Positions 1-64,000 of a stretch of DNA of 64,000 nucleotides are shown one piece after another. The position numbers and the translations under genes are program-made. Source of the DNA: Nematopogon swammerdamellus (lineage: Eukaryota > Arthropoda > Insecta > Lepidoptera > Adelidae); contig OX336358.1 in NCBI GenBank assembly GCA_946902875.1, positions 15,245,694-15,309,693 on the forward strand, given 5' to 3'. The stretch's first letter is position 1. Each line of letters begins with the position of its first letter. The notes below the pieces were generated by a model that saw only the letters and a list, made by a program, of their open reading frames with translations, made no database searches and was not told where the DNA came from.

Positions 1-21
1 TGTGTCATAGGGCAGGGCAAA

Positions 22-916
22 TGAGGAGCAGCGGAACAAAATCACACATATCCACTTTTTCCGTAAGTGTTTTTTATCGATTCAACATCTTTATCTGTCC
101 TTATATTGCTCTTGAGTCCGTGTACACTTATATAATGTATATATTTATTATATATATATATATATATATACATTATATTTATTTATGTAGTTTTTATTTA
201 TTAAAATATTATCTATAATATATTTAGTATATGTACATTTTTTCTTTTTTTTTGTAATTAGATTTAAGCACTTGTTTCATGTCTCTTTCTTCTTGCCACT
301 CCATAACCACTCTGTAAATAATAAGGCGTACTGTAAGAGAACCCTATGTTTAGAGTTAAGTATTTGCCTGTTGTACAAATTTTGAGTGCAATAAAGATAT
401 TTGATTTGATTGATTTGATCTTTAGCCCTGCATTATATCGAATAGCAGTTTTATAGTATTCAAAATTACACTAATTGCTCTTGTATATGGCTAGAAATCC
501 AACGTTTTCATCAGAATCACACATATCCTGGTACAAAGTCGTATTTTGATGTCAAACTCTAAACTTGAGATCATAATCACACAAATGAAATAGAATAATG
601 ATGAAACTATCTAAAACTAAATAAATAAATTAAATAAACCTACTTATAAAACCTACTAACAGATCTATAAACAACTAATAAACCTATAAAAGAAAACTAG
701 TAAGATCTATTTTAGATTTAGTATAGTTTTTAATTTAATGTTGTTATTTATTTATAATATTTCATTATGCCATAATAAAACTTCAATACATTTTGAATAA
801 TGATTGGATTGGAAAAATTTGCACCAAAATCACACATATATTAGTTTATTAGTTTTTTGGCTCTCCTGTAAAAAAAGTTAATGTGGACATGTGTGATTTT
901 GTTCCATTGCTCCTCA
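22..916. mobile_element. TIR element (MITE-like), about 0.9 kb
   Basis: The two ends are inverted repeats of 34 bp with about 31 matches. The left end starts TGAGGAGCAGCGGAAC at 22 and the right end finishes GTTCCATTGCTCCTCA at 916. The motif ATCACACATAT recurs inside. No transposase frame is visible, so this is probably a non-autonomous DNA transposon. Around 340-415 it holds a LINE-like 3' end with a TTTGAT-rich tail. No clear target duplication was seen. Confidence 0.6.
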
Positions 917-966
917 AATGTCTTTAGACAGTTTAGTAGTCTAACTTGTAGCCTATTTCACTACCT

Positions 967-1353
967 TTTTTTTTTATGGAATCTGACACGGTTGGCTACA
1001 TCACCTGCAACGTCCGTGATGTCAGCCCATAACACCGGGTGAAGTAGGTGCCATGCCAGTGCTTCCCCCTTTGATCGTGCCGGCTACACTGAACTGGTCG
1101 GAAAACACAAACTATTTACATAGCCGTTTTGACCGACGTTTCATTCAGTGCGGTGGTACCAACCCGGGCGGGTTAAACCCTACCACCAAGTAAAATTAGG
1201 AGGGAAGGGACCTTCAGTTTTACGAGGAATCCGAACCTCGGTCAGCCTCCAACGGTCAGCGGTCACCCATCCAAGTACTGACCGCACCCAGCGTTGCTTA
1301 ACATTCAATAGCGACAGTTGACTGTCTGCACCACTGAGCTATCGAGGCTGACG
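967..1353 (-). mobile_element. SINE-A, full length
   Basis: Read on the minus strand it begins GTCAGCCTCGATAGCTCAGTGG, which holds a tRNA A-box-like TAGCTCAGTGG. A 5S rRNA-like block (CAGTACTTGGATGGGTGACCG) and a B-box-like GGTTCGGATTCC follow. The body contains GGTGGTAGGG and GGTACCACCGCACTGAATG, and the copy ends GTCAGATTCCAT plus poly(A). It is the best local reference for this family. Confidence 0.8.
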
Positions 1354-1387
1354 AACCTTCGGTGAAGTGTCGGTTATACTCATTTTA

Positions 1388-1649
1388 AAGCGGCGGGTGG
1401 CCGAGTGGTTTCGACATCGGCTTCTCATGCGAGAGATCCGAGGTTCGAATCCGGTCGGCGTGTACCAATGAGTTTTTTCTGACGAAAAAAATTATGTGCA
1501 TACCTGTTGTACACCGGTTCACCGTTCGGAACCGGTGTAAAACTGTAGGTCCCTTCCCTTGCCCCTTACTAGGTGGTAGGCTTAAATTGTGGCCGACTGG
1601 GTTGGTACCACCGTACTGGATGTAAGATGGCCGCACAGCAGCCTCGGTT
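1388..1649 (+). mobile_element. SINE-B, tRNA-Leu/Ser-like head
   Basis: The head reads GCGGGTGGCCGAGTGG and then GAGGTTCGAATCC, a canonical Pol III A box (TGGCCGAGTGG) and B box (GGTTCGAATCC) at tRNA-like spacing. The body (TAGGTCCCTTCCCTT, TAGGTGGTAGG, GGGTTGGTACCACCGTACTGGATG) is homologous to the SINE-A body. The copy abuts the poly(A) end of the next SINE and lacks its own tail. Confidence 0.8.
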
Positions 1650-1976
1650 GTTTTTTTTAAGTAAACTGACACGGTTGGCTACATCATCTACTACAACATC
1701 CGTGATGTCAGCCCATAGCACCGGGTGAACTAGGTGCCACGTCAGTGCCTCCCTTAGGTCGTGCCGGCTACACTGAACTAGACGGCAAACACAACATAGC
1801 CGTTGCGACCGATCTTTTATTCAGTGCGGTGGTACTAACCCGGGCGGGTTAAACCCTACCACCTAGTAATATAAGAAGGGAGTCATATCCCTTAGTCGCC
1901 TTTTACGACATACACGGGGAGAGATGCAGTGGGGCTATTCTCTTAAAGTACCGGCCCCACACGGTACTGTACGTAC
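1650..1976 (-). mobile_element. SINE-C, Rep-D head fused to SINE-A body
   Basis: On the minus strand the copy starts ACCGTGTGGGGCCGGTACTT, the 5' hairpin of Rep-D. It switches after GGCGACTAAGGGATATGACTC to the SINE-A body and ends in the SINE-A tail with poly(A). Three more copies here have the same junction, so it is a replicating chimera and not a chance nesting. Confidence 0.75.
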
Positions 1977-1999
1977 TACATAGGTTTTTAAATTACCGT

Positions 2000-2104
2000 C
2001 ACCGAGCTACTAGTTTTAGTATCATACATAGAGTCTAAAAACGCAGTATCTCATAAAAGAAAGTTACTTACTCCGTGACCATCCCTTACAGATTTATTAG
2101 AAGT
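2000..2104 (+). repeat. Rep-I dispersed repeat
   Basis: This block, about 100 bp with GTATCTCATAA and AAAGTTACTTACTCCGTGACC, recurs at 52640-52745 with scattered differences. Class and full extent are unknown. Confidence 0.5.
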
Positions 2105-2105
2105 A

Positions 2106-3841
2106 GGGTAAACTATACAATGATTGGCACCTTAAGACAAGCTCTGACTTTGATTGCTTGCCATTAATTCAATTACCTCTTTAGACAAAATTAAGCATTT
2201 TTGAGAGATACTTTTGGATATAGGTTTGCAAATAAAAAAAAAATGTTTTACATTTTCATAGTTTTTAATAGATTTTTTTTAAATTTTACAAAAATATGTC
2301 TAAAAGTATAGTCATTGGCATAGGATGTACAAACATTGGCACATAAGAATTAGTTATTGGCACTAGGGACATAATGTCTTATTTAACAGTTTTAAACAGT
2401 TATTTTTAAATGTTCAACGTAAAAACCAACAAAAAAATGTCTTAACTTATTATTTAATATGTAGGAAATACGAATCTTTAATCAGTCTGGTCTTAATCCT
2501 TAAATAAGAGGTAATCGAATACTCGAATATTAAGTCTGATAACTCATCTTCATTACGCAAAGTTTCTTTCCTTTGAAACACCTTCTTTATATCCTTAGAT
2601 ATAAAAAAATCTTTTGGTGTCTTTACCGTATGAACATATTCTGGATTCTCTTGTTTTATAACTATTTTACTTGGTTTTGTATTAGTTATTTGTACATTTA
2701 TGTCGGATGTGATTTTAACCTTTGATGTAGTTTTGTGCATAATATTCTTTTTTCCAAGTTTTTCAAAATCTATTTGTCTATTTGTCTTTTTAGCTCCGCC
2801 CTGTTGGGTATGTTTTGTTGGTTTTAAGAACACTTAACGGTAAATAATCGTTACTATCATTGTTATAATTTTTATTTTGTTTTACAGCCGTTTTCTTCTT
2901 CTTTGGCTTGACTTAAGACTTACCTTTATTTTTAAATTTATTTTCTTCCTTTGGCGTTTCCGTTCTTGTTTTATATTTTCTTTCTTTTGTTTCTTATCTA
3001 ATTTCTTTTTTTCTTGTACAAGCCAGTCAGCACTGGTTAAAACAAATAACGGTTTATCACTAATATGTTTAACTCTGCATACAGGTGTCTTCGGCTAGAG
3101 TAAAGTATTCTTCAGCGTTGTTTTTTCAGGAGTTTGTTCTTCACGTTCAAATCACACATCAATCATTGGCATTACTAAATGTACAATAATTGACACCCTG
3201 ACAATAATTGTAGTGATTGACACAACATCAGTATATAGTGATTAGCACCCCTGTTAGTATAATGAATGGCAGTGCCAAGAATTCGTAGCCACGTGATTTT
3301 ATATTTTTTTTAAATAATAGATTTTATAAGATCCTATTTTTGACTTCTGAAATTGTTGAAACACAAAGCAACAATAAAAAGATCGACATTGAGTCATTGG
3401 CATAGGTGCCAAACAATTAGACATGAGTACAAGAAAAAAATCAATCGTTGGCACCCAATTAAATTGCGGTTAGGTTGAGTAAATACTACTAAAAACCAAT
3501 TAAAATGGTTGTTTAATTTAAAACTAAACCCAGAAAGTAATTCTTTACATGATATTCACAACACAAAACTTAAATAAGATAGTTTTTAACATGCCTGTCC
3601 TTGTTGAATCTGTAAGAAACTCCGCGAAACACGCGCAATCTCCGGACCCCTCGAGTTTTTTTTTTGCTGTGTTACCAGGTAAGTAAATACAAAAATTACC
3701 AGAAACACCTTATAATGTTATCAACACAGATTGGAAAAAAAGCGCCAATATGCTTTTTTTTATACACCATTTCTTAATATTCGTGTTTACAACACCAAAT
3801 GCCAATCACTAATGCGGTGCCAACAATAGTATAGTTTACCC
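2106..3841. mobile_element. TIR DNA transposon, TA target, subterminal TTGGCA repeats
   Basis: The ends are inverted repeats of 26 bp with 23 matches, starting GGGTAAACTATAC, and both are flanked by TA. The motif (A/G)TTGGCA(C/T) or close variants recurs about a dozen times in the two subterminal regions, as seen where a transposase binds repeated sites. Remains of coding sequence are on the minus strand. The TA target fits the Tc1/mariner/pogo group, but the superfamily is an inference. Confidence 0.6.
2924..3150 (-). pseudogene. lysine-rich transposase-like C-terminal tail, broken
   Basis: The minus strand reads VCRVKHISDKPLFVLTSADW and then a Lys/Arg/Gln-rich stretch, ending at AAG followed by a GTAAGT splice-donor-like sequence at 2918-2923. 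An in-frame TAG lies directly upstream (3095-3097), after a segment EEQTPEKTTLKNTLL. The phrase KPLFVLTS.DWL followed by a basic linker resembles the region after the DDE domain in pogo/Tigger/jerky-type transposases. That is recognition from memory and not a search result. The catalytic domain is absent. Position inside a TA-flanked TIR element supports a deleted transposon. Confidence 0.4.
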
Positions 3842-3925
3842 TATATTGATTTAATACATTTTAATACAGAAATTTTCGTCAGCTTTATTTCCTTGCGAAG
3901 AAAAATTGACAAGAATTTATATTTT

Positions 3926-4311
3926 GTCAGCCTCGGTAGCTCAGTGGTGCGGTCGTTCGACTGTTGTTAAGCAACCCTGAGCACGGTCAGTACTTGGATG
4001 GGTGACCGCTCGTCCGTTAGAGGCCGACCGTGGTTCGGATTCCACGTAAAACTGTAGGTCCCTTCCCTTCATACCCTACTAGGTGGTAGGGTTTATCCCG
4101 CCCGGATTGGTACTACCGCACTGAATGAAACGTCGGTCGAAACGGCTATGTTAATAGTTAGTGTTTTCCGTTCAGTTCAGTGTGGCCGACACGAAATGTA
4201 GGGAAGCACTGACATGGCACCTAGTTCACCCGGTGTTATGTATGGGCTGACATCACGGAATACATCGCCTAGTTAGATGAAGCCAACCGTGTCAGTTTCC
4301 ATAAAAAAAAA
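3926..4311 (+). mobile_element. SINE-A, full length
   Basis: It starts GTCAGCCTCGGTAGCTCAGTGG, carries the 5S-like GGTCAGTACTTGGATGGGTGACCGC and ends GTGTCAGTTTCCAT plus poly(A). All modules of the family are present. Confidence 0.85.
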
Positions 4312-4499
4312 TATATTTATCTAATAAGTAATCTAAAAACCATCAATATAAAACATAAATCTATACATTTTACTCCAACAATAGTACGATACGCCATAGC
4401 AATCTTCTTAAGTTGATTGTCAACAGTACTGATATAGAGAAATGAAAGTTTGACATTTGATCTAAACAAGCAGATTGAGAGCTTAACAATAAGTGAACT

Positions 4500-4645
4500 C
4501 ATTGGAGGTGAATTTAATTTAATACGATTGAAATGTGTCGCCGAAGGCCGGGAGGACTGGAGGAAAATTGGAGAGGCTATGTCCAGCAGTGGACGCTTAC
4601 ACGCTGACCGACTGTGCCGCCGACGCTCTGGCCATAAACAAAAAA
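4500..4645 (+). pseudogene. RTE-like LINE 3' coding end
   Basis: The frame gives EDWRKIGEAMSSSGRLHADR, matching the usual last residues of insect RTE-type LINE open reading frames (W...G.A.....GR..AD). Only the tail is present, and no RT domain lies upstream. Confidence 0.5.
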
Positions 4646-4718
4646 ACTGTTTTAAAAAAGAGGGTCCGAATATGATTCAAAATATTATTTAACACTTTTC
4701 AGTTGTAGTTATATCACA

Positions 4719-5540
4719 CTAGCTTTTACCCGCGGCTTCGCCCGCGTTAAAATCGGTGTGCAATTCCAACGATATTACATACATACGTGTCTTGATCATT
4801 CATCACTTGTCATTGATAACCTCCTTTTTTAAGTAGGTAAAAATATAAGAAACATCTTTTTTAGAAGTATCAAGCAACATGCCAATGTATATGTTATAAA
4901 AAAAATTATATTAACACTAAAAACAAAATAGTATTAAAATATTTGTTTAATTTCCGCAAATAATATAGATGTATTAAAATTAAAATGTATTCTCGCTATG
5001 CATGCGAGAAGGAAACGGCTGCTGAACCCTCTGTGCGTGACACAACAAACTCTGTATGTGAACACCGTTCGCACTTAGCAAGGTTGTTTTAACGATTGTG
5101 ATTTAATTCTTAAAACGTACCTATGGTAACAAACAGTTGACTGGAAGAAATCTCTGTGAGGGAAGGATAAGTCCACCTTTGCACCTCATGTGAATTTTAT
5201 TAGGTTTCTGTAAAATGTTTTTGAAGGAATAAAGTATCTATTTATATTGTTTGTACCGTTTTAATAAAAAGAAAACACACATTTTAAGAAATATTTATTT
5301 CAAGATTTATCTATTTAAATTATTATGAATTTACTTTAATATTTATTGGTAGGACTTTTTGTTTTAGATTTAAATAGGTAATTTTCATGTAATACCTTAG
5401 GTAATTTTATTTAATTTTAATTTGATAAGAACTACTCTTTCCATTGGTGCTCACCCCATCAAAATCTGCTCAGTGGTTCCAGAGTTTACTTCAAAGATAC
5501 ATACATACAGACAGACGTTCCCTTTTATAAGAAGTAGAGA
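4719..5540 (-). mobile_element. non-autonomous Helitron, complete
   Basis: On the minus strand the 5' end is TCTCTACTTCTTATAAAAGG (at 5540) and the 3' end is a GC hairpin (GCGGGCGAAGCCGC) followed by CTAG (4719-4722). The flanking bases are A before TC and T after CTAG, the A|T insertion rule of Helitrons. No Rep/helicase gene is present, so it depended on an autonomous relative. Confidence 0.8.
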
Positions 5541-5721
5541 TAGAGATATGGAGATAATTAGGTTTATGTATATGTTTAATTTTAAATTGTATTAATCCTA
5601 TTATATTTACATTAAAATTAAAATTAACATTTAAAGAAAGTAGTTCTCTTTTCCTTGCGCTGCATAGCAAGCCACACCACACACAGCGCAGTATTACAAA
5701 CACATAAATCTGTGTCACTAA

Positions 5722-5825
5722 ATGGTGTTATTACAAATATTTGAGATTTCAACGACGAAGAGGAAAGTACATTCATATTATGAACTTTCGATATCTCACT
5801 CGCGAATAGCATGTCATACGATCCG
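5722..5825 (+). CDS. possible upstream coding exon (weak)
   Basis: An open frame from ATG at 5722 ends at a good donor, CG|GTGAGT (5825/5826). It stops two bases into a codon, which is phase-compatible with the Osiris exon at 7300. The peptide (MVLLQIFEISTTKRK...) has no signal peptide or the cysteines expected of an Osiris N-terminus. It may be chance or an untranslated exon. The real 5' exons may lie left of the window. Confidence 0.2.
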
Positions 5826-5925
5826 GTGAGTGCAAATAACTCAGTGTGAAAGTGAAGTGTGTAAAAGTTAAATTACAAATTTTAAAAACTCCGACCCTTA
5901 ATTAGTGAAAAATAAATCGCGTTTA

Positions 5926-6260
5926 TTGTTTATTGTATAATTTCATCCATAGGTAGGTAACCTACGCTTGGACATGTCGAAAATTCCGCCAGTTCTAAAT
6001 TCAATGCGAAGAAGAACTGACAAACAAACTTCGCAAGTCACAATGTTTTGTTAGTACCTTATAAGTATTATATTATAGTAACTTACAAATAATTAACCCA
6101 TACTACCGCTCACAAGAGCATTAATATTTACAGCATAAACATGAACATGAATACTGAAGAATTTGACCACACTGCCTATTTAAATTACCTATATCTGGTG
6201 TATAGTGCCATCGTCAATTTTGATACTTCATATTATATCAAGTCAAAAAATAAATAAAAA
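5926..6260 (+). repeat. Rep-F copy
   Basis: It shares GTCGAAAATTCCGCCAGTTC, GCGAAGAAGAACTGACAAAC and GACCACACTGCCTATTTA with copies near 7783 and 27412. The central part can fold as GCGAAG...CTTCGC. Class is unknown; it resembles Rep-G in the AAGAAC.GACAA core. Confidence 0.6.
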
Positions 6261-6654
6261 TTAGTTTACATTTATTACAAAAAGATGTAATAAGTCATAT
6301 AAAAAAAAAAAATTATGATACAAAGTGTATCCAAATGTCAAATTGTCAAAGTTTGTTAGTGGAAAAAACAGTAGTCAAACTCTTAGATAAAATTACGGTC
6401 AGTTAATGCATCCTTAATAGTGTAGTGTAGTAGCGTTTACTTACAAAGGATAGATAGATAGATAGAAATACTTTATTGCTTCAAAAAAACATTTACATGA
6501 ACAGACAATAAGTAATGTGCATGAGGGGCAAAGGCGGACTTATCCCTTAACAAGGATTTCTCCCAGTCAACCTTTGGATGTTTGAGAGTCGTATGTTGCG
6601 AGATATAAGTAGGTAGGTTAAAGTATAGGTTGAGTGTGGGAAAGTAAAATATAA

Positions 6655-6990
6655 TATAATAAAAAGGAGTCGGGTAAAAGGACCGTAAAAGACCGGATAA
6701 AAGAACCAGATAAAAACAAGTAAAAGGAGTCGGGGGACCGATAAGTAAATTCCCGCGCTGCTCTGAGTTTTTACATTTTATTTACTTAGCGGCCCCACGA
6801 CTCTTTTAATTAATGTATAAAGCGGCCGATATCGGCCGCTCCGTAGGAGATGGGTGTAAACGCGAATTATTTTTGACATTTTAATGGTCGGGAGTTTTTT
6901 AAATTAGTAATTTAATTAGTATTTCAAGCTATTGTTAAAAAACCGCATGTAAATCGGTCCACTTTTTAATATAATAATTTTTTTTATTAC
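6655..6990. repeat. GTCGGGGG-ended foldback repeat
   Basis: It holds GAGTCGGGGGACCG(A/C)TAAGTAAAT and CTTAGCGGCCCCACGACTC in inverted orientation, then a Rep-K-like stretch with CGCAT.(T)AAATCGGTCCA. It is homologous to the cleaner foldback at 32508-32700. Confidence 0.5.
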
Positions 6991-7054
6991 TTAATTAGGT
7001 ACTTGATTAATTGATTGCAAACATAGCTAACAACCATCACAATTAAACCGGTTC

Positions 7055-7125
7055 TTGCCGGTTCCTCGTCGTGGGTGTAATCGAACCGGATGGAACAAAT
7101 TATGACAAGTTCGAGTGCAATCTTA
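7055..7125 (-). repeat. Rep-G fragment
   Basis: The reverse complement reads TTCGAACTTGTCA...TTCGATTACACCCACGA, matching the Rep-G copies at 40396 and 63155. The copy is truncated. Confidence 0.45.
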
Positions 7126-7299
7126 CTGCCTTAGGAATACTTCATAAGCTATGTCCATGTGCGTCGTTATACACCTTATGGGTGGATCGGCGCCACTTTC
7201 TATTAAAATAAATAAATAAATAAATAATGTATTATAAGTTATTTATTGAAGATAATTAATTCCTAATTAAGTTATATGAAAATTTCCACTTTTTTTCAG

Positions 7300-7379
7300 G
7301 GACCCAACCGGCTCCGATCTACTCAACGTGAAGTTTCAGCCCGGTGAGCTGCGGGATGCTGCGAGGACATTCGAGGAGG
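7300..7379 (+). CDS. Osiris exon n-2
   Basis: It lies between a T-rich CAG acceptor (7297-7299) and a GTATGT donor (7380). It encodes DPTGSDLLNVKFQPGELRDA and RTFEE, with the codon for the following Ala split 1+2. This is the acidic/amphipathic stretch before the ARGK motif. Confidence 0.8.
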
Positions 7380-10300
7380 GTATGTGTTGGAATTTTGAAA
7401 AAAAAAATATAAAATTAATTAAGTATTGTTCAAGGGCTGGACTTAAATACAGCGCTCAGTTTTTTTTTCCCCTTTTTCCTTCTGTAATTGTTTAAATGTG
7501 TGTGTTAATTAATATTACTTGAATTGATTGTTTAAATGTGTCTTAATATGTAAAAATAATGTAAAAATAATAATTCATTAGACTCAGCATAGGCTGTGTT
7601 CAGTCCTTTTTTCCCCCTTTTTCCTTCTGTAATTGTTTAAATGTGTGTGTTAATTAATATTACTTGTCTTGATTGTTTAAATGTGTCTTAATATGTAAAA
7701 ATAATGTAATGCTGTAGGGGAAAATAAATATTTCTTTCTTTCTTTCTTTCTTTTCGAGTACTGCAGGCGAGTTATTTTCATATTGTTTATTGTATAATTT
7801 CATCCATAGGTAGGTAACATACGCTTGGACATGTCGAAAATTCCGCCAGTTCTAAATTCAATGCGAAGAAGAACTGACAAACTTCGCAAGTCACAATGTT
7901 TTGTTATAGTAACTTGTAATAAGGTTTTTCATTAGTAGGTAACGATACGCTAAGGGGTGTATGTGTATCAGATACTGATCACGTTTTCCCATCCCAATAA
8001 TTTTTTTTACGATATTAAAAACGTACTATTACGGTGAAATACGCGCACTTCACGTATTAAATTTGAGGAGTGAGTAGGTTTTTTATATCGTAAAAATTTT
8101 TTTATGGGGATTTATCTGTTACACATACGCCCCTTAGAGTATCGCGTATCGTATCGCGCATAGCGTATCGTTACCTACTAATGAAAGACCTTATATTATA
8201 GTAACTTACAAATAATTAACCCATACTACCGCTCACAAGAACATTAATATTTACAGCATAAACATGAATACTCAAGAATCTGACCACTCTGCCTATTTAC
8301 ATTATCTACTATATTATTATACCGTGTGGGGCCGGTACTTAAAAAGAATAGCCCCACTGCATCTCTCCCCGTGCATGTCGTAAAAGGCGACTAAGGGATA
8401 AGGACAAGATACTGTGCTAAAGGGCGACAGTCTCGCCACCTCTCACCTTGGCACGGTACTTCCACCAAGTCATGCAGCAGGTGGTTCTTCGTGCCTTACT
8501 TGCTGCTTGATCGATCGATGTCTTGTTCGAATACTTTGCGAAACGTGGTGGTCGGTGTTGTGCTGTAATTTAGCAGAGTTCTTGCAGCACAACACCGATT
8601 GCTCTGCTTACCCCGATTTTCCGGATTCAGCGTGTGTGATATGTATGTATATGTATTATTAATTATTATACAACGTATCCCAAAACTCAACGTCAAGCGG
8701 GAACCAGGGAGTAGGCCAGTTAATGACTAACTAGCTAGGGAAAAATAAGAAAAAAAAATCGGAGTCATTTGTTTTTTATGATATGACCATTTTTTGAAAA
8801 ACGTTGAAAATTTCTCGTACAACGTTTTTAGGTACTACGACTACAAATTTGCAAATATAATTGTTAATTTTTTTTTATTGGTAGCCTAAATAACTCTACT
8901 ATTGATCAGTATCCCAAATAAAACCAGAATCCCTACCTGCAGTTTTACCAAAAAAAAAATTCAGAAATTTTTTTTTCTAAAAAAATTTATCACTCAGATT
9001 TTTTTTTCTTATTTTTCCCTGGCTAGTCATAAACTGGCCTACTCCCTGGTTCCCGCTTGACGTTGAGTTTTGGGACACCCTGTATAGTACATTGATGTTG
9101 ATACAATTATACAATACAATAATATAACGAAACGATCTAAATATTGAAAAAGGTACACACACGAAAAACAATTATATATACACAACATTTAACAATATGT
9201 CATCCATCATTATTAAAGATATACGCGCGTATTCTCGGTAAAGTCGTGCAAGAGACGACGACGTAGGTACATTCGTGGGAGAAAAAGAAAACACGTTCTA
9301 CGGATTGCGTTGCGTTTTGCCGTGATCTTGCGCACCGGCACCGCTGTTGCGTGATATGACATAACGTTCAAAGTCAATGCCCTTGCGCGGGCGGCGCAAG
9401 CGCGTAGACCGCAACGCCTCCGCCGAGTGGGGCGGACTCGGGCGGCTGTAGTACGTTTCTGCGGTCAAGGCCAAAACTACGAGGTGATTTAGTAGCGGTG
9501 TTTATTATTTGGGTGGATCAACTTTTTCTTGTTTTTGGTGGTATCTGTCTGAAAAAAAATAAAAAAACCCGACTGCGTAAAAAAATAACTTTCAATAAAA
9601 ACTGAAAAGAAAAAAACAAGTCCAGTAGTCTAGAACTCTGATGTAATATTGAATAACTACACCATTGAAATAGTTTCATGATCGATACACAAATATAAAA
9701 CCAATAATAAACTCTAATGCGGAACATAGAGACTTTAACAGTCGGGACCCATTAAAATTTTCCCAATAATGGGTCCCGACTGTTAAAGTCGCTATGTTCC
9801 GCATTAGAGTTTATTATTGGTTTTATATTTGTGTATCGATCATGAAACTATTTCAATGGTGTAGTTATTCAATATTACATCAGAGTTCTAGACTACTGGA
9901 CTTGTTTTTTTCTTTTCAGTTTTTATTGAAAGTTATTTTTTTACGCAGTCGGGTTTTTTTATTTTTTAAATAAACTTTTTTTATTTTACACTTTTTAGTT
10001 AGGATTATATGACGGTAAATTTTGCGAACTTGTCATTTCATTGAGGGAGTTAATATCGTGGGGATTATTAAGTAGCTTGCGGTGGTCTAAATACCTAAAT
10101 AAGTAAGTGGCCCTGTAACAAAGTGCCCGTGTTGTCCTTCTATTCTGGTCTCTGTCCCTAATTTTGGCCACATAGTGAATTATTTGCATTACAGGAAGGT
10201 GTGGAACTAAGCTTGCGATGGCTTCACCGAACATATCCGGGCTCATCGGCAGTAGAGGAGGGTGTTAATCGAGGTCGGGACTAGCGAGTGGCCACTCTAA

Positions 10301-13300
10301 CTTTCCCGCGCATGCTTCAGGATTCGGCTCGCATCAAGCCTTCGTCAGCTAGTCTGTGTTGACTAGGACCCGGGGAAACACCAGTCCCGCTCTCGACCTC
10401 TCTCTATACCTATTAATATTCTGTAGGATGCTTCCAGTGACGTTTTCGAAGCTCTCTCCATGTATGAGCTTAGCGTCGATCTTGGCAGCCCTAGATTCTT
10501 GAAGAGACTGTAGAGCGACTTCGCTGGTAGTCCTCTTGCTCCGACTTCCACAGCGAAGTGATCAGTCTTGAATCCGTTTCTCACAATCCGGTCTACTAAG
10601 TTGCAGTACTTGTTAAGTTTGATGTTGTGTTTTAAGTTTGATGTTGTGTTCCTTCGGTATGTTGCTTTCCCATGGAACTGTAAGTTCAACAAGTACTACA
10701 TGCTTTGTCACTTTTGAGAATATGAGTATATCCGGTCTTAATGCTGTGGTACAGATTTCCGAAGGCATCTGGTAATGCTTCTCATGTGTGTCCATCAACA
10801 ATTCCCAATCCTTTGCTGCTCCCAAAATTTAAGGTTTAGTCGAATCTTTGGGCAGCTTTTTGGCTCCAGGTTTCACAAAGTCAACAAGTACTACATGCTT
10901 TGTCACTTTTGAGAATATGAGTATATCCGGTCTTAATGCTGTGGTACAGATTTCCGAAGGCATCTGGTAATGCTTCTCATGTGTGTCCATCAACAATTCC
11001 CAATCCTTCGCTGCTCCCAAAATTTAAGGTTTAGTCGTATCTTTGGGCAGCTTTTTGGCTCCAGATTTCACAAAGTTGACCTTCTGGAAGGCGCTACTAG
11101 TTTGCCCTTTCCTGGTCCGTGCAATTGAGAGGTTGATGGCCTCTCTGATGATTTGGAGGACTTTATCATGACGGTAGGAATACTGGCCTCGCTCAAGTAG
11201 TATTTTGCATCCGCATAACATATGTTTGGCCGTGCCTACGGACTCCTTACATGACGGGCATAGTCAATTTGTAGATTTCCCCCATCTAACTAGATTACTC
11301 GGGTCGGCGAGAGTAAGCTGGAATGCATTTAGTTAGAACTTAAGCAGCTCAGGGGACCAGTTGTATATTATGGATTTCCACTTCAATGCAGGAGGGATGC
11401 AGAAGTCGCCCACCTGTTAGCCAATCATTCTGCATTTCTAGGTTTAAGGCGTGAAGTTTGAAATCTTGTTCCATGTCCTCCTGAGCAAAACCTATTTCTT
11501 TATCAGACTTTGCTGTTTCTATGCCGAGTCCAGATCTATTGGTGCGTGTACCAACTTGGAATGATTTGTAGAAGTCGAGTCTCGATTCCAGTTCATCTGA
11601 GTTGTTGGCTAAGGCTTGAATAGCATCATTGTAGTCTTTGAGTATACATCGTTTGGCTATTCTCGCCTTTTGATAAAATATCGACGGTTTCTTAATGTTC
11701 AGTCCAAAGTTATTGTGGGATCACCGGGTACAGCGTTGACGAGTCAGCCGGGTGAGCCAGTCCAAACCATGACTTCAGGAATCTGGTAACATAAGAGTCT
11801 AATTTAGTCAGGTTTTGCTTTGTGAAGTCGTAGACGAGAAATGGCCATGAAAGTTTTGATGTCAGATAGTTATCGTAGATCCATGCCTTTTGTGTACCCA
11901 GGAGGGGAAGATTGTCAGTTTGGCGCAGGCTCTCTTCGAAAAGTTGGACAATATCATCAGTAGGATGCTCTTTTCCTCTGCTTGTGATCCTTTTTCCCAA
12001 GAATTTAAAAGGGGCTTCATCAGCCACGGTTGCGATTGCTTTTCCGGCTACTGTCAGACCTGGCTTGCTCGAGGTAAACTTTTAACCTTTCCTGGTTAAG
12101 CTCAAACAGTAGCACTTCGCTGGTTTTATCTTCATCCCTTTGGTCCATTCACAATAGTCATCTACCACCTTAAGATTTTGATTTCGCCTGATTTTGTTTT
12201 GGATTGCGGGTTAACAGCGTAATATCATCCGCAAATGCCAGGATAGCCGTCATATATGTGTCTCCATATTTGAACCTGTATCCCCATTTGTTTTCTTTCA
12301 CGACAAGCGTATCAATTACAATGTTGATAACAATGTTAAATGTGACAGGAGAGAGGCAGCAACCCTGGAAAAGTCCTATGCCGTAACGAATTTCCGGTGT
12401 CTTCTCCGTTTCACCTTTTACTTGTATTACAAATGAAAGTTTTTTGTAGTAGGAGGCTATTATATTACAGATCAGAGGTGGCACATTATACCATTCTAGA
12501 GCCATTAATAGTAACTCATGGCGCACCGAACCGAAGGCGATTTCAAAGTCTAACCACGTGGCAGTTAATTGTCTCTCATTCTTCCTTGCATCTCTCAGAC
12601 ATTCAGTCAGCAAGTGGTATACCGTCGGAAAGGACGTAAACTAGCAAACTTTTTAAAAGAAAATGAAGCTCTAAATTGCTGTCAGTTTTTTTTAAATGAA
12701 TTAAGAAATTAAGATTCTGTCATATTTTTACTCGTTCTCGGGACTTTGGGAGGTCATAAGTCCTTTTCATGGTATTAAATTCATCAAATGATATTTTTTC
12801 TAGAAGAACGATACATTGTTAAATCCAATAAAATATTTCGTGCTGATACAATCATAAACAAAAAAGTTACAAGGGTTTAATACTGGGATTTTTGTAATTT
12901 TCAAAAATAAACAAAAAAAATCGTATCTTGATACCACGTGATATCTGACAAAAGGTACCGGTCGAAAGGATGCAAATGACCCCACTTACCTAAAAAAAAA
13001 TTTCGGTCGATGTGCCGAACATCCTGTATAATAAGAACTTTTATTACAGCTCTATTATAACTATTATAAGTTAAGTGAGAATGGTTGCTAACCAACTTTA
13101 AATCGTTATAGATTCTAAAAGGTCATTCGAAATGAAAAATGCTAAGACAAACCTAAAGATGATTTTCAAATACCTATTCAACGATACCCCACTTAACATA
13201 GTTAGTCAACTTTCATTTTTTTCTTTTTCACAATATGGCACCTAGTTGTCGCCATATTGAATTTTGATTACTGTCATGTCTTTAGTGACACTCGCAAGAT

Positions 13301-16300
13301 TAGGACAAATCGATTGCCGTAAGAATCATCAAAATCGGCCCACGCGTTTGGTCTCTAGCGTGCCACAAAGGAACAAACATACATACATACATACATACAT
13401 AGGCTGATAAACACATTACCCTCCTTTGCGTCGCGCAGTCGGGTAAAAAGGATATTATCTTCATAAATTCACCTTATTTTAATAGTTACAACAACTCTCA
13501 GATAAGTAATTGATCAATAAGAATGAAGCTGCACAAATAATTTTGAGTATTTTTTTTTAATATTGGTTACCCTGCGGACAACCCCTTTTTTCCATACAAA
13601 TCTGGGGACAAAATTGTCCCCTGGGTCATCCCTAAAAAATTGGTGATTTTTTTTATTTTAAATAGTTCTCTACTTTTTTTTCAATTGTCTGTAAACCTTA
13701 TTATTTTATACTTATTGATTTTCAACTAAGTAATAAATTGAAATAAAAAATTTTTTTATTTAACTGTGCAGCTGGTTTTTACATTACAAGAAAAAGTTGA
13801 TCCACCGATTTACCGCTTGGGGCCGGTACTTAAAAATAATAGCCCCACTGAATCTCTCCCCGTGCACGTAGTAAAAGGCGACTAAGTGATAAGGACAAGG
13901 TGCCGCGCTAAAGGGCGACATGCTATCCAGTTCTCACCATGGCACGGTCCTTCCAACGGGTCATGTAGCAGATGGGTCTTCGTGCCTTACTTGCTGCTTG
14001 ATAGTTATCTTGTGCGATCGTATTGAAATAAATACCAATTTTGAACAATTTACAATAATTGTCAAAAATAAAAAATTTAATTTAAAAATTTACTTTTTTA
14101 ATTTTTAAGTATTGCTAGGTATACTAAAACACAAAAACCATTTTATCTACTCACACTGTAAGATAAAGACGACTCGTAACTCGCCTAACGGGAAATAAAA
14201 AAAGTAATATATACCAAATTTTTCACTTTTTTTCAAAAAATAAAAAAAACATCCCCAGATGATTAGTAAAGTAAAGTAAAGATCCCCAGTCAATCTACAA
14301 TATAAAACTAGAAAAGTTTAAAATATATATTATTTAGAAATATGTTTAAAAGTGCCCTTTTTAAACCCTCTAAAAAACGGCTATTTTAAGCGGTCTTTTG
14401 AGATTTTCTCAAAAACCTCAATCTTTTTTTAATCATTTTTAACCCTTTTTAAATTATTTTTTCCTCCATCTTGTGAATACGCGTTATTTGACACCCTATA
14501 TATTCACAGAGCCTTAAAACTCACGATACCAGGGCGAATTCGCGCTCTCGCTGGAAATTGAGGACTATACTGAAGCGATCGAAAAGACATTTTCAATGTC
14601 AAAAAAAACCGCATGAAAATCGGTCCACTTTTTAAGATAAAAATTTGTTTTATTGCTTAATTACTTGATCACTTGATTACAAACATAGCTAAGAACCATC
14701 CCGATTAAACAAGCTTCCTAATAAAAAAAACCGCATCCAAATCGGTCCATCCGTTTGGGAGCTACGATGCCACAGACTGACACACACACACACACGTCAA
14801 ACTTATAACACCCCTCCGTTTTTTTCGTCGGGGGTTAAAAATAATAATAATATTGGCACAATCTGATTGCAGCCCGCGGTAAGATCAAGAAATACGCCCC
14901 ACTCCTGGCCGGGCTCGGCGTGAAGGCTGTAGCGGTGATCGGCCTGCTGTTCGGAGGCCTCACGCTCCTCGTGACGAAAGCTCTGGTGGTGGCCAAGTTA
15001 GCCTTCGTGGCCGCCGCCGCGCTCGGACTGCAGAAACTGATCAGCGGAGGGACCTTGGGGTCATTTGGTGGAAAGGTGAGTATTTTTTTGAAAATTAATA
15101 ATATGGCAGGTCGCATTTAGGTCATAATATTTATCAAGCGGCGGGTGGCCGAGTGGTTTGGGCGTCGGCTTCTCATGCGAGAGTCCGAGGCTCGAACCCA
15201 ATCGGCGTTTACCAATGAGTTTTTTTTTACGAAAAAATTTACGTGCATACCTACACCTGCTGCTTCACCGTTCGGAACCAGTGTGAAACTGTAGGTACCT
15301 TCCCTTGCCCCTCACTTGGTGGTAGGCTCAATAATTGTAGCCGACTGGGTTGGTATCACCGTATTGGATGTAAGATGGCCGCATAGCAGCCTCGGCTGTG
15401 TTCTCCTCTAGCATACCCAGCAATCCAGGGCAGTCTCCGGTATGGCACCTACCTTCTCGGAGGTTATATTGGCTGGTCGGAGCATGTGCTTTGGCCCTTC
15501 CGACTCAGCCGCCGGATGCATGCCGGATTACATATAAAATAATAAAAAATATATATCCATATATTAGCGGTACAAAATGAATGCCATACCAAAGACTTCC
15601 CTTTTTGCATTGCTATGCGGCCATCTTACATCCAGTACGGTGGTACCAACCCAGTCGGCTACAATTAGAGCCTACCACCTAGTAAGGGGCAAGGGAAGGG
15701 ACCTACAGTTTTACACCGGTTCCGAACGGTGAAGCAGCAGGTGTAGGTATGCACGTAAATATTTCCGTCAGAAAAATCTCCTTGGTGGTCACCCGAATTC
15801 GAACCTCGGACCTCTATCAAAAGAAGCCTACGCCCAGACCACTCGTCCACCCGTCGCTTAGATGTTTTTTTTTTATGAATACGCGAGACTTCATAAAAAA
15901 AACTTGGCCCCGCCGCCGTCGTCGCGTCAGCATGGATTGTTTAGCCGACATAAATTATTTTACGTTTTAAGGCCGCTTTTTGTCACTTCTTGTATTGTGC
16001 TTATATAAAGAATATTTTTATTTCATTTCACACATACCACACGCTGTATCCCGCCAATCTGGGTAAGCAGAGTAGTCGGTGTTGTGCTGCAAGAGCAGCA
16101 CCGACCACCACGTTAAGCAAAGTCTTAGAACAAGATAACTGTCAAGCAGCAAGTTAGGCACGAAGACCCACCTGCTACATCAGTGGAAGGGCCGTGGCAA
16201 GGTATGAGGTGGCTAACCTGTCGCCCTTATGCACAGCATCTTGTCTACTAGCCACCTCTCACGTTGGCACGGTCCTTCCGCCAAGTATAATTGTAGCAGG

Positions 16301-17019
16301 CATATTCGTGCCTTACTTGCTGCTTGATAATTTGTCTTGTCCAAATACTTTACTAAAATATGTGATCGTTGGTGTTGTGCTGTAATTAACAAGAGTACTT
16401 GCAGCACAACACCGATTACTCTGCTTACCCTGTCTGTCGGGATTCAGTATGTATCTTGTCCCTTAGTCGCCTTATACGGCATATGCCCGGGGAGAGATGC
16501 CGAAGCCAATTCATTTCATACATACATACATAGCACACACGCTGAATCCCGAAAATCGGAGTAAGCAGAGTAATCGTGTTGTGCTGCAAGAACTCTGGTA
16601 AATTACAGCACAACACCGACCACCACGTTTCGCAAAGTATTCGAACAAGATTCAATCGATCAAGCAGCTAGTAAGGCACGAAGGCCCCACCTGGAGCATG
16701 ACTCGGTGGAAGTACCGTGCCAAGGTGAGGGGTGGCGAGCCTATCGCCCTTTAGCACGGCATCTTGTCCTTATCCCTTAGTCGCCTTTTACGACATGCAC
16801 GGGGAGAGATGCAGTGGGGCTATTCATTTTATTGTAATTTTGAAAGAATACACTAAACCAATGCTGCAGCCCTCCCCTTCATTCCAGATCAACCCCTGGC
16901 AGTCGACGGCGCCGCAGTGGTCGGCGCCCGCGTCGTCGTCCTCCTACCCCTACGCGAGGTCGTCCAGCGCGGTGCAGGACGCCAACGATCTAGCTTACAA
17001 GGCCCAGATATCCTCTTAG
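7300..17019 (+). CDS. Osiris-family (DUF1676) gene, last three coding exons
   Basis: Joined exons 7300-7379, 14873-15075 and 16888-17019 give 137 C-terminal residues with consistent splice phases (1, then 0). The family signature is clear: a GELRDAARTFEEARGKIKKY lead-in, a long hydrophobic alternating segment (LLAGLGVKAVAVIGLLFGGL and onward) and a tyrosine/serine-rich tail that ends near DLAYKAQISS. Osiris proteins are insect-specific, secretory or endosomal, made while cuticle is laid down, and occur in a large syntenic cluster. The usual signal peptide and paired cysteines are missing, so 5' exons lie upstream or went unrecognised. The intron of about 7.5 kb is filled with transposons, including a 3.9-kb RT-bearing element, unlike the compact introns usual in this family. 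The paralogue number cannot be assigned from this part. Confidence 0.8.
7456..7753. repeat. 145-bp tandem duplication plus (TTTC)n
   Basis: The block CCTTCTGTAATTGTTTAAAT...ATATTACTT occurs twice at a spacing of 145 bp and is followed by a TTTC run at 7730-7753. It lies in the Osiris intron and shows no coding potential. Confidence 0.6.
7783..8330 (+). repeat. Rep-F copy split by a MITE
   Basis: The left part (7783-7915) and right part (8196-8330) align to the Rep-F copy at 5926. The interruption at 7916-8195 has inverted repeats, and TTATAGTAACTT stands on both sides of it. Confidence 0.6.
7916..8195. mobile_element. MITE nested in Rep-F
   Basis: Inverted ends AAGG(T/C)TTTTCATTAGTAGG and onward pair 7921-7951 with 8162-8192. 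A further matching stretch, AAGGGG.GTATGTGTA.CAG, lies inside, displaced in the right arm by a 25-bp insertion. Twelve-bp direct repeats (TTATAGTAACTT, 7904-7915 and 8196-8207) flank it and could be the target duplication. Confidence 0.6.
8331..8657 (+). mobile_element. Rep-D, full length
   Basis: It starts ACCGTGTGGGGCCGGTACTT and ends GTGTGTGATATGTATGTAT. Two hairpins are evident: GTGGGGC...GCCCCAC at the 5' end and a later GTGTTGTGCTG...GCAGCACAACACC. No reading frame or Pol III boxes were recognised. Confidence 0.7.
8669..9084. mobile_element. Rep-J MITE with about 85-bp TIRs
   Basis: The left arm (ATCCCAAAACTCAACGTCAA, GCGGGAACCAGGGAGTAGGC) is repeated inverted at the right end, up to GGGACACCCTGTA. 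The middle is A/T rich. A second copy lies at 21302-21667. The ACAGGGTGTCCC terminus and TA flank are of Tc1/mariner type. Confidence 0.7.
9090..9565. other. GC-rich unique intronic stretch
   Basis: The stretch 9220-9470 is CpG-rich (GCGCGGGCGGCGCAAGCGCG and similar) and shows no repeat partner in the window, splice-framed exon or long open frame. A regulatory role is possible but not shown. Confidence 0.3.
9568..9953. repeat. 186-bp-arm palindrome ending copy 1
   Basis: Arms 9568-9753 and 9768-9953 are nearly perfect inverted repeats around a 14-base loop. Both outer edges read CCCGACTGCG, the inner junction GGGACCCATT/AATGGGTCCC. It could form a long hairpin in DNA or RNA. Confidence 0.85.
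10363..11280 (-). pseudogene. CCHC plus restriction-like endonuclease region, copy 1
   Basis: The minus strand shows CPSCKESVGTAKHMLCGC (C-x2-C-x8-H-x4-C), then RPDILIFS...VVLVELTVPWE and VEVGARGLPAKSLYSLF. PD...E.T and the CCHC finger are hallmarks of LINEs with a restriction-like endonuclease (R2/R4/NeSL-type). A 195-bp segment is tandemly duplicated (10625-11020), spoiling the domain. Frame breaks are the same as in copy 2. It differs there by YRILIGIERGR in place of YRIWIGRERGR. Confidence 0.6.
11710..12613 (-). pseudogene. reverse transcriptase remains, copy 1
   Basis: A 147-codon frame (12613-12170) has TWLDFEIAFGSVRHELL (RT motif A region), GLFQGCCLSPVTFNIVINIV (motif B) and ILAFADDITLLTR (the catalytic Asp pair as FADD). 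The frame then stops at KSKS, and a shifted 105-codon frame (12027-11710) continues with KFLGKRITS and the thumb-like region. A working polymerase would need these joined, so it is inactive. Confidence 0.7.
13445..13815. other. A/T-rich intron sequence
   Basis: No gene or assignable repeat was seen, apart from a short CTGGGGACAAAATTGTCCCC inverted repeat around 13600. Confidence 0.4.
13817..14010 (+). mobile_element. Rep-D, 3'-deleted copy
   Basis: It has the 5' hairpin and middle of Rep-D (GGGGCCGGTACTTAAAA, GCCTTACTTGCTGCTTGATA) and stops before the second hairpin. Confidence 0.6.
14570..14840. repeat. Rep-K (ATCGGTCCATCCGTTTGGGAG) with (CA)n
   Basis: It carries CCGCATCCAAATCGGTCCAT, GGAGCTACGATGCCACAGAC, a CA run and a GTCGGGGGTTAAAA terminus. 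A homologue is at 32700-32945. The terminus matches the inverted CCCCCGAC ends of the nearby foldback repeats, so the two may be parts of one DNA element family. Confidence 0.5.
14873..15075 (+). CDS. Osiris exon n-1 (hydrophobic core)
   Basis: It runs from a TTGCAG acceptor to an AAG|GTGAGT donor. It encodes RGKIKKYAPLLAGLGVKAVA and on to GLQKLISGGTLGSFGGK, the diagnostic DUF1676 core. Third-position GC is high compared with the A/T-rich flanks. Confidence 0.85.
15136..15545 (+). mobile_element. SINE-B, longest copy
   Basis: It runs from AAGCGGCGGGTGGCCGAGTGG through the shared body to the tail ATGGCACCTACCTTCTCGGA...GGCTGGTCGGAG...CCGGATTACATA. The B box is degraded (GGCTCGAACCC). It sits 60 bp after the Osiris exon. 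Confidence 0.8.
15608..15860 (-). mobile_element. SINE-B, 3'-truncated, inverted to its neighbour
   Basis: The minus strand has the degraded head GGGTGGACGAGTGG, GGTTCGAATTC and the full body up to GGATGTAAGATGGCCGCATAG. With the copy at 15136 it forms an inverted pair 60 bp apart in the Osiris intron. Confidence 0.75.
16028..16450. mobile_element. two Rep-D copies head to head
   Basis: A minus copy (16028-16245, with an internal deletion in the second hairpin) meets a plus copy (16246-16450) at CAGCATCTTGTCTACTAGCC. The inverted arrangement could fold in an unspliced transcript. Confidence 0.6.
16518..16838 (-). mobile_element. Rep-D, minus copy
   Basis: It has an (ACAT)n tail at 16518, ACACGCTGAATCCCGA, the hairpin region and the head GCACGGGGAGAGATGCAGTG, ending about 50 bp before the last Osiris exon. 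Confidence 0.7.
16888..17019 (+). CDS. Osiris terminal exon
   Basis: It follows a pyrimidine-rich CATTCCAG acceptor, encodes INPWQSTAPQWSAP, a serine run, YPYARSSSAVQDANDLAYKA and QISS, and stops at TAG (17017-17019). The Tyr/Ser-rich tail with AYKAQ is as expected of the family. No AATAAA is seen before the repeat that begins at 17047. Confidence 0.8.
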   Translation: MNPWQSTAPQWSAPASSSSYPYARSSSAVQDANDLAYKAQISS

Positions 17020-17046
17020 ACCCACACCGCACAGCACTAGAGTTAA

Positions 17047-17922
17047 GTTATACAGGGTGTTTCAGGATATGCTTTTTTTATGTAAACCAGCATGGGTGGC
17101 TGTGCCTAGGGATCAATGGTGCAGTCGACAGAGCCAAGATCAGCTCTGCTCGTGAAACCACGCTCAGTTAGGTGCCATGCCAGCAGATTTGCGGACTGTT
17201 GCTAGGCTGTCTAGCCCGTTAATACGACGCTTGAAGACACCCAGGTTAAAGGATTCAGTAAATACACTCGCCGGAAGACAGTTCCACACTCTAGCGGTGC
17301 GACAAACGAACGATTTAGAGAACCGATGGGTTCTCAAAAGCCCAATGTCAACAACAAAAGGGTGCTGAGTCTCTCTGCGACGAGTCATGCGGAGATAGGA
17401 CGGGTGGCAGGGAATAAGGGATGCTAGTTCCTTGCTTGCATGCTTGAGAAACTTCGGGAATAGAAAGTACTCATTATTAGAATAAAAAAATTCCTCATCA
17501 CTCAAATCGAAATTCCGTTTTTTTTTTTTGTCATACAAAAATGGAAAATTGTAATAAAAACTCGATGGACAGTGAGTAGATATAGGGAGATTTGGCAATA
17601 GTGCTGTCCAGGTTTAGGGAGTGCAATGACCTAGTTCAGTCCCCTTGTTCTTTTGATGTCATTCAAAGTAAAGTGTTTGGAATTTACCTCGGAATTTACC
17701 TACATGCACTTTAATTCTACTAGTTAAAGCATCTAAGTTAGTCACTTTTTTATTATTTAAGGCGGATGTTAACCGTCCACCAAATCTCGATGAAACAATT
17801 TTCACCAAAAAGTACTATAAAATTACCGAATCTGGGAAAAAGTTTCAGAGCTTTTCGTCTTCAAAGATGGACCCCTTTCGAACCCTGAAGTTACGAAACC
17901 CTATCCTGAAACAGCCTGTATA
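17047..17922. mobile_element. TIR fragment pair enclosing a LINE tail
   Basis: TACAGGGTGTTTCAGGATATG on the left is mirrored by CCTATCCTGAAACAGCCTGTA on the right (about 17 of 20). A LINE-X tail fills most of the interior. It is probably a small DNA element hit by the LINE. Confidence 0.45.
17072..17600 (-). pseudogene. LINE-X 3' coding end (jockey/CR1-like)
   Basis: On the minus strand a 144-codon frame (17598-17164) ends with HPFVVDIGLLRTHRFSKSF, CRTARVWNCLPASVF and FNLGVFKRRINGL. The pattern R.ARLWN.LP..vF....L..FK is the usual C-terminus of jockey/CR1-group ORF2. The 3' untranslated end reads GGCTGTGCC...CCCATGCTGGTTTACATA plus poly(A). RT and endonuclease domains are missing, so it is a 5'-truncated insertion. 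Confidence 0.65.
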
Positions 17923-18097
17923 CTGGTACGATAGGTGTGAGAGGAAGATGGATGGAAGAAATCACTCAATAACACGGTACAAAAAAATGCTGCCGTTACG
18001 GTACAGTCTTCGCCCTCTAAACCCAGCGAAAAGCCATAAAACACTTTAGGTACCGGTAAGATTAGCCGCGTGATATATCTGCAGTAATGTACAATTG

Positions 18098-18615
18098 AAC
18101 ATACATACATACATACATACATACATACATGCATACATACATACATACATACATACATACATACATACATACATACATACATAAATACATACATACATAC
18201 AAACATACATACATACATACATACATACATGCATACATACATACATACATACATACATACATACATACATGCATACATGCATACATACATACATACATAC
18301 ATACATACATACATACATGCATACATGCATACATACATACATACATACATACATACATACATACATACATACATACATACATACATACATACATAAATAA
18401 ATACATACATACATACATACATACATACATACATACATACATACATACATACATACATGCATACATACATACATACATACATACATACATACATACATAC
18501 ATACATACATACATACATACATACATACATACATACATACATACATACATACATACATACATACATACATAAATACATACATACATACATACATACATAA
18601 ATACATACATATGTA
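18098..18615. repeat. (ACAT)n tetranucleotide array, about 520 bp
   Basis: It consists of about 130 units with rare GCAT, AAAT and AAAC variants. Open frames in it (YVCM and HTYI repeats) are artefacts of the repeat. The right flank CATTACCCTCCTTTTTAAAT resembles the CATTACCCTCCTTTGCG terminus of the RT-bearing element, which also has an (ACAT)n beside it, so the array may have grown from such an end. Confidence 0.9.
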
Positions 18616-18619
18616 AATA

Positions 18620-20095
18620 CATAAACTCGAAATCATTACCCTCCTTTTTAAATCTGGTAAAAATATTACACTTCAATCAATACTGCAGTCTTTTTATGGC
18701 TTTTCGCTGGGTTTACCATGTGACGAATATATTTTCATTCGCCAAACGAAAGGGTTCTACATTCAAAAAGAGTTGCTAGTGTCCAAGGCTCCGCTCGGGT
18801 TAAGGATACAGTATTGTTACATAGTCTATCTCATATGCATGCCTACCTCATGTAAACCGAGTGAGCAGTTCTCAAGTTACAAGCGAATATACAGACGGCA
18901 AAAGGTGCGTTTTATAAAATGTATTATAATATTTTGGGATGATAAAAGTGTACGAATTATTTTTGGAATTATTTGTTTAATTTTTCTCAAAATTTTCCAA
19001 TGTTTAATACATGAGTTGAAATTTTAAATATTGTTATGTTACTTTTGAACGAATAAAAAAACAAGAGTTTAGATGCTTCGCGTAGCCATAAGCTTTAATT
19101 ATTTATTTATTTTATTTATTTTAAGTAAATATGCTGAAGAATGGTGCCTATATTATTTAATAGAGTCATTAATGTTAATTGATTCTCAAAATGTTTAGGG
19201 TTTTTTTTAGAAATAAGAACATGAAATAATATTGTGTTTTCTAAATTATTAAATTATTTATTGGTTAGTTGGATTTTGTACAAATAAAACATTTGGGATA
19301 TAACCAGGGTAAAGGTATTTATACGTTATATGTTTAAATTTCGTTAAGAAAATTATGGGACATGAAATGAAGGGAAGCACTGACATGGCACCTAGTTCAC
19401 CCTGTGTTATGGGCTGACATCACGGATGTTGTAGGTGATGTAGCCAACCGTGTCAGGTTCCATAAAAAAAAAAAAAAAAAAAAAAATTATTTTTCTATTT
19501 TTTTAAACAAATGTACTTGTACGTGGCCATTTATGTTCAATATACACAACAAATTATACGGGTTATATTTTCTTCACAAGAAAATAATATATTATTTTAA
19601 ACCTAAAAGACTGTATTATTATTATTAAGAATTAGAGTTGTATGTTACAAAAGCTTAAGTATTGCTAATTTAAAAATGAATTATGTTTTGGTAAATAAAA
19701 TTTTGTAAACATGTATTTATATTTTTTATTTTTACGATTTTCTTAACGAACAAGATCGCACAGAAACCAGAACCTACAACAGTACCGAAACGAATAATTT
19801 TAGAAATATCGAAACGAATTGTATAAATACTTTTGCATAAAAATATTAAAAATAAAGATATAGAAACGGTTTCTCTGGCCTACTATAGTGTGTTACATAG
19901 GATTTGCTGGGCCGACTATATTCTATTCGAACACAAACCAGTAACGCCATCTAGCACTTATTTATAGTACTGCCTTCGATGACTAACGCATAGTATTTTC
20001 GTACACAACCATAGATAATTTATCGTTCGCAAACGTTCGCAAAGGAATTTTTAATTTGCTATTTTAAAACTGATGGTCAAAATTTTCTACCTATG
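18620..20095. other. A/T-rich stretch with a SINE tail
   Basis: Apart from 19370-19485 no gene or confidently assignable repeat was seen. Confidence 0.4.
19370..19485 (+). mobile_element. SINE-A/C tail, 5'-truncated
   Basis: It holds only AAGCACTGACATGGCACCTA through GCCAACCGTGTCAGGTTCCAT plus a long poly(A). Confidence 0.7.
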
Positions 20096-20099
20096 TATA

Positions 20100-20605
20100 T
20101 AATCCGCACCAATTTGGCTAAGCAGAATAATCGGGCTTGTGTGCTGCAGGAACTCTTATAAATTACAGCACAACACCGACCACCACGTTTAGCAAATTAT
20201 TAGGATACGTAACTATCAAGCGGCAAGAAGACTCACCTACTGCATGACTCGGGTGATAGGTGGCTATGCCGTCGACCTTTAGCACGGCACCTTGCCCTTA
20301 TCCCTTAATAATATTTTTAAACATGCACGGAAGAGATGCAGTGGGGATATTATTTTTAAGTACCTACTTAACAACAACAATTAATTTTTAGCAAAATATT
20401 TGGACAAAATCAAAACCAAGCCGCAAATTGGCAAAATCCGATAAAAAAAAAGAAGAAATTAACTTAACCTACTGCACGAATGTGGAAGGACTATGCCAAG
20501 GTAAGAGGTGGCTATCCTATCGCCCCTTAGCACAAAATCTTGCCCTTATTCCTTAATCGCCTTTTACGGCATGCACGGGGAAATATGCAGTGGGCCTATT
20601 ATTTT
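20100..20605 (-). mobile_element. two old Rep-D copies
   Basis: 20100-20360 keeps the hairpin core and the head with many changes. 20465-20605 is a head fragment (GCATGCACGGGGAAATATGC). High divergence marks them as older than most other copies here. Confidence 0.55.
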
Positions 20606-20689
20606 CCAGTATAATCTCGGGTCTCTCAGTATATAAGTTTCTCTAAAATATTAGCAATCGTACCGACCGTTAGGTTTAAACAACGGATA

Positions 20690-20885
20690 TGTTTAAACGC
20701 CCCGAAAGGTGCCAGTCATCGTGTGGACCTGTCGCCATGACCGCATCGAGAGATCTCCAAACTAACCGAGATGCAAGGCATCACAACGGATCACTCATCG
20801 ACCCTGCGCTTGACCCCAGTGGGCGTTTAAGTAAAGTACCTGGGCGACCGAGCTTCGCTCGGGGTCTACACGTATCTAGATGAAC
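20690..20885. repeat. dispersed repeat with CCGAGCTTCGCTCGG hairpin
   Basis: TACCTGGGCGACCGAGCTTC followed by CATCCAAATCGTTAGAGCC is a form common in Lepidoptera repeats. A CTAG 15 bases past the hairpin would allow a Helitron 3' end, but this is uncertain. Confidence 0.3.
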
Positions 20886-21301
20886 TTGAAAAAAATTACA
20901 TTATACATACTTATAAATAAAAAATTTCATCCAAATCGTTAGAGCCGTTTCCGAGAAACCAATTATATCGTCCCCCCATGGCAAACTAGCCAAAGTGGCA
21001 GATAGGCGTTTATGCTATGTTTCCACAAAATGGTAGATCTTGGTCCTATACACATTGTGGCAAAGTCTTGTAACTGTACGATAAGTACTTCAGAAGTTAT
21101 AGCATTTTGAAAATATCCTATCTGAAACATGATCAGAAGATTGACCATTGCAAATTATCACATGTGGTAGTTTTTCGAGTTTGCCATGGCAAGTTTTAAG
21201 GTTTAAGCCATGCTAAACTAGCCAAACTGGTAGGTTGGCTAGTTTACCATAGTCAACATACTTACATGATTATAAAATTTGGTGTGCTAAACTCGCCTAT
21301 G

Positions 21302-21667
21302 TGACCAGGAAGTAGGCCAGTTTATGACTACCCAGGGAAAAATAAGAAAAAAAAATCTGAGTCATTTATTTTTTAGAAAAAAATTTAACTGAATATTTTT
21401 TGGTAAAACTACAGGCATTCTAGTTCTATTTGGGATAGTTATCAATAGCAGAGTTATTTAAGCTTCCAATTTAAAAATTTGAACAATAAAATTTGCAAAT
21501 TTGTAGTCCTAATACATAAAATGTCAATTTTCAACGTTTTTAAAAAAATGTTCATATCATAAAAAACAAAATACTCCGATTTTTTTTTCTTATTTTTCCC
21601 TGGGTAGTCATAAACTGGCCTACTCCCTGGTTCCCGCTTGACGTTGAGTTTTGGGGCACATTGTAAA
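21302..21667. mobile_element. Rep-J MITE, second copy, left end truncated
   Basis: Inverted arms GAAGTAGGCCAGTTTATGAC and GTCATAAACTGGCCTACTCC correspond to Rep-J at 8669. The right arm continues to GTTTTGGGGCACATTGTA, and the left is cut after CCAGG. Confidence 0.65.
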
Positions 21668-21689
21668 TAATATACAAGTTTAGCTCTGC

Positions 21690-21850
21690 ACTCATGTCCC
21701 AAGTACAGCCTGGGGTTCTTCAAAAGGGGCGTGAAAAGGCTCCTGTTAGGCCGGCATGGCATTCGCAATCCCCGTGCATCACAGAATGTCCATGGGTATC
21801 GTTAGACACCTACTTGTAGGTGAAACGATGCCACATGTCGAGATATTCAT
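21690..21850 (+). pseudogene. LINE-Y 3' coding end
   Basis: The frame SLGFFKRGVKRLLLGRHGIR and then NVHGYR matches other LINE-Y tails. K..LG.FKR.V...L.GRHGI is a jockey/CR1-type ORF2 ending. It starts within the C-terminus, directly beside Rep-J. Confidence 0.55.
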
Positions 21851-21941
21851 AAAAATTGTGTGTGTGAATGTACACGTCATGACAGAGATTCGTCCGGCAT
21901 CGGTGTCGGGTATAGAAACCGAGTAGTAAGATCGAAAGTGA

Positions 21942-22325
21942 TTTTTTTTATGTAAACTGACACGGTCGGCTACATCACCTACAACATCCGTGATGTCAGC
22001 CCATAACACCGGGTGAATCAGGTGCCATGTTAGTGCTTCCCTTCATTTCATGTCACTACAGGCTACACTGAACTGGCCGGAAAAGACAAATTATTTACAT
22101 AGCCGTTTCGACCGACGACGTTTCATTCAGTGCGGTGGTATCAACTCGGGCGGGATAAACCCTACCACGTAGTAAGGTAAGAAGGGAAGGGACCTACAGT
22201 TTTACGTGGAATCCGAACCACGGTCAGCCTCCAACGGTCGAACGGTCACCCATCCAAGTACTGACCGTGCTCAGGGTTGCTTAACAACAGTCAACCGGCC
22301 GAACTACTGAGCTACCGAGACTGAC
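21942..22325 (-). mobile_element. SINE-A, full length
   Basis: All modules are present, ending (minus-strand start) at GTCAGTCTCGGTAGCTCAGT. Its outer edge CCGAGACTGAC was the insertion target of the next element. Confidence 0.8.
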
Positions 22326-22619
22326 ATACATACATACATATCACACACGCTGAATCCCGACAATCGGGGTAAGCAGAGTAATCGGTTTTGTGCTGCAAGA
22401 ACTCTGGTAAATTACAGCACAATACCGACCAACACGTTTCGCAAAGTATTCGATCAAGATTCAATCGATCAAGCAGAAAGTAAGGCACGAAGACCCACCT
22501 GCTGCATTACTCGGTGGAAGTGCCGTGCCAAGGTGAGAGGTGGCGAACCTGTCGCCCTTTAGCACGGCATCTTGTCCTTATCACTTAGTCGCCTTTTACG
22601 ACATGCATGGGGAGAGATG
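22326..22619 (-). mobile_element. Rep-D, 5'-truncated, with 11-bp target duplication
   Basis: The (ACAT)n tail begins at 22326 and the copy stops at GGGGAGAGATG, without the 5' hairpin. CCGAGACTGAC flanks it on both sides (22315-22325 and 22620-22630). 5' truncation, a simple-repeat 3' tail and a target duplication of this size point to target-primed reverse transcription. Confidence 0.8.
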
Positions 22620-22670
22620 CCGAGACTGACGTGATAGATAAAAACAAAACATTTCATCAATACGGCTGTT

Positions 22671-23062
22671 TTTAGGGTTCCGTATCAGGTACGGGACCCT
22701 ATTACTAAGCCTACGCCGTCTGTCTGTCTGTCTGTCTGTCCGTCCGTCTGTCCGAGGGCTGTATCTCTTGAACCGTAATAGGTAGCCCGTTGAAATTTTC
22801 ACAAAAAATGTGTTATTATGGCCGATATAAGAACAAATAATAAAAATAAAAAAAAGTAAAAAAAATCACGGGGGTTCCCTTAGAAGAAACCAAAAAGTGT
22901 ATGCTGCGCGCGCCATCTACCGAATAGATTATGAAGCATGACATTAACTAATATGAAGCATTTCATAACACGCCATCTAGATGGCGTGAGTAGCGCTAGC
23001 CGTGACACGGCGATACGGGACCCTCGGTGCGCGAGTTCGACTCGCACTTGGCCGGTTTTTTT
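22671..23062 (+). repeat. Rep-E, full copy
   Basis: It starts GGGTTCCGTATC..GTACGGGACCC, has a CTGT/CCGT run, CTCTTGAACCGTAATAGGTA and CGCCATCTACCGA, and ends GAGTTCGACTCGCACTTGGC plus CGGTTTTTT. GGGTTCCGTATC at the start is inverted near the end (GATACGGGACCC). Confidence 0.65.
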
Positions 23063-24116
23063 AATCCGATATTAACGCGACCGGAGTCTACGGCATAGCA
23101 TATTCGTACAACCGGTCCGTGCGTCCGTGGCCGCCGGCCAGCGAAGGCCGAATGAATGAAGTGAAATGCCTCGGCCAAGGTTATTTATGTAACTATCACC
23201 TCGTACTCACGCGCCTATGTACAGCCGGTACATAAGCGTGAGAATGTACATACGTGCATGTATTTGTATATAATGCTGCGTGTGAAAATGGTATCGCCAC
23301 CATTGCGTCTTCTTGATTTGGAGATTTTGTGAATGAAAAGAAAATTATCGTGTGGGGCCGGTACTTAAAAAGAATAGCCCCACTGCATCTCTCCCCATGC
23401 ATGTCGTAAAAGGCGACTAAGGACACGGACTCGCACTTGGCCGGTTTTTTCAATCCGATATTAACGCGACCGGAGTCTACGGCATAGCATATTCGTACAA
23501 CCGGTCCGTGCGTCCGTGGCCGCCGGCCAGCGAAGGCCGAATGAATGAAGTGAAATGCCTCGGCCAAGGTTATTTATGTAAGTATCACCTCGTACCCACG
23601 CGCCTATGTACAGCCGGTACATAAGCGTGAGAATGTACATACGTGCATGTATTTGTATATAATGCTGCGTGTGAAAATGGTATCACCACCTTTGCGTCTT
23701 CTTGATTTGGAGATTTTGTGAATGAAAAGAAAATTATCGTGTGGGGCCGGTACTTAAAAAGAATAGCCCCACTGCATCTCTCCCCATGCATGTCGTAAAA
23801 GGCGACTAAGGACACGGACTCGCACTTGGCCGGTTTTTTCAATCCGATATTAACGCGACCGGAGTCTACGGCATAGCATATTCGTACAACCGGTCCGTGC
23901 GTCCGTGGCCGCCGGCCAGCGAAGGCCGAATGAACGAAGTGAAATGCGCCGGCCAAGGTTATTTATGTAAGTATCACCTCGTACCCACGCGCCTATGTAC
24001 AGCCGGTACATAAGCGTGAGAATGTACATACGTGCATGTATTTGTATATAATGCTGCGTGTGAAAATGGTATCACCACCTTTGCGTCTTCTATAATTGGA
24101 TATTTTGTGAATGAAA
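23039..24116. repeat. 389-bp tandem array, three units
   Basis: The marker TCGCACTTGG falls at 23042, 23431 and 23820, an exact 389-bp period. Each unit joins the Rep-E 3' end, a GC-rich stretch (GGCCGCCGGCCAGCGAAGGC) and, at its right, a Rep-D 5' hairpin (GTGTGGGGCCGG...GGCGACTAAGGACACGG). Units 2 and 3 differ at few positions. Repeated minus-strand frames (FHFIHSAFAGRRPRTHGP) match no family I know. Confidence 0.85.
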
Positions 24117-24124
24117 AGAAAATT

Positions 24125-24241
24125 ATTATCGGTGGTCGGTGTTGTGCTGTAATTTACAAGAGTACTTGCAGCACAACACCGATTACTCTGCTTACCCCGA
24201 TTGTCGGGATTCAGCGTGTGTGATATGTATGTATGTATGTG
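24125..24241 (+). mobile_element. Rep-D 117-bp 3' fragment with 8-bp target duplication
   Basis: Only the second hairpin and (ATGT)n tail are present. AGAAAATT lies at both sides (24117-24124 and 24242-24249). It interrupts the third unit of the 389-bp array and so is younger than the array. Confidence 0.75.
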
Positions 24242-24251
24242 AGAAAATTGT

Positions 24252-24575
24252 CGTGTGGGGCCGGTACTTAAAAAGAATAGCCCCACTGCATCTCTCTCCA
24301 TGCATGTCGTAAAAGGCGACTAAAGGATAAGGACAAGATGCCGTGCGCTAAAGGGCGACAGGCTAGCTACCTCTCACCTTGGAACGGTCCTTCTACTGAG
24401 TCATGCAGCGGATGGGTTTTCTTACCTTACTTGCTGCTTGATAGTTATTTGGTCCGAATACTTTGCTAAGCGTGGTGGTCGGTGTTGTGCTGTAATTTAC
24501 AAGAGTACCTGCAGCACAACTCCGATTAATCTGCTTACCTCGATTGTCGGGATACAGCGTGTGGTACGTATGTAA
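24252..24575 (+). mobile_element. Rep-D, nearly full length
   Basis: It runs from GTGTGGGGCCGG to CAGCGTGTGGTACGTATGT. Its head is in the position that belongs to the third 389-bp unit, so the array probably arose over the 5' end of a Rep-D copy like this. Confidence 0.7.
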
Positions 24576-24579
24576 AGAA

Positions 24580-25005
24580 AATGTAATGAAAATTGTGTTT
24601 TGAATTTTGACGACGTGAAGGTTTTTGAATGATGAAATTTTCGAATGAATCTTTGAAAATTGTGTTGTTGTCTTATGTTATGTAAAAGCGTCGAATTTCT
24701 AAGATATTTTGTTCGGCCATCCGGAGCATAGCTTTAAGAATATTAAACATATTAGCCTGAAATTAAAAAAATTGGTATAATAAAAAAATATAATTAAACC
24801 CATATATTCTGGGAGAATGGTTTAATTGTAATTTCTTTTTACAAGTACATTATATTGGACAATAAAAGAAGAATAATTTATATTCAAAGTAAACTCTCTT
24901 AAAAATTATTTATAATAAAACAAACTATAAATTAAATACTACTATTACAATTATTACCCATATTAATACAATATTATGGTGATTAAACTAAATGTTCTGC
25001 CTCGT
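24580..25005. other. A/T-rich, nothing assignable
   Basis: No coding signal or repeat partner was seen. Confidence 0.4.
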
Positions 25006-25008
25006 GTA

Positions 25009-25327
25009 CCGTGTGGGGCCGGTACTTTAAAAGAATAGCCCCACTGCATCTCTCCCCGTGTATGTCGTAAAAGGCGACTAAGGGATATGACTCCCTTCTT
25101 ATATTACTAGGTGGTAGGGTTCAACCCGCCCGGGTTGGTACCACCGCACTGAATGAAAGGTCGGTCGAAACGGCTATGTAAATAGTTTGTGTTTTCCGTC
25201 CAGTTCAGTGTAGCCGGCACGACCGAAGGGAATCACTGACGTGGCACCAAGTTCATCCGGTGTTATGGGCTGACATCACGGATGTTGTAGGTGATGAAAC
25301 CAACCGTGTCAGCATCAATAAAACAAA
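25009..25327 (+). mobile_element. SINE-C
   Basis: The Rep-D head changes at AAGGGATATGACTCCC to the SINE-A body, ending CAACCGTGTCAGCATCAATA. Complete copy. Confidence 0.75.
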
Positions 25328-25329
25328 AT

Positions 25330-26328
25330 AAAAAAAATATAAAAACCTGATTTGAAAATAAAACAATGCTTCAGTCTTGAACTCTAGTTCTAGTTCTAGA
25401 ACAACAATTTATTTCAAATGAAACCGAGATCGAAAAAATAGGCCAACAAGCGTTCTACACAAAATCGAGAGTAAACTTAATAAGCCTTCCATCTTTTCTT
25501 TGTGAGTATGTCTCTATGAGGAGCAATTTTCTGACCTTTTAGGCTAAGATAGTTTTTAACGAAAACTAAAAAAATTCTCAACACTCAAAGAATTTGTTAA
25601 AAATTTCTCGGGTATTTTCAAAATGACTGTAGGCAAGTAAGATTTTTTTTATTAACATTTAAAAATATAGTTATTACGGTGATAAATGTCTGGTTTTATC
25701 ATATATTTCAACTACGTAATAAAGGTGATAAAAAAAGTGAATATTTCTTATAATTAAATAAATTAATTAATACTATAAATAATTGACACGAAAACCTAAA
25801 TGTTTTACCAAAATTTACATAATACACACAGCCGAATATTTAACTAGAGGTGGGCATAGCTAGTATATAACGAATACATAGAAAAGTACACATAGACAGT
25901 TTTCTCCGCTCGTATACATACACGAACCTTTCACTTGAACACGCATGCGCAGTACATATATACTAACAAATGGAATAGAGTAGAGTTCGAAATTATTTAT
26001 TTTCTGGAAAAGTATTTTTGTAAATGTTGATTTAAAATATTTCAACATAAAGCACAGCAGGCCAAGCGCGTGTTAATTTTTAATAAAATTATAGTAACTA
26101 TTAGATAGTTATACTCAATTAAAATACGCTGTTAGTAACAAGCGACCAAGTAAGTTTCTATATATTTGTCGTCAGGATAATTCAAAGAGTCAGAGAGCAC
26201 CTATTGTGCGCCGATCCAGTATCGATAGTTTCGATAGTTTGCTCTCTATTATATTTGTCGTCAGTACAATCGAAGAGCCAGAGCCCACATAAAGCGAAGT
26301 TTTTATGACCGTTTAACGTACGTCAATT
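25330..26328. other. A/T-rich, nothing assignable
   Basis: Two short direct repeats containing TTTGTCGTCAG.A.AAT..AAGAG.CAGAG (26165 and 26250) are the only structure noticed. Confidence 0.4.
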
Positions 26329-26329
26329 T

Positions 26330-26660
26330 TTTTTTTTTATTGCAACTGACACGTTTGGCTACATCACCTACAACATCCGTGATGTCAGCCCATAACACCG
26401 GGTGAACTTGGTGCCACGTAAGTGCTTCCCTTCGGTCGTGCCGGCTACACTGAACTGGACGAAAAACACGAACTATTTACATAGCCGTTTCGACCGACGT
26501 TTCGCTCCGTGCGGTGGTATCAACCCGGTCGGGCTAACGCCGCCTACCACTACCACCAAGTAATATAAGAAGAGAGTCATATCCCTTAGTCGCCTTTTAC
26601 GACATACACGGGGAGAGATGCAGTGGGGCTATTATTTTCCAGTACCGGCCCCACACGATA
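26330..26660 (-). mobile_element. SINE-C
   Basis: Same chimeric order as the copy at 25009, in opposite orientation, with a CGCCTACCACTACC duplication in the body. Confidence 0.7.
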
Positions 26661-26664
26661 CAAT

Positions 26665-26966
26665 AATACATACATACATACCACACGCCGTATCCCGAAA
26701 ATTAGGGTAAGCAGAGTAATCGGTGTTGTGCTGCAAGAACTCTGGAAAATTACAGCACAACATTGACCACCACGTTTAGAAAAGTATTCGGACAAGATAA
26801 CTATCAAGCAGCAGTAAGGCATGAATACCCACCGCTGCACGACTCGGTGGAAGGAGCGTGCTAAGGTGAGAAGTGGCTAGCCTATCGCCCTTTAGCACAG
26901 CAACTTGTCCTTATCCCCTAGTCTTCTTTTACGACATGCGCGAGGAGAGATGCAGTGGGGCTCTTC
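26665..26966 (-). mobile_element. Rep-D
   Basis: It has an (ACAT)n tail, the hairpin (GTGTTGTGCTG...CAGCACAACA) and a head up to GAGATGCAGTGGGGCTCTTC. It lies directly beside the SINE-C copy that carries the same head. Confidence 0.7.
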
Positions 26967-27411
26967 TTATAGATGTATAAAAGCTATATTTAAAATTGTA
27001 TAAATGTTTCCTATTCAAAAGCTTCACTGTTTTAGAGTAAAACCGCTCCGCTCAGGTCGTTTTCCTCCGGCATGCGTCACCTCTCGCTACCAACACAGAC
27101 ACCCATCCTGCCTCTGTGTGCGTGAACTTTCGCTGGAAATATTTTTATTATTTTTTAATAATATACACAAAATACATGCGCGGAAGTGCGTTTGTATATC
27201 GACTTAGAAAGTTGTACAGATCGTATTACTTACTTTGATTTGTAACCGAAACTCGTACACCTGCTTGACTTTTGTACGAAAAATCATAAATATAATCAGA
27301 AATTAGAAACATTAAGGAATTACGCAGCTTGATTATGTTAAACAGTTTTGTTTCAGCTTATATTTTAATATTTCTTTTCATAATATATTTAAATTAACTC
27401 AATATTGCTTA

Positions 27412-27890
27412 TTGTTTATTGCATAATTTCATCCATAGGTAGGTAGCCTACGCTTCGATATGTCGAAAATTCCGCCAGTTCTAAATTCAATGCGAAGAAG
27501 AACTGACAAACAAACTTCGCAAGTCACAATGTTTTGTTCGTACCTTATAAGTATTATATTTAAAATAATTTCCAATAATTTTACCCATACTACCGCTCAC
27601 AAGAACATTAATATTTACAGCATAAACATGAACACTCAAGAATCTGACCACACTGCCTATTTACATTACCTATATCTGGTGTATAGTGCCATCGTGAATT
27701 TCGATACTTCATCATCGTCATCATCATCATCAGCCTGTATCGGTCCACTGCTGGACATAGGCCTCTCCCAAGGCACGCCACCACACGCGGTCTTCCGCTC
27801 TTCTCATCCATCCACTCCCGGCTACCTTTTTTAGGTCATATATCAAGGGATACTTCATATATCAAGTCAAATAAAAAACAATTAGTTTAC
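27412..27890 (+). repeat. Rep-F copy split by a LINE tail
   Basis: It aligns with the copy at 5926 on both sides of an insertion at 27713-27848. Confidence 0.6.
27713..27848 (-). pseudogene. RTE-like LINE 3' end with (GAT)n tail
   Basis: The minus strand gives WERPMSSSGPIQADDDDDDD-like coding, where the Asp run is the GAT tail. GATACTTCAT (27703-27712 and 27849-27858) flanks it as a 10-bp target duplication, proving retrotransposition into Rep-F. Confidence 0.7.
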
Positions 27891-27959
27891 GTATAGATTC
27901 GTTTATTTAATTTATATTAAAAGAATCCACGTAATAGTAAAATAATGTAATATTAAGTT

Positions 27960-28080
27960 ATTGGCTGGTCGGAGCATGTGCTTTGGCCCCTTTGACTCAG
28001 CCACTCATACTGGATTACATAAAAAATATTTGAGTGAGGTACCAAAGCCACACGTACCGGATTACATAAAAAAAAATTAT
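27960..28080 (+). mobile_element. SINE-B tail, with tail duplication
   Basis: ATTGGCTGGTCGGAGCATGT through CATACTGGATTACATAAAAA is followed by a second CGTACCGGATTACATAAAAA. Confidence 0.6.
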
Positions 28081-28177
28081 CAGGTACCAATACAAATTAC
28101 CTTTTTACTTCCATCTAATCCTAAAGGTTGGCTGGCAGAAATCTTTAAAAGGGATAAGTTCTAAATAATTATTTTTT

Positions 28178-28335
28178 TAAGTAAAGCGCGACATGTGGCA
28201 TCTTTTCACGTACAAGTAGGTGTCTAACGATGCCCATGGACATTCTGTGATGCACGGGGATTGCGAATGCCATGCTGGGCTGACAGGAGACTTTTCACGC
28301 TCCTTTTGAAAAACCCCAGGCTGTACTTGGGAGGA
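28178..28335 (-). pseudogene. LINE-Y 3' coding end
   Basis: It is the reverse of the tail at 29335, with PKYSLGFFK and GRHGI-like coding and the 3' region CATCGTTAGACACCTACTTG. Confidence 0.55.
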
Positions 28336-28529
28336 AATACATGAACACGGTTCCATGATTAAAAGACCTACAGAACCGGTTGGTCCCATCTATCCTTGGA
28401 TGGTCTGATCGTATAGGGGTGCCCAGTACGTGTAGTGCGGAGGTGAAATGGGGACGGCGGAATCGTGTTGAACAGCTCCTCCGAACACTACCCATGAAAT
28501 AGACTATAGAACACACTTAGGGAGCCACT

Positions 28530-28850
28530 TAGGAGTTTCGGCTTGGTCTCTTGATCAAGGTCCGAGGTTCGAATTCGGCCAATATGATTTTTTTCTTACG
28601 GAAAAATTTAAGTGCATACCTACACCTGCTGCTTCACCGTTCGGAACCTGTAAAAACTCTAGGTCCCTTCCCTTGTTCCTTGCTAGGTGGTAAGATCAAA
28701 TTGTAGCCGACTGGGTTGGTACCACCGTACTGGATGTAAGATGGCAGCATAGCAGCCTCGGCTGTGTTCTCTTCTAGTCCAGTATAGCCAGCAATCCAGA
28801 GAAGTCTTCGGTATGGCACCTACCTTCTCGGAGGTGACACCTTCTAGGAA
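28530..28850 (+). mobile_element. SINE-B, head rearranged
   Basis: The A box is lost but GAGGTTCGAATTC, the body and the tail up to ATGGCACCTACCTTCTCGGA remain. Confidence 0.65.
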
Positions 28851-28984
28851 CGCTCATTTTGGTTTCTCCGTAGTCGCGCAGAAAATTGGAATAGAACGTC
28901 GTTTTATAGAATCAAAGGTTGAAAACAAATGCTCAGTGATACCATCCCAAAGACAAGAAGTAACAATCCATTGACAGTGTTAAT

Positions 28985-29245
28985 TTTTATGAAAACTGAC
29001 ACGGTTGGCTACATCACTTGCTACACCCGTGATGTCGTCCCATCACACCATGGCGAACTAGGTGCCATGTCAGTGCATCCCTTTTGGTCGTGCCGGCTAC
29101 ATCGAACCGGACGGAATAAAACTTACTATTCACATAGCAGCTTCGATCAACGTTTTATTCAGTGCGGTGAAACTGGCTACTGGAATCCAGCCGAGAGAAG
29201 CCCTACCACCTAATAAGGTAAAGGGAAGGGACCGACGACAGTTTA
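28985..29245 (-). mobile_element. SINE-A/C body and tail, 5'-truncated
   Basis: It has AAACTGACACGGTTGGCTAC through CCCTACCACC and GGGAAGGGACC, diverged, with no head. Confidence 0.65.
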
Positions 29246-29334
29246 ATTTATACAAATAAACATAATGTATTTTAAAATAGAAAAAATATATTCTATAGTA
29301 CCTATTTTTACATTGTTACAATGTTATATTTATT

Positions 29335-29525
29335 CACCGAACCGGGAAAATGTGGAACGCACTCCCTGCTCATCTATTTCCTCCCAAGTACAGCCTGGGG
29401 TTTTTCAAAAGGGACGTGAAAAGGCTCCTTTCAGGCCGGCATGGCATTCTCAATCCCCGGGCATCACAGAATGTCCTTGGGCATCGTTAGACACCTACTT
29501 GTAGGTGAAACGAAGCCAGGTCATG
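29335..29525 (+). pseudogene. LINE-Y 3' coding end
   Basis: The frame GKMWNALPAHLFPPKYSLGF and FKRDVKRLLSGRHGI is intact over about 45 codons, then 3' sequence to GAAACGAAGCCA. It is the best coding example of LINE-Y here. Confidence 0.6.
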
Positions 29526-29659
29526 TCGCGCTATCCAAAAAAAAATTCTCAATTGAACTTAAAAATCAAACTGAACTGATATGGTCACCCACCCATCGCC
29601 GGCAAAATCCAGTATTTCATAATGAACCATTTCTCCGAAAGAGATCTCTAGATCCGGGT

Positions 29660-30190
29660 GCCAATACCACGTGACACATACCGCCCGAGCCAGCCCCCCG
29701 GCGCCCATCAGGTGCGCCCGCGCCGGTTACAAAACATCTCCGAGAGCCGCCTCCACGACTTTCACCCGCTTTCTCTCTCGGAGAGAGTCGGCCGGTTGGT
29801 GTGACCTCGATACTGGACACTCGGTGATGGCTGCTGCGGTAGAACAATGCATCTTAACGAGCGTAGATTTAAAGGTGTTATTTGAGTGTAGATCTGTGTC
29901 CGTTTTGAGAATAAGTTAGAAGAAAGTATGACTTATCGGGCATAGAAACAAAGATTATATTCGATTGTGAATACAGAATGAGCGATGATGATCAGGGGAT
30001 AATGAACTCTATTAAAACTGTTTATGATGCGATTTTGAATGAATATTGTGGAGAAATGAAGATTCCTTATAGCCAGCGAGAGCAGGTGGTCAAGATAATT
30101 TTCTCTTGTAGTTCTTTTTTTACGTGTGGGAGTTGGGATATGTTTTCTAAATGTGGTTTATTTTTGGTAGATGTATATAGTATGTAGGTA
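29660..30190 (+). CDS. possible host first exon(s), weak
   Basis: A GC- and CpG-rich block (29680-29800) precedes two ATG frames: MAAAVEQCILTSVDLKVLFE from 29827, and MSDDDQGIMNSIKTVYDAIL plus NEYCGEMKIPYSQREQ from 29978 (69 codons open). The second has a natural-looking composition and a possible donor at GAGCAG|GTGG. No downstream exon or family match was recognised. Confidence 0.25.
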
Positions 30191-30284
30191 TGCTTTAGGG
30201 TTTTTATGCTCTGGCCTGTCAATTATAGTATTCATTTGATTCCAATGAGGAGGTTTAAATTTTATTTTTTAAGCATCGTTATTT

Positions 30285-30620
30285 GTAGCATACGTACATA
30301 CATACCACATGCTCGTGGCAATCGGGTAAGCAGAGTAGTCGGTGTTGTGCTGCTAGTACTTTTGTTAATTACAGCGCAACACCGACCACAACGTTTAGAA
30401 AGGTTTTAGGACATTATAACTACGTATTAAGCAGCAAGTAAGGCACGAACACCCACCTGCTGCACGACTCGGTGGAAGGGCCGTGCCAAGGTGAGAGGTG
30501 GCTATCCAGTCGCCCTTTCCTTCGGCATCCTGTCCTTATCCCTTATAGTCGCCTTTTCCTTAGTCGACATGCACGGGGAGAGATGCAGTGGGGCTATTGT
30601 TTTAAGTACTGATTCCACAT
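30285..30620 (-). mobile_element. Rep-D
   Basis: Diverged full-length copy from the short (ACAT)n tail to GAGATGCAGTGGGGCTATTG, with a small duplication near GTCGCCTTTTCC. Confidence 0.65.
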
Positions 30621-30699
30621 GGTTATTTGTAACCTCCATAACCCATGTGGGTACGGACGAAGTATGAACGCTGCAATATAAATACATATTTAATTTAGA

Positions 30700-32000
30700 C
30701 ACTGATTATATGATCCCTCATGGGGATAAGATTTGACTTGTCATCAAATAATTCTTTAACTAAGGGTGATTTTTTTTAAATTTCCTGTTATAAATACAGA
30801 AAAAACATATCTAAGCAATGTTAACTTTCTCTGTGCGTTTTATAAAAAGAAAATTCTGAGAAACAGATTTTCTCAAAATAAAAACATGTTGCTGTAATTC
30901 AGAGGAGGCAACGCGGCTAGTGTTTAGGGTAGGGTGGGGGAGTCGGCGGAGATGAATGAAATTTATATAAAATAAATAAATAAAAGAGATAAATGAATTA
31001 ATATTAATTTGCGTGTGATTATAATTTGTCTAATAATATATTATTTACTAATGTGTCTATTAAATAAAGACTTTCAAACATTAAAACAAATTTAATTTTT
31101 ATGTTTATTATCTTATCAGATAATATGAAACAGGATGTATCAATACTTGCGTTTAAAAATAAAAAAGTTTTAATTCACATTTTCTTTCAACTCTCTGGTC
31201 ACCACTGATTCGGTCTACATCTCACAATAATTATCTAAAAAAAAAGATCCAACACCCACGAACTGTTAGAGCATTTTGTTCTGTTTGCATGAAAACCAAA
31301 TAAAAAGGTTGAGTTTTATAAAAGCTACCGGCGCGTTTGTGAGCGAGGCATACCGCCAGCGCCATCTATGGAGCTCTCACGCGCAACCTGAGGCAATCGT
31401 TTGAATGATTTTTATATTTTCAGCCGAAAATTTTGTAATTTCCTTTCAATTATATGCACGTTCCGTAAAATATTTACATAAAGTCTATAACAGTCCATAC
31501 TTTTTTCTATGAAGATCTAAGGCGACCCTTTCCTTATTAAGGTAGGTAGTATTTAAACCTTATACCAACACAATATTTTAATGAAGGTATGTCATTTATT
31601 GTTTAATAAAAATTAAACTTTATTAAAAAAATATTTAGTTAATTATTAACGATGTATCTAAATAGAAGTATTCTATACCGGTGTTGTATATTTACTGTGC
31701 TGAATTACCGCGAAAATCATATCGTAAGTCGTAATGGTACTGCAAAAAGAACAATTTCTTTAATTTATGCTTTGATCCAGTCACTGGGTCCTAGCGGACG
31801 TCGAAAACGTTTCAAAAGGGGTCCTAACAATAATTTTAATTAAGGGGTCCTAGAAAATGGGTCAGATCAGAACCTTCCGAGATCTAAATTATTTATAGAT
31901 AATGTAATGTAATTTTATGAAATATCGAATTGCAATTTGCATAGAACGTAAGAAAATTTGAATTTCGCGGGCTAGTGCGACGGAATTTGGAATCCGTTCT
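30700..32000. other. A/T-rich interval
   Basis: No gene was recognised. A GCGCCATCTATGG phrase at 31370 resembles one in Rep-E. Confidence 0.4.
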
Positions 32001-32002
32001 GA

Positions 32003-32178
32003 TTTTTTTTTTTTTTTTATGGAAACAGACACGGTTGGCTACATCACCTACAACATCCGTGATGTCAGCCCATAACACCGGGTGAACTTGGTGCCACGTC
32101 AGCTTGCTTCCCTTTGGTCGTGCCGGCTACACTGAACTGGACGGAAAACACAAACTATTTACATAGCCGTTTCGACCA
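32003..32178 (-). mobile_element. SINE-A/C tail, 5'-truncated
   Basis: A long T run (poly(A) of the minus strand) is followed by the standard tail through ATAGCCGTTTCGACC. Confidence 0.7.
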
Positions 32179-32384
32179 AATTATTTAGAAACGTTACCGA
32201 GGTAGCGACAGGACAGTTCCTTAAGTTTTATTATACAGAAATAAGTATGTATAATATATGCTCATAATAAGTAATTAATGTAAAATGGTTTATCTTATAA
32301 AACAATCAACCAAAAACCTTTGTAAAATGAAAACGAAAGCATCAAATTAAAACTACTTTGACTTATTTTTCTTACGGGTCGCGA

Positions 32385-32462
32385 GGCCCCTAGGCAGCGC
32401 TGGGCCCATAGACACATGCCTACATTGCCTATAAGGATAATCCGGGACTGGCCCTTGGGCGC
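32385..32462. mobile_element. hAT-like terminal fragment
   Basis: The reverse complement starts CAAGGGCCAGTCCCGGATTA and continues GGGCCCAGCGCTGCCTAGGG, the GGGCC/GGCCC-rich style of hAT termini, also seen at 39005-39062. The opposite end was not found. Confidence 0.4.
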
Positions 32463-32507
32463 AACCATCCAGCCACTTCTTCATAAAAAGTTAAGTAAAT
32501 TACAAAT

Positions 32508-32700
32508 TTGTTAAACCCCCGACCCTTAAAAAGTCAAAAATAATTTCAGTTTAATTACTTAAAAGAGTCGGGGGACCGCTAAGTAAATACCCGTGCAGCT
32601 CTGAGTTTTGTATATTTTATTTGCCTAGCGGTCTCCCGATTCCTTAAGTAAACGGAAATTATTTTAGACTTTTTGAGAGTCGGGGGTTTTTTTTAAATTT
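32508..32700. repeat. foldback repeat with about 80-bp arms
   Basis: AAACCCCCGACCCTTAAAAA and onward is mirrored by TTTTTGAGAGTCGGGGGTTT with GGACCGCTAAGTAAATA/TATTTGCCTAGCGGTCTCC near the centre. It is non-coding, MITE-like and related to 6655-6990. Confidence 0.65.
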
Positions 32701-32945
32701 GAAATTTAACTTTGATTTCAAGCTTTTCTAAAAAAAAACCTCATACAAATCTGTCCATAATTTAATCGGACTTAATTTGTTTTATTTCTTCATAATTACT
32801 TAATTCTTGATTACTACATAGCTAACAACCATCCCGGTTAAACCAGTTTTATAATAAAAAAAATCGCATCCAAATCGGTCCATCCGTTTAGGAGCTACGA
32901 TGCCACAGGCACACACACAGATACGCACGATAAACTTATAACACC
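32700..32945. repeat. Rep-K copy
   Basis: It matches 14570-14840, with ATCGGTCCATCCGTTTAGGA and GCTACGATGCCACAGGCA, and lies right after the foldback as it does near 6900. Confidence 0.5.
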
Positions 32946-32951
32946 CTTATA

Positions 32952-33277
32952 ATGTACCGTGTGGGGCTGGTACTTTAAAAGAATAGCCCCACTGCATCTC
33001 TCCCCGTGTATGTAGTAAAAGGCGACTAAGGGATATGACTCCCTTGGTATTTTACTAGGTGGCAGGGTTTAACCCGCCCGGATTGGTACCACCGCACTGA
33101 TTGAAAGGTCAGTCGAAACGGCTATGTAAATAGTTTGTGTTTTCCGTCCAGTTCAGTGTAGCCGACACGACCGAAGGGAAGCACTGACGTGGCACCAAGT
33201 TCACCTGGTGTTATGGGCTGACATCACGGATGTTGTAGGTGATGTAGCCAACCGTGTCAGTTTCCATAAAAAAAAGG
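32952..33277 (+). mobile_element. SINE-C, full length
   Basis: It runs from ACCGTGTGGGGCTGG to GTGTCAGTTTCCAT plus poly(A). A cleanly preserved chimera. Confidence 0.8.
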
Positions 33278-33526
33278 TAAACCGTATTGACTGTGACACA
33301 GTTCCAACTGTGATCACACTAAGAACTACGCTCGTGTCACTTTCCTTTCTACATCCGGCAGCTTTCGCTTTCTTCGCGCAGGCGCGTCGCGAAATTATGC
33401 ATTGACACGCCGCCGAGGTCTGGCCTCACATCCGGGCCTCTCACTCAGTATGTTGACCTCTCTGATAGCGGACCTGAGGGGGTGGAGGACCTTGATGTCG
33501 CACGTTGTTATTATGACTTCCAAAGT

Positions 33527-33930
33527 TTTATTTTTAAGGTTTCGTATCCGGTACGTGACCCTATTACTAACCCTACGCCGTCTGTCTGTCTGTCCGCCCG
33601 TCCGTCCGTCTGTCTGTATCTCTTGAACCGTAATAGGTAGCCCGTTGAAATTTTCACAGAATATGTGTCATTATGGCCGACATAACAACGAATAATAAAA
33701 ATAAGGAAAAGTAAAAAATTCACGGGGGTTCCCATAGAAGAAACCAAACAATTTCATGAGCACGTGCCATCTACCGAATAGAGCGTGAAGCATTTTAACT
33801 AATCATGACATTTAACTAATATGAAGCATTTCATAACACGCCATAGATGGCGTGAGTGGCGCTAACCATGACATGGCGATATGGAACCCTCGGAGCGCGA
33901 GTTCGACTCGCACTTGGCCGGTTTTTTTTA
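33527..33930 (+). repeat. Rep-E, full copy
   Basis: It runs from AGGTTTCGTATCCGGTACG to GAGTTCGACTCGCACTTGGC plus CGGTTTTTTT. Confidence 0.65.
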
Positions 33931-34059
33931 TTTTTAAACTTTATCTAACATCAGTCGGCACCCCAACCGCCAAATGTAGAAGAGAAGCAAACATATTTCA
34001 CCTCATATTAAAAAGTCAGGTGGAAACTATTCGCCGAGTAATAACCGATATCACCACCG

Positions 34060-34375
34060 CAGTGGAGCGGTCGATCGACTATCGGTCGTGATCATAAGCA
34101 CACCTGGGCGCGGTGAGTACTTGGCTGGGTGACCGCTCGACCGTTGGAGGCTGACCGTGGTTCGGATTCCACTTATAACTGTAGGTCCTTTTCCTTCTTA
34201 CTTTACTAGATGGTAGGGTTTAACCCGCTCGGGTTACCACGCACTCGAAACCACCGCACTGAATGAAAGGTCGTTTCAAACGGCTATGTAAATAGTTCGT
34301 GCTTTCCGTCCAAGAAAAACACTGGCATGGCACCTAGTCCATCAAGGTGTAAGCCAACCGTGTCAGTTTCCATAA
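34060..34375 (+). mobile_element. SINE-A, diverged
   Basis: The head is altered (GCAGTGGAGCGGTCGATCG) but the 5S-like GTGAGTACTTGGCTGGGTGA, body and tail are present, with a CACGCACTCGAAAC duplication and a tail deletion. Confidence 0.65.
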
Positions 34376-34789
34376 AGCTTCGGTTATGTCTCGGGCAACA
34401 GTTATCTATCGGCTGAATTCTCCTCATCTATTTGCCGGGATTTAACTGGCAGCTAAGCAGCAGTTTAAGAATTAGTCAGACACATTTTCTTGCATTTTTA
34501 ACCGACTTCAAAAAAAGGAGGAGGTTCTCAATTCGACTGTATGTTTTCTTCTGGTCTCCTCTCTGTTGAGTTTAAAAATTATTAAATTCATCGAAAGGAA
34601 ACCCCAGCGTTGATGTCTAACACTTAGAACTATCCTGTATGTCTATTTTTTCGTAGGAAATTTAATATAATATTATTTATTTGTAGTGACTTCTAAAGCA
34701 TTCGAATTCCGGTATGTGTTATAAAAACCATTTATTAATTATTAACTTTTCTTGTTTATTTTAATTTCTTTTTGCATTTTTTATTTTTT

Positions 34790-34960
34790 TCAAAATATTT
34801 TGCGAAATCCCACGTTGCATGCTATGAAGAACGTAATGAGAGTGGTAGAGCCTTCAGATATGTGTAAGGGTCGTGGCACGCGGAGATCCGTCGTCTCTGC
34901 CTACCCCACTTGTAAACAGGCGTGACGCTATGTATACATATCATGTAAAAACAATTTTTA
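34790..34960 (+). repeat. dispersed LINE-like 3' end
   Basis: GGTCGTGGCACGCGGAGATC..TCTCTGCCTACCCC...GGCGTGACGCTATGTATAC is a phrase I know from many lepidopteran genomes. No coding part is present. Confidence 0.35.
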
Positions 34961-35244
34961 AACCTCCGCTACTAATTAATATGTAGTTATGTACATAACT
35001 GCGCACGCGTCGCGCATGGCGTGTACGACCGGCGTCGCGACGCGTCGGCGCAGCGAGTGAAGCGTCGTCGGTGGGCCGGTAGAAAGTCGGACGACGAACC
35101 GGTGCCGCGGGGCAGCTATGTCGGTCACTGCCGCCTCGCCCACCGGCCGCGCCGCACCTTAACACCTGCTCCATACATCATCTCTTGTAATCTGTGAGAG
35201 AAGAAAAAGCAAAACTTCAACGTTTTGTATAAATCGACGATTAT

Positions 35245-35385
35245 TAAGCGGCGGGTGGCCGAGTTGTCACGTCGGCTTCTCTCGCGAGAGGTCCGAGGTT
35301 CTTCTCTTTATGTGTATGTATCGTCAGCCTCGGTAGCTCAGTGGTTCGGGTCGTTCGACTGGTTGTTAAGAGGCTACTTCCCGGG
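35245..35385 (+). mobile_element. SINE-B head followed by SINE-A head
   Basis: GCGGCGGGTGGCCGAG...GGTCCGAGGTTC is followed by GTCAGCCTCGGTAGCTCAGTGG..TTCGACTGGTTGTTAAG, both cut off downstream. The SINE-A part may belong with the headless copy at 35866, separated by a 480-bp insertion. Confidence 0.55.
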
Positions 35386-35865
35386 ACGCAGAACACCAAC
35401 CCGGCTCATCTGTATTTTCGAATTGATGCACACCTGTGAAAAGTTATAAATAAGTATAGGGAATGTTCTAGGTTTTCAATCTACAGGATAATCTTTAGTA
35501 AACTGAAACGATGAAACAGCAAGTTTTTTGACTTCGCTCGATAGAGAAAAAATCTAAACATTCCTTTATTTTTACAGCAATTTCTATTGTAAAAATATAA
35601 AGAATTAATATATATATTTTTTTATTTTTCTCCAAATACAATATATACCTATATTTTTTGTAAAATATAATTTTAAAAAGTCGCAAAACTAAAATTGTTC
35701 ACACTTATTAAAATAAAAAAGATTTGCGCTTTATTCGCAGCGCCTTGTGGCGAATTCCATCCCGCTCTAGTTAAGAGGAAACTGCCTCGCGCCCGCTTTG
35801 TCTCGCGACCCTCCCCACTCCGCTGAGCCATAGCCGTCTCTATATTTTCTAGCCGTTTTTATTTT

Positions 35866-36152
35866 AGTCAGTACTTGGATGGGTGACCGCTCGACCGTTG
35901 CAGGCTGAGGGTGGTTCGGACTCCACGTAAAACTGTAGGTCCCTTCCCTTCTTACCTTACTAGGTGGTAGGGTTTATCCCGGCCGGGTTGGTACCACCGC
36001 ACTGAGCGAAACCTCGGTCGAAACGGCTATGGAAATAGTTCGTGTTTTCCGTCCAATCCAACTGACATGGCACCTAGTTCACCCGGTGTTATGGGCTGAC
36101 ATCACGGATGTTGTAGGTGATGTAGACAACCGTGTCAGTTTCCATAAAAAAA
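35866..36152 (+). mobile_element. SINE-A lacking its tRNA-like part
   Basis: It starts inside the 5S-like block (GTCAGTACTTGGATGGGTGA) and runs to GTGTCAGTTTCCAT plus poly(A). Confidence 0.75.
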
Positions 36153-36431
36153 ATGTATGTTCGTTTATTGTTCGAGTGAACGTCTGAATGAATTTAGATG
36201 CGGTTTTCACCAATGCTATATACACATGTACAGATGGTTTCATATTTCTTTCGACCAACCCCACTCAGTGCAGTGGTAGGTACCAATCCCAACTGGATTT
36301 TTACCCGACAGTTTAATTTTAAGTGCACTTAAAGAATTTAGTAGGATTTAAAAAAGACATGGAATTCTAAACATAGAACAAGACAATGTTCATGACGAAA
36401 ATAAATTCAAATTTGAAAGAAACATATTTTT

Positions 36432-36731
36432 TTAAGGAAACTGACATAGGTACATCACATCACCTACAACACCAGCCCGTAACACCTTGATTAACTAGGT
36501 GCCATGTCAGTGCTTCCCTTTGGTCGTACCGGCTACTTCTAACTGAACTGAAATGTTTGCTATAAAAACAATTTATTTTCCTCCAAGGAAAACACAAAAA
36601 ACTATTTACATAGCCTCTTCGGCCGACCTTTCATTCAGTGCGTTGGTACCAACTCGGGCGCGTTTTAAACCCTACCACTTTAAGTTAAGAAGGGAAGGAA
36701 CCTACAGTTTTACATGGAATTTGATACACGG
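36432..36731 (-). mobile_element. SINE-A, truncated, with small insertion
   Basis: Tail and body are present on the minus strand, interrupted at about 36545-36590 by CTATAAAAACAATTTATTTT-like sequence. Confidence 0.6.
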
Positions 36732-36954
36732 TCCTTATTTTATATTTATTCACGCCATGCAAATGAATTGAGTAGTTTTCTAGCTATAGTCCTATCTCTG
36801 AAGCACTCATCGCAGAGTGGTTGGGCAGCCTTTCGTTATAGAATTTCTACAGCCTTTTTAGCTACAATACAGAATATAAGTTCACAATTTATGCCATTTC
36901 ATTTGTATCTAAGGCAATTTATTTCAGTACACCCGCTGGACCTACAGTTTTACA

Positions 36955-37150
36955 AGAATTCACGGGAGTCCCCATACAAGAAACTAAAAAGTGTATGGGC
37001 GCCATCTACCGAAATCATTGGTTAAAATTTTAAGTAATCATGAGTTTTAACTAATATGAAGCATTTCATAAAACCCGCCATAGATGGCGTGAGTGGCGCT
37101 GACCATGACATGGCGATACGGAACCCTCGGTGCGCAAGTTTGACACGCAC
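36955..37150 (+). repeat. Rep-E 3' half
   Basis: It holds CACGGGAGTCCCCATACAAG through CCTCGGTGCGCAAGTTTGAC and CACGCACTTG. Confidence 0.55.
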
Positions 37151-37154
37151 TTGT

Positions 37155-38185
37155 TTATAACATTTTATAACCTTTATACATCCAGATGAACGAAAAACAC
37201 CTGTATAACTTTAATTTTCTTTTTATCTCTAACCTTTTTCATAAATATTACAAAATTTACAAAAAAAATATACTCACAATAAAAATTTATAAAACGAAAG
37301 ACTTTCCGTAATGGAAAATGTTTCGTTTATATTTCGGTAACATTATAAATTAATTCCATTGAATCATTAAATTAATCATTAATTTCATTGATCCATTAAA
37401 TCACAGATCAGTCGAGTAGTACCTACTCGTTTATGTTGTAGGTATGCTCGGTGGTTGTAGTATTCCATTAAATTTTTTTTTCAATATCTCTTTGAAACAG
37501 TATTACAATGCAATACAACGAAAAAAAACACTAATTTATACAAAACTCATATTATTACTATTCTCTCAGTGCCTGTGAATTGACATAATATTGCTGTCTA
37601 AATGAACGACTCTTTCTAAAACTATCACATTCAAAATCAGTACCTATTATAATCTCTATGAAATTGAAGCCTCGAAAAAAATATGTGTGTAACGTAAGCC
37701 GTAGTAAATATTCTTTAGCGCATGCGTAACAGAAAATACTATCAAGTAATTTGATACCTAGGTGAATGTACTTATGTTTTATTTCACTTTTTTCATTAAA
37801 CGCAACGCCTCGCGCCATCTGTCGGTGAGATTACGAGACAGTCACTTTCTCTGCCGCTTCTTTGACGGCGCCATCTAGCGGACGCAACGCGCGCTCTTAC
37901 GCGCGCTTGCGTCAGCCGTTCGAAAGCAAAAAGAGAATCAAATGTGGAATTGTAAGTCATCGAACTGCCGATAGATCTATTTTTTGTTTTTATTTCAATT
38001 CTCATGAAAGGTTTTCTTTTTTTCTTTTGTGAAACTTAATATTCTAGTTCGTGATTGAGATGCGATGATTGCGGATTAGATTTTTTTTTACGTTTGATAG
38101 CTGATTTAGAAAATTAAAGCATGATAGAAAGAGAGAGGTATGTGCTTACATCGAGCAAAACGTATTTTTTGCTAGATGTCTGATT
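37155..38185. other. A/T-rich interval with GCGCCATCT phrases
   Basis: A GC-rich island at 37800-37920 contains GCGCCATCTGTCGG and GCGCCATCTAGCGG. No gene was recognised. Confidence 0.35.
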
Positions 38186-38393
38186 CATTTGTCGGCCTCG
38201 GTAGCTCAGCGATGCGGTCGGTCTACTGCTAAGCACACCTGGGCGCGGTCAGTACTTGAATGGTTGACCGCTCGACCGTGGCCCGGATTCCGCCCAAAAC
38301 CGTAGGTTCCTTCCCTTCTTTCCTTACTAGGTGGTAGGGTTTATCCCGCCCGGGTTGATACCACCGCACTGAATGAAACGTCGTCGGTCGAAA

Positions 38394-39062
38394 CAATAGC
38401 GTCTTTCTATAAGGGCACACGGGGCACGGTCCCAGGGCCTTGATGAAAATTTTTCCGCCGCTCGTATTACTTACGAGATCCCGGAAGAAACCATTATTGT
38501 ATTGTAATCAAGCCAAACCAGTACCTACTAAAGTAAAATCGTAGTTAAGTTTCATTTCTTAAAAGATTTTTTTAAACATATCATAATATATCTTAAATAA
38601 TTAACCTAATAAAAAAATCACGCATCCATAAAACTTTCATCTAAATGACCCGATGACGGGAAAATAAAAGTGTATATTATTGTAAGTAATATTTATATTA
38701 CAACAACAAGCTGTGCCCGCGGCTCCGCCCGCTCTCATATTTCACTTCACTGCTAACCTCATAAGCCATTTAGCATGATAGTAAGTAGCCTATAGTTGAT
38801 GGGAAGAATCAAGCTATGCGTAGAATTTTGTTTTATTAAAATCGGTTCAGTGGTTCTCGAGTTATAAGCGGACAGACAGACACTCAGACAGAAAGCAGAC
38901 GTTGGATTTTATTATAGGTAAGGAAGGAAGGAAAAGGAAAATTACTAAATAAAAGTTATACTTTTGTATTATTGTTTTTTTATTCACATTTTTTTTTCTT
39001 TCTAAAGAGGGCCCCAAATTGCTTTGTGCCCAAGGGCCCCTGCATGGCCTAAGATGGCCCTG
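38394..39062. mobile_element. hAT-like element, 669 bp, 8-bp target duplication
   Basis: GGTCGAAA is repeated at 38386-38393 and 39063-39070. The element begins CAATAGCG and ends GGCCATCTT-type sequence finishing GGCCCTG (CA...TG). The right end is rich in GGGCC/GGCCC. No transposase is present. An 8-bp duplication and CA...TG ends fit hAT, though the two ends are only loosely inverted. Confidence 0.65.
38706..38925 (-). mobile_element. Helitron-like fragment nested in the hAT-like element
   Basis: On the minus strand GCGGGCGGAGCCGCGGGCAC then AGCTTG forms the 3' hairpin. The other side has GACAGACAGACACTCAGACA before ATTTTATTATAGG. It is a third nesting level inside SINE-A. Confidence 0.5.
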
Positions 39063-39456
39063 GGTCGAAACGGCTATGTATGTTTGAGCCTATGCTAATT
39101 TTATATGAAAATCCGTTAAACCACAAAGGGAAAGGTACTTACAGGAATATTCACCATCTTTCACTTAACTTCACCAGTTTTTATTTAATTTTAGTTTGTG
39201 TTTGGTTCTAACTTTATCCGTTTCTTGATTTATATTGATTTTGCGTTTTATTTGATTTTGGAATTGTTCTTTGCAAATTTTTTAACCTGCACGTGAATGA
39301 CTAGTCTTCTTTTGATTTTTGTAGGTAGGTTGCGATTAATTTTATGAAGGTAGATTTTAACAATTTATTTTATGCGATACGTATTGGCGCGAAATTTAAA
39401 TTTGACAGGTAAATGTCAAGGAGTGGGGGTTGGAACTTGTGGTCCAATTCCCAACA

Positions 39457-39612
39457 ATGTAAATAGTTCGTGTTCTCCGTCCAGTTCAGTGTAGCCGACA
39501 TGAAATGAAGGGAAGCACTGACATTGGCACCTAATTCACCCGGTGTTATGGGCTCACATCGCGGATGTTGTATAGGTGATGTAGCCAACGGTGTCAGTTA
39601 ACATAAAAAAAA
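39457..39612 (+). mobile_element. SINE-A/C tail, 5'-truncated
   Basis: It runs from GTAAATAGTTCGTGTTCTCC to GTGTCAGTTAACAT plus poly(A). Confidence 0.7.
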
Positions 39613-39960
39613 AACTTAAAACATTAGGACATGGGCACCATACATTATTCATACCTTCTTCAATTAGTCATCATATGTGAGTACACTCCCTCACTAGCCG
39701 CATACTAAATTGAGCCAAAAATCCACAAAACAATCGGAGCCTCACTTCTCTGTATAATCATCCGCGCACGAGTGCGTGCGCACTTTCCACGGCCCACGAA
39801 AACGAGCCACGTGTCTAATTCTAGAGATTTGCGGGGAAACCTCGCCACGACGAAGGTGAAACTTGTTTAAAGGATTTATTAACTTTTCAGTGAAAATTTC
39901 CTACAAATTTTACGTGGAATCCGAACCACGACCGGGCCCAACGGTCAAGCGACCCAAAGC

Positions 39961-40253
39961 ACAGATTACTTAATAGTTACTTCGTAACAGATAAATCACT
40001 CCATAGAAAATGTTCCTACCTTCCGGTTTTAATAGCCCACTGTTTCACGTCGCCAATCGCTGCGTGCGAAAATGTACCTTAACGATCGAGTGTAAAGTGG
40101 TTATTGTTTTGCAGCTGCGCGCACTTGCGTGGGCGAGTGTCTATATATACTTCGCGCGGCTGACGAATTTCCACTGAAATAGACCGCCGGCGCGGCGGCC
40201 CGTCGGGCGGTAGGTAGTTAGCGCGCGCAAGTAAATAGAGTGCGTGAGGCCTG
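39961..40253 (+). repeat. Rep-H with TATA box, copy 1
   Basis: This 290-bp block is repeated inverted at 60499-60786. It holds CTATATATACTTCGCGCGGC (40141) and very GC-rich downstream sequence (GACCGCCGGCGCGGCGGCCC). The layout looks like a Pol II promoter or an LTR-like regulatory unit, but no terminal TG...CA or coding region was found beside it. Confidence 0.55.
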
Positions 40254-40395
40254 CCCAAAGTCCGAATCGAAGCTGACGAAGTTGAAACTAGTTATTTATT
40301 TCTTCTTCTTCTTTATCATCTCTTCTTTTCTCTTACCTCCACTTCTTATAAAAGGGATCGTCTGTCTGTATATATGTTTATATGCCTGTATCGTA

Positions 40396-40470
40396 TTGTT
40401 TATTGACCATTCATATGGCAGTTAGAATTCACTCGAACTTGTCACAATTCTACTATTCGGTTCGATTGCA
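40396..40470 (+). repeat. Rep-G copy
   Basis: ATTGTTTATTGACCATTCAT, CTCGAACTTGTCACAATTC and CACCCACGAAGAAGGACCGA match 63155. Confidence 0.55.
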
Positions 40471-40589
40471 CCCACGAAGAAGGACCGAAAAGAAACTCCG
40501 ACTTAATATGTAAGTCTTTAAACCTACTCTGTTAATCCGGAAACTTAAAAATGAATATAATTCAAAATCATATCAAATCAAAAAAGTGT

Positions 40590-40790
40590 AACGCACAGAA
40601 GCGGTAAACTCTGGAACGCTCTACCTGCCCACATATTTCCCCCCAAGTACTGTCTCGGGTCCTTCAAGAGAGGCGTCAATGGGCACCTGTCAGGCCGGCA
40701 TGGCATTCGTAGCCCCCGCATGCGTCCGAATGCCCATGGGCGTCGCTAGACACCTTATGGGTGGCTCGGCGCCACAAGTCGCGCTTACTA
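40590..40790 (+). pseudogene. LINE-Y 3' coding end
   Basis: The frame GKLWNALPAHIFPPKYCLGS and FKRGVNGHLSGRHGIRSPRM is followed by AHGRR and 3' sequence CACCTTATGGGTGGCTCGGC. A 3' tail may extend to 41275 (AATAAAGATTCTTTAAA). Confidence 0.6.
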
Positions 40791-42120
40791 TAAACGAATC
40801 GTGTTTATTAGTCAGGCACATAAAGATACATATAGACACATTACAGATTACATTTTTAAATTGTTTAAGTTATCACACATTGTTTGTCAGGTTAATATAA
40901 CAGGTTTACATTTTATGTTATTTAATATAGGTTTATTATAAAAATAATATAAAAAATTTAGAATCAAACTCTATGTTTAAATCGGCTGCCAAAATATACT
41001 TCTTGAATAATTAGAACTTGTCAATATTTGAGAATGATTTACCTACTTGTCTTGAGTTCTATGTGTATGTCTGTCTGTCCGTCTGTCTTCGGAATATTTA
41101 TAACATTATCTAACATTGTATATTGTACCTACAATAATTTTATTTTATTAATAGTTTAAACTTTCTATTTTTATACTTATAATGTATAGAATCTGTATAG
41201 TAACTGCATAAATTTACCTATAATATAAGCGAATGTTATAACGTTCTTTGAGATCAATAAAGATTCTTTAAACTGAGGTTTTATTTTTTACCCGACTGCG
41301 CGACGCAAAGGAGGGTAATGTGTTTATCAGCCTATGTATGTATGTATGTATGTATGTTTGTTCCTTTGTGGCACGCTAGAGACCAAACGCGTGGGCCGAT
41401 TTTGATGATTCTTACGGCAATCGATTTGTCTTAATCTTGCGAGTGTCACTAAAGACATGACAGTAATCAAAATTCAATATGGCGACAACTAGGTGCCATA
41501 TTGTGAAAAAGAAAAAAATGAAAGTTGACTAACTATGTTAAGTGGGGTATCGTTGAATAGGTATTTGAAAATCATCTTTAGGTTTCTCTTAGCATTTTTC
41601 ATTTCGAATGACCTTTTAGAATCTATAACGATTTAAATTTGGTTAGCAACCATTCTCACTTAACTTATAATAGTTATAATAGAGCTGTGATAAAAGTTCT
41701 TATTATACAGGATGTTCGGCACATCGACCGAAATTTTTTTTTAGGTAAGTGGGGTCATTTGCATCGTTTCGACCGGTACCTTTTGTCAGATATCACGTGG
41801 TATCAAGATACGATTTTTTTTGTTTATTTTTGAAAATTACAAAAATCCCAGTATTAAACCCTTGTAACTTTTTTGTTTATGACTGTATCAGCACGAAATA
41901 TTTTATTGGATTTAACAATGTATCGTTCTTCTAGAAAAAATATCATTTGATGAATTTAATACCATGAAAAGGACTTATGACCTCCCAAAGTCCCGAGAAC
42001 GAGTAAAAATATGACAGAATCTTAATTTCTTAATTCATTTAAAAAAAACTGACAGCAATTTAGAGCTTCATTTTCTTTTAAAAAGTTTGCTAGTTTACGT
42101 CCTTTCCGACGGTATACCAC

Positions 42121-43024
42121 TTGCTGACTGAATGTCTGAGAGATGCAAGGAAGAATGAGAGACAATTAACTGCCACGTGGTTAGACTTTGAAATCGCCTT
42201 CGGTTCGGTGCGCCATGAGTTACTATTAATGGCTCTAGAATGGTATAATGTGCCACCTCTGATCTGTAATATAATAGCCTCCTACTACAAAAAACTTTCA
42301 TTTGTAATACAAGTAAAAGGTGAAACGGAGAAGACACCGGAAATTCGTTACGGCATAGGACTTTTCCAGGGTTGCTGCCTCTCTCCTGTCACATTTAACA
42401 TTGTTATCAACATTGTAATTGATACGCTTGTCGTGAAAGAAAACAAATGGGGATACAGGTTCAAATATGGAGACACATATATGACGGCTATCCTGGCATT
42501 TGCGGATGATATTACGCTGTTAACCCGCAATCCAAAACAAAATCAGGCGAAATCAAAATCTTAAGGTGGTAGATGACTATTGTGAATGGACCAAAGGGAT
42601 GAAGATAAAACCAGCGAAGTGCTACTGTTTGAGCTTAACCAGGAAAGGTTAAAAGTTTACCTCGAGCAAGCCAGGTCTGACAGTAGCCGGAAAAGCAATC
42701 GCAACCGTGGCTGATGAAGCCCCTTTTAAATTCTTGGGAAAAAGGATCACAAGCAGAGGAAAAGAGCATCCTACTGATGATATTGTCCAACTTTTCGAAG
42801 AGAGCCTGCGCCAAACTGACAATCTTCCCCTCCTGGGTACACAAAAGGCATGGATCAACGATAACTATCTGACATCAAAACTTTCATGGCCATTTCTCGT
42901 CTACGACTTCACAAAGCCAAACCTGACTAAATTAGACTCTTATGTTACCAGATTCCTGAAGTCATGGTTTGGACTGGCTCACCCGGCTGACTCGTCAACG
43001 CTGTACCCGGTGATCCCACAATAA
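42121..43024 (+). pseudogene. reverse transcriptase remains, copy 2
   Basis: The 147-codon frame (42121-42564) is residue-identical to copy 1, with motif A (WLDFEIAFGSV), motif B (FQGCCLSPVTFN) and FADD. A second frame at 42707-43024 differs at two residues (IND for IYD, KPN for KQN). An in-frame TGA precedes the first ATG, and the upstream fingers region is degenerate. RTs of this look (ALEWY.VP, GVFQGC.LSP) occur in LINEs with a restriction-like endonuclease. Confidence 0.7.
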
Positions 43025-43473
43025 CTTTGGACTGAACATTAAGAAACCGTCGATATTTTATCAAAAGGCGAGAATAGCCAAACGATGTATACTCAAAGAC
43101 TACAATGATGCTATTCAAGCCTTAGCCAACAACTCAGATGAACTGGAATCGAGACTCGACTTCTACAAATCATTCCAAGTTGGTACACGCACCAATAGAT
43201 CTGGACTCGGCATAGAAACAGCAAAGTCTTATAAAGAAATAGGTTTTGCTCAGGAGGACATGGAACAAGATTTCAAACTTCACGCCTTAAACCTAGAAAT
43301 GCAGAATGATTGGCTAACAGGTGGGCGACTTCTGCATCCCTCCTGCATTGAAGTGGAAATCCATAATATACAACTGGTCCCCTGAGCTGCTTAAGTTCTA
43401 ACTAAATGCATTCCAGCTTACTCTCGCCGACCCGAGTAACCTAGTTAGATGGGGGAAATCTACAAATTGACTA

Positions 43474-44371
43474 TGCCCGTCATGTAAGGAGTCCGTAGGC
43501 ACGGCCAAACATATGTTATGCGGATGCAAAATACTACTTGAGCGAGGCCAGTATTCCTACCGTCATGATAAAGTCCTCCAAATCATCAGAGAGGCCATCA
43601 ACCTCTCAATTGCACGGACCAGGAAAGGGCAAACTAGTAGCGCCTTCCAGAAGGTCAACTTTGTGAAATCTGGAGCCAAAAAGCTGCCCAAAGATACGAC
43701 TAAACCTTCAATTTTGGGAGCAGCGAAGGATTGAGAATTGTTGATGGACACACATGAGAAGCATTACCAGATGCCTTCGGAAATCTGTACCACAGCATTA
43801 AGACCGGATATACTCATATTCTCAAAAGTGACAAAGCATGTAGTACTTGTTGACTTTGTGAAACCTGGAGCCAAAAAGCTGCCCAAAGATTCGACTAAAC
43901 CTTCAATTTTGGGAGCAGCAAAGGATTGGGAATTGTTGATGGACACACATGAGAAGCATTACCAGATGCCTTCGGAAATCTGTACCACAGCATTAAGACC
44001 GGATATACTCATATTCTCAAAAGTGACAAAGCATGTAGTACTTGTTGAACTTACAGTTCCATGGGAAAGCAACATACCGAAGGAACACAACATCAAACTT
44101 AAAACACAACATCAAACTTAACAAGTACTGCAACTTAGTAGACCGGATTGTGAGAAACGGATTCAAGACTGATCACTTCGCTGTGGAAGTCGGAGCAAGA
44201 GGACTACCAGCGAAGTCGCTCTACAGTCTCTTCAAGAATCTAGGGCTGCCAAGATCGACGCTAAGCTCATACATGGAGAGAGCTTCGAAAACGTCACTGG
44301 AAGCATCCTACAGAATATGGATAGGTAGAGAGAGAGGTCGAGAGCGGGACTGGTGTTTCCCCGGGTCCTAG
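43474..44371 (+). pseudogene. CCHC plus restriction-like endonuclease region, copy 2
   Basis: It has CPSCKESVGTAKHMLCGC at 43474, then SILGAAKDWELLMDTHEKHY, RPDILIFS and VELTVPWE, and VEVGARGLPAKSLYSLFKNL. The 195-bp duplication (ATGGACACAC at 43744 and 43939) repeats the PD part but only the second repeat runs on into the E.T part. A stop (GATTGA, 43730) breaks the first repeat in this copy only. Confidence 0.6.
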
Positions 44372-44780
44372 TCAACACAGACTAGCTGACGAAGGCTTGA
44401 TGCGAGCCGAATCCTGAAGCATGCGCGGGAAAGTTAGAGTGGCCACTCGCTAGTCCCGACCTCGATTAACACCCTCCTCTACTGCCGATGAGCCCGGATA
44501 TGTTCGGTGAAGCCATCGCAAGCTTAGTTCCACACCTTCCTGTAATGCAAATAATTCACTATGTGGCCAAAATTAGGGACAGAGACCAGAATAGAAGGAC
44601 AACACGGGCACTTTGTTACAGGGCCACTTACTTATTTAGGTATTTAGACCACCGCAAGCTACTTAATAATCCCCACGATATTAACTCCCTCAATGAAATG
44701 ACAAGTTCGCAAAATTTACCGTCATATAATCCTAACTAAAAAGTGTAAAATAAAAAAAGTTTATTTAAAAAATAAAAAAA

Positions 44781-45163
44781 CCCGACTGCGTAAAAAAATA
44801 ACTTTCAATAAAAACTGAAAAGAAAAAAACAAGTCCAGTAGTCTAGAACTCTGATGTAATATTGAATAACTACACCATTGAAATAGTTTCATGATCGATA
44901 CACAAATATAAAACCAATAATAAACTCTAATGCGGAACATAGCGACTTTAACAGTCGGGACCCATTATTGGGAAAATTTTAATGGGTCCCGACTCTATGT
45001 TCTCTATGTTCCGCATTAGAGTTTATTATTGGTTTTATATTTGTGTATCGATCATGAAACTATTTCAATGGTGTAGTTATTCAATATTACATCAGAGTTC
45101 TAGACTACTGGACTTGTTTTTTTCTTTTCAGTTTTTATTGAAAGTTATTTTTTTACGCAGTCG
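44781..45163. repeat. 186-bp-arm palindrome ending copy 2
   Basis: Arms 44781-44966 and 44981-45163 flank a 14-base loop in the same orientation relative to the element as in copy 1. A few arm differences near the loop (GACTCTATGTTCTC) are private to this copy. Confidence 0.85.
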
Positions 45164-45424
45164 GGTTTTTTTATTTTTTAATTTTATAATATGCTTCCCA
45201 TTTCTCACTTATTGCTCCTGGAAAACAGAAACAAACGTGCACTGCTTAATACTTAATTCGTCCCTTCTAGACTGTAACAGTTGCCGCAATTCCACGGTCT
45301 GCTACTCCATCCATCACGTGTTATTGAAAGTTCATTACAAAAATTTAATTACAATAAATCAAAGAACCCAATAACCAATCACTTTCAAGCGAGAGTAATT
45401 AAAACTTCATACAAGCGAACGCCT

Positions 45425-45638
45425 TTTTTTATGGAACCTGACACGGTTGGCTACATCACCCACTACACTACACCTTGGTGAACTAGGTGCCATGTCGTGC
45501 CGACTACACTGAATTGAACGGATAACATGAGCTCAGTGCTGCGGTGGTACCCACCCAGGCGGGTTAAACCCTATCACCTAGTAAGGTAAGAAGGGAACGA
45601 ACCTATAATTTAACTTGGAGTCGGAACCACGGTTTATA
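45425..45638 (-). mobile_element. SINE-A/C body and tail with deletions
   Basis: GGAACCTGACACGGTTGGCT through CCACGG, lacking parts of the tail. Confidence 0.6.
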
Positions 45639-45814
45639 GTTCCATGTGTGATGTATTTCTTGAGAGAGGTGTTATTGTGTACGGTTAATTGTAATCTTTT
45701 TTTTTATTGACATAATAATATTATGACATGAATACTGCCATTTATGCCTGTTTAGAATTTTAGAACGTGTAGGGTCACTCAGTCTGTTCAGCAGGTACTA
45801 TCATGGACGCTGCT

Positions 45815-46168
45815 CGGAGGAACTTGCTTCCTTATTCCTTGCCATCCAACCTATCTTCGCAGCACTCGCCGCAGAGAGACTAACCAACCTTTTGTTGTTG
45901 ACATTGGGCTTTTGAGAACCCATCGTTTCTTTGTCGCACCGCTAGCGTGTGGAACTGTCTCCCGGCGAGTGTGTTTCCCGAATCCTTTAACCTGGGTGTC
46001 TTCAAACGTCGTATCAACGGGCTGGACAGCCTAGCAACAGTCCGCAAATCTGCTGGCATGGCGCCTTACTGAACGTGGGTGGTTTCGCGAGGAGGGGGGT
46101 TTTTGGCTCTGTCGACTGTACCATTGGTCCCTCGACAAAGCCACCCATGTTGGTTTAGATAAAAAAAA
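45815..46168 (+). pseudogene. LINE-X 3' end
   Basis: It encodes FVVDIGLLRTHRF, LCRTASVWNCLPASVFPESF and NLGVFKRRINGLDSLATVRK and ends GGCGCCTTACTGA with a 3' tail CCACCCATGTTGGTTTAGAT plus poly(A). A 9-base loss after CATCGT removes a few residues compared with the copy at 17072. Confidence 0.6.
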
Positions 46169-46734
46169 GAACCTAACTGAGCCTTTATAAGCTAGAGTGA
46201 GAATGCTATCTATAATTGAAAACTCGAGCGAAGACAAAACGCTACAAATGAGTGCGTCTGCGCACTAGCGAGAGAATGGCTTAACCAATGTCCGTAGTAT
46301 GCAGTAAGAAGCATTAAAACGCTATGTATATTAAGAATATTAATAACCAAAAAATACACAAAAATATATCAAGTCTCTTCACTACATTCAGTACACTTTT
46401 TTATGTAAACCGGGTGGCTGTGCCGAGAGACCAACGGTGCAGTCGACAGAGCCAAAACCACCTTTGCTCCCGAAACCACGCTCAGTTAGGTCACAGCATA
46501 TATATGGCTAAAGCAGTATGGAAACTAGGCCTATTTGTTAAAATAAGTACCTACGCTCCATTGGAGCGTTAGGGATGTCAATCAAATTTTTTTGTAAAAT
46601 TGTAAAATTATTATTTATTAAAACATTTATTTAGGTTCTGTAATGTAATGATCAAATAATCAATATAATCAATCATCAATAATAAGTTAACAACGTGGTT
46701 GCTATAAATATGAATTGATATAACTTTTCTCGAC

Positions 46735-47839
46735 TTTTGTCAACTTTTATTAACTTTGTAAATTGTTTACAACTTTTGTCAGCTGTCGTCAACCATTGTA
46801 AATGTTTGTCAACTTTTCTCATCTTTTACCAATTTCAGTCATCTTTTGTCAACTTTTATCGACTGTTGTCAAGTCTTGTCAATGTGTGTCAACCTTGGTA
46901 AACTTTTGTGAGCTTTCGTCAACATTTGTCAACTTTTGTCATCTTTTGTCAACTTTCATCGACTGTTGTCAACTCTTGTCAATGTTTGTCAACCTTGGTC
47001 AACTTTTGTCAACTTTCGTCAACATTTGTCATCTTTTGTCATCTTTTGTCAACTTTTATCGACTGTTGTCAACTCTTGTCAATCTTTGTCAACCTTGGTT
47101 ACTTTTGTCAACTTTCGTCAACATTTGTCGACTTTTGTCATCTTTTGTCAACGTTTGTCAACTTTTGTCTATTTTTCTCGATTTTTGTGAAATTATAGCC
47201 ATTTTCGTTCTCTTTTATCAACTTTTCTCATCTTTTGCCAACTTCTGTCACCTTTTGTGAACTTTTATCGACTGTTGTCAACTCTTGTCAAGTTTTGTAA
47301 ACTTTTGAGAACTTTTATCAACTCTCGGCACCTTATGTCAACTTATGTCAACTCTTGTCAACTTTTGTCAACATTTGTCAACTTTTGTCAACTTTTGTCA
47401 ACTTTTGTCAACTTTCGTCAACGTTTGTCTACTTTTATGGCTTTTGTCGACTTTTGTTAACTTATAGCCACTTTCGTCATCTTTTGTCAATTTTTGCCGA
47501 CTTCTATCAGCTTTTGTAAAATTTTAACGACTGTTGTCAACTTTCGGAAATTTTTGTCAACTTTTGCCAACTTCTGTCACTTTTATGAACTTAGGCCAGC
47601 TTCCGTCAACTTTTCTCAACTTTCGTCATCTTTTGTCAACTTTTACTAACTTCTGTCAACTTTTAACCACTATTGTCAACTTCTTTTATGGACTTTTGTC
47701 AGCTTTCGTGAACTTTTGTCAACTCTTGTCAACGTTTGTCAACTTTCGTCAACTATTGTTAATTAATGTCAACTAAGTATTGTCAACTTTTTTCATATTT
47801 TGTCTACGTTTGTCAACTTATGTCAGCTGTTTGTCAACT
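46735..47839 (+). repeat. left arm, (GTCAACTTTT)n minisatellite
   Basis: It has about 110 units of 10 bp in almost unbroken phase, with variants (GTCAACTTTC, GTCATCTTTT, ATCGACTGTT) arranged in higher-order blocks, e.g. ATCGACTGTTGTCAACTCTT recurring. Because 10 is not a multiple of 3, every frame reads the same decapeptide cycle (VNFCQLLSTF), so the open frames here are not genes. Confidence 0.9.
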
Positions 47840-49065
47840 TGTTGACAACAGTGGTTAAAATATGATAAAAGCTGACAAAAGCTGAGAGAAGTTGGCAAAA
47901 GTTGACAAAATGTTGACGAAAGTTGACTAAGGTTGACAAACAACCACAAGAGTTGACAACAGTCGATAAAAGTTGACAAAGATGACAAATGTTGACGAAA
48001 GTTGACAAAAGTTGACCAAGGTTAGGTTGACATTGACACGAGTTGACAACAGTCGATAAAAGTTGACACAGGTCGATAAAAGTTGACAAAAGATGACAAA
48101 AGTAGACAAAAGCGGACGAAGGTTAACAAACATTGACAAGAGTTGACAACAGTCGATAAAAGTTGACAAAAGATGACAAAAGTTGACAAATGTTGACGAA
48201 AGTTGACAAAAGTTGACCAAGGTTGACAAACATTGACAACAGTCGATAAAAGTTGACAAAAGATGACAAAAGTTGACAAATATTGACGAAAGTTGACAAA
48301 GGTTGACAAACATTGACAAGAGTTGACAGCAGTCGATAAAAGTTGACAAAAGGTGACAGAAGTTGGCAAAATATAAGAAAAGTTGACAAAAGTTGACAAG
48401 AGTTGACATAAGTTACCGAGAGTTGGCAAAAGTTTTCAAAAGTTTACAAAACTTGACAACAGTCGATAAAAGTTGACAAAAGGTGACAGAAGTTGGCAAA
48501 AGATGAGAAAAGTTGACAAAAGTTGACAAGAGTTGACATAAGTTACCGACAGTTGACAAAAGTTCTCAAAAGTGTACAAACTTGACAAGAGTTGACAACA
48601 GTCGATAAAAGTTAACAAAAGGTGACAGAAGTTGGCAAAAGATAAGAAAAGTTGACAAAAGTTGACAAGAGTTGACATAAGTTACCGAGAGTTGGCAAAA
48701 GTTCTCAAAAGTTTACAAAACTTGACAAGAGTTGACAACAATCGATAAAAGTTGACAAAAGGTGACAGAAGTTGGCAAAAGATGAGAAAAGTTGACAAAA
48801 GTTGACAAGAGTTGACAGAAGTTACCGAGAGTTGACAAAAGTTCTCAAAAGTTTACAAAACTTGACAAGAGTTGACAACAGTCGATAAAAGTTGACAAAA
48901 GGTGACAGAAGTTGGCAAAAGATAAGAAAAGTTTACAAGAGCTGACAACTGCAGTCGATAAAACTTGACAAAATGTGACAGAAGTTGGCAAAAGATGAGA
49001 AAAGTTGACAAAAGTTGTCAACATTTGTCAAAAGTTAATATAAAGTGACAACAGTCGAAAAACGA
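47840..49065 (-). repeat. right arm, inverted minisatellite
   Basis: It holds AAAAGTTGAC units, the reverse complement of the left arm, from the dyad TGTCAACTTGTTGACA (47832-47847). Blocks of about 140 bp recur (AGTCGATAAA at 48331, 48461, 48600, 48740, 48880). The same block types (ACCAAGGTTGAC..., TTACCGAGAGTTGG...) occur in both arms, so they are homologous arms and not just inverted monomers. Confidence 0.9.
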
Positions 49066-49504
49066 TTGTAAACATTTTTTTGCATTCTAAAAGATCGCGG
49101 ACTGTCCGTGGTGCATGCAACAAAAACAAACACGACCACTCGGACGCGGCACCCGCGACTGATTGTTTGCGACATTCGCTTCGGGGCCTTGTTGAGGCGT
49201 GCGTGTGTGTGAGTGCGTCGTTTCGATCGTTTTGTACGTAGTTTCCATACTGCTTTAGCCATATATATGCTGTGGTTAGGTGCCATTCCGGCAAATTTGC
49301 GGACTGTTTCAAGGCTGTGTAGCCTGTTATTACGACGTATGAAGGCACCCAGTTTAAAGTATTCGTGAAACACACTCGCCGGAAGACAGTTCCGAACTGT
49401 CTTCCGTGAAGAAACTATTTAAGAACCGATGGGTTCTGAAAAGCCCAATGTCAACAACAAAAGGGTGCTGAGTCTCTCTGCGTCGAGTATTTTTTATTAT
49501 ATTT

Positions 49505-50505
49505 AGATCCAAGCAAAAATACGGTCGTCGCCAAAATATTTACAAAAAAATAAAAAACTTAAATACTACACACAACCAATTACTATATACGCCGTCTACA
49601 AATTATTGTATTGATATTTATTTTATTCATTCATAACGTGTACGTACAGTTAGGCCTTACGTGCTGTCAAGCGTATTTTTTTTTCTTTATTTTTTCAGGA
49701 AATTAACAGCACCTTATCTTGTCTCAGTTATCAGGTTATGTGAACCAGTATTTTTTGGATCAACATGAAAAATATTATATGTTTATTATATCTGAAGTAT
49801 TTTATAAATCTTTCTATATAAATTACAAATGCTTGCTTCGTTTTGATTTCAATAACCGTTTATCCCCATGATGGATGAAAATTTTTGTTTATAGGTTAAT
49901 AATGATTAATTTACTGTATACATTATTATATTTTTGTTTAACTTAATTTTTATCCCAAATTTCAACTTGATACCTCTAAGAAAGAAATTTACTTGAATAA
50001 ATATTTTCTGATTATTTTCAATAAAGTGTAAATTTTAAAACACCAAATTATAATCAGTCTTCAAATTTGAGTTTTAGTACATTTTAATTGAGATTAAAAA
50101 AGTATGTGTTTATACATTACAATACCACCAATAAATAAAGTAATATGTCCTAAGTTACAAAATATGACAAGCAAAACTAAAATAATTTTTAAAATTAATT
50201 AATAATTTACTGAAATAAATACAAAATCCCCTAATAACCTACTAACATTACCTACGGAATACAAGGAAGTGTGTGAAAATTCTTAGAAACAATTTTCCAG
50301 ACGTGTAGCCTTTTTGCATAATCCACCCCAGAAAAGATCAACAGAAGACATGCAGCGCGCGCGCGCGCCACCTAGCGGCGAGCGTAGCCACAAGAGCACG
50401 CGGTATCATGTCCGTCCGCTCCGCAAGCTGTTGCCGACTGCCAACTTGAATAGTTTCATCTCCGTTTACATTTGAACATTTATAATATTTTGATATGCTG
50501 TATAT
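49505..50505. other. A/T-rich interval
   Basis: No gene or assignable repeat was found. A (GC)n stretch and GCGCGCCACCTAGCGGCGAG lie at 50355-50390. Confidence 0.4.
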
Positions 50506-50510
50506 ATTTT

Positions 50511-50935
50511 TATGGTTCCGTATCCGGTACGGGACTCTATTACTAAGCTAACGCCGTCTGTCTGTCTGTCTGTCCGTCCGTCTGTCCGTCCGCCTGTCCG
50601 TCTGTCTGTCCGAGGGCTGTATCTCTTGAACCGTAATAGTTAGCACGTTGAAAATTTCACAGAATATGTGTTATTATGGCCGATTTAACAAGAAATAATA
50701 AAAATAAGAAAAAGTAAAAAATTCACCGGGGTTCTCATAAAATAAACTAAGAAGTGTATGCGCGCGCGCCATCTACCGAAAGGAGTATGAAGCATTTTAA
50801 CTAATCATGAATGTGAACTAATATGAAGCATTTCATAAACACGCCATAGATGGCGTGAGTGGTGCTGACCATGACATGGTGATACGGAACCCTCGGTGCG
50901 CGAGTTTGACTCGCACTTGGCCGGTTTTTTTTTTT
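50511..50935 (+). repeat. Rep-E, full copy
   Basis: It runs from GGTTCCGTATCCGGTACGGG to GAGTTTGACTCGCACTTGGC plus poly(T), with an expanded CTGT/CCGT run. Confidence 0.7.
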
Positions 50936-51065
50936 ATTGTTCGGTTTTTTGTTATTCTTTGTGTCACTATAAGGTATTGTTAGAGTTGGTATTTTTAGTA
51001 CCTATTGATTACTGATAAAAAATCAAACCTCATGCTTATCTTCTTAGCGTTTTATTTATTATTCT

Positions 51066-51131
51066 GGACCCATCTGAAAAGCAGCGCTATAGGTCGCCCT
51101 GTGCACCTATAGCACATGCTGAGATGGGTCC
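51066..51131. other. 66-nt imperfect hairpin
   Basis: Outer stem GGACCCATCT/AGATGGGTCC (10 bp), CAGC/GCTG (4 bp) and GCTATAGGT/ACCTATAGC (9 bp) close a 10-base loop. The arms are separated only by short bulges, so the size and shape would suit a pre-miRNA or a tiny MITE. No conservation information is available. Confidence 0.45.
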
Positions 51132-51419
51132 ATAATATTTTATTATATTTATAATGTAATTATATTTTTTTTTTCAATTGCATTATCTGACGTATCAAAT
51201 GGAAGGAGTAAAAGAAATAAAAATATATATAATAATTTTACAATGAATTGTTTAAAAGATATTTATATGAAATTGAGCAATCCCCCCACGCCATATCACT
51301 GAAACTAGTGAGCCTAAAATTTAGACAAAAATGGGAATGTAAGATTATAGTTTTTATGAAAATCTAAACGAAAATCCAAAATCTTAAAGTTCTCACGCAA
51401 AAATGAATAATACGGTTTC

Positions 51420-51458
51420 CTCTCCGCGCGAGTTCGACTCGCACTTGGCCGGTTTTTC
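51420..51458 (+). repeat. Rep-E 3' end
   Basis: GCGCGAGTTCGACTCGCACT plus TGGCCGGTTTTTC with no 5' part. Confidence 0.5.
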
Positions 51459-51596
51459 TTTCACATGCGAATTTAGAGAAATTTAAAATCATCATAAAGA
51501 AATCACCATCTTCGAACCGTTAGGTAAAACATTTTGTGGTTTGTGGCATTTTTAACCGCATTCTATTTGTCCAACACCGTATACTTATATGTATTG

Positions 51597-51599
<3 letters not shown>

Positions 51600-51627
<28 letters not shown>

Positions 51628-51946
51628 CACACACGCTGAATCCCGACAATCGGGGTAAGCAGAGTAATCGGAGTTGTGCTGCAAGAACTCTGGTAAATTA
51701 CAGCACAACACCGACCACCACGTTTCGCAAAGTATTCGAACAAGATTCAATCGATCAAGCAGCAAGTAAGGCACGAAGACCCACCTGCTGCATGACTCGG
51801 TGGAAGTACCGTGCCAAGGTGAGAGGTGGCAAACCCGTCGCCCTTTAGCACGGCATCTTGTCCTTATCCCTTAGTCGCCTTTTACGACATGCACGGGGAG
51901 AGATGCAGTGGGGCTATTCTTTTTAAGTACCGGGCCCACACGGTTT
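51600..51946 (-). mobile_element. Rep-D, full length
   Basis: (ACAT)n tail, both hairpins, head ending GGGCCCACACGGT. One of the best-kept copies. Confidence 0.75.
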
Positions 51947-51988
51947 GTTCTTTGATATGTATTGTATATGTATATATGTATATATGTA

Positions 51989-52328
51989 CCGTGTGGTGCT
52001 GGTACTTAAGAATAGCCCCACTGCATCTCTCCCCGTGCATGTTGTAAGAGGCGACTAAGGGATAAGGACAAGATACTGCGCTAAAGGGCGACAGGCTAGC
52101 CACTTCTCAGCTTGGCGCAGTCCTTCCACCTAGTCATGCAGCAGGTGGGTTCTTCGTGCCTTACTTGCTGCTTGATAGTTGTCTTGTCCGTATACTGTGC
52201 TAAACGTGGTGGTCGGTGTTGTGCTGTAATTTACCAGAGTCCTTATAGCACGAACATCGATTACTCTGCTTACCCTGATTGTCGGGATACAGCGTGTGTT
52301 ATGTATGTATGTATGTATGTATATATGA
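51989..52328 (+). mobile_element. Rep-D, full length, inverted to its neighbour
   Basis: It runs from ACCGTGTGGTGCTGG to (ATGT)n. With 51600-51946 it makes a 340-bp-arm inverted repeat with a spacer of about 40 bp. Confidence 0.75.
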
Positions 52329-52396
52329 ACATTATAGACCAAGCGATTATGACGGAGAACCGATTTAATATTCATATTCATTGTTTTATTGTATAC

Positions 52397-52630
52397 TAAT
52401 TGTTGCCCGCGGCTTCGCTCGCATGAAATTCGTAAGAAGAAGTACGTAAGCCCGCTACCGTATCTTTATTTCGGCGCGCGGAATAGTTCGGTTTGTATGA
52501 GAACCAACATCTTAGCATAACCGGAATTTTATTTAGCATACTGTGTCACGTATAGTTAAATGGGCTTGTACTAAGTTTCATCGAATTCGGATTATCGGTT
52601 TAAGAGTTATGGAGGAACATAGATACAGAA
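52397..52630 (-). mobile_element. Helitron-like 3' end
   Basis: On the minus strand GCGAGCGAAGCCGCGGGCAA then CAATTAG gives the hairpin and a CTAG degraded to TTAG. The 5' end was not found. Confidence 0.5.
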
Positions 52631-52639
52631 AATATTTCT

Positions 52640-52745
52640 GAAAATCGTCAATTTAGTTTCAGTATCACGTATAGAGCCTACAAACGTAATATCTCGTAAG
52701 ACAAAGTAACTTACTCCATGGCCATCCATTACAGATTTATTAATA
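52640..52745 (+). repeat. Rep-I copy
   Basis: It matches 2000-2104, with TATCACGTATAGAGCCTACA and AAGTAACTTACTCCATGGCC. Confidence 0.5.
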
Positions 52746-52870
52746 GTATTGATTAATGATAAAGTTTCAAAATAGGAGGCAGATATGATCTTTCGTGTAT
52801 TTTTTTTAAACCAAGTAAAGTCAATAGGTACTCTACGGAAGGACTTTAGATGGAAGGATTTTATTATTAG

Positions 52871-53306
52871 TGTGGCACTTTAGCTACTATATGCGAGTGT
52901 CCTATGTAGGGTGTTAGTGTTAAGGTCCAAATGAAACACTATGATAGCTGTGTATAAACGTGTAATAAAACGACTGAGAATTATTATTGACTCAAAGCGA
53001 CTATACTTGACTCCGTGGTGTGATCGACTGCCAGGGCGGCGGGCCGAGGCGAGCGCGGACGCACGCCGCGCCAGAGGGGCGCGGGGTGCGATAACCGCGT
53101 CGCATCGGACCGATGTGTCTAGCTGTGTATAAACGTGTAATAAAACGACTGAGAATTATTATTGACTCAAAGCGACTATACTTGACTCCGTGGTGTGATC
53201 GACTGCCAGGGCGGCGGGCCGAGGCGAGCGCGGACGCACGCCGCGCCAGAGGGGCGCGGGGTGCGATAACCGCGTCGCATCGGACCGATGTGTCGTGTCC
53301 GGCACA
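52871..53306 (-). repeat. 3' LTR, 436 bp, with 175-bp tandem duplication
   Basis: It equals the 261-bp 5' LTR except that the block from TAGCTGTGTATAAACG (52945) to GATGTGTC is repeated at once (53120), adding exactly 175 bp. The two repeat units look identical. Confidence 0.9.
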
Positions 53307-53322
53307 TCAATTTCCCCCTTTA
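53307..53322 (-). promoter_or_regulatory. polypurine tract
   Basis: The minus strand reads AAAGGGGGAAATTGA directly before the 3' LTR, the expected plus-strand primer. Confidence 0.75.
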
Positions 53323-54868
53323 TGAAAAAAATTTTGTCATTACAACATTACCAAAATTACCTTTAATTACGAATCGTTCATTACTTGTGACAGTTATCTG
53401 CTTTTATACGACTGCCTCCACTTACTACAAATATAGAAAACATTATAAAGACGAGATATAAACACGATGAGAAAGATAAAAACATTTCAATAACATACAG
53501 GGTGCCAGGAACCACAGAAATGATGGCGTACAAAAGAGACACTTGAAAAATTTGAAGAGGTGCAATAAAACTATCCTAACAATGACCCTAGATGATTGTG
53601 CTCACCAATGCGGTCGTAAAAACCGCTGAGGCGAGAGTCCTTTTGTTTTGCAAAGAGAGAGACCGCCAATAATTTCACACACAAGTATGACTAAGCTTAA
53701 TACCTATTACATAACACAATCGTAGATAGGCATAGGCAAAGATTTGAGAACACGTACCATTAAAATTTACACTAACTTCTATATTTCTACACTAACTTTT
53801 AACTAATTCGAAGTACTAACTAACACAGAATGGGGTGTAAATTTACACAAAATCAATATACCATACCGCTGTATGAAAATAATTGTGTAAAATATAATAC
53901 ATTTCTTCTATAATTTACTTATTACTTTAAGATGCATGCATACTACGATTATTAATTAAGTAAAAGTAATGAGTAAGTGTATTATGAAAAATCGACATTG
54001 CGATCAGGCAAAACTACAAGCGTTGGGCATGGAGTTTTGTGCGTAACCTTCCGTTGTCGTAAAATTCTTTACATCTCTCGGCGTAAGTGCTTTACGCCCG
54101 TGTGTACGAACGAGGTTTATTGTTTGAACGAGAATGCATTTGATGAAACGTGCGTTATTATAAGTTATAGTTATAACTACGTACGATCTTGCGATATTTG
54201 TGTCTAATCTTACAAATTAAACATTATACAATAAATTAAAACTATTAAATGTTCAAATTAAACTACAAACTATTCAGTGTATCTTGGAACAGCAGGTATT
54301 AGCGCTATTGTTATAAAATATAAGTGATGCGAATGAAATGATACTCTAACAAGTTGACGGATCTGTCGTAGATTTCCTTGACGGATGTTAAACGACGGGT
54401 TTTCCAACATTTGTATGCTTCCTAATACAACTCACAAAACGTTATTGCGATTTCTAAGATTGATTGCGGCTTTGTTAAAACTAATACATGCACATTTATC
54501 ACTTTCAAATAGATTATGTGACACAAAGAAAGTTTAAATTGAACTCATTTTAAGCAACATATTATTAACATAACTATAATCACGACATAAAAGTAAGAAG
54601 TATAAAGTAAATAGCGTAATATTAGTCCTTTCATAATGTTTCTGGTGCAAGCAATAAACAGTTCGAGTATCATTATTGTTTGTAATAGTTTTATGGTAAT
54701 TTTTTTTGTCCACACCATTGCACTTTGTTTGGATGGGGCTTAGCGCCTCAGATACACCTGTTATTTGTTTATTTCACTGCACTTTCACTATTTTTATGGT
54801 TGACAGACAAACCGGGACGCTGACCGGCACTCAGCTGGTCGTCGATATGGGTGAGAATGAAACGAAAG
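53323..54868 (-). other. 1.5-kb non-coding 3' region of the LTR element
   Basis: Between the pol stop and the polypurine tract there is no frame above about 90 codons in the element's sense. It is unusually long for an element without a third gene. It is A/T-rich, unlike pol, and no envelope-like coding was recognised. Confidence 0.6.
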
Positions 54869-57800
54869 TTATTGGTCTGCAAAACGAACAGTTTTTTTAC
54901 ATATTCTACCGAACTTAGACACGTGATATGGTATTGTAGTGTCTGTCTCACTTGAATTATGGGTAGGAGATGTGGGACTAGGCTTCGTTGTAGGTACTTG
55001 GGCGGAGTCGGCAGGTGCGTCGCGTGAACCGTTTCTTTCATCGTTGGGTAAGAAAGCCGGTTTCAGCCTGTCCAATGTTATTGCGACTTCCCTGTTAGGA
55101 AGTTTTACTATAAAATATTTGTCTTTCTTTTTTATTACCGGGAACGGTCCTTCGTAAGGTGGTGTGAGAGGTCGTGTCACGCGATCACACCTGACGAACA
55201 CGTGTGTGCACCTACTTAGTTCCGGATGCACAAAAACTGACGTCTGCCTAGCTTCGCGCTTAGGTACAGAAGCTATTTTGCTTATGTGTTGGCGAAGTTT
55301 GTCCACATAGCTCTCGTCGACGGTGTACGATGTTGGTGAAGGTTCGAAAAACTCTCCCGGCAGTCTAATAGTGGTTCCATAAACCATTTCAGCTGCGCTG
55401 ATTGATGTGTCGTCTCGAAGAGCTGCTCTCAGACCATATAAAACTGATGGTAATTCTTCTGCCCAGTTCTCGCTGTTTGATCGGGCCATTAATGCTGCTT
55501 TCATACTTCGGTGAAAATTTTCGATAAGGCCGTTCGATTGCGGGTGATAGCTGGTTGTCCTGATTTTTTTAATACCCATGCACTTCGCGAGGTTCTGAAA
55601 CAGCTCTGCCTCGAAGTTACGTCCTTGATCTGTGGAAATTCGTAGGGGGCAGCCGAAACGGACAATCCAGTGCTCGTAGACAACCCTCGCGACAGTTTCT
55701 GCCGACATGTCGCTGACGGGGATTGCCTCTGGCCAATTTGTTGCTCGGTCCTCGATCGTCACTACGTAGCGGTATCCATTTGAAGGCATGAGTGGACCAA
55801 CCATGTCCACATTCAGGTGCTGAAACCGATCACTTGGTTCATACTTCCCAAATGGCGACTTTGTATGCCGTGATACCTTCGACTTCTGGCATGGTAGGCA
55901 CGACTTTGTCCACTCCTTGACGTCGTTCAGCATGCCAGGCCAAAAGAATTTCTCCTTCATCAGCCTGCGCGTTCCTCTTACGCCTGGATGTGAAATACCA
56001 TGTATGGTCGTGAAGGCTTGATGGTGAAAGTTCTTCGTGAGGTACGGCCTTGTCTTTCCGCCGGTCGTGTCACAATAAACATTCAATTTGATGGCCGGAA
56101 TCTGAACTAATCGAAGAGTTGAGTTTTCTCGTGAAAGAAGTTCCTTCAACTCTCCGTCTGATTGTTGTGCCTGTGCTAGCTTCTCATAGTCTATTGCGCT
56201 GGGGCATCCTATCTCTTCGATTCTCGATAAAAAATCGGCGACTGGGTTAACTTCACCAGACACGTGCACTATAGATGATACAAATTGCGAAATGTAATCT
56301 AATTGACGGATTCTTCTCGGCGTGTCGTTGGTGGTCGCATTCTTTTTGAAAGCGAACGTCAAAGGTTTATGATCGCAGTATACTTTGACATTCGAGCCCT
56401 CGATAAACCTTCGGAAGTGTTTCACCGCTAAGTAAATACCTAGCAGCTCTCTATCATAGGTAGAGTATTTTCTCTGTGTCTCATTAAGCGTCTTACTGAA
56501 AAAACCTAACGGCTCTTGTCCCTTTTCTGTGCGCTGGTTTAGCACTGCTCCTACGCTTACGTCGCTGGCGTCGGTCATTATAGAGATCTCGGCGTCCACG
56601 GCGGGGTGTGCGAGCATGCACGCACTCTTAATGCTTTCCTTGCATTTCTCAAATGCGGCAATCGCGTCCGGTGTCCATTCGATGATTGTCTTGTCACGTT
56701 TTTTTGCGCCCACTAAATATTTGTTAAGTACAGCTTGATGTGTCGCCGCATCTGGTGTGCTCTCTCTGTAGAAGTTTATTGCTCCTAGAAAGCGTCTCAG
56801 CTCGTGAATAGTGACCGGTTTTTTGTAGTTGGCGATGGCTTCGACCTTTTCAGGTAGCGGGCGAATTCCCTCGGGTGACACCAAATAGCCGAGATATGTT
56901 ATTAACGGCTTGTTAAATTCAGATTTTTGCGTATTGATGGTAATTCCGTGAGCATCGAGTCGTTGTAGCACGTTTCGAAGAAGTTTGTTGTGCGATTCTT
57001 GGTCTTCGGATGCGATCAGAATGTCATCTACATACGAAAATACACAATCTAGACCTTGCAGCACTGCGTTGAGAAATCGGCAAAACGTCATTCCGGCGTT
57101 ACGGAGTCCAAAACATGTGCGTGTATACTCGTACAGGCCGAATGGCGTTGTTATAGCGGTCTTCGGGATGTCTTGTTCGCGAACTGGAATTTGGTGGTAA
57201 GCATTGTTGAGGTCGATCTTGGAAAATATTTTCTTTCCGTGCAGCATGTACGTGAAATCTAAAAGCCTTGGCATAGGATAGGCGTCAGGGATAGTGTTAG
57301 CATTTAACTTACGGTAGTCTCCGACAATTCTGATTCCACCACACTTTTTATCTACCACATGTAGCGGCGAAGACCAAGGACTTTTGCTGGTTTGTATAAT
57401 ACCGAGTTCGAGCATTGTCTCGATTTCCTGTTTAACTTTTTTGTACTTGTCCGGAGCAAGGGGTCTAGGTCGGCAGTGAACGGGGGGGCCTTTTGTCTCA
57501 ATATAGTGCTCGACGCTGTGTTTTATGGCTTCCTTTCCGAAAACGGACGGCTTTGTTACGTTGGGGAAGGAGGCTATTATCTCACCAAATGGGTCGCCGG
57601 CGCAGACGGTTTTTATTGTCGGTTGATCGGACGATATTGCTGTAGTTTTCACGTGGAGTTCCGTTGTACCATCGATTAGACGTCGATTCCTCAGATCCAC
57701 GAGCAGGTTATGATACTCCAAGAAATCTGCGCCTATTATAGGCATCCGCACGTTCGCCTCCACGAAACTCCATTTGTATGGCCTTCTTAGTCCGAGATCG

Positions 57801-58051
57801 AGAGTTAGTGACTTCTCACCGTATGTGGTTATCGCCGACCCGTTTGCCGCGTATAAAACATAATCCGAGGGTGAGCCTTTGTTCCTACTCAGTACCGAGA
57901 TGTCTGCTCTGGAGTCTATGAGAAAATTTATGCCCGAGTTGCGGTCGGTTATATAAAGGCGTTTGGAATTTTCCAATGTGCAGACCTCCGCCTTAGGCTG
58001 CACTGCGTCTAGTTTTCCGATTGCATTTTCGTCTGGTCCTTCCACGCGCAT
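54869..58051 (-). CDS. pol: pol polyprotein: protease, RT, RNase H, integrase
   Basis: The frame has 1060 codons from the first in-frame ATG, but translation most likely enters by a -1 shift from gag (overlap 58009-58051). Protease: LIDSRAD at residues 44-50 and IIGAD near 105-109. RT: about 190-390 with YVDD at 340-343. RNase H: TDAS 493-496, YDREL 532-536, VADFLSR 604-610. Integrase: H684/H688, C718/C721 and D749, D808, E844 with the D-x35-E spacing, then a GPF-type module near 985 and a basic end (TVRFADQ). All catalytic residues are kept except that the protease triad is Asp-Ser-Arg where Asp-Ser/Thr-Gly is the rule. No internal stop or frameshift exists. Confidence 0.92.
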   Translation of the reverse strand: MRVEGPDENAIGKLDAVQPKAEVCTLENSKRLYITDRNSGINFLIDSRADISVLSRNKGSPSDYVLYAANGSAITTYGEKSLTLDLGLRRPYKWSFVEANVRMPIIGADFLEYHNLLVDLRNRRLIDGTTELHVKTTAISSDQPTIKTVCAGDPFGEIIASFPNVTKPSVFGKEAIKHSVEHYIETKGPPVHCRPRPLAPDKYKKVKQEIETMLELGIIQTSKSPWSSPLHVVDKKCGGIRIVGDYRKLNANTIPDAYPMPRLLDFTYMLHGKKIFSKIDLNNAYHQIPVREQDIPKTAITTPFGLYEYTRTCFGLRNAGMTFCRFLNAVLQGLDCVFSYVDDILIASEDQESHNKLLRNVLQRLDAHGITINTQKSEFNKPLITYLGYLVSPEGIRPLPEKVEAIANYKKPVTIHELRRFLGAINFYRESTPDAATHQAVLNKYLVGAKKRDKTIIEWTPDAIAAFEKCKESIKSACMLAHPAVDAEISIMTDASDVSVGAVLNQRTEKGQEPLGFFSKTLNETQRKYSTYDRELLGIYLAVKHFRRFIEGSNVKVYCDHKPLTFAFKKNATTNDTPRRIRQLDYISQFVSSIVHVSGEVNPVADFLSRIEEIGCPSAIDYEKLAQAQQSDGELKELLSRENSTLRLVQIPAIKLNVYCDTTGGKTRPYLTKNFHHQAFTTIHGISHPGVRGTRRLMKEKFFWPGMLNDVKEWTKSCLPCQKSKVSRHTKSPFGKYEPSDRFQHLNVDMVGPLMPSNGYRYVVTIEDRATNWPEAIPVSDMSAETVARVVYEHWIVRFGCPLRISTDQGRNFEAELFQNLAKCMGIKKIRTTSYHPQSNGLIENFHRSMKAALMARSNSENWAEELPSVLYGLRAALRDDTSISAAEMVYGTTIRLPGEFFEPSPTSYTVDESYVDKLRQHISKIASVPKREARQTSVFVHPELSRCTHVFVRCDRVTRPLTPPYEGPFPVIKKKDKYFIVKLPNREVAITLDRLKPAFLPNDERNGSRDAPADSAQVPTTKPSPTSPTHNSSETDTTIPYHVSKFGRICKKTVRFADQ

Positions 58052-58884
58052 GGCTGCTCACATTTTTTGGCCTTCTCGCGGAATGTATGGTGGTACCAGC
58101 ATAGCCAGCCGGCCTTCTGTTCCGATGCACCTGTACGCGAGCTGGATCTGTACCTGTGTGCCGGTGTCCGCGAGCGGGGACGGTGCGGGCGTCGCTGTTG
58201 AGCCTGCTCATCGCGTATCGAGGCGATTTCGGCACACATGCGTGCCATTTGTGTGGCGAGAGCGGCGACTGACGCCTGCATTTCACATGACTGTGATGCG
58301 ACAGGTGCAGGTGCAAGTTCGTTCACCTGAGTGCAGCGTGTGTTTTCAAGGACGCTGTCTGCAATGACGGCTAGGTCTTCTAAACTCTCCTTGTCGCTTA
58401 CTGCCAGGACAGCGCGTACAGCCGTCGGGAGGTGACCGGCCCACAAGAATTTAAGGGCGTCGTCGCTCACCTTATCTCGTGCCAGGTCCCGCATACGTCG
58501 GAGGAGCTGCGACGGTCGTTGGTCACCCAACTGCATTTCTCCGAGCAGTTTTTGAAACTGCCGGAGTTCCGAGTCTGCATTTGCGGAGATTAGACGCGCT
58601 TTCAGCGCATCGTACCTGCGCTCTGGCGGAGGTGAGGTGAGCAGATCGCTCACCTGTTGCAGGTCGGGGAGCTGCAATTTTGCGATGACCGTCTGCCACC
58701 GTTGGTCGTCGCTAAGCCTCTGCGAAGCCGTGATGGCCTCAAACTGTATGAACCACAGTTTAGGTTGTTGCCGCCAAAACTCTGGAATGCGGCTTGACAC
58801 CGACAAAGCCGCCAATTCACCTGTCGCCCCACACGGTGTTGCATCTTGCGCCACTATGTGTGCATGCTCTCCGTCGTTACTCAT
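58009..58884 (-). CDS. gag: gag polyprotein with CHCC finger
   Basis: This frame of 291 codons starts MSNDGEHAHI. The stretch PEFWRQQPKLWFIQFEA begins a capsid-like region typical of the clade (F.PE...WF...E), and LLGEMQLGDQRPSQLLRRM follows. Near the C-terminus a basic Arg/Ser-rich segment precedes C262-x2-H265-x9-C275-x3-C279, the CHCC finger of CsRn1-type Gag. The frame stops at TAG (58009-58011). The -1 frame opens after a TGA just upstream, leaving a shift window of about 50 bases. GGAAAAC directly before the TAG is a candidate slip site only. Confidence 0.88.
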   Translation of the reverse strand: MSNDGEHAHIVAQDATPCGATGELAALSVSSRIPEFWRQQPKLWFIQFEAITASQRLSDDQRWQTVIAKLQLPDLQQVSDLLTSPPPERRYDALKARLISANADSELRQFQKLLGEMQLGDQRPSQLLRRMRDLARDKVSDDALKFLWAGHLPTAVRAVLAVSDKESLEDLAVIADSVLENTRCTQVNELAPAPVASQSCEMQASVAALATQMARMCAEIASIRDEQAQQRRPHRPRSRTPAHRYRSSSRTGASEQKAGWLCWYHHTFREKAKKCEQPCAWKDQTKMQSEN

Positions 58885-58970
58885 GATTCCCAGTCTCTAC
58901 TCAAACTAAATGTCACTTAAAACACTGAATATCACTAAAACACTAGATGTCCACAATTAACTCGCGCGCG

Positions 58971-58991
58971 AATCACGTCGGTAGGTCACCA
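58971..58991 (-). promoter_or_regulatory. primer binding site, tRNA-Trp-like
   Basis: Two bases inside the 5' LTR the minus strand reads TGGTGACC-TA-CCGACGTGATT. Apart from the inserted TA this is what I expect from the 3' end of insect tRNA-Trp (CCGACGTGATT and TGGTGACC), the primer of CsRn1-clade elements. Confidence 0.65.
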
Positions 58992-58993
58992 AT

Positions 58994-59254
58994 TGTGGCA
59001 CTTTAGCTACTATATGCGAGTGTCCTATGTAGGGTGTTAGTGTTAAGGTCCAAATGAAACACTATGATAGCTGTGTATAAACGTGTAATAAAACGACTGA
59101 GAATTATTATTGACTCAAAGCGACTATACTTGACTCCGTGGTGTGATCGACTGCCAGGGCGGCGGGCCGAGGCGAGCGCGGACGCACGCCGCGCCAGAGG
59201 GGCGCGGGGTGCGATAACCGCGTCGCATCGGACCGATGTGTCGTGTCCGGCACA
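58994..59254 (-). repeat. 5' LTR, 261 bp
   Basis: On the minus strand it runs TGTGCCGGACACGACACATC ... GCTAAAGTGCCACA. The first half is very GC-rich and the second A/T-rich. It is the unduplicated reference for the 3' LTR. Confidence 0.9.
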
Positions 59255-59261
59255 TTAGCAA

Positions 59262-59610
59262 TAACTAAGGAACTTGCTTCCCTTATCCCTCCTCCTCCTG
59301 CTTGCCTTCACCAAACCCGCCGTACTCTCGCGGAACACCCCTTTGTAGTCGACAGAAAAGTTCTTCGAACTGCACGATTCTCTAAATCTTTCTTGTGCCG
59401 CACTGCAAATGTGTAGAACGGGCTCCCAGGGAATATATTTCCCCACTCCTACAATCCACGGATCTTCAAATCGCGGGTTAATAGCCTTTCCCCGGCAACA
59501 TTAGTCCACCTCCAAGCCGGACTGGCACCTCCTCGGCGGTGAAATTGGCTGCGCCTGAGGCTTCAACCTCGGGCACAGCCACCCAACTCGGAAGCAATAA
59601 AAAAATATTG
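59262..59610 (+). pseudogene. LINE-X relative, 3' end
   Basis: It encodes HPFVVDRKVLRTARFSKSFL and CRTANV, then a TAG where Trp is expected, then NGLPGNIFPHSYNPRIFKSR. The 3' tail (TGGCACCTCCTCGGCGGTGA, ATTGGCTG, CACAGCCACCCAACTCGG, AATAAA) aligns with the SINE-B tail. The LTR element inserted just left of it. Confidence 0.6.
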
Positions 59611-59934
59611 ATTCACAGATTAAATAATAAAATAAAATAAACCTAAATGAATCAACTTATAAAATAAAACTTTTTGTTCAATTTCAACCGAGTCAGCCAG
59701 GTTCCCCAGGACTTTTATAGAGTTCAGCTTAGGAGTTGGATTTGCAGGCTTATGCGGCGTATGAAGAAAGCCTTGGCACTCACCTCACCGGACTTATCCA
59801 CTAGCAATTTGCCGATGGTGTCGGCAAAAGCGAGTGCATCCGGTGACCACGCACCGTGGGTTTCCACCGCGAAACCTAGAAACTGAAAGAGCTTTTTAGG
59901 GGCTGATATTTTTAATTTTTATATCGTTTATTGA

Positions 59935-60320
59935 ATAATTTCAACCATATAACCAAAGCTTCCTTCTCCGCCCACGGAACAGTGTAGACACGCACATCCC
60001 CTTCCCTCCCCCCCCCCCTCCCCCGGTCCCCCTTCCACCTTAAACTTAATTATTTTTAGCATATATTTATTTAGTTATGTATAAATTTTATTCTATTTTC
60101 AGAATTTTTTTATTTAAAGGTTCTTGTTAATTTTTCTTTTGTTAGATAGGTAAGTTTTGTTTTAGTTTAGTTTTAGTTAAAATATTTATAAATGTTTTGA
60201 TTGCTTAATTACTTTTAAATAAACTTGTATGAAAAAAAAAGTCAAATAAAAGCTTGAAAAATAAAAATTATTTTTTTATTTTACTCATTATAAATATAAC
60301 TTATTTTATTATCCAATAAA
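59935..60320. other. A/T-rich interval with a C run
   Basis: A C-rich run at 60003-60035 is the only structure. No gene was seen. Confidence 0.4.
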
Positions 60321-60324
60321 TTGC

Positions 60325-60425
60325 ATTATTTCACCTACTCTTAGATAAGTCGAAAATTCTTCCCGTTCTATTGCAATGCGAAGAAGAACCGACAAACAAA
60401 CTTCGCTAGTCACAATGTTTATTGA
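60325..60425 (+). repeat. Rep-F fragment
   Basis: AAGTCGAAAATTCTTCCCGT and GCGAAGAAGAACCGACAAAC with CTTCGCTAGTCACAATGTTT. Confidence 0.5.
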
Positions 60426-60498
60426 ACCTCTTCACATGAAGTTTGCACATAATGGAATCTGGCATGTATACATCGGAATGATTGTACGCTAGTAACAT

Positions 60499-60786
60499 CA
60501 GGCCTCACGCACTCTATGTACTTGCGCGCGCTAACTACCTATCGCCCGACGGGCCGCCGGCGGTCTTTTTCAGTACAAATTCGTCAGCCGCGCGAAGTAT
60601 ACATAGACGCTCGCCCACGCAACTGCGCGCAGCTGCAAAGCAATAAACACTTTACACTCGATCGTTAAGGTACATTTTCGCACGCAGCGATTGGCGATGT
60701 GAAACAGTAGTCTATTAAAGCCCGAAGGTAGGAACATTTTCTATGGAGTGATTTATCTGTTACGAAGTAACTATTAAGTAATCTGT
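60499..60786 (-). repeat. Rep-H copy 2, inverted
   Basis: It is the reverse complement of 39961-40253 with moderate divergence. The TATATATA is TATGTATA here and the GC-rich part is shorter. Confidence 0.6.
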
Positions 60787-60984
60787 GGTAACATCACGAT
60801 ATTTGCCAAGGGGTTGGGCAGCGAACGAAAACTAACAGCGCTTAAAAATGCGACCGCACTATATAATTCCATGGGGAGTGCTCGGACGGGCTTTTTAACG
60901 CGATCCCGCCGTCCCCTGTCCACCACCGCACAACGCTCACTGGGCAGGCATTGCATCCCTCCACGCTAAGCTTACATGCAGATA

Positions 60985-61525
60985 TTTCCTCCACAGAACC
61001 GGTAAACTCTGGAACGCTCTCCCCGCTCATATATTTCCGAAGTATATTTCCTCCCCAATACAATCTGGGGTCTTTCAAGAGGGGCGTGGATAGGCACCTG
61101 TCAGGCCGACATGGCATTCGCAACCCCCGCATGACAGCATCCCTTATTCCCTGCCACCCGTCCTATCTCCGCATGACTCGTCGCAGAGAGCCTCAGCATC
61201 CTTTTGTTGTTGACATTGGGCTTTTGAGAGCCCATCGGTTCTCCAAATCGTTTCTTTGTCGCACCGCTAGAGTGTGGAACTGTCTTCCGGCGAGTGTATT
61301 TCCTGGATCCTTTAACCTGGGTGTTTCTAGCAACAGTCCGCAAATCTGCTGGCATGGCACCTACTGAGCGTGGTTTCGCGAGGAGAGGTGATTTTGGCTC
61401 TGTCGACTGCACCATTGGTCTCTCGGCACAGCCACCCATGCTGGTTTACATAAAAAAAATTATAATAATGCGACCGAATGTCCATGGGCGTCGTTAGACA
61501 CCTTATCGGAGCCACAGGTCGCGCC
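60985..61525 (+). pseudogene. LINE-Y 3' end split by LINE-X
   Basis: GKLWNALPAHIFPKYISSPI-like coding (with an 18-base internal duplication) runs to 61133 and the 3' part resumes at 61468 with GCGACCGAATGTCCATGGGC, as in the unbroken tail at 40715. Confidence 0.65.
61134..61467 (+). pseudogene. LINE-X 3' end nested in LINE-Y
   Basis: It encodes SLIPCHPSYLRMTRRREPQH, PFVVDIGLLRAHRFSKSFLC and RTARVWNCLPASVFPGSFNL. A deletion then removes FKRRINGLDS. It ends CCACCCATGCTGGTTTACAT plus poly(A). ATG flanks both sides. Confidence 0.65.
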
Positions 61526-61539
61526 TTCAATAAAAACAA

Positions 61540-62000
61540 AAACTAAAATGAATTAGTACGCACTTCCACTTTACACAGCAGGTGGATGAAACTTTTTTTT
61601 TCTAGCCATGAAGCCTATCAATGTAACCTGTTCAAAGCGGAAGTATTCAATGCAAAGAAATAATAAAAATATCAAAAATTAAATTCACTTTTTTTCATTT
61701 CTCCACATGGCATAATGCAAAGGCATGACCTACACTAAGGCATTTGTAATTCAAATCATCAATGCGTATTATAAAACGGTAAACATTGCGTGTCTGTACA
61801 CTCAAAATATTTGCAAAATATTTAATTGGCGGGTTCGGTGAAGCATGAGTGATGGATGAAATATTTACATTTCAATGTATCTCTTAGTATGCTTAGTGCG
61901 TGTCAGGCAGGACTCGCGCACCGAGGTTTCCGCACCACAAAAAAAAAACATTGGAAAAAACACGTTTCCGGTATGGGAACCCGCCTTAATTTTTTACTTG
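61540..62000. other. A/T-rich interval
   Basis: No gene or assignable repeat was seen. Confidence 0.4.
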
Positions 62001-62004
62001 TTAT

Positions 62005-62190
62005 TATTTTGTTATTATTTGTTGTTATATCTGCCATTATAACACATATTCTGTGAAAACTTTAACCGGCTACCTACAACGGTTCCAAAGATACAGCAGT
62101 AGGACAGACAGACAGACCGACCGACAGACAGACAGACAGACGGCGTAGGCTTAGTAATAGGCTTGCGGACGGGATACGGAAACCTAAATA
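62005..62190 (-). repeat. Rep-E 5' part
   Basis: The minus strand has GGTTTCCGTATCCCGTCCGC, CGCCGTCTGTCTG-type runs and TTTCACAGAATATGTGTTAT. Confidence 0.55.
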
Positions 62191-62199
62191 CTACTGGCC

Positions 62200-62965
62200 C
62201 AATTCGAAAGGGATTTTCACAAAAATATAGGTCCTAGGGCTGATTAACATACTATTACATATTACGCGTGATTGAACATAAACTATCAACAGTTTAAGAG
62301 GTGATTCTGAACCTCTAAACGTAATAAAAAACTTAAAAAATGTAATAATAAAAAAAAGGTTAAGTGCGGACTAAAAATGTCTTCACAATGGCTAACCCAC
62401 AAGTGATCTTATTTTTATTTTTACTTTTACTTTTCACTTTATGTGGTCAGAATTATCAAGCTTAAACTATAGTTATACTAGCTCTCAAACTGTAGTTTAA
62501 CACTGTAAGCTAGACACATAAACACAGATACAACGTATTGCAATCTAAGACTTTCCTAAGAAATTTCTTGTCAGCTCTTCTTTGTGGGTGTAATCGAACC
62601 GGAAAGTAAAAATTAAATAGGAAAATTTCAAGGGTAGTGTAGTGTACTCTACCATTCGAATGATGAATAAAGAATAAAGAATATGTTCACACTCGCAGAT
62701 GGTTCCGTTGCAATTCCGTACTGCATGAATTTAATAAAAAATAATAATATAATATTATAGTAAATAATAAGGATTTCCCCAGCAGAATATTACTTTGCTT
62801 AGAACGTTTAAACTACTAAAACTAACAATATTAAGTGTTAAAACCCTCCATAACGAATCGACCGCTTCTGCAGTGACAAATTGATAACGAAGAACTGTCA
62901 AATTTCGCGCCAAATCAAATTAGCGCGGCCGAAAAAAGTTGTACACCTCAAAAACTTGGCCACCT
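62200..62965. other. A/T-rich interval with a Rep-G scrap
   Basis: 62583-62650 (GTGGGTGTAATCGAACCGGA) is an inverted Rep-G remnant. Nothing else was seen. Confidence 0.4.
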
Positions 62966-62995
62966 GTATAATAGAGAGAGAGAGAGAGAGAAGGA

Positions 62996-63037
<42 letters not shown>
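62966..63037. repeat. (GA)n microsatellite
   Basis: A run of AG dinucleotides broken once by AAGGAGAGGG. Confidence 0.9.
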
Positions 63038-63038
<1 letters not shown>

Positions 63039-63154
63039 ATAGTTACAAGTAGAGGGGGGCGAGAGATAGAGAGATTAAGAAGGTAGATGAAGAGAATTAT
63101 ATTTTTACTAGAATAAGTAATTGATATCTCGAAACCGGCATTATCAAATAATTG

Positions 63155-63285
63155 TATTGTATTGTATTGTTTATTGATCATTCATGTGGCAGTTAGACTG
63201 CGCTCGAACTTGTCACAATTTGTTCTATCCGGTTCGATTACACCCACGAAGAAGAACCGACAAGAAACTTCGCGGGTATTTTTTT
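63155..63285 (+). repeat. Rep-G, best copy
   Basis: ATTGTTTATTGATCATTCAT, CTCGAACTTGTCACAATTTG, TTCGATTACACCCACGAAGA and AGAACCGACAAGAAACTTCG. Confidence 0.6.
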
Positions 63286-63299
63286 AAACATATTTTTAC

Positions 63300-63700
63300 A
63301 AGTATTTAGTGACTAGCCACATAATATTTTTATTTTTTTTTATTTATTTATTTAAATGTTTAAGAGCTCACAGGAGCTGTACATTCACTCTTTACATAAA
63401 TTTAATTAAAGTGTTATAATAACAATACAAACACATGATTACATATCCTATTACATACCTACATTGATTTTAAAAATTTTATCAATATAATTATTCAAAC
63501 ATTTCTTTCATTCTTATTACTTAATACAAACTATAATTACAATTAACAACTACAAATTACAATTAAAATTATTAAAAAATTCTTCTTAATTATAAAAAGG
63601 CCGACTGAGTAAATAAATTTTCAATTCTTTTTGAAATTCTACAATTGTATTGCAATTCTTAATATTATTAAATTATTATATAATTTGATCGTATATATAA
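63300..63700. other. A/T-rich interval
   Basis: GTTTAAGAGCTCACAGGAGCTG (63358) is a small palindrome. Nothing else was seen. Confidence 0.4.
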
Positions 63701-63839
63701 TAATTTGAGGGTATATATAATAACCCCGCCCATAGTCTATCGAAAACATAGCTTGAGAGCAAGATTAACAATTTTGCTGAGAGTTCTGACTACAAAGACT
63801 TATTAATTAAGTGAATCAGGTATAATAATAATCAGGTGA

Positions 63840-63875
63840 ATAAACCAACGCGGGCGGAGTCGCGGGCGTAGCTAG
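63840..63875 (+). mobile_element. Helitron 3' end
   Basis: GCGGGCGGAGTCGCGGGCGT is followed by AGCTAG (CTAG 63872-63875) and then T. The 5' end was not located, so only the terminus is annotated. Confidence 0.6.
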
Positions 63876-64000
63876 TTAATCACATAATTTAATCGAGGCA
63901 ACCAGATCTTGCCTCTAAAATTTATAGCAATTATCTAGTTCTTGGCACTGCGCAGTTTTTGGAGCGAGTACATTTTAATACGAGTAGTTTAGTGGATTGG

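Follow-up and report, generated by a model that had tools for sequence, protein, structure and literature searches.

A recently active family of non-autonomous transposons with internal, opposite-facing minisatellite arrays in a moth genome, probably mobilised by a P-superfamily transposase

Two long arrays of a 10-bp repeat, facing in opposite directions, lie in a 64,000-nucleotide stretch of DNA from the moth Nematopogon swammerdamellus (the window), and they raise the question of whether such a structure arose in place or was carried there, and if so by what kind of transposase. The first-pass annotation of this DNA had proposed a recently moved Foldback- or Galileo-like transposon, perhaps driven by a P-superfamily transposase encoded elsewhere. 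We find that the arrays belong to a recently active family of non-autonomous cut-and-paste DNA transposons whose inverted minisatellite is Foldback-like but internal. The features of the locus are as follows, in window positions.

46397..46491, minus strand: LINE-X 3' region, left of the insertion (BLAST to 17074-17173 and joined-flank alignment)
46485..46491, unstranded: left target-site duplication GTTAGGT (present once in the LINE-X paralogue around 17060-17445)
46492..46527, plus strand: left 36-bp terminal inverted repeat, TIR (exact match at both ends; 574 exact copies genome-wide)
46528..46721, plus strand: left subterminal region (0-3 differences from consensus across 21 copies)
46722..47846, plus strand: left array with some 112 units of CTTTTGTCAA (chiefly type A higher-order repeats, 10 units each, toward the outside, followed by type B)
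47841..49055, minus strand: right array, about 121 units in the opposite direction, the reverse complement of CTTTTGTCAA (chiefly type A toward the inside and type B, 14 units each, toward the outside)
49056..49238, minus strand: right subterminal region, G+C-richer (0-13 differences from consensus across 21 copies, TIR included)
49239..49274, minus strand: right 36-bp TIR (exact inverted match to the left end)
49275..49281, unstranded: right target-site duplication GTTAGGT (directly outside the right end)
49275..49488, minus strand: LINE-X, right of the insertion (BLAST to 17167-17385 and joined-flank alignment)
17073..17432, minus strand: LINE-X paralogue without the element, a paralogous empty site (BLAST and joined-flank alignment)

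The element spans 2783 bp (46492-49274), and the perfect TIRs and 7-bp duplication described in the first-pass annotation are both present. The terminal sequence CACAGCATATATATGGCTAAAGCAGTATGGAAACTA is found without a mismatch at 46492-46527 (+) and 49239-49274 (-), against a mean of 0.00 matches in 100 shuffles, and GTTAGGT directly adjoins each end. Inverted homology between the two ends ceases at base 36, and the right subterminal region has no homology to the left one. The arrays, which TRF reports in opposite orientation at 46722-47849 (68% matches) and 47841-49055 (70% matches), start about 230 bp inside the ends. By eye, the left subterminal region holds the inverted repeat ACGCTCC-ATT-GGAGCGT; the right one, read inward, might be a Pol II promoter and 5' leader. 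The site of insertion is a LINE-X copy, and when the flanks are joined with one GTTAGGT they give continuous LINE-X sequence that aligns through the junction to three paralogues in the window, in agreement with the read-through noted earlier. GTTAGGT is exact at the junction in the paralogue near 17060-17445, whereas one base is missing at this position in the paralogue at 61120-61470 and two bases are changed in that at 45810-46180.

The genome search suggested at the outset was made in the window's own genome (699 Mb, 39 contigs). Far from occurring only once, the exact 36-bp TIR is found at 574 places (285 forward, 289 reverse; control 0 and 0). In searches with the two subterminal regions, the best 40 of 709 and the best 40 of 700 candidates were scored, the window's own copy among them and the other first-look candidates left unscored, and all reached at least 98%. 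In the first 100 TIR positions of the list, which run from C1 into C4, 88 ends make up 44 elements with TIRs facing each other, 1695-6811 bp long (median 2861 bp), and 12 ends have no mate. Twenty copies were picked by similarity to the window's left end, and both TIRs are exact in 20/20. Identical 7-bp duplications flank 33/33 copies, a set made up of the window copy, these 20, the first ten further pairs on C1 and two long copies (L059 and L080). The target is palindromic with the consensus NYNNNRN; across 32 sites read on both strands, position 2 is a pyrimidine (equivalently, position 6 a purine) in 61/64 readings, and A or T stands three bases outside the duplication in 52/64.

Because three copies of 3036 bp on three contigs (L048, L053 and L054 on C28, C29 and C23) are identical, with 0 differences over their full length, movement of the family was recent, as had been supposed. 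Two 775-bp copies, L044 and L051 (C8 and C32), likewise have 0 differences, and the window copy and L039 on C1 disagree at 3 of 2783 aligned bases, besides two gaps of 16 and 5 bp. Across 21 copies, left ends have 0-3 differences from their consensus, and right ends have 0-13 differing columns, indels included. We found no transposase gene of the element's own in the 22 copies read, where the longest Met-to-stop frame is 76-254 codons and, in long copies, appears by eye to be repeat-derived. In its profile, the 4092-bp copy L080 differs by a longer right array only. The 6811-bp copy L059 was considered as an autonomous element and rejected as the partner of the family, since its 751-codon open frame belongs to a nested Transib. 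This frame matches the solved transposase 6pqn (E 2e-167), the Helicoverpa zea Transib, and lies in a 4695-bp insertion at L059:2115-6809 (C1, inside 17731457-17738267) with ends CACAGTGGGG and a 5-bp CGTCG duplication, at a point where the window copy reads uninterrupted GTGCGTCGTTTCGATCG at 49213. The 5-bp duplications and transposase of Transib are thus those of the nested insertion, which has its own ends, and not of the element.

Viral contigs gave 0 matches to patterns built on the TIR, the repeat and the left subterminal region, and prokaryote genomes 0 to a TIR pattern. No description of the family was found by title or abstract in literature outside subscription journals, and where letters of the repeat unit matched the texts of papers, all of the matches listed looked unrelated by title.

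What, then, moves these copies? PF21787, which covers an RNase H portion of P-type transposases, has matches at 85 places in the window's own genome (control, 0 of 14 genomes). Many of these sit in open frames of 700-1034 codons, often several with equal scores, which suggests that this moth genome holds several P families with recent activity, and THAP-like exons are seen by eye upstream at two loci. However, 0 of at least 167 element places, merged from several match lists of the subterminal and TIR searches, fall within 17 kb of the 85 P-type places, the nearest among those listed being 17,869 bp away. Longer copies carrying a P-type transposase, predicted in the first-pass annotation, did not appear among these element places or the long copies fetched. 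A P family with an 821-codon frame (C14, C7) was rejected as partner, its three copies ceasing to match at (C)CAAAGAGTTTG, unlike the element TIR, as was a 975-codon family (L082) whose fetched 5' flank has no such end by eye.

Further information comes from what copies may have left behind. We looked for sites at which bases 1-16 of the end are kept and position 35 is not T, a pattern to which shorter remnants are invisible, and obtained 147 readings genome-wide and 0 in the control. Among the 100 readings listed are 41 complete end-to-end joins, 25 partial ones and 34 other continuations without trace of a second end, one of which is a TIR with a base change. The retained left end measures 16-24 bp in 99 of these 100, with none at 25-33 and chance matches included; the lower limit is set by the search pattern, whereas the upper limit of 24 is not. 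The commonest join keeps 16-17 bp of each end and accounts for 19 of the listed readings at 11 places by hand count, 4 of these places being a tandem cluster on C9. The counts include repeats, namely both strands of one palindromic scar, the C9 tandem cluster and a probable C2 segmental duplication. At C9:20590632-20590924, five joined-end remnants follow one another with a spacing of about 64 bp, a scar that has seemingly turned into a tandem repeat.

These remnants are probably excision scars. The 5'-strand cut of P transposase lies 17 bp in from the tip, and this unusually long 17-nt stagger distinguishes P transposition, according to the excerpted text of PMC7776569. Because a long staggered cut of the P type would leave remnants of this kind, their length of 16-24 bp favours a P mobiliser, and the upper bound of 23-24 bp could reflect a longer stagger here, or microhomology.

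We therefore consider it probable, at roughly 0.8, that the element is a non-autonomous cut-and-paste transposon mobilised in trans, its transposase being of the P superfamily (THAP/RNase H/GTP-binding) and encoded at another place in the moth genome. This part of the initial proposal is favoured by the 7-bp duplications, the 85 P-type places and the probable scars, although the coding partner itself was not found. Duplications of 7 or 8 bp are expected of the P superfamily, and all 33 copies have 7; copies that moved recently without coding capacity are expected of a non-autonomous element. The termini of the P element start with CA and its deletion derivatives are moved in trans. The ends of the moth element also start with CA (CACAGCAT...), a weak criterion, as other superfamilies too start in this way. 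Local P-family copies cease matching at (C)CAAAGAG, and zebrafish Pdre2 starts with CATACC (excerpt of PMC10983969). The P element further resembles the moth element in its short TIR (31 bp against 36), and its 17-nt stagger may be compared with the 16-24 bp remnants (excerpt of PMC7776569). It differs in making 8-bp duplications where the moth element makes 7-bp ones (excerpt of PMC10983969). Unlike P and 1360, the moth element has no coding partner among the places examined.

Under this P-superfamily reading, the enzyme would pair the element ends, cleave each 3' strand at the tip and each 5' strand about 17-23 nt further in, and insert the element into a palindromic TNNN-NYNNNRN-NNNA-like target with formation of the 7-bp duplication, while end joining at the donor site would leave scars with 16-24 bp of an end. 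The two 10-bp arrays would be passengers, growing and shrinking mostly by whole units, probably via slippage or unequal gap repair, and they may supply extra transposase-binding sites. The P element and 1360 are not known to carry minisatellite cargo. A more specific version, which we entertain only tentatively and with more doubt than belief, is that the P-type mover cuts the 5' strand about 23 nt inside the end, that dozens of natural scars in one genome record this cut, and that the arrays serve as a cargo of transposase-binding sites, able to expand, that increases mobility with no need for an autonomous relative of the same interior.

Alternatively, this might be a non-autonomous element from hAT, Mutator/Foldback or some superfamily not yet described, which makes 7-bp duplications by coincidence. 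We regard this as unlikely, because the duplications are exactly 7 bp in 33/33 copies, whereas those of hAT are 8 bp and those of Mutator/Foldback 8-10 bp; the 8-bp duplications of hAT, once named as the outcome that would count against a P-type mover, were seen in 0/33. Remnants of 16-24 bp also misfit hAT and Mutator, whose excision footprints are a few bases. Nevertheless, three observations lean toward this alternative and against a P mobiliser: no transposase is tied to the ends among the at least 167 element places, the longest remnants, at 23-24 bp, go beyond the 17 nt known for Drosophila P, and the target letters differ from the ANAGT/ACTNT of P/1360 and the GTANTAC of Galileo, as given in the excerpted text of PMC4168063.

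The arrays themselves bear on a second alternative, that the element is a Foldback or Galileo member in the strict sense, with long repeat-filled inverted ends. Close relatives differ in length by steps of 10, 90, 100, 270 or 280 bp (79, 16 and 5 are among the exceptions), and in the series L054, L052, L057 and L050 all steps fall in the right array. Two higher-order repeats, A (10 units) and B (14 units), run through the arrays, and in 19 long copies the plus strand broadly has A before B in the left arm and a before b in the right, so that one arm is not simply the mirror image of the other. This order is partly broken in L047 and L046, and the 3036-bp group has one a mixed among the b repeats. 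The minisatellite is thus 'palindromic', as first described, in the direction of its units and broadly not in the order of its higher-order repeats. Arm-to-arm alignment was no better than the best of 60 block-shuffled controls in 8/8 copies tested, which leaves a mirror-palindrome origin of the arms unsupported, although 11/19 long copies (hand count) give it some room, since in them one type B marker lies beyond the A repeats of the left arm and the outermost order is B-then-A on both sides. The 775-bp copies lack both the left array and the turn, and because they have moved, neither the inverted arrangement nor the left array is necessary for transposition.

Strict membership in Foldback or Galileo is very unlikely, despite tandem arrays that face opposite ways, the shared outermost order just mentioned, and 7-bp duplications as in Galileo. 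Excerpts of PMC4168063, PMC3573991 and PMC3688188 describe Galileo, of the P superfamily in Drosophila, as having such duplications, abundant non-autonomous copies, tandem repeats inside some TIRs and a palindromic target. However, the repeats of Galileo are contained in long TIRs, while the TIR of the moth element is 36 bp with arrays internal, and the Galileo target is GTANTAC rather than NYNNNRN in these excerpts; GTAGTAC, the Galileo consensus of D. buzzatii, is matched exactly at 1/32 sites, that of L059. Foldback of D. melanogaster, Tm1 and Tetris share opposite-facing blocks of tandem repeats of variable number, but their repeats belong to long TIRs, and duplications are 9 bp in the Foldback-like Tm1 (excerpt of PMC3169594) and 8-10 bp in Tetris (excerpt of PMC4079207). 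Neither the repeat-filled inverted arms as termini nor the duplications of about 9 bp of Foldback sensu stricto are seen here. The element therefore works somewhat like a Galileo derivative but fails the defining features of both Galileo and Foldback, and the label first given to it has to be corrected. Lepidopteran MITEs with hitchhiking (GTCY)n microsatellites, reportedly described by Coates et al. in 2011 (as cited in PMC9659126), resemble the moth element as non-autonomous lepidopteran elements with tandem repeats and differ in the repeat.

Finally, although inverted arrays readily rearrange and are easily misassembled, a palindromic minisatellite that arose in place, or an assembly artefact, is hardly conceivable when the same ends and perfect 7-bp duplications recur at 33 sites, two opposite-facing arrays are present in 19 long copies and identical copies lie on different contigs, so that the mobility claimed initially stands.

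If the P assignment holds, this moth harbours a recently active, high-copy P-type family alongside many P-type transposase frames, and the probable scars would allow the position of a P-type cut to be read from natural sequence. The copies also offer a ready-made series in which to ask whether inverted repeat arrays favour or hamper transposition, and the hundreds of sites with opposite-facing arrays may give rise to ectopic recombination and small RNAs. T-tracts recur about every helix turn, because the autocorrelation of TTT at 10 bp is 0.47 in the left array, and the DNA there may be curved. In a separate observation, the end of zebrafish P-like Pdre2, GTTGACAGGTATG in the excerpt of PMC10983969, shares GTTGACA with the array unit GTTGACAAAA (46722-49055), seven bases that possibly agree by chance.

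Other repeats accompany the element in the window. A 3.9-kb inverted repeat (9554-13449 and 41285-45179) is 99.5% identical between its copies, each of which ends in a self-inverted 0.42-kb stretch and contains a 195-bp duplication, and an open reading frame within it (42094-42561) matches RVT_1. A probable LTR retrotransposon at 52871-59255 encodes RT, RNase H and integrase, with DUF7041 in an adjoining frame, and has two identical 249-bp stretches (52871-53119, 58994-59242), with a tandem duplication of 175 bp spanning 52945-53294. An ACAT microsatellite of about 131 units occupies 18099-18623.
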